Source: Sinosporangium siamense (GTDB lineage: Bacteria > Actinomycetota > Actinomycetes > Streptosporangiales > Streptosporangiaceae). From it: a stretch of 64,000 nucleotides of DNA. Location of the stretch: NCBI RefSeq assembly GCF_016863435.1, contig NZ_BOOW01000030.1:124001-188000 (forward strand), in the 5' to 3' direction. The notes under the pieces were generated by a model that was not told the origin of the DNA, did no database searches, and was given only the letters and a program-made list of their open reading frames with translations. Below, one piece after another: positions 1 to 64,000 of this stretch (position 1 is its first letter; every line of letters begins with the position of its first letter). A program made the translations under genes and the position numbers.

Positions 1-1196
1 AACTCGGGTTCGGGGCCGACCACCCCGGTAAGCTCCGGCCGCACCCGCTCCCGCAGGGCGGTGCCGCGTTCGCCGGTGGAAAAGACGGGGGGCAGACTGC
101 CTGCCTTCTCGTGAAAGCCTCGTGCGTACATCATGAATTGGTAGGCATTGCCGTACTTCTCGGATATTTGACTCACGAGGCTGTCCCGAAGTGCGCACAG
201 GTCGCTCCAGGCCACCGTGTGCTCCTTGACTCGCATACCTGCCCGGCGCCGACGGCGGGCCACGCGCAGCCGGGCGAACCGCCCCCGCCAGCGGACGGCG
301 AACTCCTCGCTGGCATAGGGGTCGTAGGCCGCGCACTTGACGGCAAGCGCGCACAACGTGAGAGTGGCGACAAGGACGGCCACGAACATCTCGGGGAGCG
401 CCAGCTGAGTGACGCCGCCCGCCGCCTCCGCCATGGTGTCGAGGTTGGCCTCGCGAGCGCGGAACAGCGCCCACATCGCCGCGACCAGCAGCAGAAGAAT
501 CGGCACGACCAGGCGCAACGCCCAGGGGCCGAGCCCGTAGAGGCGGTGCCTCCACCCCTTCCGGGTGGCCTGACGCTCGGCATGCAGACGAAGGGCTCGA
601 TGTACGGAACTGCCCAGCGCCATGCCCCCAACCAATATGCCTGCCGTCAGGACAAGTCCGGGAAACAGCGTGACCACACCCTCCAGGGCAGAGATGTGGG
701 CGTTGCCGAGGAACGATTGGAAGATGCCCTGGAAGTACCACGTGTCGAAGGCTCCGACTGCGAGGATGACGGGCCACACGATGACACGCAGCCACAACGG
801 TCTGCGTGGCGTCCGCGTCCTGACGCGTTCCGCGGCGAGCCGGGACATGCCGTTGAGAGCGACGCCGACGGTGTTCGCCTCCACGCCCTCGCGGAAGGAG
901 GCGAGCGCGGCACGGGCAGCGGATTCCGTGCCGATCAGCCGGTGTCTGCCTTTCTCCATCTCGTCGGCGTGTCGGCGGATCAACCGGGACGCCCCACTCT
1001 TGGCCTGAAGCAGCGCGTGAGACTCCAGGTTGTCCAACTGCTCCGACGTACGGACCGGGGTGGTCTCTATGTATCTGTCGAAGTTGCGCTGCCAGCAGTC
1101 GCAGCCGTGATGGCACAGGCGCACGGGAACGCCGTCGTTGGTGGACACGATCCGGCCGTGAAGCGCGTCGTCGCCGGAGGCCTGCTCTACAGTCAT
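1..1196 (-). CDS. Multi-pass membrane protein, C-terminus cut by window edge
   Basis: Reading the minus strand from an ATG at 1196 gives an open frame of about 398 codons that runs off the left edge without a stop. The first ~135 residues are hydrophilic, with a Cys/His-rich patch (CHHGCDC) near residue 30. Four hydrophobic stretches follow, in two pairs separated by basic loops, then a soluble region rich in arginine. I do not recognise the family. The start lies one base after the stop of the lipoprotein gene, so it is almost surely co-transcribed with it. The opposite strand is also open here, but that frame is low-complexity and has no recognisable domain. A role with the OmpA-like lipoprotein at the cell envelope is inferred from position only. 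Confidence 0.7.
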   Translation of the reverse strand, partial: MTVEQASGDDALHGRIVSTNDGVPVRLCHHGCDCWQRNFDRYIETTPVRTSEQLDNLESHALLQAKSGASRLIRRHADEMEKGRHRLIGTESAARAALASFREGVEANTVGVALNGMSRLAAERVRTRTPRRPLWLRVIVWPVILAVGAFDTWYFQGIFQSFLGNAHISALEGVVTLFPGLVLTAGILVGGMALGSSVHRALRLHAERQATRKGWRHRLYGLGPWALRLVVPILLLLVAAMWALFRAREANLDTMAEAAGGVTQLALPEMFVAVLVATLTLCALAVKCAAYDPYASEEFAVRWRGRFARLRVARRRRRAGMRVKEHTVAWSDLCALRDSLVSQISEKYGNAYQFMMYARGFHEKAGSLPPVFSTGERGTALRERVRPELTGVVGPEPE

Positions 1197-1197
1197 C

Positions 1198-2478
1198 TCA
1201 TCCACGCACCTTGTACCTGATCTCTACCCTGCGGTTGCACTTGCGGTCCTCGGCGGTCCGGCCGGCACACTCGAGCTGGATCTCGCCCATGCCCCTCACC
1301 CGCACGCCCGAAAGGCCCGCCTCCGTCAGCACCCGTCGTACCGCTTCGGCCCGTCTGGCGGACAGGTCCTCGTTGTACGACGCATCCCCTTGATCGTCGG
1401 TGTGACCGATGACCTCCAGCCATTCCGGTGCCTTGGGCATCACCTCGTCGGCGAAACGTTTCAAGAGGGTGACGCCCTCGGCCGATACACGATCCGAGTC
1501 CGTAGCGAACAGGACGTCGCTTGAGAGCTTCTCCACAAAAATGGCATTGGGTCTCCGCTCCACATTGGCGAACGTGATCTCCGGATCCTCCGCCCCCTCG
1601 GCGGCACGTGCCGCCTCCCCTTGGAAGCGCGGCGGCTCCTCAGAGTCGACGACACAGTGCTCCGCCGCCCCCGCCGCCTTCGAGCACAGCCGCCTCCACA
1701 GCTCACGCAGCCACACCAAATGGGGTTCCTGGGGCTCGGGACGCCCCCCGCCAACACTCCCCACCCACGGCAACAGCACGGTCCACCCGCGCAAGTCCGG
1801 CAGCGCCCGCTGCGCCGCACATGCCTTGACGATCCGTTCGACGTGTGCAAGGTCGCGCATGGCGGTGGCCCGCAGATCCGCGCACCCCGTGGTGGACAGG
1901 CCGTCGGTGGCCACGACAAGCGTGCGCCGCGCCGCCTTCGTCTCCGCTCGCCCCGTCTGGAAGGCGGCCATGACGTTGGTGCCCTCGGCCACGGCGGGAG
2001 AGGTGGCGGCCTTGTCGACGAGGTGTTTGAGGCAGGCCCCCACGTTGCCGGCGAAATCCTTCCTGTTGCGGGCGCCGCCGCTCATCCTCGGCAGATGGAC
2101 GGGGGCGGCCTGCCACTCGACGCGCCTGCCACCGTCGAAGGCTCCGACCCGGACGACAGCCGGAGTCGGCAACGAGGAGATCAGCGCGCTCGCCTCGCTG
2201 CCGAACTTGACGGAGCCGTCCTCCTGCGCGGTCCCACGACCGCCGAAGATCGCGAGGTACCAGTCACGCACCTCACCCGACTCCTCGTTCCGCATCGACG
2301 CGCTTCGATCGATCAACACGTTCAATTCGAACCCGACCGGTGTCCCATCTCCTTCAAGCCCGGCCAGCGCCTTGCACGCAGCGCCCGGCTGTGCCGCGAC
2401 GGGAGCCGGACTCTCCAACATGCCGCACCCGGGAAGCAGCAGCACGCAGGCCAGCCATGCCCGGAAGGGGCGCCTCAC
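1198..2478 (-). CDS. Lipoprotein with VWA-like MIDAS and C-terminal OmpA-like domain
   Basis: The N-terminus has a basic RRPFR stretch, a short hydrophobic core and an LPGC lipobox, so it is probably lipid-anchored at Cys18 on the outer face of the membrane. A DxSxS motif (about residues 57-61) opens a von Willebrand A-like region, the usual Mg-binding MIDAS. The last ~110 residues are an OmpA/MotB-type domain (IGHTDDQGD, then LSARRAEAVRRVL), a family that binds peptidoglycan. The GTG at 2478 was chosen because it gives the same 4-base GTGA overlap with the upstream gene as elsewhere in the operon; a GTG at 2490 is the alternative. OmpA-like domains on actinobacterial lipoproteins are less common than in Gram-negatives. 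Its place in a cyclase/P-loop operon suggests an envelope-sensing or effector part, which is inference. Confidence 0.8.
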   Translation of the reverse strand: MRRPFRAWLACVLLLPGCGMLESPAPVAAQPGAACKALAGLEGDGTPVGFELNVLIDRSASMRNEESGEVRDWYLAIFGGRGTAQEDGSVKFGSEASALISSLPTPAVVRVGAFDGGRRVEWQAAPVHLPRMSGGARNRKDFAGNVGACLKHLVDKAATSPAVAEGTNVMAAFQTGRAETKAARRTLVVATDGLSTTGCADLRATAMRDLAHVERIVKACAAQRALPDLRGWTVLLPWVGSVGGGRPEPQEPHLVWLRELWRRLCSKAAGAAEHCVVDSEEPPRFQGEAARAAEGAEDPEITFANVERRPNAIFVEKLSSDVLFATDSDRVSAEGVTLLKRFADEVMPKAPEWLEVIGHTDDQGDASYNEDLSARRAEAVRRVLTEAGLSGVRVRGMGEIQLECAGRTAEDRKCNRRVEIRYKVRG

Positions 2479-3359
2479 GGTCTGTCCCACGGTCTCGTCG
2501 AGGTCAGTTCGGGCACCGGGACACCGAGTCGTTCCAGAGCAGTGCGAAGTGCGCTCTCCGAGCTGATCACGTAGTCGTAAAGGTTGGTCGACCTATGGTT
2601 GTTTGCCACATTGTTGGCAAGCTGAATGAACTGCTCGACTCGCTCGTGACGCTCAGTCTCCGATATCTTTATCGCTTCGGCGACGTTCCTCGGGTTCTCC
2701 GCCAACTGCACCGCGTAGCGGCCACGCCAGTTCGTCGCACTCTGTTCGAGGAAATTCACCCATAGGTCGCGCTGACCGCTCATGAGCACCACCTGGGCGG
2801 ATGTCTTCCGAAGTTCTCCATGGCTCTTCATCAGGTCGATGCTCACTTCGCGCTGGTGGGGCAGCACCTCCTCGCAGAGAGCGACCCTTACCCGAACGGA
2901 GCATTTGACGACGACGTTGTCGCAGTCGTGGACAGGAGCGAGAAACTCCACGCTTAGGGCCTCTTCCATGGCCGCTTCCGCTTCGGCGGGCAGATATGCC
3001 TCGAACCTCCGCCCCTGCGTTCGCACCAAGTCATCAACGATTCCCTGTGCCTTCTGGCGGCTCGTGTTGATCTCAGCCCGCAGGTCGTCCGCGGACAAAT
3101 CTTCCTTCGGCTGCGCGCACCACGAACTCCACAGGGTGACCTTGAAGGTCAGGGCGTCTCCACTGGCGGGCGTGTCGATAGTCAGCGGCTCGTCTCTGAC
3201 GTGTAGACCTTCGCCCGACGGGTGGTCGCACGGCATCGGCGGCGGCTGCAGAAAGCGATGAGTGAGCGCGATCGGGTTGTAGTCCTCCTCACAAACATGC
3301 CGCCGTGCCACAGGAGCGGGGGAGGTCAGCCTTTTCCAAAGTCGTTTGAAGAGGTTCAC
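2475..3359 (-). CDS. Conserved-looking protein of unknown function (294 aa)
   Basis: The GTG start overlaps the stop of the 738-aa gene by 4 bases, and the end overlaps the lipoprotein start, so it sits mid-operon. The first 12 residues (MNLFKRLWKRLT) would form a basic amphipathic helix that could touch the membrane, but there is no signal peptide or transmembrane helix. The middle has mixed alpha/beta composition with a long acidic/basic helix around residues 90-150. I recognise no catalytic motif or family. Codon use has normal high GC at third positions, so it is a real gene. Its job is likely tied to the cyclase-like and P-loop proteins upstream. Confidence 0.7.
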   Translation of the reverse strand: MNLFKRLWKRLTSPAPVARRHVCEEDYNPIALTHRFLQPPPMPCDHPSGEGLHVRDEPLTIDTPASGDALTFKVTLWSSWCAQPKEDLSADDLRAEINTSRQKAQGIVDDLVRTQGRRFEAYLPAEAEAAMEEALSVEFLAPVHDCDNVVVKCSVRVRVALCEEVLPHQREVSIDLMKSHGELRKTSAQVVLMSGQRDLWVNFLEQSATNWRGRYAVQLAENPRNVAEAIKISETERHERVEQFIQLANNVANNHRSTNLYDYVISSESALRTALERLGVPVPELTSTRPWDRP

Positions 3360-5572
3360 GAGAGGGTTCCGTTCTGCGATAGAAGATGGTGAAGGCGTCG
3401 TGCCAATTCGGCGTTGACGGTTTGCGAGTGGAACCAGTGGCGGAGGTAGAAACTGAGCGGCTCAGCGAGCCCACAGCGACCAGCCCCCGCGAAGACCTCT
3501 TCGATCACGGCCCTGTGGGGCGGGGAGATCGTGTTCCAATGGCGCACCCACGTAGTGAGCACCGACCACGACTCACTCACCGGCGCCGGCGCTCCCGGCG
3601 CGGGAGTCTGCTTCTTTAACCCTTCCTGCAAGGCGTTCCACCACAAGGTGGTGAGGCACTCCTCCACCTGATGCCACATCTCCTGAGGGAGTTCGTCCAG
3701 GTGCAGACGGTTCCGCTGCCCCCGGCCCTCCGACGCGAGGCGGATGAAAGTCAGTGCCGCAGTTCGGCGGAGGCCCGCATGTTCGCCTTTACTCCAGGCG
3801 GTGAGTGCGGCGACGATCGTCAGGACGGTCTGTGGCGTGCACGTCTCCGTCAGTGATCTCGCCACCGCGTCCTGGATTTGCCGGGGTGACGTCGCGAGGA
3901 GAACGCGTTGGAAGGCGCGGAGGGCGTCCTCGATGTTGTCGACGCCGATGCTTGAGCCATATGCCCTGACGACCGCTGTGCGCTGCTTCGCGTTCCCACC
4001 GGTCGACCAATGGGTAAGTAGGTTGAGAACCCGCCCCGAGGCGCTCTCGGAGAGCACTGCGGCCTCAAGCGCCCAGGCCGCCAGCCACTGTTTGCCCTGC
4101 CCTGCGGCTCTGCCGGTGGTCCATTCCTTAAAGAACTCCTCGTAGATGACGTCGAAGTCGTAGGTCGCCAACCGCCCGATCGCGTGAGCGGCTCTGATCT
4201 GCACATCCCGACTGCCTGCAGCGGTCAACTCCTTGAGCCAAGCGAGCAGCGGTTCGGAGATCTGGGTGTTCTTCCACACGACCTCCAGAACCGCCGGCGC
4301 GAACTCCGGCGTGCGAAGCCGAACGAGGCGACTCCCGTCGGCCGCGGGCGAACTATCGCAGAAGGCCCGAACTTGGCCAAGCATGCGGTCCAACCATTCC
4401 CATGGCGGCATGTCTTGGTGACGTGGGATCAGGTCGACGCTCATCAGTGCCGCGAGCCGTGTCGCGGCCCGTGACACCGTGACGACGGGAAGCTCGTTGA
4501 GCACGGCCACGCTGATGAGAAGGCAGCGCACCGCCAGCGGATCGCGGATCTCCCCGGCCTCGGACCTTTCCAGTAGCTTGCGAGCCTGTTGCCTCAGCTG
4601 TGAAGGCCGGGCCGCGAGAACGTCCTCCACCCGCTCGCCGCTGCCCAGTGCTTGGCTGATCTTGATTGCCAGGTGTGCGCTTTCGCTGGGACTCTGAGTC
4701 TCGTCAACGTGTTCGGTGAGGCTCGCCAAGTCGGCGGCGGTGAGGCTGACACCATTTCTCGGCAGTTCACGCTTCAACCAACGGTGGAAGATCTCGATGG
4801 CGAGAGGCGGCTCGTGGCGGATCGACGGCGACCCGGCCAACCCGTCGGGCCCGGTCAGCACGATGAAACGGCAAGAAGCATCAGCCGCGAGAGAGTTAAG
4901 GTGGTCGAGCACCTCCTGCGGATTGTGTCGCGTCCACTCATCCCAGGTGGCGTTCAGCACATAGCCGGTGTTCCGTTGGAGTTCCGCTGCCTTGACCAGG
5001 ATCGGGTCGCCGCGGAGCACCAGCCTGGCCGTCTCGCGATTCTTTTTGCTGCTGGTGTCGTACGCCCACCAGAGCAGAGCCGCGTGCGCGGTGTACTTTC
5101 GCCCGCTTTCCGGCTCTCCGGCCAACACCACAACCCGTTGGAGCTCGAGCTGTTTGACTAGACGTTGGCGCACTTCACTGTCCACAAACGTGTCCCGGAT
5201 CAGCGTGGCCTCCTCGTGGCTGATCCGATAGGGGTGTACGTGGGAACCGGAGCCGGCGAGCTTGACGTTGATGTCACCGTGGTGAGCCTCGAATACTGTG
5301 CTCCCGCTGAATACGTGCCTGGAGCCATAGGTGAGAGATGGCGACGGCTGACGCAGGCGGTCGAGATTGTGCCGCCGCGACTGTCCCTCCACGTCTTCTC
5401 GCGCTAGGCGCACGTCGATCGGCTTGTCGATGTCGGGATCTTCTTCGACGGTGACGTCGACATAGGGCTGTCCGTCTTCGGCCTGACTCGACGGCGGCGG
5501 GTGGACTTCCTGACCCGGCGCCGCACCCGCCTCGACTCCGTCCGATCCCTCCGGGGCGGGGCCGTCAGTCAC
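3356..5572 (-). CDS. P-loop-like/HEAT-repeat protein, candidate NLR-like NTPase
   Basis: This is a 738-aa protein starting at a GTG that overlaps the cyclase-like gene by 8 bases. Residues 1-75 are acidic and disordered. Residues 82-103 hold a short motif (YGS, H, F, S, E, H, G, INV) also present in the neighbouring cyclase-like protein. A degenerate Walker A-like loop (GEPESGRKYT) follows a hydrophobic strand near residue 150, and a second strand (RFIVLTGPDG) lacks a normal Walker B acid. The C-terminal half (about 420-640) is helical with repeated A-x-x-A-x-x-R patterns suggestive of HEAT/ARM repeats. This order, motif then NTPase then superhelical repeats, is that of NLR/STAND-like proteins. 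Whether it binds nucleotide is uncertain because the P-loop is not canonical. Confidence 0.65.
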   Translation of the reverse strand: MTDGPAPEGSDGVEAGAAPGQEVHPPPSSQAEDGQPYVDVTVEEDPDIDKPIDVRLAREDVEGQSRRHNLDRLRQPSPSLTYGSRHVFSGSTVFEAHHGDINVKLAGSGSHVHPYRISHEEATLIRDTFVDSEVRQRLVKQLELQRVVVLAGEPESGRKYTAHAALLWWAYDTSSKKNRETARLVLRGDPILVKAAELQRNTGYVLNATWDEWTRHNPQEVLDHLNSLAADASCRFIVLTGPDGLAGSPSIRHEPPLAIEIFHRWLKRELPRNGVSLTAADLASLTEHVDETQSPSESAHLAIKISQALGSGERVEDVLAARPSQLRQQARKLLERSEAGEIRDPLAVRCLLISVAVLNELPVVTVSRAATRLAALMSVDLIPRHQDMPPWEWLDRMLGQVRAFCDSSPAADGSRLVRLRTPEFAPAVLEVVWKNTQISEPLLAWLKELTAAGSRDVQIRAAHAIGRLATYDFDVIYEEFFKEWTTGRAAGQGKQWLAAWALEAAVLSESASGRVLNLLTHWSTGGNAKQRTAVVRAYGSSIGVDNIEDALRAFQRVLLATSPRQIQDAVARSLTETCTPQTVLTIVAALTAWSKGEHAGLRRTAALTFIRLASEGRGQRNRLHLDELPQEMWHQVEECLTTLWWNALQEGLKKQTPAPGAPAPVSESWSVLTTWVRHWNTISPPHRAVIEEVFAGAGRCGLAEPLSFYLRHWFHSQTVNAELARRLHHLLSQNGTLS

Positions 5573-6470
5573 GTGAACCTCGCCGCCTGCTCAGATCTAT
5601 ATCTCCGACGTTGATGTTGCCGTTGTGCACCTCTTGGTAGTTGGAGTTCTTGAACCTGTGCTGAGACCCGTAGACGATGTGCTGCGTCGGGCCGTTCTGC
5701 CGCTCCTGGGCGTGGGGCGCGGGTGAGCTGGGCGGGACGGGCACGACCGCGCCGACCTGCCCCGCATCTGACGGCGTCTCGTCGTCAACCACCGCGGGAT
5801 CAAACACGTCCAGTTCCGGGATCTCGTGAAGCTCGCAGCCGGGCACGTAGAGGTAGGCGACGTAATCGTTGCGCTTCACTTTGACGCGTACCGGGCGGAA
5901 CTCCGTCGGGCTGAGTTGTCCGTAGCCGTCCGTCAGATAGTCGTTGAAGACACGCTCGGAGACGATCACCACTAGCCCGGATCCTCGGCAGACCTTGAGC
6001 GCTGTGCGCGCGGCATCGGCGTTCAGCAGGCGGTTGACCTCCACGGTGTGCCTGCCGGGCATTCCCGTAGGCCCTTCCCGTACCGGCCCCTCATGCAGCG
6101 AGAGCCTGAATCGAAGGCGGGTCCATGGAGTGGGACGCGGTCTGGCGTTGTGGGTGGCGATGGCGAGGTCAAACTCTTGGATGAAGGTCTCGGTTAGCAG
6201 GCTGACCGACGTGCCCGCCGGGAGCACGCTGAACTTGCCGTCGCCGGCCCATTGGATGTCCCACTCATCGGGGTTGAGCTTCGTGCGCCGGGCGGCGGAG
6301 CGCAGAATGCGGACAAAACTGTGTTGCGCCGCATCCTGCTCAGCGTCGTTGCGGTCGCTGTAACTCTCGATGTCGGCCGACATCATCACACGTATCTCAC
6401 GCTTGACAGGGCTGGGCACCCGTACCTCCAAGGGAAAGCTGATGGCGTTGTCGAGTGACCCTGTCAGCAA
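5565..6470 (-). CDS. Class III nucleotide-cyclase-like protein with C-terminal pairing motif
   Basis: Residues ~25-210 match the class III adenylate/guanylate cyclase fold as found in actinobacterial signalling proteins. There is a first metal-binding Asp in SADIESYS (D33), a second in WAGDGKFS (D77) 44 residues later as expected, and a VNRLLNADAAR helix resembling the family's VN..aaRL segment. A proline-rich linker leads to a C-terminal motif at about residues 267-292 (YGS...HNGNINVGDI) shared with the next protein. INVG resembles the core of RHIM-like amyloid motifs. The gene lies 58 bases downstream of a CRP-type regulator. It could make a cyclic nucleotide as an alarm signal, or use the fold only as an effector. 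Substrate specificity (ATP, GTP, pyrimidine) cannot be read from the sequence. Confidence 0.75.
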   Translation of the reverse strand: MLTGSLDNAISFPLEVRVPSPVKREIRVMMSADIESYSDRNDAEQDAAQHSFVRILRSAARRTKLNPDEWDIQWAGDGKFSVLPAGTSVSLLTETFIQEFDLAIATHNARPRPTPWTRLRFRLSLHEGPVREGPTGMPGRHTVEVNRLLNADAARTALKVCRGSGLVVIVSERVFNDYLTDGYGQLSPTEFRPVRVKVKRNDYVAYLYVPGCELHEIPELDVFDPAVVDDETPSDAGQVGAVVPVPPSSPAPHAQERQNGPTQHIVYGSQHRFKNSNYQEVHNGNINVGDIDLSRRRGSRD

Positions 6471-6528
6471 GCGGCCACACAGAACCCATCAAAAGTTAGG
6501 TTTAGCGAAATTGAGGAAAAAGATGTAC

Positions 6529-7269
6529 TTACGGCTCAGTGGCAAGCTCTGCGAAGCGGGTCAGGGCCTCGTGATTCGTGATGAGCACGCCGCGGTGCTT
6601 GGTTCGCACCCACGACCTGGCCGCGAGCTGCCGGAGCGCCCGCTGCACCGACCCTTCGGTGGCGCCGATCAGGGCGCCGAGTTCCGCCTGTGACAACGGC
6701 ACGCCGATGTCGAGCCCCTCCGGCTGCCTACGTCCGTGCAACCTGGCGAGTTCGAGAAGTGCGCGCGCCAACCGAATGTCCACGTCGTAACCCGTGAACT
6801 CGAGGCGCCGTCGGTGAGCGTGACGAAGCCGGTCGCTGAGTATCCGGCCCAGAACCAAGGGCACCGATGGATGGCGCTGCAAATATCCCATAAAGGCCGG
6901 CCCTGGGATGCGGCCGACCAATGATTTGCGACAGAGGGTCACCGAGGCGAATCTGGGGCAGTCGTCGATCACTGCCATCTCCCCCACAATGTCACCGCTG
7001 ACGCCTATGCCAATAAGCGTCTCAATGCCGTTCTCCACACTGGCCGTCACCGTGACCAGGGCATCAAGCAGCAGATAAACAGGACCGGAAGGCTCGCCCT
7101 GGCGAATGAGTTCGTGCCCTCCGGAATATACGCGTGGGGTGCTGAGTTCAAGCAACCCGCGCCGGTCGTCCTCTGCCATCCGGGCCAGGAGCGTGCCTGC
7201 GGACCAGCCGCGATTGCCCTCAGGGGAATGATGGAACGTCATGCTGCCCTCGCCATCAGACACTGACAC
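6529..7269 (-). CDS. CRP/FNR-family cyclic-nucleotide-binding transcription regulator
   Basis: An N-terminal cyclic-nucleotide-binding beta-barrel (about residues 25-145) contains the phosphate-binding-cassette-like run GEMAVIDDCPRFASV, with the conserved Gly-Glu and Arg. A long dimerisation helix (LSDRLRHAHRRR) links it to a winged helix-turn-helix (LSQAELGALIGATEGSVQRALRQL). This is the normal CRP layout and length. The position after the cassette Arg is Phe rather than Ser/Thr, which in CRP relatives often changes ligand preference. It is the first gene before the cyclase-like gene on the same strand, so regulator and possible ligand producer form a pair. I saw no convincing TGTGA-type CRP site nearby. 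Confidence 0.85.
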   Translation of the reverse strand: MSVSDGEGSMTFHHSPEGNRGWSAGTLLARMAEDDRRGLLELSTPRVYSGGHELIRQGEPSGPVYLLLDALVTVTASVENGIETLIGIGVSGDIVGEMAVIDDCPRFASVTLCRKSLVGRIPGPAFMGYLQRHPSVPLVLGRILSDRLRHAHRRRLEFTGYDVDIRLARALLELARLHGRRQPEGLDIGVPLSQAELGALIGATEGSVQRALRQLAARSWVRTKHRGVLITNHEALTRFAELATEP

Positions 7270-7529
7270 AGCTCAGCAATCGAGCGCGAGACCGACCCCT
7301 GTCCGGTAGGTAGGGATAAGTTCTACCACATCAGCATGACGAGTTTTTTGAGAAACACTCCCACACATGTCGTTATAAAGCTGAAATCTCACCCAAGAGT
7401 GATGAGCTACTTACTCAGCAACGCTGAGCGCCTCACCCTGATGACACAATCGCCGATCTCCTCTTCAACGGAAAATCCATCAAACAGCGATCCACGTGAT
7501 CCAGCCATTAACCGACCACGCGTGTTCGG
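7270..7529. other. AT-richer intergenic region before the CRP-type gene
   Basis: This 260-base gap is clearly richer in A/T than its surroundings. It should hold the promoter of the leftward CRP/cyclase operon and the end of the RraA transcript. A small perfect stem, CTCAGC-aac-GCTGAG at 7414-7428, could act in termination, but no T-run follows on either strand. I found no gene in it. Confidence 0.4.
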
Positions 7530-8177
7530 CTACATGGTTTGAGACCCAGAGTTTCGGGAGCGGAGTTTGGCTACCAGGTTGGCCTTGTGGGTGTAGGCCT
7601 CGTGGAGGGGGGTGCCTTCGCGGAGGGCGTTGACGACTTCCTCCTCGGCGTCGGTATATTCCGTGGCGTCGGTGAGGATTTCGGGGCCCGGCACCGTGAC
7701 GACGCCGCCTCGGTCGACCACCAGGGTGTCGCCGTCGGCGATGAGGACGCCGTTGATGTGGACGGGGGTGCCGACGGCGGCGACGTGGACTCGGGGGCCG
7801 GGGCCGGCGGTGGCCTCGTGGCGGGCCCAGAGGGGGAAGTCGAGGTCGCGGGCGGCGTCGGTGTCGCGGACGCCGCCGTCGATCAGGGCGGCCAGGGCGC
7901 CGGCGTTCTGGGCGGCGCGGGTGAGGATCTCGCCCCAGACGGCGCCTTCGGCGGCGGTGGCGCCGGCGATGACGACGATGCGGCCTTCGAGGTCCTCGTC
8001 CAGGAGGCGGTGGAGGGGTTTGAGGCCCTCTGGGCCGGATCCCGCCGCCAGGGTCACCGTACGAGCCGCGCCGATGACGGCGGGGGTCCGGTGGATGGGC
8101 ACCAGGGGTGGGCTGAGCCATCCCATCAACCCGCGAAGTTGAAGCACATCCGCGATGGCGCTGGTCGGCGGGACCAC
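7530..8177 (-). CDS. RraA/HMG-aldolase family protein
   Basis: This 215-aa protein matches the RraA-like fold, which includes class II 4-hydroxy-4-methyl-2-oxoglutarate/oxaloacetate aldolases. The diagnostic stretch is present: GEILTRAAQNAGALAALIDGGVRD supplies the conserved Gly, the Arg/Asp of GGVRD and the active-site segment, followed by VHINGVLIADGDTLVVDRGGVV. Members near ring-cleavage or hydantoinase genes usually cleave a C4-hydroxy-keto acid to pyruvate or a related product. The GTG start has a GGAGA site nine bases upstream. It is the last gene of the leftward catabolic block, separated from the ligase by 144 bases that contain a tandem repeat. Its exact substrate is unknown. Confidence 0.8.
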   Translation of the reverse strand: MVPPTSAIADVLQLRGLMGWLSPPLVPIHRTPAVIGAARTVTLAAGSGPEGLKPLHRLLDEDLEGRIVVIAGATAAEGAVWGEILTRAAQNAGALAALIDGGVRDTDAARDLDFPLWARHEATAGPGPRVHVAAVGTPVHINGVLIADGDTLVVDRGGVVTVPGPEILTDATEYTDAEEEVVNALREGTPLHEAYTHKANLVAKLRSRNSGSQTM

Positions 8178-8231
8178 GTATTCATCTCCCTTGCTGAGTG
8201 CGGCGGGGCTCGGGGGCCGGTCGTCAACGAG

Positions 8232-8275
8232 GTTGTCAGTGGATGGAGTTGTCAGTGGACGAGGTTGTCAGTGGA
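8232..8275. repeat. Three 12-bp direct repeats with 16-bp period
   Basis: The 12-mer GTTGTCAGTGGA occurs at 8232-8243, 8248-8259 and 8264-8275, exactly 16 bp apart. It sits in the 144-bp gap between the acyl-CoA ligase and the RraA-type gene. It may be a regulator-binding array or a recent slippage product. Confidence 0.8.
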
Positions 8276-8321
8276 CGGGAAATTCAGGTGTTCCCCCCTA
8301 CGGCGGGAGCACGCCTGAAAG

Positions 8322-9824
8322 TCACTTCTTAAGGAGAAATTTCCGGACCTTCCCTACAGAGGTCCGCGGCAGCGCCTCAACCACCTCGAACCGCACAGGC
8401 CGTTTGCTCTTGGCCAGCCGCTCCGCGCACCACTCCCCAAGGTCGAGCTTGTCGAGGACAACCCCGGCCCGGGCCACGACGTACGCCACAGGCACCTCGT
8501 CCTTGACCGCATCGGCCTCGCCGACCACCGCGGCCTCGAAGACACCCGGATGCGCGGCGAGCACCGTCTCGATCTCGACGATCGAGACGTTCTCCCCACC
8601 CACCTTGAGCACGTCCCCACCGCGGCCTGCGAAGTAGACGTGGCCGTCGGCGTCGACGGTGGCCCGGTCACCGGTGACGAACCACCGGCCCCGGAAGCTC
8701 GCCGCCGTGGTCTCCGGGTCGTCGAGATATCCGGCGAACAGCGTCTCGCCCGGCACCCCGCCGACGAGGATCTCGCCCACCTGGCCCGGCCGTACCGGAT
8801 CGCCGGTGTCCTCGTCGACCACGGCGACCGAGCAGCCGAGGGTCGGCTGTCCCATGGCGTTGGGCACGGGGGCGACGGCGCGGTTGGTAAGCACGGCGGG
8901 GACGGTCTCGGTCATGCCGTAGAGCTGGCGGGGGCGGCAGCCGAGCAGGGCCGCCATCTCGTCGTATTGCGCCTGCTGGATGTTCTGGGCATACCAGCAG
9001 TGCACCAGCTTGAGGCCCGGCACCGGTGTGTTGCCCCGCGCGAGGATCATGCGCATGGGGGCGGCGAACAGGCTGGCGTGCGTGGCCCCGTGCCGGGCCG
9101 CCTGGGTGAGGAACCGGCTCGCGGAGAAGGTGTGCATGAGGGCCACGCTCGCGCCGACGGCGATGGCGGGGGCGAACGAGTAATACTGCGCGTTGGCGTG
9201 GAACATCGGCAGCACGACCAGTTGCCTGTCGTCCGGCCGCAGCGCGGACGCGGCGGCCATGACGTCGCCGGCGAAGGCGTAGTTCGCCTGGGTGACGACG
9301 ACGCACTTGGGCGCGGAGGTGGTGCCTGAGGTGAACATCAGGCCGAGCGGCGCCTCCGGCGGCGGCAGCTCGGACCAGACGGCGAGCCGGCCGTGCAGCG
9401 GCGTGAGGTCCACGTCGGCCTCCGACACCTCCACCACCGGCACCCCGGCCTCCCGCGCCGCGGCGTGGAACACCGGGGCGCGCTCGGCCGCGCAGACGCC
9501 GAGCGCGACCCCGGTGCGCCGCATGTGGGAGGCGAGTTCGGGGGCCGATGACGACGGGTCGCACGCCACCATGGCGGCGCCGAGTTTGGCGCAGGCGAGC
9601 CACAGGGCGGCGAAGGCCGGGGAGTTGCGCAGCGCGAGGCAGACCCGGGAGCCCGCGGTCACGCCCCGCGCGATGAGGCCGCCCGCCACCCGGTCGACGA
9701 GCAGGTCGAAGTCGGCGTAGGTCCACCGCGTGACCGTGCCGCCCGGGTCCTCCCAGATGAGGAAGGGCGCGCCCGGACGGGCCGAGACCGCGTCCACCCA
9801 CCGGGCGGCGAACGTCGCCGTCAT
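8322..9824 (-). CDS. AMP-forming acyl-CoA ligase (ANL superfamily)
   Basis: This is a 500-aa acyl/aryl-CoA synthetase. The AMP-binding P-loop signature is LMFTSGTTSAPKCVVV (A3), followed by YGMTETVP (A5), the GDRATVDADGHVYFAGR hinge with its conserved Asp (A7-A8) and a C-terminal GKVRKF lysine (A10). The length is normal for the family. It activates a carboxylic acid as an adenylate and transfers it to CoA in the cytoplasm. The ATG overlaps the HyuB gene by 4 bases, so both are translated together. In this setting it probably activates an acid produced by the Rieske/hydantoinase steps. The substrate cannot be told from the motifs. Confidence 0.88.
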   Translation of the reverse strand: MTATFAARWVDAVSARPGAPFLIWEDPGGTVTRWTYADFDLLVDRVAGGLIARGVTAGSRVCLALRNSPAFAALWLACAKLGAAMVACDPSSSAPELASHMRRTGVALGVCAAERAPVFHAAAREAGVPVVEVSEADVDLTPLHGRLAVWSELPPPEAPLGLMFTSGTTSAPKCVVVTQANYAFAGDVMAAASALRPDDRQLVVLPMFHANAQYYSFAPAIAVGASVALMHTFSASRFLTQAARHGATHASLFAAPMRMILARGNTPVPGLKLVHCWYAQNIQQAQYDEMAALLGCRPRQLYGMTETVPAVLTNRAVAPVPNAMGQPTLGCSVAVVDEDTGDPVRPGQVGEILVGGVPGETLFAGYLDDPETTAASFRGRWFVTGDRATVDADGHVYFAGRGGDVLKVGGENVSIVEIETVLAAHPGVFEAAVVGEADAVKDEVPVAYVVARAGVVLDKLDLGEWCAERLAKSKRPVRFEVVEALPRTSVGKVRKFLLKK

Positions 9825-11407
9825 GCCCCGACGACCTCCTCAGAAGCGGCGGGCGCGCCGTAGCCGCCCCCACCCGGGAGTTCCAGGCGGACCACGTCGC
9901 CGGGCTGAAGAGTGATGCGGGCCTGGGTGCGCACGGATTCGCCGTTGACCAGGAAGCGGCCGACGGCGCCGGCGCCGCCCCCGAAGACGCCGAGCGGGCC
10001 GCGGGCGAGGCGGCTCGTGACGGCGTTCAGGGTCCAGGGGGCCTTGGTGTCCACGGTGAACTCGATGGTCTGGCCGAGTCCGCCGGTGTTGCGGCCGGGG
10101 CCGCCGGAGTCGCGGCGGAGTTCCTTGCGCAGGAACCGGATGGGGGCGGAGCCTTCGACGACCTCGATGGGCACGGCGGCGACCCCGGTGGGATAGGACG
10201 TGGCGGACAGGCCGGGTTTGGTCGCCCTGGCGCCGACGCCTCCGGCGTAGGTGAACATGGCGGTGATGAACGGGCTGCCGTCGTCGTGCTGCCCGCTGAC
10301 CTGCATGGTCCACACCGCGGCCGAGCCCTCCGCCATGACGGCGTCCGGCAGGACCTGCGACATGGCCTGGAGGAGCGGCATCGGCAGGAACATGCCGACG
10401 ACGTGGCGGGCGGTGGTGGGTGAGGGCGGGACGGCGTTGACGATGCTGCCGAGTGGGGCTTCGACCTTGATGGGGGCGAGCGACCCGGCGTTGTTGGGGA
10501 CGTCGGGGTTGAGCAGGCTGCGGAGGGTGAACGTGGTGTAGGCGTGGGTGTAGTTCTTGACCACGTTGATGCCATATGGACTGGGCCCTGACGACCCCTC
10601 GTAGTCGACGAGGATCTCGCCCTCGACGTTGTCGATGGTGATCGCGACCTGGATCGTGATCTCCGACCCGTCGGCCAGGTCGAGCACCGAGGTGGCCTCG
10701 TAGCGCCCGCCGGGCAGGCCCCTGATGGCCCTGCGGGTGGCGTCCTCGGAGCGTTCGACGACGACGTCGGCGAGGTCCTCGATGTCGTCGAGGTCATAGG
10801 CGTCGAGCAGCGATTGAAGCCTCTGGGCGCCGATCTCGCCGGAGGCCATCTGCGCGTGCAGGTCGCCCGCCATGTGGGTGGGCTGACGCACGTTGGCCAG
10901 GATGAAGTCCCACACGGGGGCGTTGCGCTCGCCCTTCTCCATCAGTTTGACGATGGGGATCCACAGGCCCTCTTCGAAGCAGTCCCTGGCTCCCGCGCCG
11001 ATGCCGTACCCTCCGACGTCGGTGTGGTGGATGGTGGAGCCGAAGAAGGCGATGACCCGCCCGTTCCTGAATACCGGCACGAGCACGGTGACGTCGAGGA
11101 GCTGCCCGGCGGTCTTGTAGGGGTCGTTGGTGATGAGCACGTCGCCCGGTTCGAGCCGGTCGGCGGGGTGCCGGTCGAGGATGTGGGCGACCGCGACGGC
11201 CAGCGAGTTGATGTGGCCGGGGGTGCCGGTGACGGCCTGGGCGACCATGCGCCCGCGCCGGTCGAACAGCGCGTTGGCGAGGTCGCCCGCCTCACGCACG
11301 ATGGGGCTGAAGGCCGCCCGCTGCAGCGCCCTGGCCTGCTCGTTCACGGTCGAGACGAGCGAGCCCCAGAGCACCTCCAGCTCGACGGCGTCGAATGTCC
11401 TTGCCAC
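9821..11407 (-). CDS. hyuB: Hydantoinase B/oxoprolinase family subunit (HyuB-like)
   Basis: This 528-aa protein is a full-length HyuB, the partner of HyuA in ATP-dependent N-methylhydantoinases, 5-oxoprolinases and acetone/acetophenone-carboxylase-type enzymes. Family marks seen are the N-terminal ELEVLWGSLVSTVNEQA, GDVLITNDPY, FGSTIHHTDVGG with metal-ligand histidines, QLRQP-like NVRQPTHMAGDL, and the glycine-rich PGGGGYG C-terminus. It starts 3 bases after the HyuA stop, so a stable heteromer is expected. The choice between ring-opening of a cyclic amide and an ATP-dependent carboxylation cannot be made from sequence alone. No third carboxylase subunit is visible, which favours the amidohydrolase role. 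Confidence 0.88.
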   Translation of the reverse strand: MARTFDAVELEVLWGSLVSTVNEQARALQRAAFSPIVREAGDLANALFDRRGRMVAQAVTGTPGHINSLAVAVAHILDRHPADRLEPGDVLITNDPYKTAGQLLDVTVLVPVFRNGRVIAFFGSTIHHTDVGGYGIGAGARDCFEEGLWIPIVKLMEKGERNAPVWDFILANVRQPTHMAGDLHAQMASGEIGAQRLQSLLDAYDLDDIEDLADVVVERSEDATRRAIRGLPGGRYEATSVLDLADGSEITIQVAITIDNVEGEILVDYEGSSGPSPYGINVVKNYTHAYTTFTLRSLLNPDVPNNAGSLAPIKVEAPLGSIVNAVPPSPTTARHVVGMFLPMPLLQAMSQVLPDAVMAEGSAAVWTMQVSGQHDDGSPFITAMFTYAGGVGARATKPGLSATSYPTGVAAVPIEVVEGSAPIRFLRKELRRDSGGPGRNTGGLGQTIEFTVDTKAPWTLNAVTSRLARGPLGVFGGGAGAVGRFLVNGESVRTQARITLQPGDVVRLELPGGGGYGAPAASEEVVGA

Positions 11408-11410
11408 GGC

Positions 11411-13489
11411 TCAGACCTCCCGGGTGGCGATGACGGAGCCGTCGGGCGCGACCTCGCAGGTCCAGCCGTCGGGCACGACGGAGGTGGTCTCCCGCTCCTC
11501 GATGAGGGCGGGCCCGGCGAAACGCGCCCCGGCGGAGAGTTCGGTGCGGCGGTAGACCGGCACGTCGCGCGCCTCCTCACCGCGGCGGAACCGCGCCTTC
11601 CTGGTCGAGTACGGCGAAGCCGTGCCGTCGCCGGGTGCCAGCGCGGGCACCTCGAAGGGCGGCGCGTCGGACCAGGCGGCGACGCGCCAGGTGACCACCT
11701 CGACGTCGAGGGCGGGGATGCGCAAGCCGTACACCCGCTCATATGCCTGGTGGAACAGCTCGACGGTCTCCTCCAGGGTGCCTGGCCAGGAGCCGCCCTC
11801 GCCGGCCCAGACGGTGATCTCGTTGCCCTGTCCGGCGTAGCGGGCGTCGAGGCCGTAGCGGAACTGCACCTTGGCGACGTCGGCGCCTGCCGCGGCGAGC
11901 ACGCGGCGGCCCTCGTCGCGCATCTCGTCGAGCAGCGCGTCGCGGTCGCCCTCGACGCCGGCGCCGAGCACCCGCACCATGCTGCGCGCGAGGTCGATGC
12001 GTACGGGGCTGACGAGGGTGCCGAAGGCCGAGAGCACGCCGGCGTTGACCGGGAAGACGACGCGGGGGGCTTCGAGGAGGGCGGCGACGCCGCAGGCGTG
12101 CACAGGTCCCGCGCCGCCGAAGGCGATGAGGGAGACGCCGCGCAGGTCGATGCCGCGTTCGACGGCGTGCATGCGGGCGGCGGCAGCCATGTTCTGGTTG
12201 ATGACCTCGTAGACGCCGAGGGCGGCCTGGTCGGCGGTGGTTCCCATGCCGCCTGCGAGCGGCAGGAAGGCGGCGCGGGCCCGGTCGAGGTCGAGCGGCA
12301 TCTCGCCGCCGAGGAAGTACGCCGGGTCGAGCAGGCCCATGACGAGGTCGGCGTCGGTGGTGGCGGGGACGGTGCCGCCGCGGGCGTAGGACACCGGGCC
12401 GGGGTCGGCACCGGCGGAGTCGGGGCCGACCTTGAGCAGGCCGAGGTCGTCGATGCGGGCGAGGCTGCCACCGCCGGCGCCGATCTCGACGAGGTCGACC
12501 GACGGCACCGAGCAGGGGTAGCCGGAGCCCTTCTTGAAGCGGTAGACGCGGGCGACCTCGAACTCGTTGGTGAGTTCGGGGCGGTAGTCCTCGATGAGGC
12601 AGGACTTGGCGGTGGTGCCGCCGAGGTCGAAGCAGAACAGGCGGTCCTCGCCGAGCCTGCGGGCATACCAGACGCCGGCCAGCGCGCCGGCCGCCGGGCC
12701 GGACTCGACCAGCCGGATCGGCACCTTGCGGGCGTCGGCTGCGGAGACGACGCCGCCGTTGGAGAGCATCATGAGCACCGACGCGCCGAAGCCCTCGTCG
12801 GCGAGCCAGCGCTCCAGCTCCTCCAGGTATGGGCCGATGACGGGCATGGTGGCCGCGTTGCACGCCGTGGTGATCATGCGTGGATATTCGCGGATCTGCG
12901 GAGTGACCTCGTAGGACGCGCAGACCGGCACGCCGAGGCGCTTGGCGAGGCCCTCGGCCACGGTCTTCTCGTTGGCGGCGTTGGCATAGGAGTTGAGCAG
13001 GCAGACCGCGACGGCTTCCACGCCCGCCATGCGGGCGGCCAGTTCGTCGAGGGCGGCCTCGGCGGGCTCCCGCCGTACCTCGCCGGTGGCCATGACCCGC
13101 TCGTCGAGTTCGAAGACCAGCTCGCGCGGGATGGGCGAGGGGGGATACTCGATCTGCATGTCGTACATGTCGTAGCGGTGCTCGGTGCGGATCTCCAGCG
13201 TGTCGCCGAAGCCCTGGGTGGTGACCAGCGCCGCGCGGCCTGTTTTGCCCTCGATGAGGGCGTTGGTGATGAGTGTCGTGGCGTGCACGATCGGGCGGGT
13301 GATGTCGCCGGGTGCGATGCCCGCCTTGGCGAGCGCGGACATGACACCCTTGCGCACTCCGCCAAGCGGGGCCGAGGGCGTGGTGAGCGTCTTCTCCACC
13401 ACCACGCGGCCGGAGCCGGCGTCCAGCAAAACGATGTCGGTGAAGGTGCCGCCGATGTCGACGGCGAGCCGCCAGTCAGTCTTGTTCAT
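11411..13489 (-). CDS. hyuA: Hydantoinase A/oxoprolinase family subunit (HyuA-like)
   Basis: This 692-aa protein begins with the acetate/sugar-kinase-like nucleotide-binding motif AVDIGGTFTDIVLLD. It continues with the HyuA marks VHATTLITNALIEGKTGR, GFGDTLEIR, a central LSNGGVVSA and CFDLGGTTAKSCLI, the second phosphate motif. Length is typical. With HyuB it couples ATP use to attack on a cyclic amide or ketone. It lies between the aldolase (5-base gap) and HyuB (3-base gap) in the same transcript. The N-terminal start at 13489 matches the family's usual beginning. Confidence 0.9.
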   Translation of the reverse strand: MNKTDWRLAVDIGGTFTDIVLLDAGSGRVVVEKTLTTPSAPLGGVRKGVMSALAKAGIAPGDITRPIVHATTLITNALIEGKTGRAALVTTQGFGDTLEIRTEHRYDMYDMQIEYPPSPIPRELVFELDERVMATGEVRREPAEAALDELAARMAGVEAVAVCLLNSYANAANEKTVAEGLAKRLGVPVCASYEVTPQIREYPRMITTACNAATMPVIGPYLEELERWLADEGFGASVLMMLSNGGVVSAADARKVPIRLVESGPAAGALAGVWYARRLGEDRLFCFDLGGTTAKSCLIEDYRPELTNEFEVARVYRFKKGSGYPCSVPSVDLVEIGAGGGSLARIDDLGLLKVGPDSAGADPGPVSYARGGTVPATTDADLVMGLLDPAYFLGGEMPLDLDRARAAFLPLAGGMGTTADQAALGVYEVINQNMAAAARMHAVERGIDLRGVSLIAFGGAGPVHACGVAALLEAPRVVFPVNAGVLSAFGTLVSPVRIDLARSMVRVLGAGVEGDRDALLDEMRDEGRRVLAAAGADVAKVQFRYGLDARYAGQGNEITVWAGEGGSWPGTLEETVELFHQAYERVYGLRIPALDVEVVTWRVAAWSDAPPFEVPALAPGDGTASPYSTRKARFRRGEEARDVPVYRRTELSAGARFAGPALIEERETTSVVPDGWTCEVAPDGSVIATREV

Positions 13490-13494
13490 CGTCC

Positions 13495-14289
13495 TCAGGC
13501 TCCGTGCACGGCCTCGCGCAGGCGCTCGACCAGAGCGCGCGGCTTCTCAGAGCCCCACACGTTGCGGCCGAACGCCACACCGGCACCGCCCGCCCGCACC
13601 ACGCCGCGGGCGACCGCCACGACATCGTCCTCGGTCTTCATCTTCGGCCCGCCGAGCGCCACCACCGGCACCGGGCACGCCTCGGCGACCTTCGCGAACT
13701 CCTCCGGCGGGCCGGGGCACACCGTCTTGACGACGTCGGCGCCGAGCTCGGCGCCGATGCGGGCGGCGCGGGCGACGTTCTCCGCCGTCCACGGCACGGC
13801 CTGGCCCCAGCCCCCGGGGATCATCTCCGCCATCACCGGCAGGCCGAGCGTCTCGCACTCGGTGACGAGCCGCGCGAGGCGCAGCAGCGATTGGTCCTCG
13901 TCGGGGGCGCCGGGGAACGCCAGCACCACGACGCAGTCCGCGCCGATCTTCAGCGCCTCCTCAGCGCGGTGCATGATCTGGTTGAGGTCGTTCTTCGGCA
14001 TGTCGCCGAGCTCCGACGATCCGCCGTCGACCCGGAGCACCAGGCCCGACCTGGCGAAGACGTCGGCATATGCACGGGCCAGGTGCCAGGTCGCCAAGAT
14101 GGCGTCCGGCTTGCCGGCCGCGATCTCGCGCATCGGCTCACCGAGCGGCGGGCCCTCGCCCATGTAGGCCGCGTGGTCGATCGCCACGAAGACGCTTCGC
14201 CCGTCGGCGCCGAACATGCGGCGCATACGGCGGAGCTTGCCCGCGCCGATCGCGGAATGATGTTGCAAGGCCGAATCCTTTCGAGTCAT
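13495..14289 (-). CDS. DhnA-type class I aldolase (DeoC/FbaB superfamily)
   Basis: This 264-aa TIM-barrel protein resembles DhnA-type class I fructose-bisphosphate aldolases and LsrF/ADH-synthase relatives. The probable Schiff-base lysine is K188 in ELGADVVKTVCPG. The phosphate-binding end, VVALGGPKM then AGGAGVAFGRNVW, is present. Its start overlaps the SnoaL-like gene by 4 bases and its end is 5 bases before HyuA, so it belongs to the catabolic operon rather than to glycolysis. It probably makes or breaks a C-C bond in a keto-sugar-like or hydroxy-keto intermediate. The exact reaction is unknown. Confidence 0.8.
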   Translation of the reverse strand: MTRKDSALQHHSAIGAGKLRRMRRMFGADGRSVFVAIDHAAYMGEGPPLGEPMREIAAGKPDAILATWHLARAYADVFARSGLVLRVDGGSSELGDMPKNDLNQIMHRAEEALKIGADCVVVLAFPGAPDEDQSLLRLARLVTECETLGLPVMAEMIPGGWGQAVPWTAENVARAARIGAELGADVVKTVCPGPPEEFAKVAEACPVPVVALGGPKMKTEDDVVAVARGVVRAGGAGVAFGRNVWGSEKPRALVERLREAVHGA

Positions 14290-14675
14290 TCGTGGGAAGA
14301 GGAGACCTGGCGGGCGAACTCCGCACCGTCCCAGTAGTCGACCCGGTGCGAGATCAGACCGCCGTCGACCGTGAAGCGGAACATCCCCCGGATCACGATG
14401 GGTTTGCCGTGATAGATACAGCTCATGCGATATGGCACCGCCGCCCGTGCGCGGTCCACCAGCATGTCCTCGATCTCATAGGTCAGCTCGGCGAACTCCG
14501 CCAGAAAGCCGGTGAGCCGCTCGCGATATGCCTCTCTGCCACGCAGGGAGACCCCCGCGGCGGAGGTGTGCTCGTTGTGGAAGCCGGGGGTCACACAGGC
14601 GGCGATCAGGTCGGGGTCGTGGCGGTTGAGCGCGTCGATGTAGCGCTCAACCACCACGTGTACCGGACTGTTCAT
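14286..14675 (-). CDS. SnoaL-like/NTF2-fold protein
   Basis: This 129-aa protein has the NTF2-like cone fold pattern of SnoaL-type ester cyclases and hydratases: an N-terminal helix (VERYIDALNRHD), FHNEHTSAAG, RGREAYRERL and a C-terminal IRGMFRFTVDGGLISHRVDYWD strand pair. Such proteins act as small isomerases, cyclases or dehydratases, and sometimes as binding partners. It overlaps the aldolase start by 4 bases and follows the VOC gene by 5 bases. In this operon a role on a ring-opened or hydroxylated intermediate is reasonable, but no catalytic residue can be assigned with confidence. Confidence 0.72.
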   Translation of the reverse strand: MNSPVHVVVERYIDALNRHDPDLIAACVTPGFHNEHTSAAGVSLRGREAYRERLTGFLAEFAELTYEIEDMLVDRARAAVPYRMSCIYHGKPIVIRGMFRFTVDGGLISHRVDYWDGAEFARQVSSSHE

Positions 14676-14680
14676 CCCGG

Positions 14681-15133
14681 TCAGCCGGCCCAGAGAGTGC
14701 GGACCTCTTCGAAGACCTTCTGATTGTGGGAGATCTCCACGACGTTGCCGTCGGGATCCTTAAGCGCGCAGATATAGCCCACCGGCGGCGGCAGCTCCAT
14801 CGGCTCCCAGTGCAGGCAGCCCATCTCGCGCGCCTCTGCGGCGATGCGGTCCACGTCCTCGCGGTTCGGCACCTCCATGCCGAGGTGGGCGAAAGGCGTG
14901 AGCTGGGGCTGCTTCTTGCCCTTGTCCTTGGCGAACTCCACCAGGACAAGGACGAACGGCGTCTCCACCTGCTTGTCATTGGACAACCAGACGTTCCGCC
15001 CGTCCTTGTCCTCGTGGGTCGACACCACGACCAGGGGGGTCATCGTGGTGTAGAACTCGATCGCCGCGTCGATGTCGCAGCAGGGCAGCGCGACGTGCGT
15101 CCACCGGGCCTCGGTCAGCTTCTTCTCAAGCAT
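14681..15133 (-). CDS. VOC-family (glyoxalase/extradiol dioxygenase-fold) protein
   Basis: This 150-aa protein has the paired beta-alpha-beta-beta-beta modules of the vicinal oxygen chelate superfamily. The first module starts with TEARWTHVALPCCDIDAAIEFYTTM. The second has PFAHLGMEVPNREDVDRIAAEA and ends with ALKDPDGNVVEISHNQ, the usual site of the metal-ligand Glu. Two metal-ligand histidines are plausible (THVAL and FAHLG). A GAGGA site precedes the ATG. Next to a Rieske oxygenase it could be a ring-cleavage dioxygenase, isomerase or lyase. A single VOC unit of this length is too short for the two-domain extradiol dioxygenases. Confidence 0.8.
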   Translation of the reverse strand: MLEKKLTEARWTHVALPCCDIDAAIEFYTTMTPLVVVSTHEDKDGRNVWLSNDKQVETPFVLVLVEFAKDKGKKQPQLTPFAHLGMEVPNREDVDRIAAEAREMGCLHWEPMELPPPVGYICALKDPDGNVVEISHNQKVFEEVRTLWAG

Positions 15134-15175
15134 TGATCCGTCCTCTTTCTGGCTGTCGACCGGCTTCAGTTGGCT

Positions 15176-16492
15176 TCAGTCCTTATCGACGGGACCGTCG
15201 AACTCGTCCGGGTCGAGGGGCGTCGCCACGTCCCGGCGGATGAGCCGCATCATGTGATGTGCCCTTCCCTCCCAAGTGCTCGGCGGACCCACCCGATAGA
15301 AAGGTGACCGAAGGTTCTCCATCAGCTGGGTCACCATGTCGGTGTCTTCCTTGTTGGTCAGCTCCAGGCCGTCGAGTTCGCGATTCTGCAGCTCAAGGTC
15401 ATCGCTGAGGCCGTAGATCCGGGAGAAGAGCCGTGATCTGTCCGGCGCGATCGGGTCCACCCGCACCAGGATCAACTGCGAGGCGTACGGCAGAGGCGTC
15501 AAGTTGGGGTAGACGAACTCGGCGTAGCTGCCGCGCAGATCCTCTTCGCTCAGGTCCGTGCGCCCGGCCGACATGTCGAAGTTCGCAGAATGCGGCTTGT
15601 AGCCGCTCGTCGTGCGGCCCTCGAAGCGCACGATGGTGTCCATCTGCTTGCGCACCTTGTTGAGCCTGCGGTGCACGAAACGCACGTGGTAGTCGTCGTT
15701 GGAGTTCTCGACGAACGCCTTCCAGTTGATCGGGAAGGTCTCGTCCAGCTCACGGTGATAGCGCTTGAAGGTGTGGATCTTGTACTTCTCGTAGCGGGGC
15801 AGGAGTGGAGCGATCCAATCCTCGAACTGCGGAGCCTTCCGCGACAGGCAGCCGAACACCAGCTTGCCGAACGCCACCTTCACCCGGATCGGGACCAGGC
15901 CGTAGTCCTCCTTCGGGAAGTCCGGCCCGTACATCCGGTCCATGTCCGGAATGCTCAGCAGCCGCCCGTCCAGCCCGTAGGTCCACGCGTGATAGGGGCA
16001 GGCCAGCGCCTTGCAGTGCCCGGCGGGTTTGAACGCCAGCCCGGCGGCGCGGTGGCGGCAGTTGTTGAGGAAGCCTTTGAGGGAGCCGTCCTCCTGCCGG
16101 ATCACGACCACCGGCTGCGCGCCGATGTTCCCCGTGATGTAGTCACCGGTCTTCTGGAGGTCCTCGGTGTCGCCAAGCCAGACCCAGGACCGGCCGAAGA
16201 CCCGGACCATTTCAAGATCGAAGAGGTCCTTGTCCCAGACCTCCCACGGTTGCAACATGTCACTGGGCAAAGGCGGATCGACCAGGCCCCGGGACTCGCG
16301 TTCCCATTCGCCCTGTCGCCGGACGACCCTTTCGTGCAGGGCCTGCTCCGCGGTGTGGTCGGCGAGCAAGAGGTGCCTCCTGTCCTGCTCATGGGGGTGA
16401 CGCCGTTGCCAGGACGCTATGTCCGGGTTGTCGGCGCCCTCCATGTGCCCGCCGCACAAAAAGCGACGTGTGCCACTGCCCCCGGGCCACAT
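15176..16492 (-). CDS. Rieske non-haem iron oxygenase, alpha subunit
   Basis: The Rieske [2Fe-2S] ligands are C145-x-H147 and C165-x2-H168 (NNCRHRAAG, ACPYHAW). The catalytic domain has the mononuclear iron motif NSNDDYHVRFVH, with H269 and H274 and a bridging Asp just before. Length is normal for ring-hydroxylating or demethylating oxygenase alpha subunits. It would hydroxylate an aromatic or N-methylated substrate, and it needs a reductase and ferredoxin that are not in this window. The longest frame starts at 16492; an ATG at 16444 (MEGADNP) is an equally possible start. It lies between the Lrp-type regulator and the VOC gene on the same strand. Confidence 0.9.
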   Translation of the reverse strand: MWPGGSGTRRFLCGGHMEGADNPDIASWQRRHPHEQDRRHLLLADHTAEQALHERVVRRQGEWERESRGLVDPPLPSDMLQPWEVWDKDLFDLEMVRVFGRSWVWLGDTEDLQKTGDYITGNIGAQPVVVIRQEDGSLKGFLNNCRHRAAGLAFKPAGHCKALACPYHAWTYGLDGRLLSIPDMDRMYGPDFPKEDYGLVPIRVKVAFGKLVFGCLSRKAPQFEDWIAPLLPRYEKYKIHTFKRYHRELDETFPINWKAFVENSNDDYHVRFVHRRLNKVRKQMDTIVRFEGRTTSGYKPHSANFDMSAGRTDLSEEDLRGSYAEFVYPNLTPLPYASQLILVRVDPIAPDRSRLFSRIYGLSDDLELQNRELDGLELTNKEDTDMVTQLMENLRSPFYRVGPPSTWEGRAHHMMRLIRRDVATPLDPDEFDGPVDKD

Positions 16493-16556
16493 CGGTGCCG
16501 GGCCCGCCCTGTGGCAGGGTCGAGCCCGGGAGCAGGTGCCGCGGCCGGGCCCGGGA

Positions 16557-17045
16557 TCAGGTGCCGGGCCAGGCGAACCTGTGGGTGTGGATCCCGAAGT
16601 AGGTGAACGCCTCGGCCCGGGTGACCCCCGGCACCCGCTTGATGTGGTCGTTAAGGATCTTCAGCAGCTCGGCCGGCTCCTTGCAGACCACCTCGACGAA
16701 GAGATCGAACGACCCCGACGTGAGCACCACGTAGATCACGCCCGGCAACTCGCTGACCCGGTCGGCGATCGCGTGCACGTCGTCGTCGACCCGCAACCCG
16801 ATCAGCGCCATGAAGGGCAGCCCGAGCGCCATCGGATCGGTCACTCCGACGATCTGGACGACACCCTCGTCACGCAGCCTTTGCACGCGTTGCCGTACGG
16901 CGGGAGCCGACAGGCCGGTGGCCTCGGCCAGCGCGGTGTAGGAGACCCGGCCGTCCTGCTGCAACTCCCGCAGCAGAATGCGGTCGACGTCGTCGACGTT
17001 CACGTTGTTCTGATCCGGCGTCCTCATTCGGTCCGGCTTTCTCAT
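16557..17045 (-). CDS. Lrp/AsnC-family transcription regulator
   Basis: An N-terminal helix-turn-helix (DDVDRILLRELQQDGRVSYTALAEATGLSAPAVRQRVQRL) is followed by a RAM/AsnC ligand-binding domain (LIGLRVDDD, LPGVIYVVLTSGSFDLFVEVV). At 162 aa it is the usual size. The start at 17045 was chosen because its ATGA overlaps the aminotransferase stop by 4 bases; a longer frame exists upstream but would overlap that gene deeply. It is probably the local regulator of the aminotransferase/Rieske/HyuAB block. A perfect inverted repeat in front of the operon is a candidate binding site. Confidence 0.9.
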   Translation of the reverse strand: MRKPDRMRTPDQNNVNVDDVDRILLRELQQDGRVSYTALAEATGLSAPAVRQRVQRLRDEGVVQIVGVTDPMALGLPFMALIGLRVDDDVHAIADRVSELPGVIYVVLTSGSFDLFVEVVCKEPAELLKILNDHIKRVPGVTRAEAFTYFGIHTHRFAWPGT

Positions 17046-18397
17046 CCGGCCAGTTCGGCGACCGCGGCAGCGAACACCTCGTGGTGGAGGTCCACGTCGT
17101 TCGTGGTCGTGTCCGGGCACATCAGCGCCATGTTGTGGAACGGCGTGAGCAGCACCCCACGGTTGGCCAGATAGACGTGCAGGTAGTCGTCGAGATCGGC
17201 GTCATTGGCCGCGTTGGACTCCCCGCCGGTGCGCGGCGCCGGGCTGGCGAAACGGTATTCGGCCCTGGCCCCGAGCTGGGTGACCGACCACGGCAGGGAG
17301 TAGCGGTCGATAACGTCCTGCACGCCCTTGGTGAAGTGGGTGGCCAGCTCCGTCATCCGTGCGAACGCGTCGTCGGTGAGCACATGCTCCAGCGTGGCCC
17401 GCATCGCCGCGACCGACAACGCGTTGCCCGCGAGGGTGCCGCCGACGCCGCCCATGTCGACCAGGTCGAGCCCGCTCATCCCCTCGACCTGGGCCGCCAC
17501 CTCGGCCGACAGTCCGTAACCGCCGCTCGGGATGCCGCCGCCGATCGCCTTCCCGATCGTCACGATGTCCGGCGAGAGCCCCCACGCCCCCGTACACCCG
17601 CCCGGGCCGGCGGAGAAGGTGTGGGTCTCGTCGTTGATGAGCAGCGTGCCGTATTTCTCGGTGAGCCGCCGGACCCCTTCGAGGTAGCCCGCCTCCGGCA
17701 GCACGATGCCGATGTTGGTCAGCGCCGGCTCCATGAGCACGGCGGCCACGTCGCCGTATGCCAGCTCGCGCTCCAGCGCGGCCAGATCGTTGAACTCCAC
17801 GACCCTCGAGGTGACCGTCGGGTCGACGGGAGCTCCGACGTTCCCCTCCCGCGAGACCTGCTCCCCGTCCGCGCCCACCACGATGAGCACCTCGTCGACA
17901 CTGCCGTGGTAGCAGTAGCTGTTGACGAGGATCTTGGGCCGCCCCGTGATCGCCCGCGCCAGCCTGATGGCCCACCGGTTGGCGTCGGTGGCGGTCAGCG
18001 AGAAACTCCAGTACGGCAGGCCGAAGCGCCGCCCGAGCTCCTCCCCCACCCAGCCCGCGTCCTCAGTCGGCATCATGACCGTGGCGCCTCCGAGCTCCCC
18101 GAACCGCCTGCCGACGGCCGCCACCGTCGCCGCGGGCGAGTGGCCCGCCATGGCTCCCGTGTCCCCCAGGCAGAGATCCACGTATTCGTGCCCGTCGACG
18201 TCGGTGACCCTGGCCCCCTTCGCAGTGGCCAGGTAGAGGGGGAACCCGGCTGCGGTCTTGTTCATCCAGGTCATTGGCACCCCGCCGAACAGGTGGCCCC
18301 GGGCGGCCTCGTAGGCGGCGGCCGACCGCGGGTTCCGGGCCCGGAAGGAGCCACGCTCCCGGTCGAGAAGCACAGCGAGACGTGAACGGTCGATCAT
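17042..18397 (-). CDS. Class III PLP aminotransferase (GSA-aminomutase-like)
   Basis: This 451-aa fold-type I PLP enzyme has D256 in LLINDETHTF and the PLP-binding lysine K283 in DIVTIGKAIGGGIPSGGYG. The substrate-channel and PLP-phosphate segments SLTATDANRWAIRLAR and YCYHGSVDEVL are also visible. The closest broad group is glutamate-1-semialdehyde aminotransferase-like transaminases. The usual SGTEA motif reads LTATDA here, a conspicuous change around the phosphate loop. It would move an amino group to or from an amino acid, or a beta- or omega-amino acid. It is the first gene of the block and is translationally coupled to the Lrp-type regulator. Confidence 0.87.
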   Translation of the reverse strand: MIDRSRLAVLLDRERGSFRARNPRSAAAYEAARGHLFGGVPMTWMNKTAAGFPLYLATAKGARVTDVDGHEYVDLCLGDTGAMAGHSPAATVAAVGRRFGELGGATVMMPTEDAGWVGEELGRRFGLPYWSFSLTATDANRWAIRLARAITGRPKILVNSYCYHGSVDEVLIVVGADGEQVSREGNVGAPVDPTVTSRVVEFNDLAALERELAYGDVAAVLMEPALTNIGIVLPEAGYLEGVRRLTEKYGTLLINDETHTFSAGPGGCTGAWGLSPDIVTIGKAIGGGIPSGGYGLSAEVAAQVEGMSGLDLVDMGGVGGTLAGNALSVAAMRATLEHVLTDDAFARMTELATHFTKGVQDVIDRYSLPWSVTQLGARAEYRFASPAPRTGGESNAANDADLDDYLHVYLANRGVLLTPFHNMALMCPDTTTNDVDLHHEVFAAAVAELAG

Positions 18398-18440
18398 GAT
18401 CTCTACCTCAGAAAAACTTGTCCAACTACCGATTTTTCCC

Positions 18441-18478
18441 GAAATCTAATGCCACAGTACACACTGACTTTAGATTTC
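18441..18478. promoter_or_regulatory. Perfect 9-bp inverted repeat, candidate Lrp-type operator
   Basis: GAAATCTAA at 18441-18449 is repeated as its exact reverse complement at 18470-18478. Centres are 29 bp apart, close to three helical turns. It lies 44 bp upstream of the aminotransferase start in an AT-rich stretch. The local Lrp-type regulator is the obvious candidate binder. Confidence 0.5.
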
Positions 18479-18574
18479 GCACTAGCCGATAGCAACGAAC
18501 GGCCGACAGGCCGAGGACAAGGCCTCTTCGTTGAGACCACGTGGCGGAGTGGAGGGCTTATGCCGTACCGGCGT

Positions 18575-19783
18575 CTAGGCACCCGCGGCGGCAATGGCCC
18601 GTCGGGCGACAGGCGGCACCAGGGCGCCGGCAATTAGGAAGATCACCCCGATGAGCACCCAGCCCGCCTGCCCCCAGCCGATGACGGCGGCGACGAGCAG
18701 GGCGGGCGCCAGGAGGTCGGCCAGTTGGTAGCCCATGCCGTACACGCCCTGATAGGTCCCGATCGAGCGGGCGGGCGCGAGCTCGTAGGAGAGGCCCCAC
18801 GAGCCGGCCGCCTGGAACAACTCCCCCGCGACGTGCGCGGATGCGCCCGCCACGAGGACAACCACCGCGACCCATGAGGAAAGGCCCGTGGACAGGGCGA
18901 ACAACAGGCACGACATCAGGAGGAACCATCCCGAACGCCGCTGGGCACGTGCGGCCCCCACGACGCTCTCGCTGCCCCGGCTCAGCGGGACTTGAAGCAT
19001 GGTGACGGCCACGGTGTTGAACATGATCAGCAGCGCGACCACGGCGGCGGGCGCGCTGGTGCGCTGCACCACCCACAGCGGGAGCGCGACGGTCAGCAGC
19101 CCGCCGTGGAGCGACAGGGCGGCGTTCAGCAAGGTGATGGTGATGTACGGCCGGTCGCGCAGGACGAGCCGGATCGGCCCGTCGTCCGGCTTCCCCGCGG
19201 CCTCCACCGGCGGAACCCTCAGGATGAGCAGCGCGCCTGCCAGGTAGCAGACCGAGCAGCCGAGCATCATCCCCAGGTAGACCGCGCGGCCCTGATGGTG
19301 GAGCGCGAAGGCCGCCCCCAGCCCGCCGAGCGAGAGGCCCACGTTGGTGACCGCGCGGAGATAGGCCCTGACCTGCACCCGCCTCTCGTGCGGGAGCGCC
19401 ACGCCGATCAGGGCACTGCGGGCCGTCTGCTCCGCGGCGGCCGTGAAGGTCGTCAGCGTGGTCACCAGCACGAACGCGGCCAGGCCGTCGACGACGACAT
19501 AGCCGCAGGTCAGCAGGGAGGTGGCGACGGAGAAAAGCAGGGTGACGCCGCGCGGCCCGCGCAGGTCGGACAGCCGCCCCGCCGCGAGCCCGCCGAGGAA
19601 ACCGAAGACCGCGGCGAACGACAGGCCGAAGCCCACCTCCATCGCGGAGAGCCCGACCGGTCCGGTGAAGTAGATCACGCTGACCGGCAGGAACATGCCG
19701 CGGCCGATCGTTCTGAAGGCGGTGGACCATGTGAGCGCTGCCACTGTGCCCGGCGCCGGTAGGAACGCGGTGAGGACCCCCAT
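18575..19783 (-). CDS. MFS transporter, probable product exporter
   Basis: This protein of about 402 residues has 12 predicted membrane helices. The MFS A-like motif GRLSDLRGPRGVTLL lies between helices 2 and 3. The central loop after helix 6 (VPPVEAAGKPDDGPIRLVLRDRP) is typical. The start at 19783 was chosen over one at 19831 because it has a strong GGGGAGGA site about ten bases upstream and does not overlap the kinase gene. It is the last gene of the seven-gene operon that begins with the radical SAM gene, so the natural inference is export of the product or a precursor. Confidence 0.85.
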   Translation of the reverse strand: MGVLTAFLPAPGTVAALTWSTAFRTIGRGMFLPVSVIYFTGPVGLSAMEVGFGLSFAAVFGFLGGLAAGRLSDLRGPRGVTLLFSVATSLLTCGYVVVDGLAAFVLVTTLTTFTAAAEQTARSALIGVALPHERRVQVRAYLRAVTNVGLSLGGLGAAFALHHQGRAVYLGMMLGCSVCYLAGALLILRVPPVEAAGKPDDGPIRLVLRDRPYITITLLNAALSLHGGLLTVALPLWVVQRTSAPAAVVALLIMFNTVAVTMLQVPLSRGSESVVGAARAQRRSGWFLLMSCLLFALSTGLSSWVAVVVLVAGASAHVAGELFQAAGSWGLSYELAPARSIGTYQGVYGMGYQLADLLAPALLVAAVIGWGQAGWVLIGVIFLIAGALVPPVARRAIAAAGA

Positions 19784-19803
19784 GGTGGAGGGTCCTCCCC
19801 TTG

Positions 19804-20787
19804 TCAGCGGCAGAGAACCTTCCGGCACCAATTCAGTCCGGCGGTGCCCCGTTCGACGAGTTCCCGGTCGGCGAACTCGTCGGTGCCGAGCAAGCCGAGG
19901 AGCGCGTAGGTGTCCGCGGCATAGGCGGCGACGACGTCGTCCGGGGGAAGTGGGGTGTCAATGCCGCGATATCCGGCGAGAAGGGGTGGCTTCAGCAGTC
20001 CGTAAGCCTGCATTCTGCCCAGCTCGGCGGCGGGGTCGCCCATGGTGCAGTTGGAGAGGTCGATGACCGCGGCGAGTTCGTCGCCCCGGTAGCAGAGATT
20101 TTCCTGCCGCAGGTCCATGTGCAGGAGCCGGAGCGGCGCCGACACGGCACGCTCCGCGATGACCGCGGTCGCGGCCTCGACGAGCGTCCGGTGGTCCTTG
20201 ACGTCGGCACGGCTCGCCAGGGCGGACACGCGCGTCTCGACGCGCCGGATCATCTGGTCGGGCCGGCATTCGGCCCCGACCGCCGCCTGCGCGGAGCCGG
20301 GCGGGTCGATCTCGTGGATGCGCCTGAGCACACCTCCGAGCCGCTCAAGCTGGGCGTCGTTCAGGTCTGCCGCCCCGTCGTTGTCGACGAAGCCCAGCAG
20401 CATCCACGAGCGCCGCCCCGCGCCGTCGGCCCGCCGCCACCCGCGCAGCGGCGCCATGGGAACGCCCGCCTCGGCCAGGACGCGGTGCGCCGCGGCCTCC
20501 CGCTCGAGCACCGCGCCGAAGTCGACCGTGCCGTCGTAGGCGGAGGGCGCGATCTCGCGCAGCGGGACGCGGAGCACGAGCCTTTCGCCCGCGCCCGTCT
20601 CGACGCGGAGGGCGGCGTAGTCGGCGCCCCGCCGCCAGGCGGACACGCGACTGCCCGCCGGAAGCACGTCCGCGAGTTGCGCCGCCATCTGCCGCGCGAG
20701 CTCGTCCTCGTCGGGTATCTCGATGCTTTGCAGCAGCGGCGCCCTCTCGGTGAGCTCGGCCTGCTCATGGGGGTCGGCACCGGTCAC
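19804..20787 (-). CDS. Aminoglycoside-phosphotransferase-like kinase
   Basis: This 327-aa protein has the APH/choline-kinase catalytic signature. The Brenner motif is HMDLRQEN (H223, D225, N230) and the metal-binding Asp is in AVIDLSNCTMGD (D243). The N-lobe strands (YAALRVETGAGERLVLRVP) are recognisable. The GTG start at 20787 gives a 4-base GTGA overlap with the acyltransferase stop; a longer frame runs upstream but overlaps that gene by 200 bases. Family members phosphorylate hydroxyl groups of antibiotics, sugars or amino acids. Here it could be a biosynthetic step, or self-protection by phosphorylating the product, with MFS export next. Which of these applies is not shown. Confidence 0.8.
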   Translation of the reverse strand: MTGADPHEQAELTERAPLLQSIEIPDEDELARQMAAQLADVLPAGSRVSAWRRGADYAALRVETGAGERLVLRVPLREIAPSAYDGTVDFGAVLEREAAAHRVLAEAGVPMAPLRGWRRADGAGRRSWMLLGFVDNDGAADLNDAQLERLGGVLRRIHEIDPPGSAQAAVGAECRPDQMIRRVETRVSALASRADVKDHRTLVEAATAVIAERAVSAPLRLLHMDLRQENLCYRGDELAAVIDLSNCTMGDPAAELGRMQAYGLLKPPLLAGYRGIDTPLPPDDVVAAYAADTYALLGLLGTDEFADRELVERGTAGLNWCRKVLCR

Positions 20788-21809
20788 GTCGTCGACAGCA
20801 GTGCTCCTTGGAGTGGGCGGATGCGGCATCCGCGCCGGACTTTGGCCTCGATCGCGGCACCACCATAGTCGATGCGCTCGCACGCGGTGGAGCGGAGCGC
20901 CAGGTCGATCATCGTGTAGTAGGTGGCCTCGAAGTATCCAAAACCCTCCCTGCCCGTGAAGCCCGCCAGCTTGGGAATCAGCCACTCCCCTTCCTCCACG
21001 GCGAGCACGTGCCCGATCGCCTCGGCGCCGTCCCGCAGGACCGTGACGTGATGCAGCCGTCCCGCGTAATCCTTCTGCAGGGCGAGGAACTGGCCGGCCA
21101 CCCGCTCCCGATCGGCCTCAAGGCCGTGCCTGCGGTAGTGGGCGACCTGCCGCTCAAGGAGCGCCGGGGTGATCGGCACCTCGCCCGCCACCTCGACGCT
21201 GAGCCCCGCTGCCGTGAAGGCGCGGCGTTCGCGCGCCGTCTCCCGTTTGCGTTTCGCGGGGAGTGTGGCGAGATAGTCGTCGAAGGTGGATATCCGGCGG
21301 AGGTCGAGGTAAGCGGAGTCACTCATGGGGAACAGCGCGCCCTCCTCCGCGACCTCCTCCCGCAGCCACCCGGGCGCCGGATCCGCGATGTGCGGAAACA
21401 GCAGGGTGGTGGCGCCGGCATCCGCGGCCCGGCGGCGCAGCTCCGCGACCAGCGCGCGTACGGCGAAGCCGGCCTCGCGTGCGGCCACGCCGCAGGCGAC
21501 GTGCAGGCCGGACACGTAGGAGCTCGGGGCGACCACGACGAGGGACGGCTCCGCGGAGCGGCAGCCGGGCTGCAGGTTGGAGAGCCGGTATTTCGTGTGG
21601 TGGTCGGTGTCGAACCGCACGTGGAACACCGCCGCTGCCGCCGGCCGCCCGCCCACGTAGGCGATCGCGTATTCGCTCGGGCGATCGAACGACGCCGCGT
21701 GGCAGGTGAGCCACCTCGCGGAGAGCTGCGGCGGCCCGCCTGCCACGGCGCTCGCCCAGTCCGCCGAGTCGGGCACGGCGCCCGCGACGTGAATCTCGGT
21801 CTGCCGCAC
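20784..21809 (-). CDS. BioF2/FemAB-like GNAT-fold N-acyltransferase
   Basis: This 341-aa protein resembles the predicted N-acyltransferases of COG3146 and the BioF2-like GNAT_6 group. There is a first degenerate acyltransferase half, a linker with LPAKRKRETARERRAFTAAGLSVEV, the usual R-rich helix of this group, and a second half ending in GFGYFEATYYTMIDLALRSTACERIDYGG. FemAB-type members add amino acids from tRNA; BioF2-like members use acyl-CoA or similar donors. It lies 7 bases after the peptidase-like gene. In this operon it probably forms an amide or peptide bond to an amino-acid core. Donor and acceptor are unknown. Confidence 0.7.
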   Translation of the reverse strand: MRQTEIHVAGAVPDSADWASAVAGGPPQLSARWLTCHAASFDRPSEYAIAYVGGRPAAAAVFHVRFDTDHHTKYRLSNLQPGCRSAEPSLVVVAPSSYVSGLHVACGVAAREAGFAVRALVAELRRRAADAGATTLLFPHIADPAPGWLREEVAEEGALFPMSDSAYLDLRRISTFDDYLATLPAKRKRETARERRAFTAAGLSVEVAGEVPITPALLERQVAHYRRHGLEADRERVAGQFLALQKDYAGRLHHVTVLRDGAEAIGHVLAVEEGEWLIPKLAGFTGREGFGYFEATYYTMIDLALRSTACERIDYGGAAIEAKVRRGCRIRPLQGALLSTT

Positions 21810-21816
21810 TGAACCC

Positions 21817-22428
21817 CTAATCGGTGGTCACGTCGGTGACGTTCGGCGTGGTGGTGCGGCTCAGCGGATATTCCCCGGGGAGCCGCGTCCCCGCCAGGAG
21901 GGCCTGGATCTCCGGCTCCGCGAGGCCGACGCTCACGCTGCCGGTCTCGCTCGCGCCCCTTCTCCTGAGAAACGAGTCGGCGACGGCGTGCACGGCCGCG
22001 CGTGCCTCCGGCGTGGCCAGGTCGGCGACGAGCAGGCGGAACACGTCGACGATCTCCCATTCGATCGAGTCCTGGCTCGGGTCGTGGCGCTGCAGGGCGA
22101 GCCACTCCTGGGCGTGCTGGAAGTCGATCGTGCCCGTTATGGAGAGGACGTCCGAAAGGGAGATCTCCCCCGCCGCCGCGGCGGCGAACCCTCCGGCGGC
22201 CAGCTCGGCGGCGCCGCCGGCGAGGGCGGCGGCCACCTGCCCGGCGATGCTCCGGGTCTTCTCCGCGGCCGACCGCCAGTCCCCGCCGGACGTCGTCCTC
22301 GTGTAGGTGAAGCCCCGGTCCGACCACACGCTCTCTCTGACCGTCACCGCCGACTGGGCCCATCCGACCAGCAGATGGCCCGCCTCGTGAATCGCCAGCG
22401 CCTCCCGCTTGCGGAGTTCCCGCTTCAC
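21817..22428 (-). CDS. Small FtsH-peptidase-like (M41) zinc-metalloprotease domain protein
   Basis: From a GTG at 22428, which overlaps the upstream gene by 4 bases (GTGA), the 203-aa protein starts almost directly with the M41 motif ALAIHEAGHLLVGW (H14, E15, H18). The matching third-ligand region, LSDVLSITGTIDFQHAQEWLA, resembles FtsH's G-A-x-N-D-x(2)-A-T segment and supplies an Asp. There is no AAA+ ATPase module and no membrane anchor, which every true FtsH has. It is therefore a free-standing peptidase domain. In a biosynthetic operon it may process a peptide precursor or a carrier-protein adduct, or it may be a repurposed fold. Confidence 0.72.
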   Translation of the reverse strand: MKRELRKREALAIHEAGHLLVGWAQSAVTVRESVWSDRGFTYTRTTSGGDWRSAAEKTRSIAGQVAAALAGGAAELAAGGFAAAAAGEISLSDVLSITGTIDFQHAQEWLALQRHDPSQDSIEWEIVDVFRLLVADLATPEARAAVHAVADSFLRRRGASETGSVSVGLAEPEIQALLAGTRLPGEYPLSRTTTPNVTDVTTD

Positions 22429-23486
22429 CTGGCGCCTCCCACCCGGGCGAAACCCTGGTCCCACTCCTGGGCCAGCCAGGCCTCGTATTCGGCGCCGGCC
22501 GGTTTGTCGACGACGATGCACACGGGGCATATCCGGCGGTCCCTGGCCGAGAAGGCGGCGTGCATCTGGGAGAGGTTGTTGCCGATGAGGACATCGCCAA
22601 GGCCGCCGGTCACCGTACTCTCGAAGTGCCTGCGCATTTCCGGCCATGAGAGGCCGAGCGTCTCGTAGGACTGGTGGCAGATGAGCCGGGCGCCCGGCCC
22701 CTCACAGGAGGCGCAGGGGCAGGACTCCACCATTTCCCAGATCCCCGGGATGGACGCGTATTGGTCCGGCCAGAGCTCGCTTTCCGCCCTTGGGCCGCTG
22801 GGCAGGACGTGGTGGGCGGGGTCGGGTGAGCCGAGGAGTGAGCCGAGGTTCAGGTAGCGCGAGTGGTGCACGTCGCTCAGCTCCATCGAGCGGGCGATGT
22901 TGTCGCCGAGGAACTCCTCGACCTCGCGGCTGGAACTCGGCGCTCTCCCGTTCTTGTGTTTGTAGGCCGCGACGAGCAGGGCGATCAGGCTGTAGTAGTA
23001 GGTCTCCCCTGGGAAAGCGCCCGGGTTGGTGATGAGGAAGCCCTGGTACATCTTGTGGGACGGCCGCTTGAAATAGACCGTGTTGGAGAACACCCGGTCG
23101 TCTGTGACGCCGTGCCGGTCGTTGATCCGCCGGGGGGTCAGAAAGCTCGCGTGGGCGCCGTCCTGGTGCGGCAGGAGGAAGCGTGACCGGGCCCGCGGCG
23201 CGGTCGGTGTGCCGTAGCTCTCCTCGTCCACCTCGACATAGGCGTCGCGGGGCAGCAGGTGCTCCCGCTGCATGGCCCCGCAGACGCCGAGCAGCACCGC
23301 GTGGGCCCGGCGGATCAGCTCCGCGGTGGGCGGAGCCGGCCCGTCCCCCGCCAGTTGGAGCGTCACCGACCCGCCGCCCGCCAGATGCCCGGCGGCCTCC
23401 CCAACCCACGGGGCCGCCGGCGTGCCGGAGTACCAGTCCTCGGGCACCGCCACCGTGATCACGGCGATCCTGTGGTCGTCGGACAT
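22425..23486 (-). CDS. Fe(II)/2-oxoglutarate-dependent oxygenase-like protein (TauD/CAS-like)
   Basis: This 353-aa protein has the two halves of the facial-triad motif of TauD/clavaminate-synthase-like oxygenases. HxD is at H107/D109 (LLPHQDGAH). The distal His is H309 in GDVLIGNNLSQMHAAF, matching the family pattern GD-x-x-x-x-x-N-x-x-x-x-H. This is a motif-level call; overall similarity to named enzymes is not obvious. An unusual insert before the distal motif is Cys-rich (CPCASC, residues 256-261, then C270 and CPVC near 320-323) and could bind a metal. It starts three bases after the ureohydrolase stop, so oxidation and guanidine removal may act on the same compound. Confidence 0.55.
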   Translation of the reverse strand: MSDDHRIAVITVAVPEDWYSGTPAAPWVGEAAGHLAGGGSVTLQLAGDGPAPPTAELIRRAHAVLLGVCGAMQREHLLPRDAYVEVDEESYGTPTAPRARSRFLLPHQDGAHASFLTPRRINDRHGVTDDRVFSNTVYFKRPSHKMYQGFLITNPGAFPGETYYYSLIALLVAAYKHKNGRAPSSSREVEEFLGDNIARSMELSDVHHSRYLNLGSLLGSPDPAHHVLPSGPRAESELWPDQYASIPGIWEMVESCPCASCEGPGARLICHQSYETLGLSWPEMRRHFESTVTGGLGDVLIGNNLSQMHAAFSARDRRICPVCIVVDKPAGAEYEAWLAQEWDQGFARVGGAR

Positions 23487-23489
23487 GCG

Positions 23490-24539
23490 TCACCCTCCCT
23501 GGAGACGGAAGATCGCGTCGAACAGAAGCCTGGCCGCGATCTGCGGAGTGCGCCCCGTCGGATCGAGTCTGGGCGCGACCTCGGCCATGTCGAACGCTCC
23601 GATCGGCAGGCGGTGCAGGAGCTCCCACACGTCGAGCAGAGCGCCGCCGGTCAGCCCGCCGAGCGTGACGTTCCCTGTGCCCGGGGCCACCGAGCAGTCC
23701 AGGACGTCGATGTCGACGGACAGGTAGACGACGTCGCAGCGCTCTCCCAGTTGGTCGACGAGCGCCTCCACCTTCTCGGCGCCGCCTCGCAGGTCGGCCG
23801 ACGACACGACCGAGAATCCCCGATCGACGAGGTGGCCGAGCTGTTTTCGCCGCGTCACGTCGCCCACTCCGACGAACGCGATGTTCTCCGGCCGCATGCC
23901 AGGCAGCTCGGAGACCCGGCGTGAATTGGAGCCGTGGTAGATCGGCCCGTGCAGACTGCTGGTGTCGCCGAAGTCGAAGTGGTGATCGAGGTTGACGAAC
24001 CCGATCCGCTCCGGCGGAACGGTTTCCCGCCTGCTCAGATAGAAGCCGGTGAAAGTGCCGATGGTGCAAGAGTGGTCCCCCACCAGGAAGATCCCGCGCC
24101 GCCCGCCGCCCAGAAGCTCCCGCACGCCCGCCGCCACCGACGCCGTGGTCGCCATCGGATCACTGGGGAAGACCGTGAGGTCCCCGGCGTCGACGACCGA
24201 AGGGTTCCCGTACTCGAAATCCCTGCCGGTGCGCATGTCCGTCATCGGCTCGACCGCACGGGTGGACAGCCCGCTCGCGTAGATGAGACTCGCGGCCCGG
24301 ACCGCCCGCGGCCCCTCGGCCGCCCCCGGGCGCGAACTCGTGGTCCCGTCGAAAGGAACCCCCGCCGCCACCCAGAGAGCCGGGTCCAAGGGGAGCAGAC
24401 TCCAGTCGGTCCTGAGCTCGGCGCCGAACAGCGTGGGCACCCCGGCCCACCCGGGGGCACCCACGTCACGGGGCCGGGCCGCCTCGGCCGCCTTGAGGAG
24501 GAGCGACGGATCAAACGACGAGCCGCCCGCGTCAGGCAT
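23490..24539 (-). CDS. Ureohydrolase (arginase/agmatinase family)
   Basis: This 349-aa protein keeps all metal ligands of the binuclear-Mn ureohydrolases: H156 (LVGDHSCTIG), D185/H187/D189 (NLDHHFDF) and D276/D278 (SVDIDVLD). The Pro that usually follows the last motif is replaced by Cys. An active enzyme is expected, removing urea (or a similar leaving group) from a guanidino or amidino substrate. The ~45-residue N-terminal extension is longer than in arginase. It overlaps the radical SAM gene by 8 bases. Family members in secondary metabolism include proclavaminate amidinohydrolase. No beta-lactam synthetase is present, so a clavam product is not implied. Confidence 0.85.
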   Translation of the reverse strand: MPDAGGSSFDPSLLLKAAEAARPRDVGAPGWAGVPTLFGAELRTDWSLLPLDPALWVAAGVPFDGTTSSRPGAAEGPRAVRAASLIYASGLSTRAVEPMTDMRTGRDFEYGNPSVVDAGDLTVFPSDPMATTASVAAGVRELLGGGRRGIFLVGDHSCTIGTFTGFYLSRRETVPPERIGFVNLDHHFDFGDTSSLHGPIYHGSNSRRVSELPGMRPENIAFVGVGDVTRRKQLGHLVDRGFSVVSSADLRGGAEKVEALVDQLGERCDVVYLSVDIDVLDCSVAPGTGNVTLGGLTGGALLDVWELLHRLPIGAFDMAEVAPRLDPTGRTPQIAARLLFDAIFRLQGG

Positions 24540-25836
24540 GCCGGCTCGCGACGAGTCCGGTCATCAATTCCACCTTTTCCAAGAATAGTCTCCAGCTTCG
24601 TTCGGGCGTGAGATGGAAAGGAGTGAAGACCACGGGCGCGTCCTCTCGCCACTGCGAGAAGTCCCAATTGAAGATGCGGGGCTTCAGGGCCGGGAAATCC
24701 GGAACCAAGGGATAGGGCACGAAGTTATATAGATTGGCGAGCCAGATGAGGTCCGCGCACTTCTCCAGCCAACCCATCGTCTCGCTGTGGGCCCGCTCCG
24801 TCTCATAAGCGAGCCCGCCCATGAGATTGAGCACCACACGCATGCCCTGCCCGTCGATCGCCGCCAATCTGTCCCGATAGTGGTCGAGCCCCCGGGAGAG
24901 TTTCCCCATGCTTCTGAGCATCTCGGTGTCCGCCGACTCAAACCCGAGCTCCACCGCCATGACCCCGAGCTCCGCCATGGCATTCAGTACGCTTTGATTG
25001 ACCGCCAGCACGTGGGTCTGCACGATGAACCGATATCCAGGCCGATCCCGGAAGACGTCCAGCAGATTCCGCACGGCCTCCTTGGACTGCCCGAACGTCT
25101 TGTCCCCGATGTAGACCAGCTTCGTCTCGGGAAAGAGCGCCGCGAACTGATCCACCTCCCGCTTGAGCGCCTCCACGTCCACCAGCGTGAGCTGCCTGCT
25201 CCAGGCGTCCCCGCAGAAACCGCACTTGTAGAGGCACCCGTGGCTCGCGTTGAGCCGCAGCAGCGGCACGTGCCCCGAATATCCGGTGAGATGCCGATAC
25301 GAAGGCGCCCACGTGATCCGTCGCGCACTCACCCCGGCCCGGCTCGCGATCGAGAACACCCTGTCCGTCCCAGGCCGCAGCGCGTCCCGCAACTGCTCGA
25401 CCCCCACCTGCCCCCGGACCACCCTGCTCGTGTCGCCGGGGGTGGCCAGCCCCGCCATGTTCCCCCCGAGGACGGTGACCCGCCCCGCCGCCTTGAGTGC
25501 CCGGCTGACCGTGAGCGCGAGGTCGAAGTTCTGCGCCAGCGGACTGATGAGCACCGCGTCCCCGGGCGAGCTGACCTCGGTCAACCTCGACAGACACTCA
25601 TCCGCGGACCGCGCGGAACTGAGATCGGCGAAGGAGGACTCGACACCGAGCTCGTCCAGGATCGCCGTGATGTGGGCGACCCAGAGAGGCATCTCCCACA
25701 GTCGCTCCGCCGGAATGAAGAACTCCGGAAAATCGCGGGCGAACTCCTTTTCGTAGAGCTTGTAGTATTCGACCAGATCGGGCTGCGGCTCACTGGTCGA
25801 GGGAAACGGTAGCTGCACAATATGGGTTACGGACAA
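24532..25836 (-). CDS. Radical SAM enzyme with N-terminal B12-binding-like domain
   Basis: Residues ~1-165 have the Rossmann-like layout of the cobalamin-binding domain that precedes many radical SAM enzymes, but the DxHxxG cobalamin-ligand motif is not seen. The radical SAM core starts at about 190 with C201-x3-C205-x2-C208 (SHGCLYKCGFCGD), followed by the usual barrel strands (LVYIGDKTFG, GVMAVELGFES). The arrangement resembles class B methylthiotransferase-like or B12-dependent enzymes, at the standard size of about 430 aa. It is the first gene of the seven-gene operon, so it probably performs the defining radical step. The reaction cannot be assigned. Confidence 0.85.
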   Translation of the reverse strand: MSVTHIVQLPFPSTSEPQPDLVEYYKLYEKEFARDFPEFFIPAERLWEMPLWVAHITAILDELGVESSFADLSSARSADECLSRLTEVSSPGDAVLISPLAQNFDLALTVSRALKAAGRVTVLGGNMAGLATPGDTSRVVRGQVGVEQLRDALRPGTDRVFSIASRAGVSARRITWAPSYRHLTGYSGHVPLLRLNASHGCLYKCGFCGDAWSRQLTLVDVEALKREVDQFAALFPETKLVYIGDKTFGQSKEAVRNLLDVFRDRPGYRFIVQTHVLAVNQSVLNAMAELGVMAVELGFESADTEMLRSMGKLSRGLDHYRDRLAAIDGQGMRVVLNLMGGLAYETERAHSETMGWLEKCADLIWLANLYNFVPYPLVPDFPALKPRIFNWDFSQWREDAPVVFTPFHLTPERSWRLFLEKVELMTGLVASRHA

Positions 25837-26185
25837 CGGCGTTCTCCGTAGGAGCGATGCTCCCGGTCGACGGACGAACTGCTGTGTTTACCCGGCAGCC
25901 CTCTTCTGAGGACCGCTACCTCTTTCGGTGGTGCCGATCTGCTCACAACGCCACATAGGCATGGTTATCCCAGTGTCACAACAAGTCAAGGAGCGGCACA
26001 GTTGCGGTCAGCCATCTATTACCTCCGCAAAGGCGTCTCCCCATGACCGCTGACCGCCAAGCCGTCTGAGCGCCCACGCCGACCCCTTTCAGGCCAGGCC
26101 GAAAGGTCACCGGACTCCATGAAAAAGGCCAGGCGATATGCCCTACCATCGGAGACACCTTTGAGCGGACCTCTCGCGTGGCCGG
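25837..26185. other. Promoter region of the radical SAM operon and 3' end of TetR gene
   Basis: This 349-base gap has no supported gene. On the minus strand a TTGACT hexamer (25984-25989) is followed, with about 15-17 bases spacing, by an AT-rich stretch near 25961-25970 that could be a -10, about 125-150 bases before the radical SAM start. A dyad, GACCCCTTTC/GAAAGGTC at 26081-26108, lies 78 bases beyond the TetR stop and may terminate that transcript, though it lacks a T-run. Confidence 0.35.
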
Positions 26186-26869
26186 TCACCCCGTTTGGGA
26201 GGCGAGTGTCACCCGCAGCCCGGCGACCAGGGAGTGGAGTCCGATCTCGAAGGCGAGGTCCGCAGGTGAGACGCCTCGTTCGCGGGCCGCGGCGTCCCGG
26301 GCATGGACGGCCACCGCGAAGGTGGGCACCTCGCAGGCCAGCGGCCCGCTGTCGAACATGTCAGGTGGCGCCACCACGTCCAGAGCCGACCCCAGGATGA
26401 ACGACTCGACGGCCACCACGACCGGTATGACCATGGGGGTGGGCCAGCCACCGCGTTCGAGCCCGGACGCCACCTGGTCGTACATCCGGAGTGTCCTCAA
26501 CGCCCCCGTGACGGGAAGGGTGGCGAGGAGGGTGATCGTCGTGGGGTGGGCGGCGAAGGCGGTGCGGTAGCCGTGCGCCCATCGCACGACGGCCTCGTCC
26601 CAGGGCAGGCGGGAGAACATCGTGGCGTCGATGGAATGGGTGACGAGCTCGCGGACCCCGGCGAGGATGTCGTCCCTGCCGGTCACGTGGTTGTAGAAGG
26701 AGGAGGGGCGCACGCCGAGCTTCTGTCCGAGGGCGGCGAGGGAGAAGCCTTCGGCGCCGCTTTCGCGGATGAGGGTCAGGGCGGCGCGCGTGATGACCTC
26801 CCTGGTCAGCACGGGTTTGACGGGCCGGCCGACGCGCCTCGTCACTTTTGCTTCCCCCCTTTTGCCCAA
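26186..26869 (-). CDS. TetR/AcrR-family transcription repressor
   Basis: This 227-aa protein has an N-terminal TetR helix-turn-helix (LTREVITRAALTLIRESG...FSLAALGQKLGVRPSSFYNHVTGRDDIL) and a helical C-terminal ligand domain of the TetR_C type. It is divergent from the amidohydrolase gene with 56 bases between starts, in which an imperfect palindrome lies. That layout is typical for a local repressor of the neighbouring enzyme gene and of itself. The ligand is unknown. Regulation of the radical SAM operon on its other side is possible but less likely given the distance. Confidence 0.9.
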   Translation of the reverse strand: MGKRGEAKVTRRVGRPVKPVLTREVITRAALTLIRESGAEGFSLAALGQKLGVRPSSFYNHVTGRDDILAGVRELVTHSIDATMFSRLPWDEAVVRWAHGYRTAFAAHPTTITLLATLPVTGALRTLRMYDQVASGLERGGWPTPMVIPVVVAVESFILGSALDVVAPPDMFDSGPLACEVPTFAVAVHARDAAARERGVSPADLAFEIGLHSLVAGLRVTLASQTG

Positions 26870-26896
26870 GCTCTCGGCAATCTATCCTCTCAACAT

Positions 26897-26915
26897 AAAC
26901 TAACGTCATTCGTTT
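26897..26915. promoter_or_regulatory. Candidate TetR operator
   Basis: AAACTAACGTCATTCGTTT is a 19-bp imperfect palindrome (7 of 9 arm positions pair) centred between the divergent TetR and amidohydrolase genes, 10 bases before the amidohydrolase start. Position and size fit a TetR-dimer site. Confidence 0.45.
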
Positions 26916-26925
26916 TGGGACGCCA

Positions 26926-28536
26926 ATGACACGCATCCTCTTCCGCAACGGGACCGTCTGGACCGGCACGGGAACCACCACCGACTCCCTCACCGTCAAG
27001 AACGGCCGTGTCGAGGCCCTAGGCCCGCAGGCCCTCACCCTCCCGGCCACCGAGACCGTCGACCTTGAGGGCGGCCTGCTCCTTCCCGCCTTCGGCGACG
27101 GCCACTGCCACCCCGACCTCGCGGGGTTCGAGCTGACCGGTCCCCAGGTCAGAGGCTGCGCAAGTATCGACGAGATCGCACAGGAAGTACGCCGCTACGC
27201 GGACGCCCACCCCGAGGCCGAGTGGATCGTCGGTGGCGGCTACGACTCGACCCTCGCGCCGGGCGGGCTGTTCGACGCCACGTGGCTCGACGCGGTCGTG
27301 CCCGACCGGCCGGTCGCGCTGCGCGCCTGGGACTACCACACCCTGTGGTGCAACACCGAGGCCATGCGGCGGGCGGGCCTGTCGTCCGACACCCACGACA
27401 CCGACCGCGGCACCTTCGCCCGGCGCGCGGACGGCGAACTGCTCGGCACGATGCTCGAATGGGACGCGGTCGACGCGGTCCTCCGTACGGCTCCCGCCCG
27501 CACGGTCGAGGACACCGTCGAGGCGCTGCGCGTGGCGACCGAGACCTACGCCGCCGCCGGTGTCACCTGGGTCCAGGACGCCTGGGTCGAGAGCACGTCG
27601 GCGGAGGCCTACCTGCTGGCGGCCGAGCGCGGCCTGCTCGCCACCCGGGTCAATCTCGGGATGCGGGCCGACCCCGAGCGCTGGTGGGAGCAGGTCGCGG
27701 AGTTCGCCGACATCAGGAAGCGGGTGGCCGTCCACGGGGACCGGCTGACCGCGGGCACCGTGAAGTTCTTCGTGGACGGCATCGTGGAGAACCGTACGGC
27801 GTCGCTGCTCGCCCCCTACAGCGACGATCCCTGCACACGCGGCATGCCGGTGTGGTCCTACGCGGAGCTGATCAGGGCGCTCACCGCCCTCGACCGGCTC
27901 GGCCTCCAGGCCCACCTGCACGCGATCGGCGACGCCGGCGTGCGCACCGCCTTGGACGCCATCGAATACGTCACCCGGGTCAACGGCCCGAGGGACCGGC
28001 GTCCGGTGATCGCCCACGTCCAGATGCTGGACGAGATGGACCTGCCGCGCTTCGCCGCGCTCGGCGTGATCGCGAACTTCCAGCCGCTGTGGGCGCAAAC
28101 CGACCCGGCGATGACCAAGCTGACCTTCCCCCGACTCGGTGTGGAACGCTCCAGACGGCTCTACCTCATCGGCTCCCTGCTCCGCTCAGGAGCGCGGGTG
28201 TCCTTCGGCAGCGACTGGCCGGTGAGCGACCACCGCCCGCTGACCGGGCTGCCCGTGGCCGTGACCCGCGAGAACGCCGAACGCCGACCGGCCGGCGGCT
28301 GGCTCCCCGACCAGCGCGTCACCCTCGGCGAAGCGCTCACCGCCTACACGGCGGGCGTCGCCTACCAGGCGTTCGCCGACGACGAGCGGGGACGCCTGAC
28401 CCCCGGCGCGGTGGCCGACCTCGTCTGGCTGAACGCCGACATCCGCCACCTGGACCCGCACGACATCGCGAGCGGCACAACCGTCCGCGGCACGTGGCTG
28501 GCGGCGGAGCGGGTGTTCACACCGGCGAAGGCCTGA
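26926..28536 (+). CDS. YtcJ-like metal-dependent amidohydrolase
   Basis: This 536-aa member of the amidohydrolase superfamily (amidohydrolase_3/YtcJ group) has the N-terminal beta-sandwich (RILFRNGTVWTG), the metal site DGHCHPDL (HxH), VKFFVDGIVENRTA, HLHAIGD, and the C-terminal FGSDWPVSD with the catalytic Asp. Length is normal. The family hydrolyses amides, formamides or related bonds, with broad and often unknown substrates; it is probably cytoplasmic, since no signal peptide is seen. It is divergent from the TetR gene and likely repressed by it. Downstream it converges on the M20 peptidase gene. Confidence 0.88.
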   Translation: MTRILFRNGTVWTGTGTTTDSLTVKNGRVEALGPQALTLPATETVDLEGGLLLPAFGDGHCHPDLAGFELTGPQVRGCASIDEIAQEVRRYADAHPEAEWIVGGGYDSTLAPGGLFDATWLDAVVPDRPVALRAWDYHTLWCNTEAMRRAGLSSDTHDTDRGTFARRADGELLGTMLEWDAVDAVLRTAPARTVEDTVEALRVATETYAAAGVTWVQDAWVESTSAEAYLLAAERGLLATRVNLGMRADPERWWEQVAEFADIRKRVAVHGDRLTAGTVKFFVDGIVENRTASLLAPYSDDPCTRGMPVWSYAELIRALTALDRLGLQAHLHAIGDAGVRTALDAIEYVTRVNGPRDRRPVIAHVQMLDEMDLPRFAALGVIANFQPLWAQTDPAMTKLTFPRLGVERSRRLYLIGSLLRSGARVSFGSDWPVSDHRPLTGLPVAVTRENAERRPAGGWLPDQRVTLGEALTAYTAGVAYQAFADDERGRLTPGAVADLVWLNADIRHLDPHDIASGTTVRGTWLAAERVFTPAKA

Positions 28537-28640
28537 CCGGACAGGACCGGCCGGCACCTCCCCCCGAAAGAAGCAGGGCCCCCCGGAAGAAGCAGGGCCC
28601 CCGGAAGGCGCCGGCCGGCCATGTCACTCGCAAAGGCACG

Positions 28641-29891
28641 TCACCGGCAGAAGGAGGCCGCCAGGACCGCCAGGGTGGACGCCGCCGTCTCGACCTCCGC
28701 CAGCGCCACACACTCGTCCGGCCCGTGGGCCCGCTCGATGTCACCCGGACCGTATTGCACGGCCGGGATGCCGCCGAGCCCGGTGAGCAGCCGCAGGTCG
28801 CTGCCGTAGGGTGCGCCCCACACGTCCGGCGGCCCGCCGGTCACCGCCGTGTGGGCCTCGGTCAGCCCGGCGAGCAGCCCCGCGTCCTCTCCTGGCAGGC
28901 GGCCCGCGGCGAACTGCCCGCCCCACCACTCCACCGCGACCGGGTTGCCGGCCAGCCAGGCGTCCGCCGTACACGCAGCCGCGACCGCCTCCTCCAGCGC
29001 CGCCTTTGCCTTCTCCGGCGGCTCGCCGAGCATGACGCCGAGCCGCCCCTCGGCGACCAGCTCGCCCGGCACCGACGACGACCAGTCGCCGGCCCGCACG
29101 GTGCCGATCTCGATCGCGTACGGCAGAGCCCAGCGGGCCATGAGCGGATCCGGGGCGGCGTTGCGCTCGGCCTCAAGGGCGCGCAGCGCGGCGAACACCG
29201 GCCAGAACTTCTCGACCGCGCTCACCCCGGCGTCCCGGGTGGAGGCGTGGGCGGCGCGGCCGGGAACACGCAGCCGGAAGGTGAGCGCGCCGGCGTTGGC
29301 CGGCACCACGCCGAGGCCGGTCGGTTCGGGGATCACGCAGGCGTCGGCCCGCAGGCCGCGGCGCAGCAGCGCGTAGGTGCCGAGCCCGCCGTCCTCCTCG
29401 CCCGCCACGCACGCCACGAGCACGTCGCCGCGCAGCCGCAGGCGGCGCAGCGCGCGCACCGCGAACAGGGCGGCGACCAGCCCGCCCTTCATGTCGCAGG
29501 CGCCCCTGCCGTAGAGGAGGCCGTCCCGGACGGCCCCGCCGTACGGATCGACCGTCCACGCGGCCGGGTCGCCGGGTGGGACGACGTCGACGTGGGCGTT
29601 GAACATCAGGGTGCGCCCGCCGCCGGTGCCCGGCAGCCGGGCGACGAGGCCGTGGGCCTCGGTGCGCGGCACCTCCATGCCGGGGAAGCCGGGCTCGGCG
29701 GCCAGGTCGGCGACGGGGATGGGCCAGTGGTCGACCTCCAGGCCCTCGGCCCTGAGCCACTCGGCGAGGCGCGCCTGGACAGCCGACTCGGCGGGCGAGC
29801 CGCCGACGCTCGGGACGCGGACCAGCTCGGCGAGCAGCTCGGCCATCTCCGCCGCCTCGTCCTTGACGGCGGCGGCGACGTCCACGGTCAC
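28641..29891 (-). CDS. M20-family metallopeptidase/deacylase (ArgE/DapE-like)
   Basis: This 416-aa protein has the M20 metal and catalytic motifs: MFNAHVDVVPPGD (first His/Asp), YGRGACDMKGG (bridging Asp) and AGEEDGG (general base Glu with metal Glu). The GRAAHASTRDAG dimerisation-domain motif is also present. Such enzymes remove acyl groups from amino acids or cut short peptides. It overlaps the formyltransferase gene by 4 bases (GTGA), so it belongs to the iron-controlled siderophore transcript. Roles that fit are hydrolysis of the imported siderophore, removal of an N-acyl group during maturation, or recycling of ornithine derivatives. None is proven here. Confidence 0.85.
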   Translation of the reverse strand: MTVDVAAAVKDEAAEMAELLAELVRVPSVGGSPAESAVQARLAEWLRAEGLEVDHWPIPVADLAAEPGFPGMEVPRTEAHGLVARLPGTGGGRTLMFNAHVDVVPPGDPAAWTVDPYGGAVRDGLLYGRGACDMKGGLVAALFAVRALRRLRLRGDVLVACVAGEEDGGLGTYALLRRGLRADACVIPEPTGLGVVPANAGALTFRLRVPGRAAHASTRDAGVSAVEKFWPVFAALRALEAERNAAPDPLMARWALPYAIEIGTVRAGDWSSSVPGELVAEGRLGVMLGEPPEKAKAALEEAVAAACTADAWLAGNPVAVEWWGGQFAAGRLPGEDAGLLAGLTEAHTAVTGGPPDVWGAPYGSDLRLLTGLGGIPAVQYGPGDIERAHGPDECVALAEVETAASTLAVLAASFCR

Positions 29892-30835
29892 GGGCGTCTC
29901 CCGAGGTAGCCGCCCATGGTGCGGAAGACGTCGGTCGCCGGCAGGTCGTCGCCGGCCTCGGTGCGGACCCGCTCGACGACCAGGCCGCGGCTGCGCCCCT
30001 TGCGGGCGTCGGCCCCGGCGACGATGACGACGCCGTCGCCCTCGCGGATGAAGACCCGGCCGGGGGTGCCGCCGTAGACGCCGGTCGACACCGACGCCTT
30101 CAGCACGCGGATGCGCTCACCCTTGTAGTGGGTGAACGCGTTGGGATAGGGGTCGGACTGGGCGCGGACGAGCCTTTCGATGTCCTCGGCGGGCCAGGTC
30201 CAGTCGATGTTGCCGTCCTCGATCGACCGCTTGTGGAAGAAGCTGGCCTTCGAGCGGTCCTGCGGGGTCCAGGCGGTGCGGCCAGACGCGATGAGCTCCA
30301 GCGACTCATGGACTATGGGGGCGATGAGGTCGACGGTGCGGTGGAACAGGTCGGTGGTGGTGTCCTTCGGCCCGACGGGGATCGCCCGCTGCACCACGAT
30401 GTCGCCGGCGTCGAGTTCGGCGTCCATCATGTGCGCGGTGACCCCGACCTCCTGCTCGCCGTTGATGAGCGCCCAGATCAGCGGCGAGAAGCCGGCGTAG
30501 GCGGGCAGCAGCGAGTCGTGCACGTTGAGGGTGCCGTGCCGCGGGAGGGAGAAGATCTCCGGTGGGATCCACGTGCGCCAGTTGTTGGCGACGATGAGGT
30601 CTGGGCGGGCCTCGGTGAGGCGCGTCATGAGCTCCTCGTCGTCCGGCCGGTTGCGGAGCAGCACGGGCACGCCGTGCCGCTCGGCGAGTTCGGCCACCGA
30701 GTCGTCCCAGATTTTCTCGTACGCGTGGTCGCTCTGGGGATGGGTGACCACGAGGACGACCTCGTGTGCGGACTCCAGGAGCGCCTGTAAGGTGCGGTGC
30801 CCCCAGGTCTGGTAGCCGAACATCACGATCCGCAT
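29888..30835 (-). CDS. N5-hydroxyornithine formyltransferase (Fmt-like)
   Basis: This 315-aa protein has the methionyl-tRNA-formyltransferase fold: an N-terminal Rossmann domain binding 10-formyl-tetrahydrofolate and a C-terminal OB-like domain. The catalytic triad is intact: N104 and H106 in GTLNVHDSLLP and D142 in ELDAGDIV. Homologues beside ornithine monooxygenases (for example in coelichelin clusters) formylate N5-hydroxyornithine to the hydroxamate. A clear AAGGAG precedes the ATG. The promoter region shared with the monooxygenase gene contains an iron box, so it should be made under iron shortage. A housekeeping tRNA role is unlikely in this context. Confidence 0.88.
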   Translation of the reverse strand: MRIVMFGYQTWGHRTLQALLESAHEVVLVVTHPQSDHAYEKIWDDSVAELAERHGVPVLLRNRPDDEELMTRLTEARPDLIVANNWRTWIPPEIFSLPRHGTLNVHDSLLPAYAGFSPLIWALINGEQEVGVTAHMMDAELDAGDIVVQRAIPVGPKDTTTDLFHRTVDLIAPIVHESLELIASGRTAWTPQDRSKASFFHKRSIEDGNIDWTWPAEDIERLVRAQSDPYPNAFTHYKGERIRVLKASVSTGVYGGTPGRVFIREGDGVVIVAGADARKGRSRGLVVERVRTEAGDDLPATDVFRTMGGYLGRRP

Positions 30836-30884
30836 GAACTCTCCTTGTGAGGGGGATCAGGACGGGCTAGGCTCAAACAGTAGA

Positions 30885-30903
30885 TTAGGCGAGCCTAACC
30901 TAA
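30885..30903. promoter_or_regulatory. Iron box (DmdR/IdeR-type) between divergent siderophore genes
   Basis: TTAGGCGAGCCTAACCTAA closely matches the 19-bp actinobacterial iron-repressor consensus. It lies between the formyltransferase and ornithine monooxygenase starts and could repress both when iron is plentiful. Confidence 0.85.
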
Positions 30904-31000
30904 ATCATCCGTTGGATCTTTGGAAGCCGCCCGGTGGACGCCGTCGACTATCCGGCGCATCTCGCGGCATCTTTTCCCTCCGTCCCCCCGAAAGGCGCCC

Positions 31001-32311
31001 ATGTCTGCTGCACAGCAGTCTGTCCACGACCTGATCGGCATCGGCTTCGGACCGTCCAACCTCGCACTCGCGATCGCCCTGCACGAGGACCGGCTACGCG
31101 GACGCCGGCCGGTCGACGCCGTGTTCCTGGAGAGGCAGGCGGCCTTCGGCTGGCATCGCGGCATGCTGCTCGAAGGCACCACCATGCAGGTCTCGTTCCT
31201 GAAGGACCTGGTCACCATGCGCGACCCGACCAGCGGCTTCGGGTTCCTGAGCTACCTGCAGTCCAAAGGCCGCCTGGTGGACTTCATCAACCACAAGACG
31301 ATGTTCCCCTCCCGGCTGGAGTTCCACGACTACCTCGAATGGGCCGCGGCGAACTTCACCGACCAGGTCGAATACGGCTCCGAGGTCATCGCGGTCACCC
31401 CGGTGGAGGCCGGCGCGGCCGTCGAGCACCTCGATGTCGTGGCCCGCCGTAGCACCGGCGAACTCGTGACCACGCGGACGCGCAACCTGGTCGTCGCCGC
31501 CGGGCTGCAACCGGTGCTGCCCGAGGGCATCGTGCCGGGCCCGCGCGTCTGGCACAGCTCCGAGCTGCTGTTCCGGCTGGCGGAGCTGACCTCGGCCCCC
31601 CGGCGCGTGATCGTGCTCGGCGCGGGGCAGAGCGGCGCCGAGGTGGCCGACCACCTGCACCAGACCTTCCCCGAGGCGGAGGTGTGCGCGGTGTTCTCGA
31701 AATACGGCTACACGCCCGCCGACGACAGCTCCTTCGCCAACCGCATCTTCGACCCGGGGGCCGTCGACGACTTCTACGCCGCGCCCGAGGCGACCAAGCA
31801 AATGCTGCTCGGCTACCACACCTCCACCAACTACTCGGTGGTCGACATCGACCTGATCGACGAGCTCTACCGGCGGCACTACGCGGAGAAGGTCGGCGGC
31901 ACCGAACGGCTGCGCATCATGAACGCCTCCCGGCTCGTCGACGTGGCCGTCTCGGACGCGGAGGTGCGGGCGAAGATCACTTTCCTGCCCACGGGCGAGT
32001 GCACCGACCTCGCGGCCGACCTGCTCATCTGCGCCACCGGCTACCGGCCGGCCGACCCGTTGTCCCTGCTGGGTGAGGTGGGAGCGCGATTCCTGCGCAC
32101 ACCGGACGGAAGGCTGCGGATGGAGCGCGACTACCGGATCGCCGCCGACGACACGATGCGCTGCGGCGTCTACGTGCAGGGGGCGACCGAGCACTCCCAC
32201 GGGCTCACCTCGACACTGCTGTCGGCGACAGCCGTACGCGCCGGTGAGATCGCCGCGTCGGTCGCCGGAAGGTTGCGCGCCGACCGGCGCCCTTACGCGC
32301 TCACCCACTGA
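31001..32311 (+). CDS. L-ornithine N5-monooxygenase
   Basis: This 436-aa flavin-dependent N-hydroxylating monooxygenase has the FAD-binding motif IGIGFGPSNLALAIAL near the N-terminus, the NADPH-binding VIVLGAGQSGAEVAD in the middle and the C-terminal ATGYRPADP typical of the family. The substrate-side stretch FLKDLVTMRDPTS is well conserved in ornithine hydroxylases. It converts L-ornithine to N5-hydroxyornithine, the precursor of the hydroxamate groups used by the NRPS. The ATG at 31001 was chosen for its AAAGG site and because it leaves a normal N-terminus; a longer frame from 30920 would run towards the iron box. Iron-regulated. Confidence 0.93.
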   Translation: MSAAQQSVHDLIGIGFGPSNLALAIALHEDRLRGRRPVDAVFLERQAAFGWHRGMLLEGTTMQVSFLKDLVTMRDPTSGFGFLSYLQSKGRLVDFINHKTMFPSRLEFHDYLEWAAANFTDQVEYGSEVIAVTPVEAGAAVEHLDVVARRSTGELVTTRTRNLVVAAGLQPVLPEGIVPGPRVWHSSELLFRLAELTSAPRRVIVLGAGQSGAEVADHLHQTFPEAEVCAVFSKYGYTPADDSSFANRIFDPGAVDDFYAAPEATKQMLLGYHTSTNYSVVDIDLIDELYRRHYAEKVGGTERLRIMNASRLVDVAVSDAEVRAKITFLPTGECTDLAADLLICATGYRPADPLSLLGEVGARFLRTPDGRLRMERDYRIAADDTMRCGVYVQGATEHSHGLTSTLLSATAVRAGEIAASVAGRLRADRRPYALTH

Positions 32312-32312
32312 C

Positions 32313-32362
32313 GCGAGCGGGCGGGCGGCTCATCACCGGCCGGACGGGCCGCCCGCCCTCGC
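32313..32362. terminator. Hairpin at two convergent gene ends
   Basis: Inverted GC-rich arms at 32313-32329 and 32348-32362 (GCGGGCGGC against GCCGCCCGC at the core) straddle the end of the monooxygenase gene and the last codons of the permease gene. They probably stop transcription from both sides. Confidence 0.6.
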
Positions 32363-33409
32363 GAGTTGCCACAGCAGGAACGGTGCCCCGAGCACACCGG
32401 TCACCACGCCGACAGGGACGACGGTGTCCTCCATCAGCCGCTGGCCGATCAGGTCACCGATCAGCACGATCGTGGCGCCGGTGAACGCCGAGGCGGTGAC
32501 CGGCGGCACGGTGAGCCGGGCGAGCCGCTGCGCGATCTGCGGGGCCGCCAGCGCGACGAACAGGACGGGGCCGGCCGCCGCCGTGGCGAACGCCGCGATC
32601 GCCGCCCCGCACACCATCAGCGCCAGCCGGGCCCGCTGCACCGGGGTGCCGAGGGCGCCCGCCACCTCGTCGCCCAATTGCAGCGCACGCTGCGGGCGTC
32701 CCAGCATGAGTACGGCGGGCAGGAGCACGAGCAGGGCCAGAGCGAGCGGGCGGGCGTTCTCCCAGCCGCGCTCGTTGAGGTTGCCGACGAGCCAGCCGAG
32801 CACCCGCTGCGCCTCGTAGGTCTCACCCCGGCTGAGCAGGTAATAGGTGACGCTGGAGCACATCCAGCTGATGCCGACGCCCACGAGGACGATGCGGTAG
32901 CCGGTGGTGCCCTTCCTCCACGCCAGCACGTAGATGAGCAGACCGGCGCTCACCGCGCCGGCGAGCCCGAGGATCTGGGTGCCGAGGCCCGCGCCGGTGC
33001 CGAGCACGATGCCCGCCGCCACGGCGGCGCCCGCGCCCTGGGTGATGCCGAGCATGTCGGGGCTGGCCAGCGGGTTGCGGGTGACCGCCTGGTAGACGGC
33101 GCCCGCCACGCCGAACGCGGCGCCGCTCAGCAGGGCCACGGCGGCCCTCGGCAGCCGCAGCTCCCGCACCACGAAGACCCCCGCCGGGTCGCCCGCGCCC
33201 CACAGGGCGGGCACGACCTCGGTGAGCGACATGGTGTAGTCGCCGCTGCCGACGGCGACGGTCAGGCAGAAGGTGAGGAACGCCACGGCGGCCAGCACCG
33301 GCCACACCAGCAGGTGCCGCACGTGCAGCACGCCGGAGACGGCGGGTCTGCGCAGGCGGAAGGGCAGGCGACCGGCGAAACGCGGGGTCTTCGCAGTGGT
33401 CACGATCAC
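32333..33409 (-). CDS. Iron-siderophore ABC importer permease (FecCD family)
   Basis: From a GTG at 33409 that overlaps the first permease by 4 bases (GTGA), the frame gives 358 aa with about nine to ten membrane helices. FecCD marks are LRLPRAAVALLSGAAFGVAGAVYQAVTRNPLASPDMLG and, near the end, AAPQIAQRLARL (the loop contacting the ATPase). It forms a heterodimeric channel with the next permease for the ferri-siderophore. A longer open frame continues upstream but lies inside the other permease gene out of frame. No ATP-binding subunit is encoded in the window. Confidence 0.9.
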   Translation of the reverse strand: MIVTTAKTPRFAGRLPFRLRRPAVSGVLHVRHLLVWPVLAAVAFLTFCLTVAVGSGDYTMSLTEVVPALWGAGDPAGVFVVRELRLPRAAVALLSGAAFGVAGAVYQAVTRNPLASPDMLGITQGAGAAVAAGIVLGTGAGLGTQILGLAGAVSAGLLIYVLAWRKGTTGYRIVLVGVGISWMCSSVTYYLLSRGETYEAQRVLGWLVGNLNERGWENARPLALALLVLLPAVLMLGRPQRALQLGDEVAGALGTPVQRARLALMVCGAAIAAFATAAAGPVLFVALAAPQIAQRLARLTVPPVTASAFTGATIVLIGDLIGQRLMEDTVVPVGVVTGVLGAPFLLWQLARAGGPSGR

Positions 33410-34473
33410 AGCTCCGCGAGGCGTCGGCGGCGGACGAGGGCGATGAAGAACGGCGCGCCGAGGAACGCCACGACGAGGCTCACGTCGATCTCCTGCGGGC
33501 GGGCCACGAGGCGGCCGGCGATGTCGGCCGCGAGCAGCAGGCAGGGCGCCACCAGCATCGATCCGGCCAGCAGGCGGCGGTGGTCGGGGCCCGTGACCAT
33601 CCGCACCAGGTGCGGCACGACGAGGCCGACGAAGACGATGGGCCCGGTGACCGCCACCGTCGCGCCGGTCAGCAGCGTGACCGCGAGCGCGGCGCGGGCG
33701 CGGACCCGGCCGAGGCGGTGGCCGAGGGCGGTGGCGACGTCGTCGCCGAGCGACATGCCGTTGAGCGCCGAGCCGATGCTGAGCGCGAGCAGCACGCCGG
33801 CGATCAGGAAGGGTGTGATCTGCCACACCGTGGCGGCGGTGTGGCCGGTTAGGGAGCCGGCCGACCAGTAGCGGTAGCGGTCGAGCGCCTCGGGGTCGGT
33901 TAGCGCGATGCCGCTGGTCAGGGAGTCGAGCATAAACGTCACCGCGACCCCGGCGAGCGCGAGCTTGACCGGGGAGGAAGTGCCCCGCGTGCCGAGGAAG
34001 TAGACCGCGGCGCTCGCCAGGGCCGCCCCGGCGAACGCGAACCACACGGAGGTCAGCAGGCCGGCCACGCCGAGCACACCGGCGGCCACGACGGTCCCGA
34101 AGGCCGCGCCCGCGCTGATGCCGAGCAGGCCGGGGTCGGCGAGCGGGTTGCGGGTGAGACTCTGCATGACGGCTCCGGCGAGCCCGAGGGCCATGCCTGT
34201 GAGAACCGCCACAAGAGTACGGACGAGCCGTGTATCACGGACGATCGCCGCCACCTGGCCGCTCGCCTCGGGGTGCCCGGGGTCGGTGAGGGCCAGCAGG
34301 ACCTGGTCGAGGGGGATCGCCCGGCTGCCCAGCATGAGGGACAGCAGACAGAGTCCGACCAGCAGGAACGGGGTGACGGTGAGGAGGGGGAGGCGCCGGA
34401 CGAGGCGCGGATTCGCTGCCGCCGGGTCGGATGGTGAGGCCCGTTTGGGCGCGGCTGTTCGCTGGGAGTTCAC
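33406..34473 (-). CDS. Iron-siderophore ABC importer permease (FecCD family)
   Basis: This 355-aa membrane protein has the FecCD signatures DTRLVRTLVAVLTGMALGLAGAVMQSLTRNPLADPGLLG and, towards the C-terminus, FVGLVVPHLVRMVTGPDHR, the coupling region for the ATPase. It is the first gene of a two-permease operon under an iron box that ends 18 bp after (left of) the minus-strand gene's upstream region, at 34493-34511. Divergent from it is the binding lipoprotein. Together they should import the siderophore made by the NRPS. Confidence 0.9.
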   Translation of the reverse strand: MNSQRTAAPKRASPSDPAAANPRLVRRLPLLTVTPFLLVGLCLLSLMLGSRAIPLDQVLLALTDPGHPEASGQVAAIVRDTRLVRTLVAVLTGMALGLAGAVMQSLTRNPLADPGLLGISAGAAFGTVVAAGVLGVAGLLTSVWFAFAGAALASAAVYFLGTRGTSSPVKLALAGVAVTFMLDSLTSGIALTDPEALDRYRYWSAGSLTGHTAATVWQITPFLIAGVLLALSIGSALNGMSLGDDVATALGHRLGRVRARAALAVTLLTGATVAVTGPIVFVGLVVPHLVRMVTGPDHRRLLAGSMLVAPCLLLAADIAGRLVARPQEIDVSLVVAFLGAPFFIALVRRRRLAEL

Positions 34474-34492
34474 GAAGATCCGATCTGGCGTT

Positions 34493-34511
34493 TTAGGGAA
34501 GGCTTACCTCA
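34493..34511. promoter_or_regulatory. Iron box upstream of the permease operon
   Basis: TTAGGGAAGGCTTACCTCA is a near-consensus iron-repressor site 19 bp upstream of the leftward permease gene. Confidence 0.8.
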
Positions 34512-34548
34512 CCGAATCCCGACATGCAAGCCCTCGGGAGGATTGAAG

Positions 34549-34567
34549 ATAGGTAAGGCTTACCTTA
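34549..34567. promoter_or_regulatory. Iron box upstream of the binding lipoprotein
   Basis: ATAGGTAAGGCTTACCTTA is a strong iron-repressor site upstream of the rightward binding-protein gene. It is 56 bp, about 5.3 helical turns, from the neighbouring box, so each divergent promoter has its own. Confidence 0.82.
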
Positions 34568-34689
34568 GTATCCCCTGTTGGTGCTTTATTTATCGGCAAA
34601 TCATGTGAACAAACCGGCATCGGGGAGCCAGTGTCCTCACGAGCTTCACCACCGGCGGCGAGCGTCGATCCACGTGTGAAAAGGAAACA

Positions 34690-35739
34690 ATGTCCTATCC
34701 CCCGTTAGTAAGTGCACGCCCCGTAAAACGCCTGGTGATGGCGCTCATGGCTCTGTCGCTGACAACGACGGCCGCCGCGTGCGGCGGATCCGGCACGACC
34801 GCTGAACCCGCCGCCCCCTCCGTCTCCGCCCCCGCCGCGGCCCCGGGCACCCCCGCGGCCTTCCCGGTCACCGTCGACCACCTCCACGGCACAACCGAGA
34901 TCAAGGCCAGGCCCCAGCGCATCGTCACCATCGGTCTCAGCGACCACGAACCCGTCCTCGCCCTCGGCTACAAGCCCGTCGGCGTCGTGGACTGGTTCCA
35001 GGTGACCCCGTTCAGCAACTGGCCGTGGGCCAAGGACAAGTGGGCCGGCACCGAGCCCACGGTGCTGGGCCTGCGCGAGGACGGCGTGAAGTTCGAGAAA
35101 CTCGTCGGCCTCAAGCCGGACCTGATCTTCGCGATGTATTCCGGCATCCAGAAGGAGCAATACGACAAGCTCTCGAAGATCGCTCCCGTGGTCGCCCAGC
35201 CCAAGGGCTACGACCCCTACGCCGCGCCCTGGCAGGACCTCACCCTCCTGGCCGGCCGCGCCCTCGGCGAGGAGGCCAAGGCCAAGGAGCTGATCCAGGG
35301 CATCTCCGACCGGTTCGCGGAGGTGCGTAAGGAGAACCCGCAGTGGGGGAAGCTGACCGCCGTCGCGGCCGACAGCTTCAAGGCCGGGCAGTATTCCGCG
35401 TTCCAAAAGGGCGACCCCAAGTCCGCGTTCCTCGCCGAGATGGGCTTCACGATCCCCGAGGAGATCACCAAGCGGGCCGGCACGTCCAACGTGGCGGAGT
35501 TCGGCTCCGAGGGGCTGAACATGCTCGACGTCGACCGCCTGGTGTGGCTCACCACCGGCAAGGAGCCGTGGGAGCGCATCAAGAACGACAAGGTCTACAA
35601 AGAGTTGAAAGTCGCGAAGGAAGCTCGCGACCTCTTCCTGACCTATCAGGACCCGCCTATCGGTGCGGCGCTGTCATTCAACACCGTGCTCAGCATTCCT
35701 TACGCCATCGACCAGGTGACACCGCTCATTAAAAAGTGA
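34690..35739 (+). CDS. Ferri-siderophore-binding lipoprotein (FecB/FhuD-like)
   Basis: This 349-aa periplasmic-binding-like protein has a lipoprotein signal (KRLVMALMALSL...AAAC, anchor Cys31), a low-complexity Ala/Pro linker, and the class III binding-protein fold with VTVDHLHGTTEI, PQRIVTIG and LKPDLIFAM. A GGAAA site precedes the ATG. It would capture the ferric hydroxamate outside the membrane and pass it to the two permeases encoded on the other strand. Its transcript runs towards the NRPS, but a strong hairpin follows its stop. Confidence 0.92.
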   Translation: MSYPPLVSARPVKRLVMALMALSLTTTAAACGGSGTTAEPAAPSVSAPAAAPGTPAAFPVTVDHLHGTTEIKARPQRIVTIGLSDHEPVLALGYKPVGVVDWFQVTPFSNWPWAKDKWAGTEPTVLGLREDGVKFEKLVGLKPDLIFAMYSGIQKEQYDKLSKIAPVVAQPKGYDPYAAPWQDLTLLAGRALGEEAKAKELIQGISDRFAEVRKENPQWGKLTAVAADSFKAGQYSAFQKGDPKSAFLAEMGFTIPEEITKRAGTSNVAEFGSEGLNMLDVDRLVWLTTGKEPWERIKNDKVYKELKVAKEARDLFLTYQDPPIGAALSFNTVLSIPYAIDQVTPLIKK

Positions 35740-35788
35740 GCACCGGTCGGTATTCGCCTTCCCCGGCGTTATCGATAAAGCTCCACCC

Positions 35789-35826
35789 CGACCAGGCCGG
35801 CGCTTGTCCGCCGACCGGCCTGGTCG
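35789..35826. terminator. Hairpin after the binding lipoprotein gene
   Basis: A perfect 12-bp inverted repeat (CGACCAGGCCGG at 35789-35800, complement at 35815-35826) with a 14-base loop follows the lipoprotein stop by 50 bases. It has no T-run, as is usual in high-GC actinomycetes. The 177 bases after it lead to the NRPS and show no iron box. Confidence 0.65.
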
Positions 35827-36003
35827 GCCGATAGCCGCTCCCCCAATGGGGCGAACCCCCTCCCCACGCCCCACCACGAGCCCCCGCCAGGACCGCCGCC
35901 ACTCGCGGACGAGGTCCCGACCCGGCTCGCCTCCACGCGTGGCACCAACTCGATCCCCCACACCTCGGCACCCCCGGCACACCCCCGCAGGGCGCAGAAG
36001 GGC

Positions 36004-39000
36004 ATGGAGACGATGACCGACCACGGGTTCACGACACTGCCGCTCACCGGAGCACAGACCGGGGTCTGGCTGGCCCAGCGCATCGCCCCCGACAGCCCCG
36101 CCTACAACGTCGGCTGCTACACCGACTTCGACACCACCCCCGGCGACCCCCTCGACCTGCCCCGGCTGATCGAAGCCGTGCGGCACGCGGTGCTCTCCGT
36201 GGAAAACCTCCACGTCGTCTTCGCCGAACAGGACGGAAAGCCCGTCCAGATCCCCCGCGTCTTCGCCGGCTGGACCCCTGTCGTCCTCGACCTCACAGAA
36301 GACCCCCGACCCGAGGCCGCCGCCCTCGCGTGGATGCACGCCGACCTGAACCGGCCCCCCGACCTCGCCCGCGGCCCGCTGTTCACCCACGCCCTGCTGC
36401 GGCTCGGCCCCCACCGCACCTGGTGGTACCAGCGCTACCACCACCTCGTCACCGACGGCACCGGCGTCATCCGCATCACCGCCGAGGCCGCGGGCCACTA
36501 CAACGGCGGCACACCCACCGGCACATCCCCTTACGGCACAGCCGCCTTGGCGCCTCCGTCCGCTCCCGGCGCGCCGGACGCGGAGGGCTCGGCGACCTCG
36601 TCGCACAGCTCGCTCAGCCGCCTCTTGGCCGCCGACGCGGCCTACCGGAACTCGCCGCAGCACACCGCCGACCGCGCCTACTGGCACGCCAAACTGGCCG
36701 GGCTCCCCGGCGAACCCGCCCGGCTCCTCGACTGTCCCCCCGAGCAGGCCACCCGGATCGAACGCCGCAGCACCGTCCTGCCCGCCGACCTCACGGAGGG
36801 CCTCCGCCGGCTGGCCGCCTCCGCGGGCACCCGGCTGTCGCGCGCCGCCATCGCCGGTGTCGCCGCCTACCTGCACCGGGCCTCCGGCGCCCAGGACGTC
36901 GTGATCGGCCTGCCCGTCACCGCCCGCGTAGACCCCGGCACGGCCGACGCGCAGGGCATGGTGTCCAACGTCGTGCCGCTGCGCCTCACCGTGACCCCCG
37001 GCACCACCCCGGCCGAGCTCGTCGCCGCCGTGAACGCCGAGGTCGGGGAACTCGCCGCGCACAGCCGCCACCGAGGCGAGGACATCGCCAAGGAACTCGG
37101 CCGCACGGGCGGCCTGCGTTCCCTCATCGGCCCGACGGCCAACGTCATGCCCTACCACCCGGAGATCCGGTTCGGGGCGCTGCCCCCGGCCATCCACTTC
37201 CTGTCCCGCGGGCCCGTCAGCGACCTGTCCGTCGCGGTGTACGACCGGCCCGGCGACCACGGCGTGAAGGTCGACCTCGACGCCGACGCCACCGTCTGCT
37301 CGCCCGGGGAACTCGCCGCCCACGAACAGCGCCTGCTCGCCGTCCTGGCCGCCATGGCCGCCCACCCCGGCCGCCCTCTGGCCGGCGTCGACCTCACCAC
37401 GCCCGGCGAACGTGCCCTCGTCCTCCACCGCTTCGGCCGAGTCCCCCTCCCCGCCACCCCGCCGACCGGGGTTAGTGATCTTGTAACCCATGGGATACAA
37501 GATCATCTTTTTGCCGTCCCGCAGGGCGGGGCCGCTCCGCTGGAGGACCGGGACGGGCCGACCTGGACGTCCGCCTTCGAGGAGTGCGCAGCGCGCGCGC
37601 CGGAGGCGGTCGCGCTGGTCTGCGAGGACGAGGAGATGACCTACGGCGAGCTGGACCGCAGGGCCTGCCGCCTCGCCCGCCTGCTGCGCGACAGAGGTGT
37701 GCGGGACGAGGACGTCGTGGCGGTGGCCGTGCCACGCTCGATCGAGCTTGTCGTCGCCCTGCTCGGCGTGATGAAGGCGGGCGCCGCCTACCTGCCGCTC
37801 GACCTGGACCACCCCGGGGACCGGCTGGCCTACATGATCGAGGACGCCGGGGCGCGAGCCGTCGTCACCGTGTCCGGCCTGGTCGGCGAGCTCCTCGACC
37901 TCCAGGATCAGCCGGCTTTCCAGGTCGCCTTGGTGCTCCTGGACGCACCGGACGTGGCAGCCGAACTCAGCGGCTCCGACGAGGCCAATGCGCCGGCTGT
38001 GCCGTACCCGACACCGAACCGGACAGCCCAGGACCAGACAGCTCAGCATCAAACAGCGCCAAGCCAGACCCCCCGCCTCGACCGTGCCGCCTACGTCATC
38101 TACACCTCCGGTTCGACCGGGCGCCCCAAGGGTGTCGTGCTCACCCACGACGGAGTAGGCAGTCTCATCGCCACCGCCGTCGAGCGGCTGGGCATCAGTC
38201 CGGCGAGCCGGGTCGTGCAGTTCGCCTCGGTCGGGTTCGACGTGGCGGTCTGGGACCTCGTGATGTCGCTCTGCGTGGGCGGCACCGCGATCGTCGTGCC
38301 CGCCGAGCGGCGGGTCGCGGGCCGGGAGCTGACGGACTACCTCATCGGGCAGCGCGCGACCCACATGATCCTTCCGCCGTCGCTCGTGGCCGCGCTGCCC
38401 GCGGACTGCGAGTTGCCCGAGGGCGGGGTGCTCGTGGTGGGCACGGAGGTCGTGCCGAACGAGTTGATCGCCCGGTGGGGGCGGCGCATGCGGGTGGTGG
38501 TCGCCTACGGGCTCACCGAGGCGACGGTCAACTCGACCCTATGGCTCGCCGACCCGGACTGGGCGGGGCCGGTGCCGATCGGGGAGCCCGACCCGGGCAC
38601 CCGTTGCTATGTGCTGGACTCCGCGTTGCGGCCGGTGGCGCCCGGCGTGGTCGGCGAACTCTACGTCTCCGGCCGGGGGCTGGCCAGGGGTTATCGGGGC
38701 AGGCCGGGGCTGACGGCGGAGAGGTTTGTCGCCGACCCCTTCGGCGCGCCCGGCGACCGCATGTATCGCACGGGCGACCGGGCGCGCTGGCGGGCCGACG
38801 GGAACATCGACTTCCTCGGCCGTGAGGACGGCCAGCTCAAGATCCGCGGCTATCGGATCGAGCCGGGCGAGGTCGAGAGTGTCCTGATGTCCGACCCGGC
38901 GGTCGCGCAGGCCGCCGTCGTCGCCCGTGAGGACCACCGGGGCGTGAAACGCCTGGTCGGCTACGTCACGGGTGGCGAGGACATCGACCCGGCGGCGCTG

Positions 39001-42000
39001 CGTGAGCGTGCCGCGGGAGGGCTGCCCGACTACATGGTGCCGGGGACGATCGTCGTGCTCCCCGGCACGCTGCCGCTGACCCCCAACGGCAAGCTGGACC
39101 GCGGCGCCCTCCCCGACCCCGAGTGGACGGCCCCGGCCGGCGGCACCGCCCCGGCCACCCCTGCCGAACGTGTCCTGGCGGATCTGTTCGCCGAGCTGCT
39201 GCGCCTGCCCTCGGTCGGTGTACACGACAGCTTCTTCGAACTCGGCGGCGACAGCATCGTCGCCATCCAGCTCGTGAGCCACGCCCGCCGCGCCGGTCTG
39301 GCGATCACCCCCCGAGACGTCTTCCGGCATCGCACGGTGGCCGCCCTCGCCCGCGAGTGCACGCAGGAGGTCGCGGAGACTCCCCACGACCCGGGCACCG
39401 GCACGGTGGTCCCCACGCCGATCATCGGCTGGCTGCGCGACCTCGACACACGCGCCGACGCCTTCCACCAGGCTGTGACGGTGCGAGTGCCGGCCGGGCT
39501 CACCGCCGAGGTGCTGACCGGGGCCCTCCAGGCGGTGCTCGACCACCACGGCATGCTCCGCTCCCGGCTGCTCCCCGACTGGACCCTGCATGTGCCCGAG
39601 CCCGGCGCGGTCCGCGCGGCGGACGTGCTCGACCGTGCCGGCCTCGGCACCACCACGTGGGCCGAACAGCACGCGCGGGCCGTGGCCGCGCTCGCCCCGG
39701 CCGAGGGGCGGATGCTCCGGGCCGTCTGGCTCGACGCCGGACCCGAGAGGCCGGGCCGGCTCATCCTCGTGGCCCACCACCTGGTGGTCGACGGTGTGTC
39801 GTGGCGGATCCTGCTGTCCGACCTCGCCCAGGCCGCCCGTGCCCTCACCAAAGGCACACCGGTGAACCTGCCGCCGGTCGGCACCTCCTTCCTGCGGTGG
39901 GCCGCCATGCTCGGCGACGAGGACCGGCTATCCGAGTCCGCCTTCTGGGCACACGTGCTGAGCGGCCCCCCTGCCCTGGGCTCCCGGCCCCTGCGGGCAC
40001 TGTGCCCGGAGACCGACACGGCGGCGAACGAACGTTCCCTCACCGTCGCACTCCCGGCCGGCCAGACCGCTCCCCTCCTCACCGAACTCCCCGCCGCCTA
40101 TCGCGCGGGCGTCAACTACGTGCTCCTCACCGCTCTCGCCGTCGCCCTGGCCGAGTGGCGCGTACGGCGAAGCCCAGACGACCTGGGGAGCTCCGGCGCG
40201 GAACCCGCCGGGCGTGGGCTCGTGGTGGAGCTGGAAGGGCACGGCCGGGAGCAGGACGCCGTCGGCGGCCAGGCCGACCTGGCCAGGACGGTCGGCTGGT
40301 TCACCACGGTCTTCCCTGCACGGCTCGACGCGGGCGAGGTCGGCTGGCGGGAGTTCCTCGCCGGGGGCCCGGGCGCCGGCGTCGCGCTCAAGCGGATCAA
40401 GGAGCAGCTCAACGCAGTCCCCGGCGCGGGCCTGGGGTATGGGTTGTCGCGCCGCCGCGGCTGCGTCCAAGAGCCACACGACCTGCCGGACGCCCCTTCG
40501 AAGACAGGGCCCCGGCCCGCCCAGCAGGAGACAGCGCCCCGGCCCACCCAGCAGGAGACGACGCCCCGGCCCGCCCCGCAGGTGTTGTTCAACTACCTCG
40601 GCCGTTTCCACGCCGGCACCGGCGAGGACTGGCACCCGGCAAGCGACGCGGAGCCGCTGACCGCCGGGCGTGACCCGCGCATGCCGCTGACCCGCCAGCT
40701 GGAGATCAACGCGATCATCCGCGACGGCGCCGGCGGCCCCGAACTGAGCGCCACCTGGTCGTGGCCCGCCGGGGTGCTCGGCGAGGACGCCGTCGCCGAC
40801 CTCGCCAACATGTGGATCGACGCCCTGCGCGGTCTCGTGGCCCACCTGGCCGAGCCGTACGCGGGCGGGCGCACCCCCTCGGACTTCCCGCTGGTGACCG
40901 TCGGGCAGGCCGAACTCGACGAACTTGAGGCGGCGATCGGCGGCCCCCTCGCCGACGTGCTGCCCGTCACCCCACTCCAGGAGGGGTTGTTCTTCCACAC
41001 CCTCTACGACGAGGACGCCGCAGACGTCTACACAGTGCAGCAGGTCATCGAGCTGACCGGCCCCGTGGACGGCGACCTGCTGCGGTGCCGGGTGAACGCC
41101 ATGGTCGAGCGGCACCCGCTGCTGCGCGCCGGGTTCCGGCACCTGGCGGACGGCTCGCTGGTGCAGTTCGTGCCCGAGCGGTGGACGGTGCCGTGGCGGG
41201 AGGTCGGCGCGCGGGCGCTCGACGTCGCGGGTACGGCGGAAGCCGTCGCCGAGGCCGAGCGGGCGGAGCGTTTCGACCTGTCCGCACCGCCCCTGATCCG
41301 CTGCGTGTTCGTGCGGGGCGACGACCGGCACCGGCTGGTGCTCACCCTGCACCACCTGGTCTCCGACGGCTGGTCGGTGCCGCTCATGCTGGGCGACCTG
41401 CTGTCGCCCGAGCGGCGTCCGGCCGACACCACCCATGCCGCCTACTTCACCTGGTTGAAGGGCCGCGACCGCGAGGAGGCGCGGAACGCCTGGCGGCGGG
41501 CCCTGGGCGACCTGCCTGGACCGACGCTTCTGGCGAACACGCTGGGCGCCGGCGCATCCGAGGACCTGGGTGGCTTCGGGCAGGTGCGTCACGTCCTGAG
41601 CGAGGAGGAGACCGCCGCGCTGACCGGGTGGGCGCGAGGACACGGGCTGACGCTGGGCACGGTGGCGCAGGGTGCCTGGGGTGTGCTGGTCGGGCGGCTC
41701 ACCGGCGGTGGCGACGTGGTGTTCGGCACGACGGTGTCGGGCCGGCCGCCCGAGGTGGAGGGCATCGAGACGGCGGTCGGGCTGTTCGCCAACACGCTGC
41801 CGGTGCGGGTGAGGTGGCGGCCCGGGGACCGGGCGGCCGACCTGCTGACGCGGGTGCAGGACGCCCAGGCCGACCTGCTCGACCACCAGCACCTCGGGCT
41901 GGCGGAGGTGCAGCGTGTGGCCGGGGTCACCGCTCCGGGGGCACGCGATCTGTTCGACACGCTCGTCGTGATCGAGAACTATCCGGTCGTGGCGGACATG

Positions 42001-45000
42001 GCCGACCGGGCGGGCGGATTCGGCATCACCGCGCTCGATGTCAGGGACGCCTCCCACTATCCGGTCTCCCTCACCGTCCTGCCGGGCAGCCGGCTGGAGC
42101 TGCGGCTCGACTACGACGTGCACCGGATCGGCGAGCCCGCCGCCCAGGCTGTGCTGGCGGGCTTGATCCGGCTGCTCGACACGATGGCTGCCGAGCCGGA
42201 TCTTCCCATCGGCAGGATCGACCTGCTGCCCGGGGACGAGCTCGCGCAGGCCTCTCTGGCGGGTGAGGTCAGGGAGCTTCCCCCGCACACCCTGGTCACG
42301 GCCTTCGAGGCCGCGGCGGCCACCTCGCCCGAGGCCACAGCGCTGATCTGCGGCGCGTACGAGGTCACCTACGCCGAGCTCGCCCGGCGGGTGCGGGAGC
42401 TGGCCGGGCGGCTGGTCTCCCTGGGGGCCGGTCGAGGGGAGTTTGTGGGGGTGGCGGTGCCCCGCTCGGTGGACATGGTGGTGGCCATGCTCGGCGTCAT
42501 GGCGGCGGGCGCGGCCTATGTGCCGCTCGATCTCGGCCACCCCGCCGACCGGCTGGCGTTCATGCTGGCCGACTGCGGTGCCCGGCTGGTGGTCACCACC
42601 TCCGGGGCGGGGCTGCCGCCGGCCGAAGGCGTGAAGCACGTCTTGGTCGACCACAACACCACCCCGGAGCACGCCGGCGTGGCGGCTCCTGCCGTACCCG
42701 GCGATCCGGCCTACCTCATCTACACCTCCGGGTCGACCGGCACGCCCAAGGGTGTCGTCGTCACCCACAGGGCCGTCGCCGCTCATCTGGCCTGGGGGCG
42801 GAGCGAGATCCCGCTGAACGGGGACGACCGCCTCCTGCAACAGGCGTCGGCGGGTTTCGACGCGTCGGTGTGGCAGATCTTCTGGCCCCTCGTGTCGGGC
42901 GCGGCAGTGGTGCTGCCGGAGCCCGGCGAGCATCTCGATCCTCTGCACTTGGCTGAGCTCATCCGCACGCACCGGGTCACGGTGCTGGACGCGGTCCCGT
43001 CGATGCTTCAGGCGTTCCTCTCCGCCGGTGAGCTGACCGAGGACCCGTCGTGGGCGGCGGGCCTGCGGCACGTCCTCGTCGGAGGTGAGGCGCTGACCGC
43101 GGATCTCGCCCGGCGCTGGCGGGCGGCGACGGGCGTGGCCGCGGACAACTGCTACGGCCCGACCGAGGCCACCGTCCAGGTCACCCGGTGGCGGGGCGAC
43201 GACCCCGCGCCGATCAGCGTGCCCATCGGCACCCCCGTGTGGAACACGCGGCTCCACGTCCTGGACACCTGCCTGCGGCACGTCCCCCAGGGTGTGCCGG
43301 GAGAGCTCTACATCGCCGGGGAGCAGCTCGCGCTCGCCTACCACGGCAGGCCGGGGCTCACCGCGGAGCGGTTCACCGCCGATCCGTACGGCCCGCCGGG
43401 CTCACGCATGTATCGCACGGGTGACCTGGTGCGGCGGCGCGCCGACGGGGTCCTTGAGTATCTCGGCCGGACCGACCACCAGGTCAAGATCCGCGGCAAC
43501 CGGGTGGAGCCGGGCGAGGTCGAGGCGCGGCTGGCCGCCGAGCCGGGGGTCGCGGCGGCGGTCGTGGTCGTGCACGGCACCGGGACCTCGGCCAGGTTGT
43601 ACGGCTATGCCGTACCCGAACGTGGGGCCGCGCTTGACGGGGCGGAGTTGCGCGCCGCGCTGGCGGCGGTGTTGCCCGAGCCCATGGTGCCGAGCGGGGT
43701 GATCGTGCTCGGCGAGTTGCCGCTGACCGTCAACGGCAAGGTGGACCGGGCGGCGCTGCCGGCGCCGGACGCGGCTCCGCGGGAGGTGCGGGCGCCGCGC
43801 ACCGAGGGTGAGGCGTTGTTCTGCCGCCTCTTCACCGAGGCGCTGGGCGTCGAGGCGGGCGTCGACGACGACTTCTTCATGCTGGGCGGGGACAGCCTCA
43901 CCTCGATCACGGTGTCGAGCCGGGCCCGCAAGGCGGGGCTGCCGGTGAGCCCCAGGGACGTGTTCACACACCGCACACCGGCGGCCCTCGCGGCGGCGGC
44001 GGGCGCGAGCGCCGCCGAGGACGCCCGCGCCGATATCGGGGTGACCGAGGAGGAGATCGACCAGGTGCGGCGGATCAGCCCCGTGCCGGTCGAGGACGTC
44101 TGGCCGCTCTCTCCGCTGCAGGAGGGTATCTACTTCCACGCGAGCTACGACACCGAGGCGATCGACGTCTACACCTCGCAGGACGTCTTCGACTTCGACC
44201 GCCGCCTGTCGGCGGACCGGCTGCGCACGGCCCTCGCGGCGCTGCTGGCCCGCAACCCGAGCCTGCGGGCCGGGTTCACCTCGGAGGGGTTGCCGCGCAC
44301 GGTGCAGTTCATCGGCGCGGAGGTGCCGATCCCGCTCCGTGAGGTCGATCTGTCCATGTTCGACCCGGCGGAGCAGGCGGCGCGCACGGAGGAGCTCCTG
44401 GCGGAGGACCGCAGGCGGCGGTTCGACCTGGTCTCCCCGCCGCTGACCCGGCTCACGCTGATCCGGCTCGGCGACCGCGACCGGCTGGTGGTCGGCCACC
44501 ACCTGATCCTCTGGGACGGCTGGTCGGCGTGGTTGTTCCTGGAGCAGCTCTTCACCCTCTACCACCAGGCGGGCGATCCCTCGGGCCTACCCGATCCCGG
44601 CTCCTACCGTGACTATCTCGCCTGGCTCGCCGGGAAGGACTCGGCTGCCGGGCTCGCCGCGTGGCGCCTGGCGCTGTCGGGGCTCGCCGAGCCGACGCTT
44701 GTGCGCCCGGCCGACGACGGCATGCACCCGGTGATCCCGGCCGACCTCGACGCGGTGCTCCCCGAGGAGCTCTGCGAGCGGCTGCGCGCCTCGGCCCGCG
44801 AGCACGGGCTGACCCTCAACACATTCCTCAACACCGCCTGGGGGCTGGTCCTCGCGACCGCGCTCGGCCGCGACGACGTGGTCTTCGGCGCGGCTGTGGC
44901 GGGCCGGCCGGTCGAGGTGCCCGAGGTGGAGAACATCATCGGGATGTTCCTCAACACCGTGCCGGTACGGATCACGCTCGACGCCCGGGAGAGTGTGCTC

Positions 45001-48000
45001 GGCCTGCTGTCCCGCGTGCGGGACGAGCATGTGGGGCTCATGCCGTATCAGCATCTGGGGCTCGGGGAGTTGCAGCGGGAGAGCGGGCACCGGAGGTTGT
45101 TCGACACGCTGTTCGTGCTGCGCGACGCCGGGGGCGAGGAGCGCATGGCCGCGTTCACCAGCCGCAACGGCATCGTGGACAACGTCGCCGCCGACGCCAC
45201 GCACTATCCGCTCACCCTCATCGTCACGCAGGGCACGACACGGCTGCGCGTGACGCTGGCCTACCGGCCGGACGTGTTCGGCGAGGAGGAGGCTGCCGCG
45301 CTGCTCGACCGGTTCACCCTCGCGCTCGGGACGCTGGCCGCGAACCCCTCGGCCCAGGTGGGCGGGCTCGACCTGCTCCTGCCCGCCGAGCGGCGCACGC
45401 TCACGGCCGACTGGAGCTCGGCGGCCCGGCCGCTGCCGCCGGTCACCGTGGCCGAGCTGCTCGCCGAACGCGCCGCGGCCTGCCCGGATGAGGTGGCGCT
45501 GGTCTTCGGGGCCGAACGGCTGACCTACGCCGAACTCGACGCGCGGGTCAACCGGCTGGCCCGGCTGCTGCTGTCCTTCGGGGCGGGTCCTGAGCGGGTG
45601 GTGGCGCTGGGGTTGCCCCGGTCGGCGGACATGGTTGTGGCGCTGTTCGCGGTCTTGCAGACGGGGGCCGCCTATCTGCCGCTCGACCTGGAATATCCGG
45701 CGGAGCGGCTGGAGTTCATGCTGGCCGACACCGCGCCCGTCTGCGTGGTGACCGCCGCCTCTGTGACCCTGCCGGGGGCGGGGGTGCCGCGGGTCACCGT
45801 CGACGATCCGGAGACCGCCGCGCGCCTGTCGGCCCTGCCGGCGGGGCCGCTCGCCGACGCCGAGCGGCCGGAGTTCGCCGTGGATCTGCCGCACCGGCTG
45901 GAGCACCCCGCCTACATCATCTTCACCTCCGGCTCGACCGGGCGGCCGAAGGGCGTCGTCACGCCCTATCGGGGCCTCACGAACATGCAGTTCAACCACC
46001 GGGAGGCCATTTTCAACCCCACGATCGCGGCGGCGGGCGGGCGGCGGCTGCGCATCGCGCACACGGTGTCGTTCGCCTTCGACATGTCGTGGGAGGAGCT
46101 GCTGTGGCTCATCGAGGGCCACGAGGTGCACGTGTGCGACGAGAACCTGCGGCGCGACGCCGAGGCGCTGGTCGCCTACTGCGACCGTGAACGTGTCGAC
46201 GTCGTCAACGTGACCCCCACCTACGCCCACCACCTCATCGACGCGGGGCTGCTCGACGGGCACCGGCCGCCGCTGGTGCTACTCGGCGGCGAGGCGGTCT
46301 CGGAAACGGTCTGGACGACGCTGCGGGACACCCCCGGCACCTTCGGGTACAACCTGTACGGGCCCACGGAGTACACGATCAACACGCTCGGCGTCGGCAC
46401 CGGCGAGAGCGAGACGCCCACCGTGGGGCGGCCCATCTGGAACACCCGGGCCTACGTGCTCGACGGCGCGCTGCGGCCGGTGCCGCCCGGCACCCCGGGC
46501 GAGCTTTACATCGGCGGGGTCGGGCTGGCGCGCGGCTACCACCGCAGGGCCGGGCTGACCGCGGCGGGTTTCGTGGCCGACCCGTTCGACGGCACACCCG
46601 GCGCGCGCATGTATCGCACGGGCGACCTCGTGTGCCGCCGCGCCGACGGCAACCTCGATTTCCTCGGGCGCACCGACGACCAGGTGAAGATCCGCGGTTA
46701 CCGGGTCGAACTCGGTGAGGTGGCCACCTCGCTGGAGGATCACCCGCTGGTGGCGCACGCCGCCGTGATCGCCGACGACTCGGGTCCTGGCGGGGTCAAG
46801 CGGCTCGTGGGCTATGTTGTGCCGGCTCATGCCGTACCGGAGGAGGATCTTGTCGGGGCGGTGCGGGAGGCGCTCAAGGTCAGGCTGCCCGCGTATATGG
46901 TGCCGGCCGCGCTCATGGTGGTGGACCGGTTGCCGTTGACGGTGAACGGCAAGCTCGACGTTCGGGCGTTGCCGAAGCCCGCCGTCGCCGTCCGGGGTGA
47001 GCGCCGGCAGGCGGCCACATCGCAGGAGCGGGTGTTGTGCGAGCTGTTCGGCGAGCTGCTCGGCGCCGAAGGGGTCGGCGCGGACGACGACTTCTTCGAC
47101 CTCGGCGGCCATTCCCTGCTGGCGACGCGGCTGGTCAGCCGGGTGCGGGCGGCGCTCGGGGCGGAGTTGTCCATCCGCGACCTCTTCGAGGCGCCGACAC
47201 CGGCCGAGCTGGCCGTCCGTGCCGGGTCCGCCGCCCGTGCCGGGCGTCCCGCGCTGACCGCCGCGGCCGACCGGCCCGCCGAGCCGCCGCTGTCCCCCGC
47301 CCAGCGGCGCCTCTGGCTGATCGAGCAGCTTGAGGGGCCTTCTGCGACCTACAACTTCCCGCTCGTAGTGCGGCTCCGCGGCGACCTGCACGTCGAGGCG
47401 CTGCGCGACGCCCTGACCGACGTGGTCACCCGGCACGAGGCGCTGCGCACCCTCGTCGCCGACCGCGACGGGAGCCCCTACCAGCGGATCCTGCCCGCGG
47501 GCGAGGCCCGGCCGCCGTTCGAGGTGATCGAGGCCGATGAGGAGGAGCTCGCGACGCTCCTGCCCGAGGTGCTCTCCCGTCCCTTCGACCTGACCGCCGA
47601 GATGCCGCTGCGCGCCACCGTCGTCCGCCTCGGCGAGCGGGAGCACGTGCTGGCGCTGCTGCTGCACCACATCGCCACCGACGAGTGGTCCGACGGCCCG
47701 TTCCTGCGCGACCTGTCGGCGGCCTACGCGGCCCGCCGCGCCGGCGAGGCCCCGGCCTTCGCCGACCTGGCTGTGCAATACGTCGACTACACCCTGTGGC
47801 AGCGCGACCTGCTCGGCGACCGGCGCAGCCCTGGCAGCACCGCCGCCCGGCAGCTCGCCTTCTGGGCGGAGACCCTGCGCGGCGCCCCCGAGCAGCTCGA
47901 ACTGCCCACCGACCGCCCCCGTCCGGTACGGCCGAGCCCGGTGGGCGGCGAACTCGTCGTCGATCTCGACCCCGGCGACACCGCCCGGCTGCGCGAGCTG

Positions 48001-51000
48001 GCGCAGGCGCGCGGCGCCAGCATGTTCATGGCCTGCCACGCCGCCGTCGCCGCGCTGTTGCACCGGCTCGGCGCGGGCGACGACCTCCCGCTCGGCCTGC
48101 CCGTCTCCGGCCGCGCCGACGGGGCGCTGGACGACCTGGTCGGCTTCTTCGTCAACACTCTCGTGCTGCGCACCGACGTGTCGGGCGACCCGACGTTCGC
48201 CGAGCTCCTCGGCCGGGTGCGCGAGACGGCGCTGGCCGCCTTCTCCCACCAGGACGTGCCGTTCGAGGCCGTCGTGGAGGAGCTCAACCCGGCGCGCTCC
48301 CCCGGCCGCAACCCGCTCTTCCAGGTGATGGTGGGCTACCGCGCGCAGGCGGCGGACGACGTCGCGATGGCGGGACTGACGGTGCTGCCGCAGCCGGTCG
48401 AGGTGCGCACCGCCCGCTTCGACCTGGTGTTCAGCTTCGCCGAGACCGGCGGCGGCGGGCTCGCCTGCGTCATCGAATATCGCCACGACCTGTTCGACCG
48501 CGCCGCCGCGGAGACTCTCGGGCGCCGCCTGACCACACTCATCGCCCAGGTCGCGGCCGACCCCGAACTGCCCGTCGGCGTCGTCGACGTGCTCACCGGC
48601 GGCGAACGCGAACGTGTGCTCATGGAGTTCAACCGCACCGGCCGGGTGGTGGACGAGGAGACCTTCGTCGGCCTGTTCCACCGCCACGTCGCCGCCCGCC
48701 CCGGCGCCGTCGCCGTGGCCGAAGGACCCCGGCAGGTCACCTACGTTGGCCTCGACGAGCTGTCGGACCGCCTGGCGCGGCTGCTCGCGGAATACGGCGT
48801 GAGCCGGGAGAGCGTCGTCGGTGTCGCGGTGCCGAGGTCGGCGGAGATGGTCGCGACGATGCTGGCCGCGATGAAACTCGGCGCCGCGTTCCTGCCGCTC
48901 GACCTCGCCCACCCCGCCGACCGGCTGGCCTACATGTTGAGCGACTCCCGCGCCGCCGTGGTCGTGGCCACCGAGCAGGTCGCGGGGAAGGTGCCGGCGG
49001 TCGACGGCACCCGGGCGCTGATCCTCGACGCGCCCGAGGTCGCCGGACGCCTGGCGGCGATCGAGGCCGGCGGGACGTTCCCGGCGGTCCACCTCGACCA
49101 GACGGCCTACGTCATCTACACCTCAGGCTCCACCGGGCGGCCCAAGGGCGTCGCCGTCCCGCACGAGGGCATCGCGAGCCTCGTGGCCACGGCGGTCGAC
49201 CGCATGGGGCTCACCCCGGACAGCCGGGTGCTTCAGTTCGCCTCGATCGGTTTCGACGTGACGGCGTTCGAGTTGTCCATGGCGCTGTGCCACGGCGGGG
49301 CGCTGGTTCTCATCCCCGACGAGGCACGGGTGCCCGGCCGCGAGCTGACCGGCTTCATGAACGACACCGGCATCACCCACGCCATCCTGCCGCCGTCCCT
49401 CGTCGCCGCCCTCCCGCCCGAGTGCGACCTGCCCGAGGGCTGCTGCGTGCTGGTCGGCACCGAGGTCGTGCCGCCCGCCGTCATCGCACGGTGGGCGGGC
49501 AGGATCCGGCTCCTCGCGGCGTACGGACTGACCGAGGCGACCGTGAACTCGACCCTCTGGCCCGCGGAAGCCGACTGGGCGGGGGCGGTGCCCATCGGCG
49601 TGCCCGACCCCAACACCCGCGCCTACATCCTCGACGCCACGCTGCGCCCGGTGCCGCCCGGTGTGCCAGGGGAGCTTTACATCGCGGGGCGCGGTCTCGC
49701 GCGGGGCTACCTCGGCCGGTCCGGGCTCAGCGCGGAGCGTTTCGTGGCCTGTCCGTTCGGGGCGCCCGGCGCACGGATGTACCGCACCGGAGATCGGGCG
49801 CGGTGGCGGCAGGACGGGAACATCGACTTCCTCGGGCGGGCCGACGACCAGGTGAAGATCCGCGGCTTCCGCATCGAGCCCGGGGAGATCGCGGGAGCGC
49901 TCACCCGGCATCCGGCGGTGTCCCAGGCGGCGGTCACGGCCGACGCGAACGGCGGGGAGACGCGTCTTGTGGGCTATGCCGTACTCGACCAGGCCGGCTC
50001 CGATCTCCCCGCCGCACCCGAGCCGGGCGAGTTGCGGGCTCATGTGGCGGCGTTGCTGCCGGACTACATGGTCCCGGCGGCGATCGTGGTGCTGGACACG
50101 CCGCTGCCGCTCACTCCCAACGGCAAACTCGACCGCCGGGCGCTTCCCGCGCCCGACTGGGCGGCGCTCACCGGCACCGCCCGCCCTCTCACCGGGCGGC
50201 AGCAGGCCCTCGCCGGGCTGTTCGCCGAGGTGCTGCATCTGCCGGAGGTGGGCATCCACGACGGCTTCTTCGCGTTGGGCGGCCACTCCATGTCCGCGAT
50301 GCGGCTTCTAGGGCGCATCCGCACCGTGCTGGCGGCCGACCTCAGTCTGCGGGACGTCTTCGAGGCGCCTACCGTGGCCGCACTCGCCGAGCGGCTCGAC
50401 GGGGCGGAGCACACCGAGCGGCCGAGGCTCCAGCCGGTCAAGCGGCCCGCCGTCCTGCCCGCCGCGCCATCGCAGGAGTGGCAGTGGACCCGCCACCGGG
50501 CCTCGCCCGGCTACGACATGGCGTTCAAGCTGCGGCTGCGCGAGGGGCTGGACGTGCCGGCGCTCACGGCGGCGCTCGCCGACGTCGTCGCACGTCACGA
50601 GCCGCTTGGCACGGCGTTCGCCGAAGGCGACGGCGGGCTGATCCGGGAGCGGCGGGTGATGGAGCCCGCGCATATCCAGGTCGCGGACCTCGACTCGGCG
50701 ATCGTGAGCCTGGCGTCCGGGCCTGCCGACCTGATCGGCGGGCCGCCGCTTCGTGCCACCCTCCTGACGGATATGTCGGGTGAACAGGCGCTGTTGCTCA
50801 CCATGCACTACATAGGGGTGGACGAGTGGTCCGTCGTCCCCCTCACCCGCGATCTCGTCACCGCCTACACCGCCCGCCGCGCCGGTGCCGCCCCCGTGTG
50901 GGAGCCGCTGCCGGTGAGCTACACCGATTACGCGGTGTGGGCGGGGGCGCTGGTCTCCGGTGTGGCCGACCGGCAACTGTCCTACTGGCGTACGGCACTG

Positions 51001-51678
51001 CACGGTGTGCCACACGACCCGGCTCTGCCGTACGACCACCCGCGGGGGCCGGCGCCCGGGCGCTGTGGGCACGTGGCGTTCACACTCGGCCCCGACCTGC
51101 ATCGCGGCGTCGACGCCCTGGCCTCCGGCACGGGGACGAGCATGTTCATGGTGCTGCAGACGGCCTTCGCCGCGCTGCTCAAGCGGCACGGCGGCGGGGC
51201 GGACCTGCCGATCGCCACGCTCGTCGCCGGGCGGGCGGAGGAGGCGCTGACCCGCCTCGTGGGGTGCTTCTTCAACACGGTCGTCCTGCGCACCGACGTG
51301 TCAGGGACACCCACCTTCGCCGAACTGCTCGCGCGAGTGCGGGAGACCGATCTCGCGGCCTACGACAGGCAGGATGTGCCGTTCGGCCGGGTGGCGGCGG
51401 CGCTCGGCCTGCCCGCGCCGCGGATCATGCTTGTCCACCACGAACAGGTGGCGTTGCACGAGGTGGACGACATGGGCGCCGTCTTCGAAGACGTGCCGAC
51501 CGGGGCGCTCAACGCCGACCTCACCCTGAGCTTCTTCGAATCGCAGGGCGAGGAGCCGGTGAGGTGCCTGCTCGAATACGACACCACGCTGTTCGACCGG
51601 GGCACCGTACAAGACCTGGCCGGCGACCTGCTCCGCATCCTGACCGACGCCGTGACCGACCCCGACCTGCCGATCTGA
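36004..51678 (+). CDS. Four-module siderophore NRPS, C-A-T-E C-A-T C-A-T C-A-T C
   Basis: This 5,224-aa peptide synthetase has these domains by residue: C1 ~10-465, A1 ~523-1039, T1 (Ser1084), E1 ~1140-1640, C2 ~1650-2080, A2 ~2093-2590, T2 (Ser2631), C3 ~2694-3130, A3 ~3145-3659, T3 (Ser3704), C4 ~3762-4200, A4 ~4216-4720, T4 (Ser4762), C5 ~4820-5224. No thioesterase is present, so C5 probably releases the chain. Pocket residues read by eye are A1 DVWILVAVN, A2 DAWDLGCVQ, A3 DMENLGLIN (the published N5-hydroxyornithine code) and A4 DVFIVVAVN. A1 and A4 likely take the same formyl-hydroxy-ornithine. Condensation motifs vary: C3 HHLILWDG, C4 HHIATDE, C5 MHYIGVDE. The ATG at 36013 is an alternative start. 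MbtH follows by 14 bases. Confidence 0.95.
37476..37512. repeat. Terminator-like palindrome inside the NRPS gene
   Basis: Positions 37476-37505 form a 30-bp palindrome with 28 of 30 matching positions (outer arms TGATCTTGTA/TACAAGATCA, core CCCATGGG), followed by a run of five T at 37508-37512. It is AT-rich, in frame, uses codons rare for this gene (ATA, CTT, TTT, AGT, GTA) and falls in the C1-A1 linker (residues ~490-503). Confidence 0.85.
40507..40581. repeat. 27-bp in-frame minisatellite in the epimerase domain
   Basis: Two full 27-bp units (40507-40533, 40534-40560) and a partial third (to 40581) encode PRPAQQETA-like repeats just before the conserved FNYLGR motif of E1. The units differ by a few bases. 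Confidence 0.85.
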
Positions 51679-51692
51679 GGAGGACCCCCGAT

Positions 51693-51905
51693 ATGAGCAC
51701 CAACCCGTTCGAGGACCAGGACGGCCGATTCCTCGTCCTCGTCAACCACGAGGGCCAGCACTCCCTGTGGCCTTCGTTCGCCGGCGTGCCCGCCGGGTGG
51801 GACGTCGCCTTCGGCGAGGAGAGCCGCGCGGCCTGCCTCGCCTACGTCGAGGAACACTGGACCGACATGCGTCCGCTCAGCCTGGTGAAGGCGATGGGCG
51901 CCTGA
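51693..51905 (+). CDS. MbtH-family NRPS chaperone
   Basis: This 70-aa protein has the complete MbtH signature: N-x-E-x-Q-x-S-x-W-P ([10 protein letters not shown]), PAGWDVAFG and the C-terminal [10 protein letters not shown]. MbtH proteins bind adenylation domains and are needed for their folding or activity. The ATG at 51693 has an AGGAGGA site nine bases upstream and follows the NRPS stop by 14 bases, so both are translated from one message. A longer frame continues upstream out of frame inside the NRPS and is not real. Confidence 0.96.
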
Positions 51906-51914
51906 CAAACCCGT

Positions 51915-51957
51915 CCCGCCCTCCGCGTCCCGCCCTTCCGTCGCCCCGGAGGGCGGG
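51915..51957. terminator. Hairpin after the NRPS-mbtH operon
   Basis: A perfect 11-bp inverted repeat, CCCGCCCTCCG at 51915-51925 and its complement at 51947-51957, lies 10 bases after the MbtH stop, between convergent genes. Confidence 0.65.
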
Positions 51958-51993
51958 GCCGGGGGGCGGGGCGCCTCGCGTGACGTCGCCCTC

Positions 51994-52146
51994 TAGCCCT
52001 CCGGCGCCGCCGCCGGCCGGCGGCTGTCGGACCAAGCCGCGCCCTAGCCCTCCGGCACCGCCGCCGACCGCCGGCTAGCGGACCAGGCCGCGCCCTAGCA
52101 GTCCGGCGCCGCTGCCGGCCGGCGGCTGCCGGACCAGGCCGCCCAG
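51994..52146. repeat. Three 51-bp tandem copies at the end of the ABC exporter gene
   Basis: Copies start at 51994, 52045 and 52096, an exact 51-bp period, each with a CTA (TAG on the minus strand) at its left edge. The right copy is the last 17 codons of the exporter gene; the other two lie beyond its stop. The copies differ by several bases. Confidence 0.85.
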
Positions 52147-53900
52147 AGGGACGCGTAGCTTCCCCCGGCTCGCACGAGCTCGTCGTGGGTGCCGCACTCG
52201 ACGACCCGGCCCGCCGCCATCACCACGATGCGGTCGGCGGCCGCCGCCTGCGTCAACCGGTGCGCCACCACCAGCACCGTCCGGCCCTCGGTCGCGGCGT
52301 TCGCGGACTCCTCAAGCACACGTGCGCCCGCGCTGCCCGCCTCGGCCGTGGCCTCGTCGAGCACCACCACCGGCGGGTCGGTCAGCACGAGCCGGGCTAG
52401 GGCGAGTTGCTGCGCCTGCGCCGGGGACAGCCGGTGGCCGTTCTCGCCGACCACCGTGCCAAGGCCGTCCGGCAGTGCGTCCGCCCAGCTCAAAGCGCCG
52501 ACGCGGGCCAGCGCCGCGCGCAGTTCGGCCTCGGTCGCCGCCGGCCGGGCCAGCCTCAGGTCGTCGGCGAGGGGACCGGCGAAGACGTGCACCTCCTGCG
52601 TCACCAGCGCCACCGGCGACGCGCCCTCCTCCGGCAGGGGGTGCCCGCCCACCGTGATCAAACCGGTGTCGGGCTTGTGGATGCCGGCGATGAGCTTCGC
52701 CAGCGTGGTCTTGCCGGCACCGCTGGTGCCCACCAGCGCGACCCGCTCCCCTTCCGCGATGTCCAGGTCCACCTCGTGGAGCACCGGGTGCCCCGGCCGG
52801 TAGGAGTAACCGGCCCCCGCCACCCGGACCGCCCCGCGGCCGGCCCGCCGGGCGGTGCCCGCCCGCGTCGCGGGCTCGCCGTAGGCCACTCCGACCAGCC
52901 GCGACAACCCGGCCATGGCCGCCTGCGCGTCGTCGAGCAGCCCCAGCACGACGTTGATGGGGTTGAACAGGTTGTGGAAGTAGAGCGCGGCGGCTCCCGC
53001 CGTGCCGATCGACACATGGCCGCCGCGCACCAGCACGAACCCCGCGACCAGCACCGCGGTCAGCCCGGCGAACTCGGCCAGATTGAGCCTGCCGTAGAAG
53101 CGTGTCACCAGCCGGATCCCGCGCAACATCAGATCGACCGCCGACTGCGACCTGTCCCGGACGAGCCGCACATGCTCGTCGCCCAGCCGCAACGCCCGCA
53201 CCGTGGACGCGCCACCGACGGTGCCGAGCAACTGCTGCTGCTGTTCGCCCGCCGCCACACGTTGAGACGCGTAAAGCGGGACGGCACGCCGGATATACCA
53301 GCGTGCCGTGTGCGCCTGGATGGGCACCGCGACCAGGGCGACAACGAGGAACCGCCAGTCGAGTACGGCGAGAGCCACCAACGTCAGCCCGATGACCAGC
53401 ACCGAGCGGGCGAACGCCGGCAGCGCCTCGCGCACCACGTTGGTGATGACCGCCACGTCGCCGGTGACCCGCGAGGTGAGGTCGCCGGAACCGGCCCGCT
53501 CCACACGTTCGAGGGGGAGCCGCAGCGCGCGCTCCACGAACCGCTCACGCAACGTGGCAAGCATGCCCTCACCCAGCCTCGCCACAAGCACGGCACCCGC
53601 GGCGGTCGCCACCCCCTGCCCGACCGCGATCACCACGAGCCACACCACCGGCGCCGTGATCGCGTCGGCCCCCCGGCCCGCCGCGACCAGGTCGATGATG
53701 TGCCCCAGCACGGGAGCGGTCAGCAGCCCCACAACTGTGCCGCCGACCAGCACCAGCGACGCCACGACGGCGGTCCATCGGTGCGGCCGGGCCAGCTCCC
53801 GCACAGCGGCGCGGACGACAGCGGGCTCCGCGATGGTCAGCAACTCCCGGTCCTCGACCGGACGGACCGGACGATCGACCTCGACGGTGCTCAATTCCAC
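52095..53900 (-). CDS. ABC exporter half-transporter with intact ATP site (siderophore export)
   Basis: This 601-aa protein has a six-helix membrane domain (about 40-320) and a nucleotide-binding domain with Walker A VGTSGAGKTT, Walker B VVVLDEATAE with its catalytic Glu and switch His in VVAHRL. Its signature is degenerate, LSPAQ instead of LSGGQ. The neighbouring half has the opposite pattern, so the two should pair as a heterodimer with one working ATP site. The longest frame begins at GTG 53900; a TTG at 53894 has better Shine-Dalgarno spacing. The iron box upstream of the partner gene implies export of the siderophore under iron limitation. Confidence 0.9.
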   Translation of the reverse strand: MELSTVEVDRPVRPVEDRELLTIAEPAVVRAAVRELARPHRWTAVVASLVLVGGTVVGLLTAPVLGHIIDLVAAGRGADAITAPVVWLVVIAVGQGVATAAGAVLVARLGEGMLATLRERFVERALRLPLERVERAGSGDLTSRVTGDVAVITNVVREALPAFARSVLVIGLTLVALAVLDWRFLVVALVAVPIQAHTARWYIRRAVPLYASQRVAAGEQQQQLLGTVGGASTVRALRLGDEHVRLVRDRSQSAVDLMLRGIRLVTRFYGRLNLAEFAGLTAVLVAGFVLVRGGHVSIGTAGAAALYFHNLFNPINVVLGLLDDAQAAMAGLSRLVGVAYGEPATRAGTARRAGRGAVRVAGAGYSYRPGHPVLHEVDLDIAEGERVALVGTSGAGKTTLAKLIAGIHKPDTGLITVGGHPLPEEGASPVALVTQEVHVFAGPLADDLRLARPAATEAELRAALARVGALSWADALPDGLGTVVGENGHRLSPAQAQQLALARLVLTDPPVVVLDEATAEAGSAGARVLEESANAATEGRTVLVVAHRLTQAAAADRIVVMAAGRVVECGTHDELVRAGGSYASLWAAWSGSRRPAAAPDC

Positions 53901-53913
53901 GCTCCTCGTCCGT

Positions 53914-55602
53914 TTAGGTCAGCACGGTTGCCCGGTAGGCAGCATTGGTGCGCACAAGATCCGCGTGGGTGCCATCGGCGACCGGGGTGCCGCCCTCCAT
54001 GAACACCACCCGGTCGGTCATCGCCAGCAGCGCCGGGCTCGTCACCACCAGGATCGTGGTCCGCCCGGCGCGGGCCCCCCGGATGCCCGCCGCGATCCGC
54101 GCCTCCGTGGCCGCGTCGACCGCCGTCGTCGGATCGTGCACCACCAGCACCGGCGGCTCCGCCGCGAGCGCCCGCGCGAGCGCCACCCGCTGCCGCTGCC
54201 CGCCCGACAGGGACCGCCCGCGCTCGGTCAGCATCGTGGCCGTGCCGTACGGCAGAGCCGCGGCGACCTCGTCAGCCGCCGCGCCCGCCATGGCCGCAGC
54301 CACGGCTGCCGGGCTCGCCGCGGCGGAGGCGACATTGTCGAAGAGCGTGCCCTCGAACAGCTCCGCGTCGTGCTCGGCCACCACGACGGCCCGCCGCACC
54401 TCGGCCGGATCCACCTCCGCCAGCGGCACACCGTCGAGCTCGACCCGCCCGCCAGGCTCCGGATCGGCGGCCCGCCCGAGCACCCGCAGCAGCGCCGCGG
54501 CGGAGGCCGGGTCGGACGACACCACCCCCACCGTCTCGCCGGGGGACACCTCGAAGCTCGCCGCTCGCAAGGCGTCGTGGGAGACGCCCCTGAGCCTGAC
54601 CCGCCCCTCCACCCGCGCAGGCAGCCCGCCCTCGCCGCCCGCCACCGCGGGGGCCGCCGCGAGCACGGCGGCGATCCGCGCCGCCGACGCCCGCCCCTGG
54701 GCGAAATCACCGTTGGCCCACGCCAGGATGGAGAGCGGGCCGAGCAGATATTGCGCGAGCCCCACCGACGCCACCAGCTCGCCGACGGTGATGTCCCCTT
54801 GTGCGGCGAGCCTGCCGCCCACCAGGGCGACGAGCGCGATGAACACCCCCGTCAGGATGAGCATGCCTCCGTAGTGCCACGACTGCGCCCGCGCCGCCCG
54901 CAGCGTCGCCGCCAGCGAGTCGCGGCTGGTCAGCCGATAACGTTCGACCGCCGCGTCCTCGGCCTTGATCCCCTTCAGCACCCGCAGGCCTGAGATGAGA
55001 TCGGCCGCCACGCCCGACGCGTGTGCCGCGCGCTCCTGCTCGGTGCCGCTCCGCCGTTCGAGCGGCTTGCCCAGGAAGTGTGCGAGCAGCATCAGCGGCG
55101 GGATCCCGAGCAGCACGAGCAGTCCCAGCGGCACCGAGACCCGCAGCAGAGCCACACCGCCCACGATCAGCCCCGCCAGCGCCGCGACCCCGAACCCCAG
55201 CGCGACATTGACCGATCCGACCCGCTTGGCGTCCTGGGTCGCGACACTCACCAGCTCCCCCGGCAACAACCCCGCCTCGGCGCCGCCGCGCGCCGACAGG
55301 ACCCGCTCGGTCACCTCGATCCGCAGCCGGTGCGCCGCCGTCTCCGAGGCCCGCTCCACCGCGCGCAGGCTGAACCGGTAGCTGTGTGAGAGGGTGAGGA
55401 AAACCGCGCCGAGCACGGCGATCCACAGCAACAGCCGTTCGTGGTCCCCCGGCCGGATCGCCTCGTCGATCACGAGCCCGATCACCACCGGCACCAGCGC
55501 CTCACCGGCCTGATGCCCCGCCGCCAGCAGCGACCCGCCCAAGGAGAGCTTGAGCTGCCCGGTGATCGCACGCCTCACAATGTCACGGCCACTCGCGGGC
55601 AA
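53914..55602 (-). CDS. ABC exporter half-transporter with degenerate Walker motifs
   Basis: This 562-aa protein has a six-helix membrane domain followed by an ATPase domain in which Walker A is lost (GVVSSDPASAAALL lacks the GKT/S), the catalytic Glu after Walker B is Pro (LVVHDPTTAVD) and the switch His is Ser (VVTSPALL). The signature LSGGQRQRVALARAL is intact. It therefore cannot hydrolyse ATP alone but can complete the site of its partner 13 bases downstream. It is the first gene after the iron box at 55639-55657 and likely exports the finished siderophore. Confidence 0.9.
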   Translation of the reverse strand: MPASGRDIVRRAITGQLKLSLGGSLLAAGHQAGEALVPVVIGLVIDEAIRPGDHERLLLWIAVLGAVFLTLSHSYRFSLRAVERASETAAHRLRIEVTERVLSARGGAEAGLLPGELVSVATQDAKRVGSVNVALGFGVAALAGLIVGGVALLRVSVPLGLLVLLGIPPLMLLAHFLGKPLERRSGTEQERAAHASGVAADLISGLRVLKGIKAEDAAVERYRLTSRDSLAATLRAARAQSWHYGGMLILTGVFIALVALVGGRLAAQGDITVGELVASVGLAQYLLGPLSILAWANGDFAQGRASAARIAAVLAAAPAVAGGEGGLPARVEGRVRLRGVSHDALRAASFEVSPGETVGVVSSDPASAAALLRVLGRAADPEPGGRVELDGVPLAEVDPAEVRRAVVVAEHDAELFEGTLFDNVASAAASPAAVAAAMAGAAADEVAAALPYGTATMLTERGRSLSGGQRQRVALARALAAEPPVLVVHDPTTAVDAATEARIAAGIRGARAGRTTILVVTSPALLAMTDRVVFMEGGTPVADGTHADLVRTNAAYRATVLT

Positions 55603-55638
55603 TCGTGGTTCCTCCGGCCAGTCGATCAGCGGGCAAAC

Positions 55639-55657
55639 TTAGGCAAGCCTAACCTAG
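55639..55657. promoter_or_regulatory. Iron box upstream of the exporter operon
   Basis: TTAGGCAAGCCTAACCTAG is a near-consensus iron-repressor site 36 bp upstream of the leftward exporter pair. The rightward aldo/keto reductase starts 114 bp away and could also respond. Confidence 0.83.
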
Positions 55658-55771
55658 GCCCTGCCGCCGCGGGAGCCCCCCTCCCCTGTGCCTGCCGCAC
55701 AAAGAACCCCGCGCCGCGCTGCCTCCCGGCCACATCGATGCCCCCGCCGGTTCCATGGCAAGGTCGACCCC

Positions 55772-56797
55772 GTGAACCACCGGACCCTAGGCCGCACCGG
55801 CATCCAGGTCAGCCCCCTCTGCCTCGGCACCATGATGTTCGGCGCCTGGGGCAACACCGACCACGCCGAATGCGAACGCATCATCCACGCCGCCCTCGAC
55901 GCCGGCATCAACTTCATCGACACCGCCGACGTCTACGCCTTCGGCGAGAGCGAGGAAATCCTCGGCCGCGCGCTCAAGGGCCGCCGTGACAACGTGGTCG
56001 TCACCACCAAGTTCAACAACCCGATGAGCGACGACCCCAACACCGGGGGCAACTCCCGCCGCTGGATCACGCGCGCCGTTGAGGACAGCCTGCGCCGCCT
56101 CGGCACGGACTACATCGACCTATATCTGGCCCACCGGCCCGACCCCAGGACCCCGATCGAGGAGACGACCGGCGCCCTCACCGACCTGGTGCGCCAAGGC
56201 AAGATCCGCGCCTACGGCACGTCGTCGTTCCCCGCCGCAGAGCTCGTCGAAGCCCAATGGGCCGCCGACCGCCGCCACCACGAACGCCCCGCCGCCGAAC
56301 AGCTCGCCTACTCCATCCTCGCCCGCCACGCGGAAGCCGCCGCCCTCCCCGTCGCCGAACGCCACAACCTCGGCGTCATGGTCTGGAGCCCCCTCAACGG
56401 CGGCTGGCTCACCGGCAAATACCAGCGGGACGCCCCGCCCCCCACCGACTCCCGTGCGGCACGCAACGCGGAACACTTCGACTACGCGGCGGCAGCCGTA
56501 CGCGGCCGCAAGCTGGACCTGGTCGACAAGTTGTCCGCCGTCGCCCGCGAGGCCGGCCTCCCGCTCATCCACCTGGCCCTGGCGTTCGTGCTCTCCCACC
56601 GCGCCGTTACCTCGGCCGTCGTGGGCCCCCGCACATTGGCCCAGCTCGAAGGCCAACTGGGGGCGGACGCCGTACGGCTGCCGCCTGAGGTGCTGGACGC
56701 CGTCGACGCGATCGCCGCCCCCGGCACGGCGGTCACGACGGCCGACAGCGGCTACATTCCCCCGGCCCTGTGCGAGCCCGCCCTGCGCCGGCGTTGA
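55772..56797 (+). CDS. Aldo/keto reductase
   Basis: This (beta/alpha)8 NADPH-dependent oxidoreductase of about 341 aa keeps the catalytic tetrad: Asp and Tyr in FIDTADVYAFGESE, Lys in VVTTKFN, and His in LYLAHRPDP. The C-terminal cofactor region (SAVVGPRTLAQLE) is also present. The GTG at 55772 was chosen because the protein then starts directly with the family's HRTLGRTGIQVSPLCLGTM; a longer frame from 55688 adds only low-complexity sequence. It is divergent from the siderophore exporter. Whether it belongs to that locus is unclear; the family reduces carbonyls of many kinds. Confidence 0.85.
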   Translation: MNHRTLGRTGIQVSPLCLGTMMFGAWGNTDHAECERIIHAALDAGINFIDTADVYAFGESEEILGRALKGRRDNVVVTTKFNNPMSDDPNTGGNSRRWITRAVEDSLRRLGTDYIDLYLAHRPDPRTPIEETTGALTDLVRQGKIRAYGTSSFPAAELVEAQWAADRRHHERPAAEQLAYSILARHAEAAALPVAERHNLGVMVWSPLNGGWLTGKYQRDAPPPTDSRAARNAEHFDYAAAAVRGRKLDLVDKLSAVAREAGLPLIHLALAFVLSHRAVTSAVVGPRTLAQLEGQLGADAVRLPPEVLDAVDAIAAPGTAVTTADSGYIPPALCEPALRRR

Positions 56798-56969
56798 GCG
56801 GCTCGGTCACCTTTGAGCGCTGAGCGCGGCTGTAGCGCGCGGCCCGGCCGAACAGCGCGCCTGCCGTCTGGAACCGGCGGCCGGCGAAGGACTCACCCAG
56901 GATCACACCGACTGGCGGGCGCCCGTCCCGCTCGGCGGCGAACGCGAGGCTGTAGCTCGCGGCCCTCAT
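56733..56969 (-). CDS. Possible small hypothetical protein or gene remnant
   Basis: An ATG at 56969 opens a 78-codon frame whose first ~50 codons have the strong third-position GC bias of real genes here (MRAASYSLAFAAERDGR...GRRFQTAGALFGRAARYSRAQ). It lies just beyond the GMC oxidoreductase stop and its tail overlaps the end of the aldo/keto reductase gene on the other strand. No clear ribosome site and no recognised domain. It may be a remnant of a larger gene. Confidence 0.25.
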   Translation of the reverse strand: MRAASYSLAFAAERDGRPPVGVILGESFAGRRFQTAGALFGRAARYSRAQRSKVTEPLNAGAGRARTGPGECSRCRPS

Positions 56970-57024
56970 GGATCCCGGCTTCACGCCGGCACACTCGGCA
57001 GGGCCGAGGCCACTGCCGGGTTCA

Positions 57025-58533
57025 TCAGGAGGCGACAGCGCGGACGAGGTGCTCCGCGAGCGCGACGACCGGCAGGTTGGTGGTGGCACGCGGGACAGTG
57101 GGCATGATCGAGGCGTCGATGATCCAGAGGTTGTCGCTGCCGTGCACTCGCCCCGTGTTGTCGACCACCGCCCCTGCGGACGTATCGGTGCCGATCGCGC
57201 AGGTGCCCACCGGATGCCAGTAGTGCGCGGCGGAGGAACGCATTGCCGCCGTGCTCGCGTCCGGGCTGGCGCTGAAGTCGTCGAGCGGTCTTCCGAGCAG
57301 AGGAGCCAGTGCCGGCGAGGCTGCCATGCGCCGGCACCAGTCGACGCCGTCCCGCAGCACTCCCAGATCGGCCCCTGCGCGATCTGTGAGGTAGGCGTGG
57401 TCGACGACGGGCTTCGATCCCGGATCGCGGGACGTGAGCCGGAGGGTGCCCCGGGACTGCGGGGTGAGGCACGCGGCCGGGAGGACGCAGACCCAGCCGT
57501 CCGCAGTGTGGGTCGTCCACGGGAGGAGGTGCAGGTCGTAAGGGGACTGGCCACCGGTCGAGTGTGCTTTGCCGATGACCTGCTCGTCCGGCAGCGGGTG
57601 CTTCTCCGCGTAGGCGGCGAGCCGCCGCGCCAGTTCGTCACTGGCCGCGAAACGGAGTTCGACGGTGGGGTGGTCGTGCAGGTTACGCCCGACGCCGGGA
57701 AGGTCGAGGCGGGGGTCGACACCGAGGGCGCGCAGCTCTTCGGCTGGGCCCACGCCACTGCGCAGGAGCACCTCCGGGCTGCCGTAGGCGCCTGCGCAGA
57801 GCACGAACCGGTCGGCCTCCACGACGAACCGCTCCCGGCCCCGGAGCATGTGAGCGCGGCGGACCGTCGAACCTCGGAACTCGAGCCGGTCGACCAGGGC
57901 GTTGTCGATGATGCGCAGTCCGCTGCCGCCTCGGACTGGATCGAGATAGGCGAAGCCGCTGTTCCAGCGGACACCGCCGGGATTGTTCACAGGTGAAGGA
58001 CCGCATCCGGCACCCCCGAGCAAGTCGTCGAGGTCGTTGGTCCGGGGGATCCCACACTCGATCATGGCGTTCATCGCCGCGGCCTGGAAGGGGGTGAGCT
58101 CCTCATCGGAGTAGTGCCTGACGCGCAGTTTGGCCGCGCCCTCCTTCATCAGACCGGCGAGTGACTCATCGGTCCAGGAAAGCCCCCACGAGTGATAGTC
58201 GGAGACGTGACCGACGGTCTGCGAGCAACCGTTGTGCGAAGAGCAGCCGCCGACGACACGGGCGCGTTCGAACGCCAGCTCCCGCTCGGGAGACGCGCCG
58301 GGGCCTCGATAACCCCAGTCGTGCGTTTCCGGCAGGGTCAAGCTGTCGAGAAGCTCTCGGGGCCACCGGCCCGAGCCGAAGGAGCCGTAGTCGGGTCCGG
58401 CTTCGACGACCGCGACGGACAACGACGGGTTTTCCAGCAGGCGACCGGCGACGACTGCACCTGCCGTACCGCCGCCGAGAACCGCGACGTCCACCCGGAC
58501 AGGCTGTTCTAAGTCGTGTGCAGCGCTTATCAT
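57025..58533 (-). CDS. GMC-family FAD oxidoreductase
   Basis: This 502-aa protein has the GMC architecture. The N-terminal dinucleotide motif is VAVLGGGTAGAVVAGRL. Also present are the GMC signature region ERARVVGGCSSHNG, the second signature CAGAYGSPEVLLRSGVGP, and the C-terminal His pair region AHYWHPVGTC with N in TTNLPVVALAEHL. It oxidises an alcohol (choline-, glucose- or aryl-alcohol-like) using FAD. No signal peptide is seen, so it is cytoplasmic. It is divergent from a DJ-1/PfpI gene across a 52-bp AT-rich gap; shared control is likely. Confidence 0.88.
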   Translation of the reverse strand: MISAAHDLEQPVRVDVAVLGGGTAGAVVAGRLLENPSLSVAVVEAGPDYGSFGSGRWPRELLDSLTLPETHDWGYRGPGASPERELAFERARVVGGCSSHNGCSQTVGHVSDYHSWGLSWTDESLAGLMKEGAAKLRVRHYSDEELTPFQAAAMNAMIECGIPRTNDLDDLLGGAGCGPSPVNNPGGVRWNSGFAYLDPVRGGSGLRIIDNALVDRLEFRGSTVRRAHMLRGRERFVVEADRFVLCAGAYGSPEVLLRSGVGPAEELRALGVDPRLDLPGVGRNLHDHPTVELRFAASDELARRLAAYAEKHPLPDEQVIGKAHSTGGQSPYDLHLLPWTTHTADGWVCVLPAACLTPQSRGTLRLTSRDPGSKPVVDHAYLTDRAGADLGVLRDGVDWCRRMAASPALAPLLGRPLDDFSASPDASTAAMRSSAAHYWHPVGTCAIGTDTSAGAVVDNTGRVHGSDNLWIIDASIMPTVPRATTNLPVVALAEHLVRAVAS

Positions 58534-58585
58534 GCGGGAAGTTTAATCGATCGAACGATAAAATATCTAGGAGGTAGCGGAGCAC

Positions 58586-59263
58586 ATGGACGTCGCCATT
58601 CTCATTTACGAAGGGTTCACCGCCCTGGACGTGACCGGGCCGTTCGAGGTGCTGAGCCGCCTGCCGGCCCCCCGGGTGCGCTTCGTCTCCGCCATCCCGG
58701 GGATGTGCCCTGCCGACCAGCCGGGATTCGGCCTGGTGGCGGAGCCGCTGGAGAGCATGGCGGAGCCCGACTTGATCGTGGTCTCCGGCGGCTCCACCAC
58801 GCAGCGGTTTTTGAGCGACGAGGCCGTGCTGACGTGGCTGCGCCGGGCGCACCAGACCAGTGTGCGGACGACGTCGGTGTGCACCGGCGCCCTTCTGCTC
58901 GGCGCGGCCGGCCTGCTTGAGGGGCGCGAGGCCACGACGCACTGGTACGAACTCGAAAGCCTGCGCTGCTTCGGGGCCACACCGACGTCCCGCCGGGTCG
59001 TCGAGGACGGCAAGATCATCACTGCGGCAGGCGTGTCCTCCGGCATCGACATGGCGCTGCTGCTCTGCGATCGGCTGCAGGGCCCCGCTTACGCGCAGGC
59101 GGTGCAGTTGGCAATCGAGTACGACCCGCAGCCGCCGCACGACGCCGGTTCGGTATCCAAGGCCCCGGCCGAGGTCGTACGGTTCATGCGGGACGACTTC
59201 GCGCGCTCGTATGGTCCATCGTGGGCAGAGCGGTGCGCTTCATCCCCAGGCGGTGACCGATAG
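58586..59263 (+). CDS. DJ-1/PfpI-family protein, isonitrile-hydratase-like
   Basis: This 225-aa protein has the DJ-1/PfpI fold with nucleophile Cys99 in the elbow TTSVCTGALLLGAAGLL, the acidic partner in DVTGPFEVL and the ATTHW stretch typical of isonitrile hydratase-like members and of the ligand domain of GATase1-type AraC regulators. It has no DNA-binding domain, so it is an enzyme or chaperone. A strong AGGAGG precedes the ATG. Substrate is unknown; the family also includes glyoxalase III-like and stress proteins. It is divergent from the GMC gene. Confidence 0.83.
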   Translation: MDVAILIYEGFTALDVTGPFEVLSRLPAPRVRFVSAIPGMCPADQPGFGLVAEPLESMAEPDLIVVSGGSTTQRFLSDEAVLTWLRRAHQTSVRTTSVCTGALLLGAAGLLEGREATTHWYELESLRCFGATPTSRRVVEDGKIITAAGVSSGIDMALLLCDRLQGPAYAQAVQLAIEYDPQPPHDAGSVSKAPAEVVRFMRDDFARSYGPSWAERCASSPGGDR

Positions 59264-59301
59264 CCGGAACCGCGCTTCTTCCTCCTCACCGGGGCCGTCG
59301 C

Positions 59302-59343
59302 CCCCGGCGCCCGCGACCGGCTCAGCCGTTGCGGGTGCCGGGG
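59302..59343. terminator. Bidirectional hairpin between convergent genes
   Basis: Arms CCCCGGCGCCCGC (59302-59314) and GCGGGTGCCGGGG (59331-59343) pair at 12 of 13 positions between the ends of the DJ-1 and aldehyde dehydrogenase genes. Confidence 0.65.
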
Positions 59344-59426
59344 CGCCTCGTCCCGCTCCGCCGTACATGAGCATGGCCAGGCCTTGCCGTTCCGGCCACC
59401 GCCGCGGTTCGGGCGGGCGTCACAGG

Positions 59427-60860
59427 TCAGCGCAGGCTGGCCATGACGTGCTTGATGTGGGTGTAGTCCTCCAAGGCGTACGCCGACAGGTCCTTGCCGT
59501 AACCCGACTGCTTGTAGCCGCCGTGGGGCATCTCCGACGCCAGCGGGACGTGATCGTTGATCCACACGCAGCCGAACCTCAGTGCCTTCGACATGCGCAG
59601 GGCACGGCCGATGTCGCGGGTCCACACCGAGGAGGCCAGTCCGAACGGCGTGCCGTTGGCCAGCGCGAGGGCTTCCTCTTCGGTGTCGAAACGCTGGACC
59701 GTGGCGACCGGGCCGAAGATCTCCCGCTGAACCATTTCGTCGTCCTGGCGGAGTCCGGCGACAACCGTGGGCTCGTAGAAGAAACCCGGCCCGCCGGCTG
59801 CCCGGCCGCCGGTGACCACCTCGGCGTGCGCGGGTCGCCGGTCGATGAAACCCGCCACCCGTTCGCGCTGACGAAGGCTGTTGAGCGGCCCGAGTGTGGT
59901 GTCGGGGGCCCGGGTGTCGCCCATCGTCAACTTGCCCGCCCTGTCGGCGAGACCGGCCACGACGTCGTCGTACAGACGGCCGGCGACGAGCACCCTGGTC
60001 GCCGCGGTGCAGTCCTGGCCCGCGTTGTAATATGCCGCGCCCGAGACGACCTCCAGCACCTGCTCAAGGTCGGCGTCATCGAAGATCACAACGGGGGCCT
60101 TGCCGCCGAGCTCCAGATGGACACGCTTGAGAGTGCGGGCGGCCTGCTCGGCTACCCACTTGCCCGTGTCCACAGATCCGGTGAGGGAGACCAGATCGAT
60201 CTCCGGGTGCTCCACCAGCGCGGCGCCGGGCTCGTTCGCCCCGAGAACGACGTTGAACACTCCCGGAGGGAGAATATCCGCGGCCAACTCCGCGAGCCGG
60301 AGCGTGGTGACCGGGGTCGAGGGCGCGGGCTTGAGCACAGTCGTGCATCCGGCGGCGAGCGCCGGGCCGATCTTCCACACCGCCATCATCATCGGATAGT
60401 TCCATGGCGCGATCTGGCCGACCACACCCACGGGTTCCCGGCGAATCATCGAGGTGTAGCCCTCGACATACTCCCCTGCCGCCTTGCCTTCCAGGCATCG
60501 GGCCGCGCCGGCGAAGAAGCGTAGGTTGTCGGCCATGGAGCTGATCTCATCGCTTTGCACCACGTGAAGCGGCTTACCGGCGTTGGCTGACTCCAGCTCG
60601 GCCAGTTCGGCACCGTGCTCCTCGATCGCGTCCGCCAGCCGCAGCAGGGCGAGCGCCCGTTCGCCGGGAGTGGTGGCCGACCAGCGTGGGAAGGCCGCCT
60701 TCGCCGCGGCCACCGCCAGGTCGATGTCCTCGGGACCCGAGCGGGAGGCGCTGGCGATGCTCTCTTCGGTCGCCGGGTTCAGCACAGGCATGTACCGCTG
60801 TTCGTGCGGCTCGACATGCTCGCCGTTGATAAGGTTCCGCAGCACTCGGATTTCGGACAT
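59427..60860 (-). CDS. NAD(P)-dependent aldehyde dehydrogenase
   Basis: This 477-aa enzyme is most like gamma-aminobutyraldehyde/betaine-aldehyde-type dehydrogenases ([47 protein letters not shown]). The catalytic Cys is C284 in YYNAGQDCTAATR and the general base Glu is E250 in HLELGGKAP. The ATG at 60860 is the natural start; the open frame continues upstream into the ligase gene but without family similarity. It is the last gene of a leftward operon with an acyl-CoA ligase, an amidohydrolase and an amidase, and would oxidise an aldehyde intermediate to the acid. Confidence 0.9.
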   Translation of the reverse strand: MSEIRVLRNLINGEHVEPHEQRYMPVLNPATEESIASASRSGPEDIDLAVAAAKAAFPRWSATTPGERALALLRLADAIEEHGAELAELESANAGKPLHVVQSDEISSMADNLRFFAGAARCLEGKAAGEYVEGYTSMIRREPVGVVGQIAPWNYPMMMAVWKIGPALAAGCTTVLKPAPSTPVTTLRLAELAADILPPGVFNVVLGANEPGAALVEHPEIDLVSLTGSVDTGKWVAEQAARTLKRVHLELGGKAPVVIFDDADLEQVLEVVSGAAYYNAGQDCTAATRVLVAGRLYDDVVAGLADRAGKLTMGDTRAPDTTLGPLNSLRQRERVAGFIDRRPAHAEVVTGGRAAGGPGFFYEPTVVAGLRQDDEMVQREIFGPVATVQRFDTEEEALALANGTPFGLASSVWTRDIGRALRMSKALRFGCVWINDHVPLASEMPHGGYKQSGYGKDLSAYALEDYTHIKHVMASLR

Positions 60861-60874
60861 GTCTCGTCTCTCCC

Positions 60875-62407
60875 TCAGGAAGCAGCCATCAGGCGCAGCT
60901 TCACCTTGTCGACTTTGCCGACGGCCAGCTTCGGCAGCTCGGCTTCGAGCCGGAACACCTTCGGCACCTTGTAGTTGGCCAGGCGCCCGCGCGCGTGTTC
61001 GCGCAACTCCGCCACGCTCACCGGCGACCTCGGCACCACGAAGGCGTGGCCCACCTCGCCCCAACGCTGATCGGGCACCCCGACCACGGCCGCGAACGCG
61101 ACCGCCGGGTGCTCCTCCAGCGCGACTTCGATCTCTCGCGGATAGACGTTGTAGCCGCCCGACTTGAACATCTCCTTGAGCCGGCCGACCAGCCGGATGT
61201 GGCCGCCCCGCTCCTCGACTGCCAGATCGCCCGTGTGCAGCCACCCGTCGGAGTCGATTGCGGCGAGCGTCGCCTCCGGATCGCGGAAGTAGCCGCGTGT
61301 GATGAAAGACCCGCGGATAAGCAGTTCGCCGCTTTCGCCGGGCGCCGCGAATGCTCCGTCCAGACGGCGCAGCGCCACCTCATAGTTCGGATCCACCCGG
61401 CCGACGCTCCACGACAGCACGTCAAGGGAGTCACCCGGATCGGTGTAGGTCACCGATCCCGTCGACTCGGTGAGGCTGTAGCTGGTGGCCAGCCGGGCTC
61501 CCGTCTTCGACAGGGTTTCCAGCAGACTCCGCGGCGCGGCGGCTCCGCCCCACAGGATGTACTCCAATGAGCTGAGGTCGCTCTCGCCCCACTCCGGCGT
61601 GGCGACCATCGCCAGCAGCTGTGTGGGGATGCAGTAGAGATGGGTCAGGCGTTCCCGTTCCACCGTCCGAAGAGCCTCTGCCGGGTCAAAACGGGACAGG
61701 TAAACCACTGTGCCGCCCGCGACCAGGATCGACGTGCTGATGTCGCCGAGCCCGCCGATGTGGTTCAGCGGAAGGTCGCACAGCTTACGCGGGGCCTGCC
61801 CGTACCATTGGCCCGCCTGCACCACCCCGCAACTCGCCAGGCCCTGGTGTGGGACGAGCGCTCCCTTCGGCTTGCCCGTGCTCCCCGAGGTGTAGATCAT
61901 CGCCGCGGGGTCCAGCCCCGCCACCTCGCGCCGCGCCGCCGACAGGCGGTCATCGGGGGTCGCCGCGTCGATGAACTCCTGATAACTCGGCCATCCACCC
62001 CGCACCACACGGATGTGCCGCTCTGACGAGAGTGCACGCAGCGTCGCCTCCTGCGTGAGGTCGTCGGGACCGAGCATCCCGAACAGCAGCACCGGCTCGC
62101 TGTGACCGACCACATGAGCCAATTCGGCGGTGGTGTACTTCGGATTCAATCCCACCCAGATGCCGCCGATGCTCGCCGTCGCAAGAAAGACCACGAAACA
62201 TTCGGGCTGCGGGTGGCCGAGCAGCGCGACCCGGTCGCCACGCTTCACCCCCGCGGCCAGTAGCGCAGCCGCGCAGCGGTCGACGTCGTCGCGTAGACGC
62301 TCGTATGTCCAGCGCCCGCGTTCCCCGGCCAGCGCCTCCCCGGCCGGCCGATGTGTGGCCCAATAGTCCACGTAATCGGTGATGCGCGGGAGAACAGGGA
62401 TGCTCAT
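60875..62407 (-). CDS. AMP-forming acyl-CoA ligase
   Basis: This 510-aa ANL enzyme has A3 motif [17 protein letters not shown]5 SYSLTESTGSV, A7-A8 GDLAVEERGGHIRLVGRLKEMFKSGGYNVYPREIE and the A10 lysine in AVGKVDKVKL. The start at 62407 overlaps the amidohydrolase stop by ATGA; an upstream extension is not coding. It activates an acid to its CoA ester. In the operon it follows an amidohydrolase and precedes an aldehyde dehydrogenase, consistent with breakdown of an amide or aromatic compound. Confidence 0.9.
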   Translation of the reverse strand: MSIPVLPRITDYVDYWATHRPAGEALAGERGRWTYERLRDDVDRCAAALLAAGVKRGDRVALLGHPQPECFVVFLATASIGGIWVGLNPKYTTAELAHVVGHSEPVLLFGMLGPDDLTQEATLRALSSERHIRVVRGGWPSYQEFIDAATPDDRLSAARREVAGLDPAAMIYTSGSTGKPKGALVPHQGLASCGVVQAGQWYGQAPRKLCDLPLNHIGGLGDISTSILVAGGTVVYLSRFDPAEALRTVERERLTHLYCIPTQLLAMVATPEWGESDLSSLEYILWGGAAAPRSLLETLSKTGARLATSYSLTESTGSVTYTDPGDSLDVLSWSVGRVDPNYEVALRRLDGAFAAPGESGELLIRGSFITRGYFRDPEATLAAIDSDGWLHTGDLAVEERGGHIRLVGRLKEMFKSGGYNVYPREIEVALEEHPAVAFAAVVGVPDQRWGEVGHAFVVPRSPVSVAELREHARGRLANYKVPKVFRLEAELPKLAVGKVDKVKLRLMAAS

Positions 62408-63285
62408 ACGGGCAGCGCCTCCTGACGTAGCGACAACAACCGAGCGGCGTTGTCGTGCAGCAGCGCGTCCAAGGTCTCCGCCCGCAGACCAAGGGCGTGC
62501 CACTCCTCCAGTGCCCGCTTGTGCGGGAAAACCGGCCAGTCCGTGGCGAAGAGCACCTGGTCGCGGAGCAGGTTGTTCATGAAACGCAGCATCATCTCCC
62601 AGCCTGAGCCCGGCACACCCAGATACTTGGGGGCTAGACCGCCGAAATCGATGAACACGTTGGGGTGGCGCCGCGCGACCGCGACGATCTCCGGAACCCA
62701 CGGCCAGGCCGCATGGCAGGCGATGAGGGTGGCCTCAGGGAAGTCGCAGGCCACCTGGTCCAGCCGCACCGGGCGTTCGGCCTCGATGGGATGGCGCCGG
62801 GAATAGTTGACGCCCGTGTGGACGGCGACGGCGAGGTCGAGCTCGGTGGCCTTGGCGTAGACCGGGTAGAGCGAGCGGTCGTCGATGGCATGGCCGAAGA
62901 AGGACGGTTGTATGTTGATCCCCTTCAGGCCGAGGGCGGCGACCCGCTCGATCTGGCGCACCGCGCGCATCACCGAGAAGGGCTCCAAAGTGACCGTCCC
63001 GAAGCCGGAGAAGCGGTCGGGGTGGAGCCGGACCTGCTCGGCCACCTCTTCGTTGAGCGCGTCGGCGTAGTCGCCGTGCTCGTACTCGGCGTGGAGCACG
63101 GCGTGGCCGATCCCGGCCTCGTCCATCTCAGCCAGGAGCTCGGCCACGTCCTTGTGCCAGCCGTTGCCGATGTCAAGCACTGCTTCGTACTGGGTGTAAA
63201 CCTCGCCTCCGGCGGACAGCGGGGGACGGACGGCGCTGGGCACCCGCACACGGAAATCGATGATCGTCATAGGTGCCGAATTCAT
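62404..63285 (-). CDS. Amidohydrolase-2-family TIM-barrel protein lacking the HxH motif
   Basis: This protein of about 293 aa is in the amidohydrolase_2 (ACMSD/gamma-resorcylate decarboxylase-like) group: VAVHTGVNYS and LIACHAAWPW supply two metal-type histidines and VLFATDWPVFP the catalytic Asp. The usual N-terminal H-x-H is replaced (IIDFRVRVPS), so metal binding is altered or absent, as in a subset of this family. The ATG at 63285 has a GAGGAA site six bases upstream; an ATG at 63318 overlapping the amidase stop by ATGA is the alternative. It could hydrolyse or decarboxylate a ring or lactone intermediate. Confidence 0.8.
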   Translation of the reverse strand: MNSAPMTIIDFRVRVPSAVRPPLSAGGEVYTQYEAVLDIGNGWHKDVAELLAEMDEAGIGHAVLHAEYEHGDYADALNEEVAEQVRLHPDRFSGFGTVTLEPFSVMRAVRQIERVAALGLKGINIQPSFFGHAIDDRSLYPVYAKATELDLAVAVHTGVNYSRRHPIEAERPVRLDQVACDFPEATLIACHAAWPWVPEIVAVARRHPNVFIDFGGLAPKYLGVPGSGWEMMLRFMNNLLRDQVLFATDWPVFPHKRALEEWHALGLRAETLDALLHDNAARLLSLRQEALPV

Positions 63286-63314
63286 GGAACGTTCCTCTGA
63301 GTCGGAAGAGTAGG

Positions 63315-64000
63315 TCATAGCGGTAGGCCCGCCGGTGTGCGGTGCCGCCAGGGATAGGCGCGCTCAAGCTGCCCCGCCAAGGCCAGGACGGTGCCGTCCT
63401 GCCACCTGCCTCCGATGAGCTGAACACCCAAAGGCAGGGCGCCCGGCTGCGGAACCAGCGGCACAGAGATCGCGGGCAGGCCCAGCATGTTGCCGAGGGC
63501 GGTGAGCGAGGCGGTCTGCAAGGCGCGGCGCAACGGCACCCAAGGGTCTGTCTCCTGCCCTTCCCACAGCGATCCCACGCGGGGCGCGAGGACGGGGTTC
63601 GTCGGGGTGAGCAGGACGTCAACAGAGTCCCACGCCTTGTACATCTCAGCCGACCGGAGCTGCAGCTCCAAGATGGTGGTCACGTAGGTCAAGGAATCGG
63701 TCTCGCGGGCGGCCTGGCGAAGCGTGCGGTTGAGCGGCTCCACCGCCGACTCGTCGACCACCGCGCAGTCGGCCGAGCCGGTGGAGTAGAAGATGTCGAA
63801 CCGGGGCGCGAACCAGTCGGGGTCGAGTCCGGGGATGTCCTGCTCCACCACCTCGTGGCCGAGATCGGCAATCATGTCGGCCGCGCGGCGGAGCGTATCC
63901 CGCGCCGCCGGGTCCACCTCCACGTGAAACGCGGGCTGGAGGTTCAGCCCGATGCGCAGCCGCCCCGGGTCACGCAGCGCCCGCTCCTGGAATGGCGTCT
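63315..64000 (-). CDS. Amidase-signature family enzyme, N-terminus beyond window edge
   Basis: The visible ~227 residues are the C-terminal part of an amidase-signature protein: PGRLRIGLNLQP, VDPAARDTLRRAADMIADLGHEVVEQ, LLTPTNPVLAPRVG and LPAISVPLVPQPGALPLGVQLIGGRWQDGTVLALAGQLE are standard family segments. The Ser-Ser-Lys catalytic residues lie upstream, outside the window. The frame is open from 64000 to a stop at 63315. It is the first visible gene of the leftward operon and would release an acid and ammonia or an amine from an amide. Confidence 0.9.
   Translation of the reverse strand, partial: TPFQERALRDPGRLRIGLNLQPAFHVEVDPAARDTLRRAADMIADLGHEVVEQDIPGLDPDWFAPRFDIFYSTGSADCAVVDESAVEPLNRTLRQAARETDSLTYVTTILELQLRSAEMYKAWDSVDVLLTPTNPVLAPRVGSLWEGQETDPWVPLRRALQTASLTALGNMLGLPAISVPLVPQPGALPLGVQLIGGRWQDGTVLALAGQLERAYPWRHRTPAGLPL

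Follow-up and report, generated by a model that had tools for sequence, protein, structure and literature searches.

A rare seven-gene operon of Sinosporangium siamense, its core shared with an alphaproteobacterium, may direct the synthesis of a small guanidine-derived metabolite

The window, i.e., the whole stretch of DNA that we analysed, comprises 64,000 nucleotides of Sinosporangium siamense (contig NZ_BOOW01000030.1). We confirmed that a seven-gene operon on its minus strand, running from position 25836 to position 18575, is real. An ORF check of the window placed all seven open reading frames as follows:

24532..25836, minus strand: gene 1, radical SAM protein, 434 aa, TTG start (Pfam Radical_SAM, 5.9e-12)
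23490..24539, minus strand: gene 2, ureohydrolase of the arginase/agmatinase superfamily, 349 aa (Pfam Arginase PF00491, 4.9e-55)
22425..23486, minus strand: gene 3, probable Fe(II)/2-oxoglutarate (Fe/2OG) oxygenase, from an AF2 model and motifs (no Pfam model)
21817..22428, minus strand: gene 4, stand-alone protein of about 203 aa with a predicted FtsH/M41 fold (Pfam M41 E 0.007, sub-threshold)
20784..21809, minus strand: gene 5, FemAB-like/GNAT-fold acyl- or aminoacyltransferase, 341 aa (Pfam FemAB_like PF04339, 4.3e-14)
19804..20787, minus strand: gene 6, APH-family small-molecule kinase (Pfam APH, 5.3e-19)
18575..19783, minus strand: gene 7, MFS transporter, probable exporter (Pfam MFS_1, 1.3e-22)

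The original prediction described these genes as fused by overlaps of 4-8 bases or gaps of up to about 20, and the junctions read from the sequence agree with it. Genes 1 and 2 overlap by 8 nt, genes 3 and 4 as well as genes 5 and 6 overlap by 4 nt (GTGA in both cases), and gaps of 3, 7 and 20 nt separate genes 2 and 3, 4 and 5, and 6 and 7, respectively, the last gap containing the ribosome-binding-like stretch GGGGAGGA. The labels proposed earlier for the radical SAM, ureohydrolase, APH-type kinase and MFS exporter genes are all supported by the Pfam matches, and the predicted absence of NRPS and PKS genes was borne out, as Pfam detected no adenylation, carrier or ketosynthase domain in any of the seven genes. 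A PADLOC search for defence systems returned only weak matches in the operon, and none for gene 3.

A neighbourhood search, which had been proposed together with the original prediction, recovered the gene set at three further loci. Streptosporangium carneum carries all seven genes in the same order at 60-78% identity, Umezawaea endophytica has six of them in order (the MFS gene is missing), and the alphaproteobacterium Labrenzia sp. OB1 has five, the kinase gene being moved and the FemAB-like and MFS genes missing. Synteny over the four loci compared therefore extends to four genera and two phyla. Moreover, genes 1, 2 and 3 are evenly conserved, a pattern that fits enzymes acting in succession in a single pathway: their respective identities are 76, 78 and 74% to the S. 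carneum copies, 69, 72 and 68% to those of Umezawaea, and 47, 48 and 47% to those of Labrenzia. Since the flanks are unrelated among the four loci, the operon is a self-contained unit. Its shared core, conserved between actinobacteria and an alphaproteobacterium, consists of the radical SAM, arginase, gene 3, gene 4 and APH genes, because the FemAB-like and MFS genes are not universal; gene 3 and the APH gene are adjacent in Labrenzia too. A class-III aminotransferase gene downstream of the operon was considered as a pathway member and rejected, as it is not conserved at the other loci. Among 347 genomes of the order, the gene 3 protein was found in only 4; no relative beyond the own genome was found in about 690 sampled genomes of the class and phylum, and none in plasmids and viral contigs.

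The CxxxCxxC motif of the radical SAM protein (C201, C205, C208) is invariant in the alignment of four species. Its N-terminal domain is degenerate and B12-binding-like (Pfam B12-binding 0.046, below the cut-off), and the cobalamin-binding DxHxxG motif is absent from the alignment. Some B12 enzymes lack this motif, and cobalamin use by gene 1 may therefore still be possible. The best NCBIfam matches were PhpK-like (55 bits, cut-off 600) and ApyD (52 bits, cut-off 750), and the nearest solved structure is AprD4 (6fd2). More distant relatives of gene 1 (four loci) lie in unrelated neighbourhoods.

In gene 2, the dinuclear Mn motifs GDHS, DHHFD and DIDVLD are invariant in the alignment, as are the Mn ligands H156, D185, H187, D189, D276 and D278; with its catalytic motifs intact, the ureohydrolase looks active. 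The nearest solved structures are agmatinase (1wog), guanidinobutyrase (3nio) and proclavaminate amidinohydrolase (1gq6). The genome contains four PF00491 matches in addition to gene 2, which suggests that housekeeping does not rest on gene 2 alone. PF00491 is the sole Pfam match of this protein, which did not match the peptide-arginase family pfam12640, defined by the motif EEHxE (PMC12703449).

Gene 3 has no family match in Pfam, NCBIfam or PADLOC, and thus represents an oxygenase-like family without a Pfam or NCBIfam model. For its AF2 model, of moderate confidence (pLDDT 62.5), every one of the 50 listed VIA-align entries, like the top Foldseek matches, is an Fe/2OG oxygenase. With a Z of about 8, a level that the tool flags as perhaps just a common arrangement, gene 3 may have the double-stranded beta-helix fold of these enzymes; the listed matches include TauD, the arginine hydroxylases VioC and CmnC, clavaminate synthase and OrfP. 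All four operon copies and a distant homolog (locus L010) retain the facial triad and the 2OG-binding arginine (H107-x-D109, H309, R317), the sole exception in the alignment being a degenerate copy (L012) without D109 and H309. An additional conserved set of cysteines (C256, C258, C261, C270) was also observed. At the sequence level, the hhalign alignment of gene 3 with TauD was not significant (E 0.54) and scored no better than unrelated controls, the best local alignment nevertheless pairing the expected C-terminal His and Arg, and a search of PDB sequences with the gene 3 profile found nothing real. We therefore do not assign gene 3 to PF02668 (TauD), as it resembles the superfamily only. 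The earlier 2-oxoglutarate-oxygenase-like label holds as a remote likeness, based on the model matches and the HxD...H...R pattern, and gene 3 is probably an Fe(II)/2-oxoglutarate oxygenase of the TauD/CSL type.

The AF2 model of gene 4 (pLDDT 84) has a clear FtsH/M41 fold, aligning to FtsH with a Z of 14 over 165 residues at 3.6 A, the next unrelated row scoring 3.5. D102, which by comparison with FtsH occupies the third-ligand position, is invariant. On the other hand, the zinc motif is HEAGH in the three actinobacteria but REAAH in Labrenzia, which makes a peptidase role doubtful; of the stand-alone M41-like peptidase predicted earlier, the fold stands and the activity does not follow. The loss of the histidine in Labrenzia recalls the proteolytically inactive FtsHi proteins.

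Gene 5, present at three of the four loci, matches FemAB_like above the Pfam cut-off, whereas its Acetyltransf_6 ("BioF2") match is weak (E 0.19), so that only the second half of the earlier "BioF2/FemAB-like" label is retained. The catalytic HxDxxxxN motif of the kinase (H231, D233, N238) and its metal-binding D251 are invariant in five species. An orthologue of gene 7 was found only in S. carneum (70% identical).

A second type of cluster was observed in two genomes (G003 and G005), where a distant gene 3 (35%) adjoins an APH gene; FemAB-like genes and an MFS gene lie close by, joined in G005 by a HAD hydrolase gene. Here, a methyltransferase, a HAD hydrolase and a BTAD regulator take the place of the radical SAM, arginase and M41 genes. 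Since the distant gene 3 thus keeps company with APH, FemAB-like and MFS genes in the absence of arginase and radical SAM genes, the guanidine origin proposed for the product need not hold for every gene 3 relative. If the biosynthetic reading is right, the pair of gene 3 and the APH gene could be used to mine genomes for further clusters of this kind.

Considering all the above results, we lean towards the view that the operon encodes a pathway, cryptic and horizontally mobile, whose product is a small metabolite of neither ribosomal nor NRPS origin, built from an amino acid or amine of the arginine type with a guanidine group. The intact Mn, Fe-S and kinase motifs, the gene order and the conservation support this view, as do the arginine hydroxylases among the matches of gene 3, proclavaminate amidinohydrolase among the solved relatives of gene 2, the further PF00491 copies in the genome and the lack of a conserved precursor-like ORF at the loci compared. 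The radical SAM enzyme would remodel the carbon skeleton, for example by C-C bond formation, methylation or rearrangement, gene 3 would hydroxylate the side chain, and the ureohydrolase would remove the guanidine as urea to leave an ornithine- or putrescine-like amine; a 2OG oxygenase is likewise paired with an amidinohydrolase in clavulanic acid biosynthesis. The APH kinase might then phosphorylate the new hydroxyl, either on-pathway or for self-protection, gene 5 might attach an acyl or aminoacyl group, and the MFS protein would export the product. In actinobacteria, gene 4, whose translation is coupled to that of gene 3, may act as a peptidase; given the loss of its zinc motif in Labrenzia, it is more likely a binding partner of gene 3. 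The best reading of the product is an amino-acid compound of non-NRPS/PKS origin that has lost its guanidine, has been hydroxylated and probably also carries phosphoryl and acyl groups. Membership of the radical SAM, APH or FemAB superfamily does not pin down a reaction, as each of these is too broad.

More tentatively, the operon might specify a new class of guanidine-derived products, in which a new Fe/2OG family with an extra cysteine site acts together with an M41 domain, repurposed and in some copies no longer catalytic, to hydroxylate the substrate before a dedicated APH kinase phosphorylates it. If the biosynthetic reading is correct, this small pathway carries no NRPS, PKS or RiPP marker, and standard cluster finders could overlook it; it would also be a case of a stand-alone M41 fold that apparently works in biosynthesis.

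Literature searches found no published pathway matching the operon, which supports, without proving, the original prediction of no known pathway; a closely similar enzyme set, to which the original prediction gave no weight, is nevertheless known from a RiPP, biphenomycin. The bip operon combines the MFS protein BipB, the arginase BipC, the B12-type radical SAM enzyme BipD, the 2OG hydroxylase BipG and the metallopeptidase BipI (PMC12707348), the same kinds of enzymes as here and the closest characterised set. The operon could accordingly belong to a RiPP pathway like those of biphenomycin or landornamide, with an unannotated or unlinked precursor that the radical SAM enzyme cross-links or modifies, gene 2 converting Arg to Orn, gene 3 hydroxylating, the M41-like protein trimming and the MFS protein exporting. 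One of the top NCBIfam matches to gene 1, ApyD, is likewise a radical SAM enzyme from a RiPP pathway. We consider this rather unlikely, because a search of the linked non-coding parts of the four loci turned up neither a conserved small ORF resembling a precursor nor any shared peptide word that exceeded shuffled controls. The strongest short similarity, ALRRL...GDAFAE, between window positions 26008-26088 and locus L007, was rejected, as it is antisense to an L007 gene and absent elsewhere. Furthermore, besides its precursor peptide, the bip cluster includes a TldD peptidase, an MNIO and a pfam12640 arginase (PMC12707348), whereas the operon has a PF00491 arginase, an M41-fold protein and additional FemAB-like and APH genes, and neither MNIO and TldD (Pfam/NCBIfam) nor RRE/PqqD gave a match. 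In Labrenzia, another gene abuts the radical SAM gene, and the zinc motif of the M41-like protein is broken.

Alternatively, the operon might serve catabolism or detoxification, an unusual guanidino compound being taken up or effluxed, oxidised, stripped of its guanidine and inactivated by phosphorylation or acylation. Most ureohydrolases act in catabolism, several PF00491 proteins are encoded in the genome, and APH, GNAT/FemAB-like and MFS proteins also occur commonly as components of resistance. However, the radical SAM protein of a B12-like biosynthetic group and the dedicated FemAB-like gene fit synthesis better, nitrogen-catabolism genes do not travel with the operon at the loci compared, and its extreme rarity fits secondary metabolism, making this role improbable. 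An accidental run of mobile genes, to which the variable gene content in Labrenzia might point, is highly implausible given the conserved synteny with S. carneum and a five-gene set common across phyla in unshared flanks.

Returning to the biosynthetic reading, its parts can be set beside known systems. Gene 4 shares with the FtsH/M41 domain its fold and, in actinobacteria, the HEAGH motif, but stands alone without an AAA+ domain. Gene 1 resembles the B12-type radical SAM enzymes AprD4, PhpK and ApyD in joining a radical SAM domain to an N-terminal B12-like domain, while scoring only about 37-55 bits against cut-offs of 500-750 and missing DxHxxG. Compared with clavulanic acid biosynthesis, the operon is without beta-lactam synthetase and CEAS, adds the radical SAM, APH, FemAB-like and M41-fold genes, and has in gene 3 a probable oxygenase too distant for any family model. 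What the two would have in common, if gene 3 is indeed a TauD/VioC-like Fe/2OG oxygenase, is the pairing of such an enzyme with an arginase-fold amidinohydrolase, represented in clavulanic acid biosynthesis by clavaminate synthase and proclavaminate amidinohydrolase.

The operon is real, and its seven ORFs are as tightly coupled as the original prediction had proposed, for in the sequence three neighbouring pairs overlap, by 8, 4 and 4 bases, and the other three lie 3, 7 and 20 bases apart. Five of the proposed family labels (radical SAM, ureohydrolase, FemAB-like, APH and MFS) were backed by Pfam.

25836-18575, minus strand: seven ORFs (genes 1-7), namely radical SAM enzyme (rSAM), arginase/ureohydrolase, gene 3, M41-fold gene 4, FemAB-like enzyme, APH and MFS transporter.
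14681-18397, minus strand, downstream of the operon: class-III aminotransferase (PRK07046-type), AsnC/Lrp-like regulator (by eye), Rieske oxygenase and glyoxalase-fold protein; this group is not conserved with the operon.

A gene-3 scan across about 85,000 species genomes, which reaches close relatives only, returned three loci. Streptosporangium carneum holds all seven genes in the same order (identities 76, 78, 74, 60, 60, 71 and 70%), Umezawaea endophytica six, without the MFS gene, and Labrenzia sp. OB1 five (rSAM, arginase, APH, gene 3 and gene 4), with the kinase relocated between the arginase and gene 3. Flanking genes of different loci matched at domain level only, within common families (AMP-binding, ABC, formyltransferase), and none was otherwise shared, which bears out the predicted operon ends and indicates that the operon moved as a unit. 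Gene 3 occurs in 4 of 347 genomes of the order, two of which carry distant 35% relatives only; its own genome aside, it was absent from another 395 genomes sampled from the class and 296 from the phylum. Of 299 genomes sampled from the order, two carry gene 4, each within this operon.

Gene 3 matched nothing in Pfam, NCBIfam or PADLOC. Its AlphaFold2 model, built from four sequences and of moderate confidence (pLDDT 62.5), had TauD-type Fe/2OG oxygenases as best Foldseek matches (top E 0.018), and all 50 entries listed by VIA-align were Fe/2OG enzymes, among them VioC, CmnC, OrfP, clavaminate synthase and TauD (Z ~8). HxD (107/109), H309 and R317 are kept at the positions that TauD-type enzymes require; profile comparison with TauD was not significant, although in it the expected C-terminal His and Arg lined up with their TauD counterparts. 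Gene 3 probably adopts the Fe/2OG oxygenase fold. Four additional conserved cysteines (C256, C258, C261, C270) may form a zinc site.

Two further genomes of the family, G003 and G005, each carry a 35% gene-3 relative that also adjoins an APH gene, and gene 3 and APH therefore constitute the oldest link, suggestive, without being proof, of hydroxylation followed by phosphorylation. FemAB-like genes, an MFS gene and a methyltransferase lie nearby in both clusters, together with a HAD hydrolase and a BTAD regulator in G005. Another G003 locus (L012, 8744-9706) encodes a third gene-3 relative that has lost HxD and the final His, apparently a copy in decay; close to it are an NRPS-type condensation/carrier protein and an MFS gene.

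Gene 4 had been called an M41-like peptidase. Pfam gave a sub-threshold M41 match only, and no AAA+ domain is present; the good model (pLDDT 84) scored Z 14 against FtsH protease domains but fell to 3.5 against unrelated folds. The fold thus stands, but the motif is HEAGH in the three actinobacteria and REAAH in Labrenzia, so that catalysis is not a conserved function. Its translational coupling to gene 3, which it follows in all four loci, leads us to favour a role as partner of gene 3.

The catalytic residues of the APH kinase are preserved in five species, gene 5 matches FemAB-like PF04339 above the cut-off, and the MFS gene has an orthologue in S. carneum only. Directly upstream of the Labrenzia rSAM gene lies a 391-aa protein (L009, 5424-6599) with no Pfam match above cut-off and one stretch resembling, by eye, a GNAT acetyl-CoA motif; it may replace the FemAB-like enzyme there.

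The radical SAM cysteines of gene 1 are invariant in the alignment. Its best family matches are the B12-type enzymes PhpK, ApyD and AprD4, all far below curated cut-offs; AprD4 is the nearest solved structure, and the cobalamin DxHxxG motif is absent. Gene 1 also weakly matches the PADLOC candidate PDC-M51A. Distant rSAM relatives (26-28% identity) at L020 (genome G020, ~1127-10292) and L022 (genome G270, ~8962-15685) lie close to very large WD40-repeat proteins, one also with a NACHT protein; these may be a distinct arrangement for signalling or defence. At L021 (genome G050, 1474-4783), another distant relative lies immediately after a gene for a CmlA-type diiron hydroxylase, and an ABC transporter is close by. 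In gene 2, 6/6 Mn ligands are invariant; solved relatives, including agmatinase, guanidinobutyrase and proclavaminate amidinohydrolase, scored similarly and indicate no single substrate. The genome holds four other PF00491 matches.

A biosynthetic pathway, its reactions all predicted from the genes, is the best available reading, and we provisionally regard it as an unknown one. Biphenomycin is made with an arginase together with a B12-type rSAM, a 2OG hydroxylase, a metallopeptidase and an MFS transporter (PMC12707348), enzyme kinds resembling the arginase, rSAM, 2OG-type, M41-fold and MFS set found here, and a RiPP pathway therefore had to be tested. Gene 2 falls outside the pfam12640 peptide-arginase family, and no conserved peptide turned up in the non-coding DNA linked to the four loci, where shared peptide words did not exceed shuffled controls. 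A RiPP pathway with an unlinked precursor is unlikely. The operon combines known enzyme superfamilies in a new way, around a core family, gene 3, that has no model.
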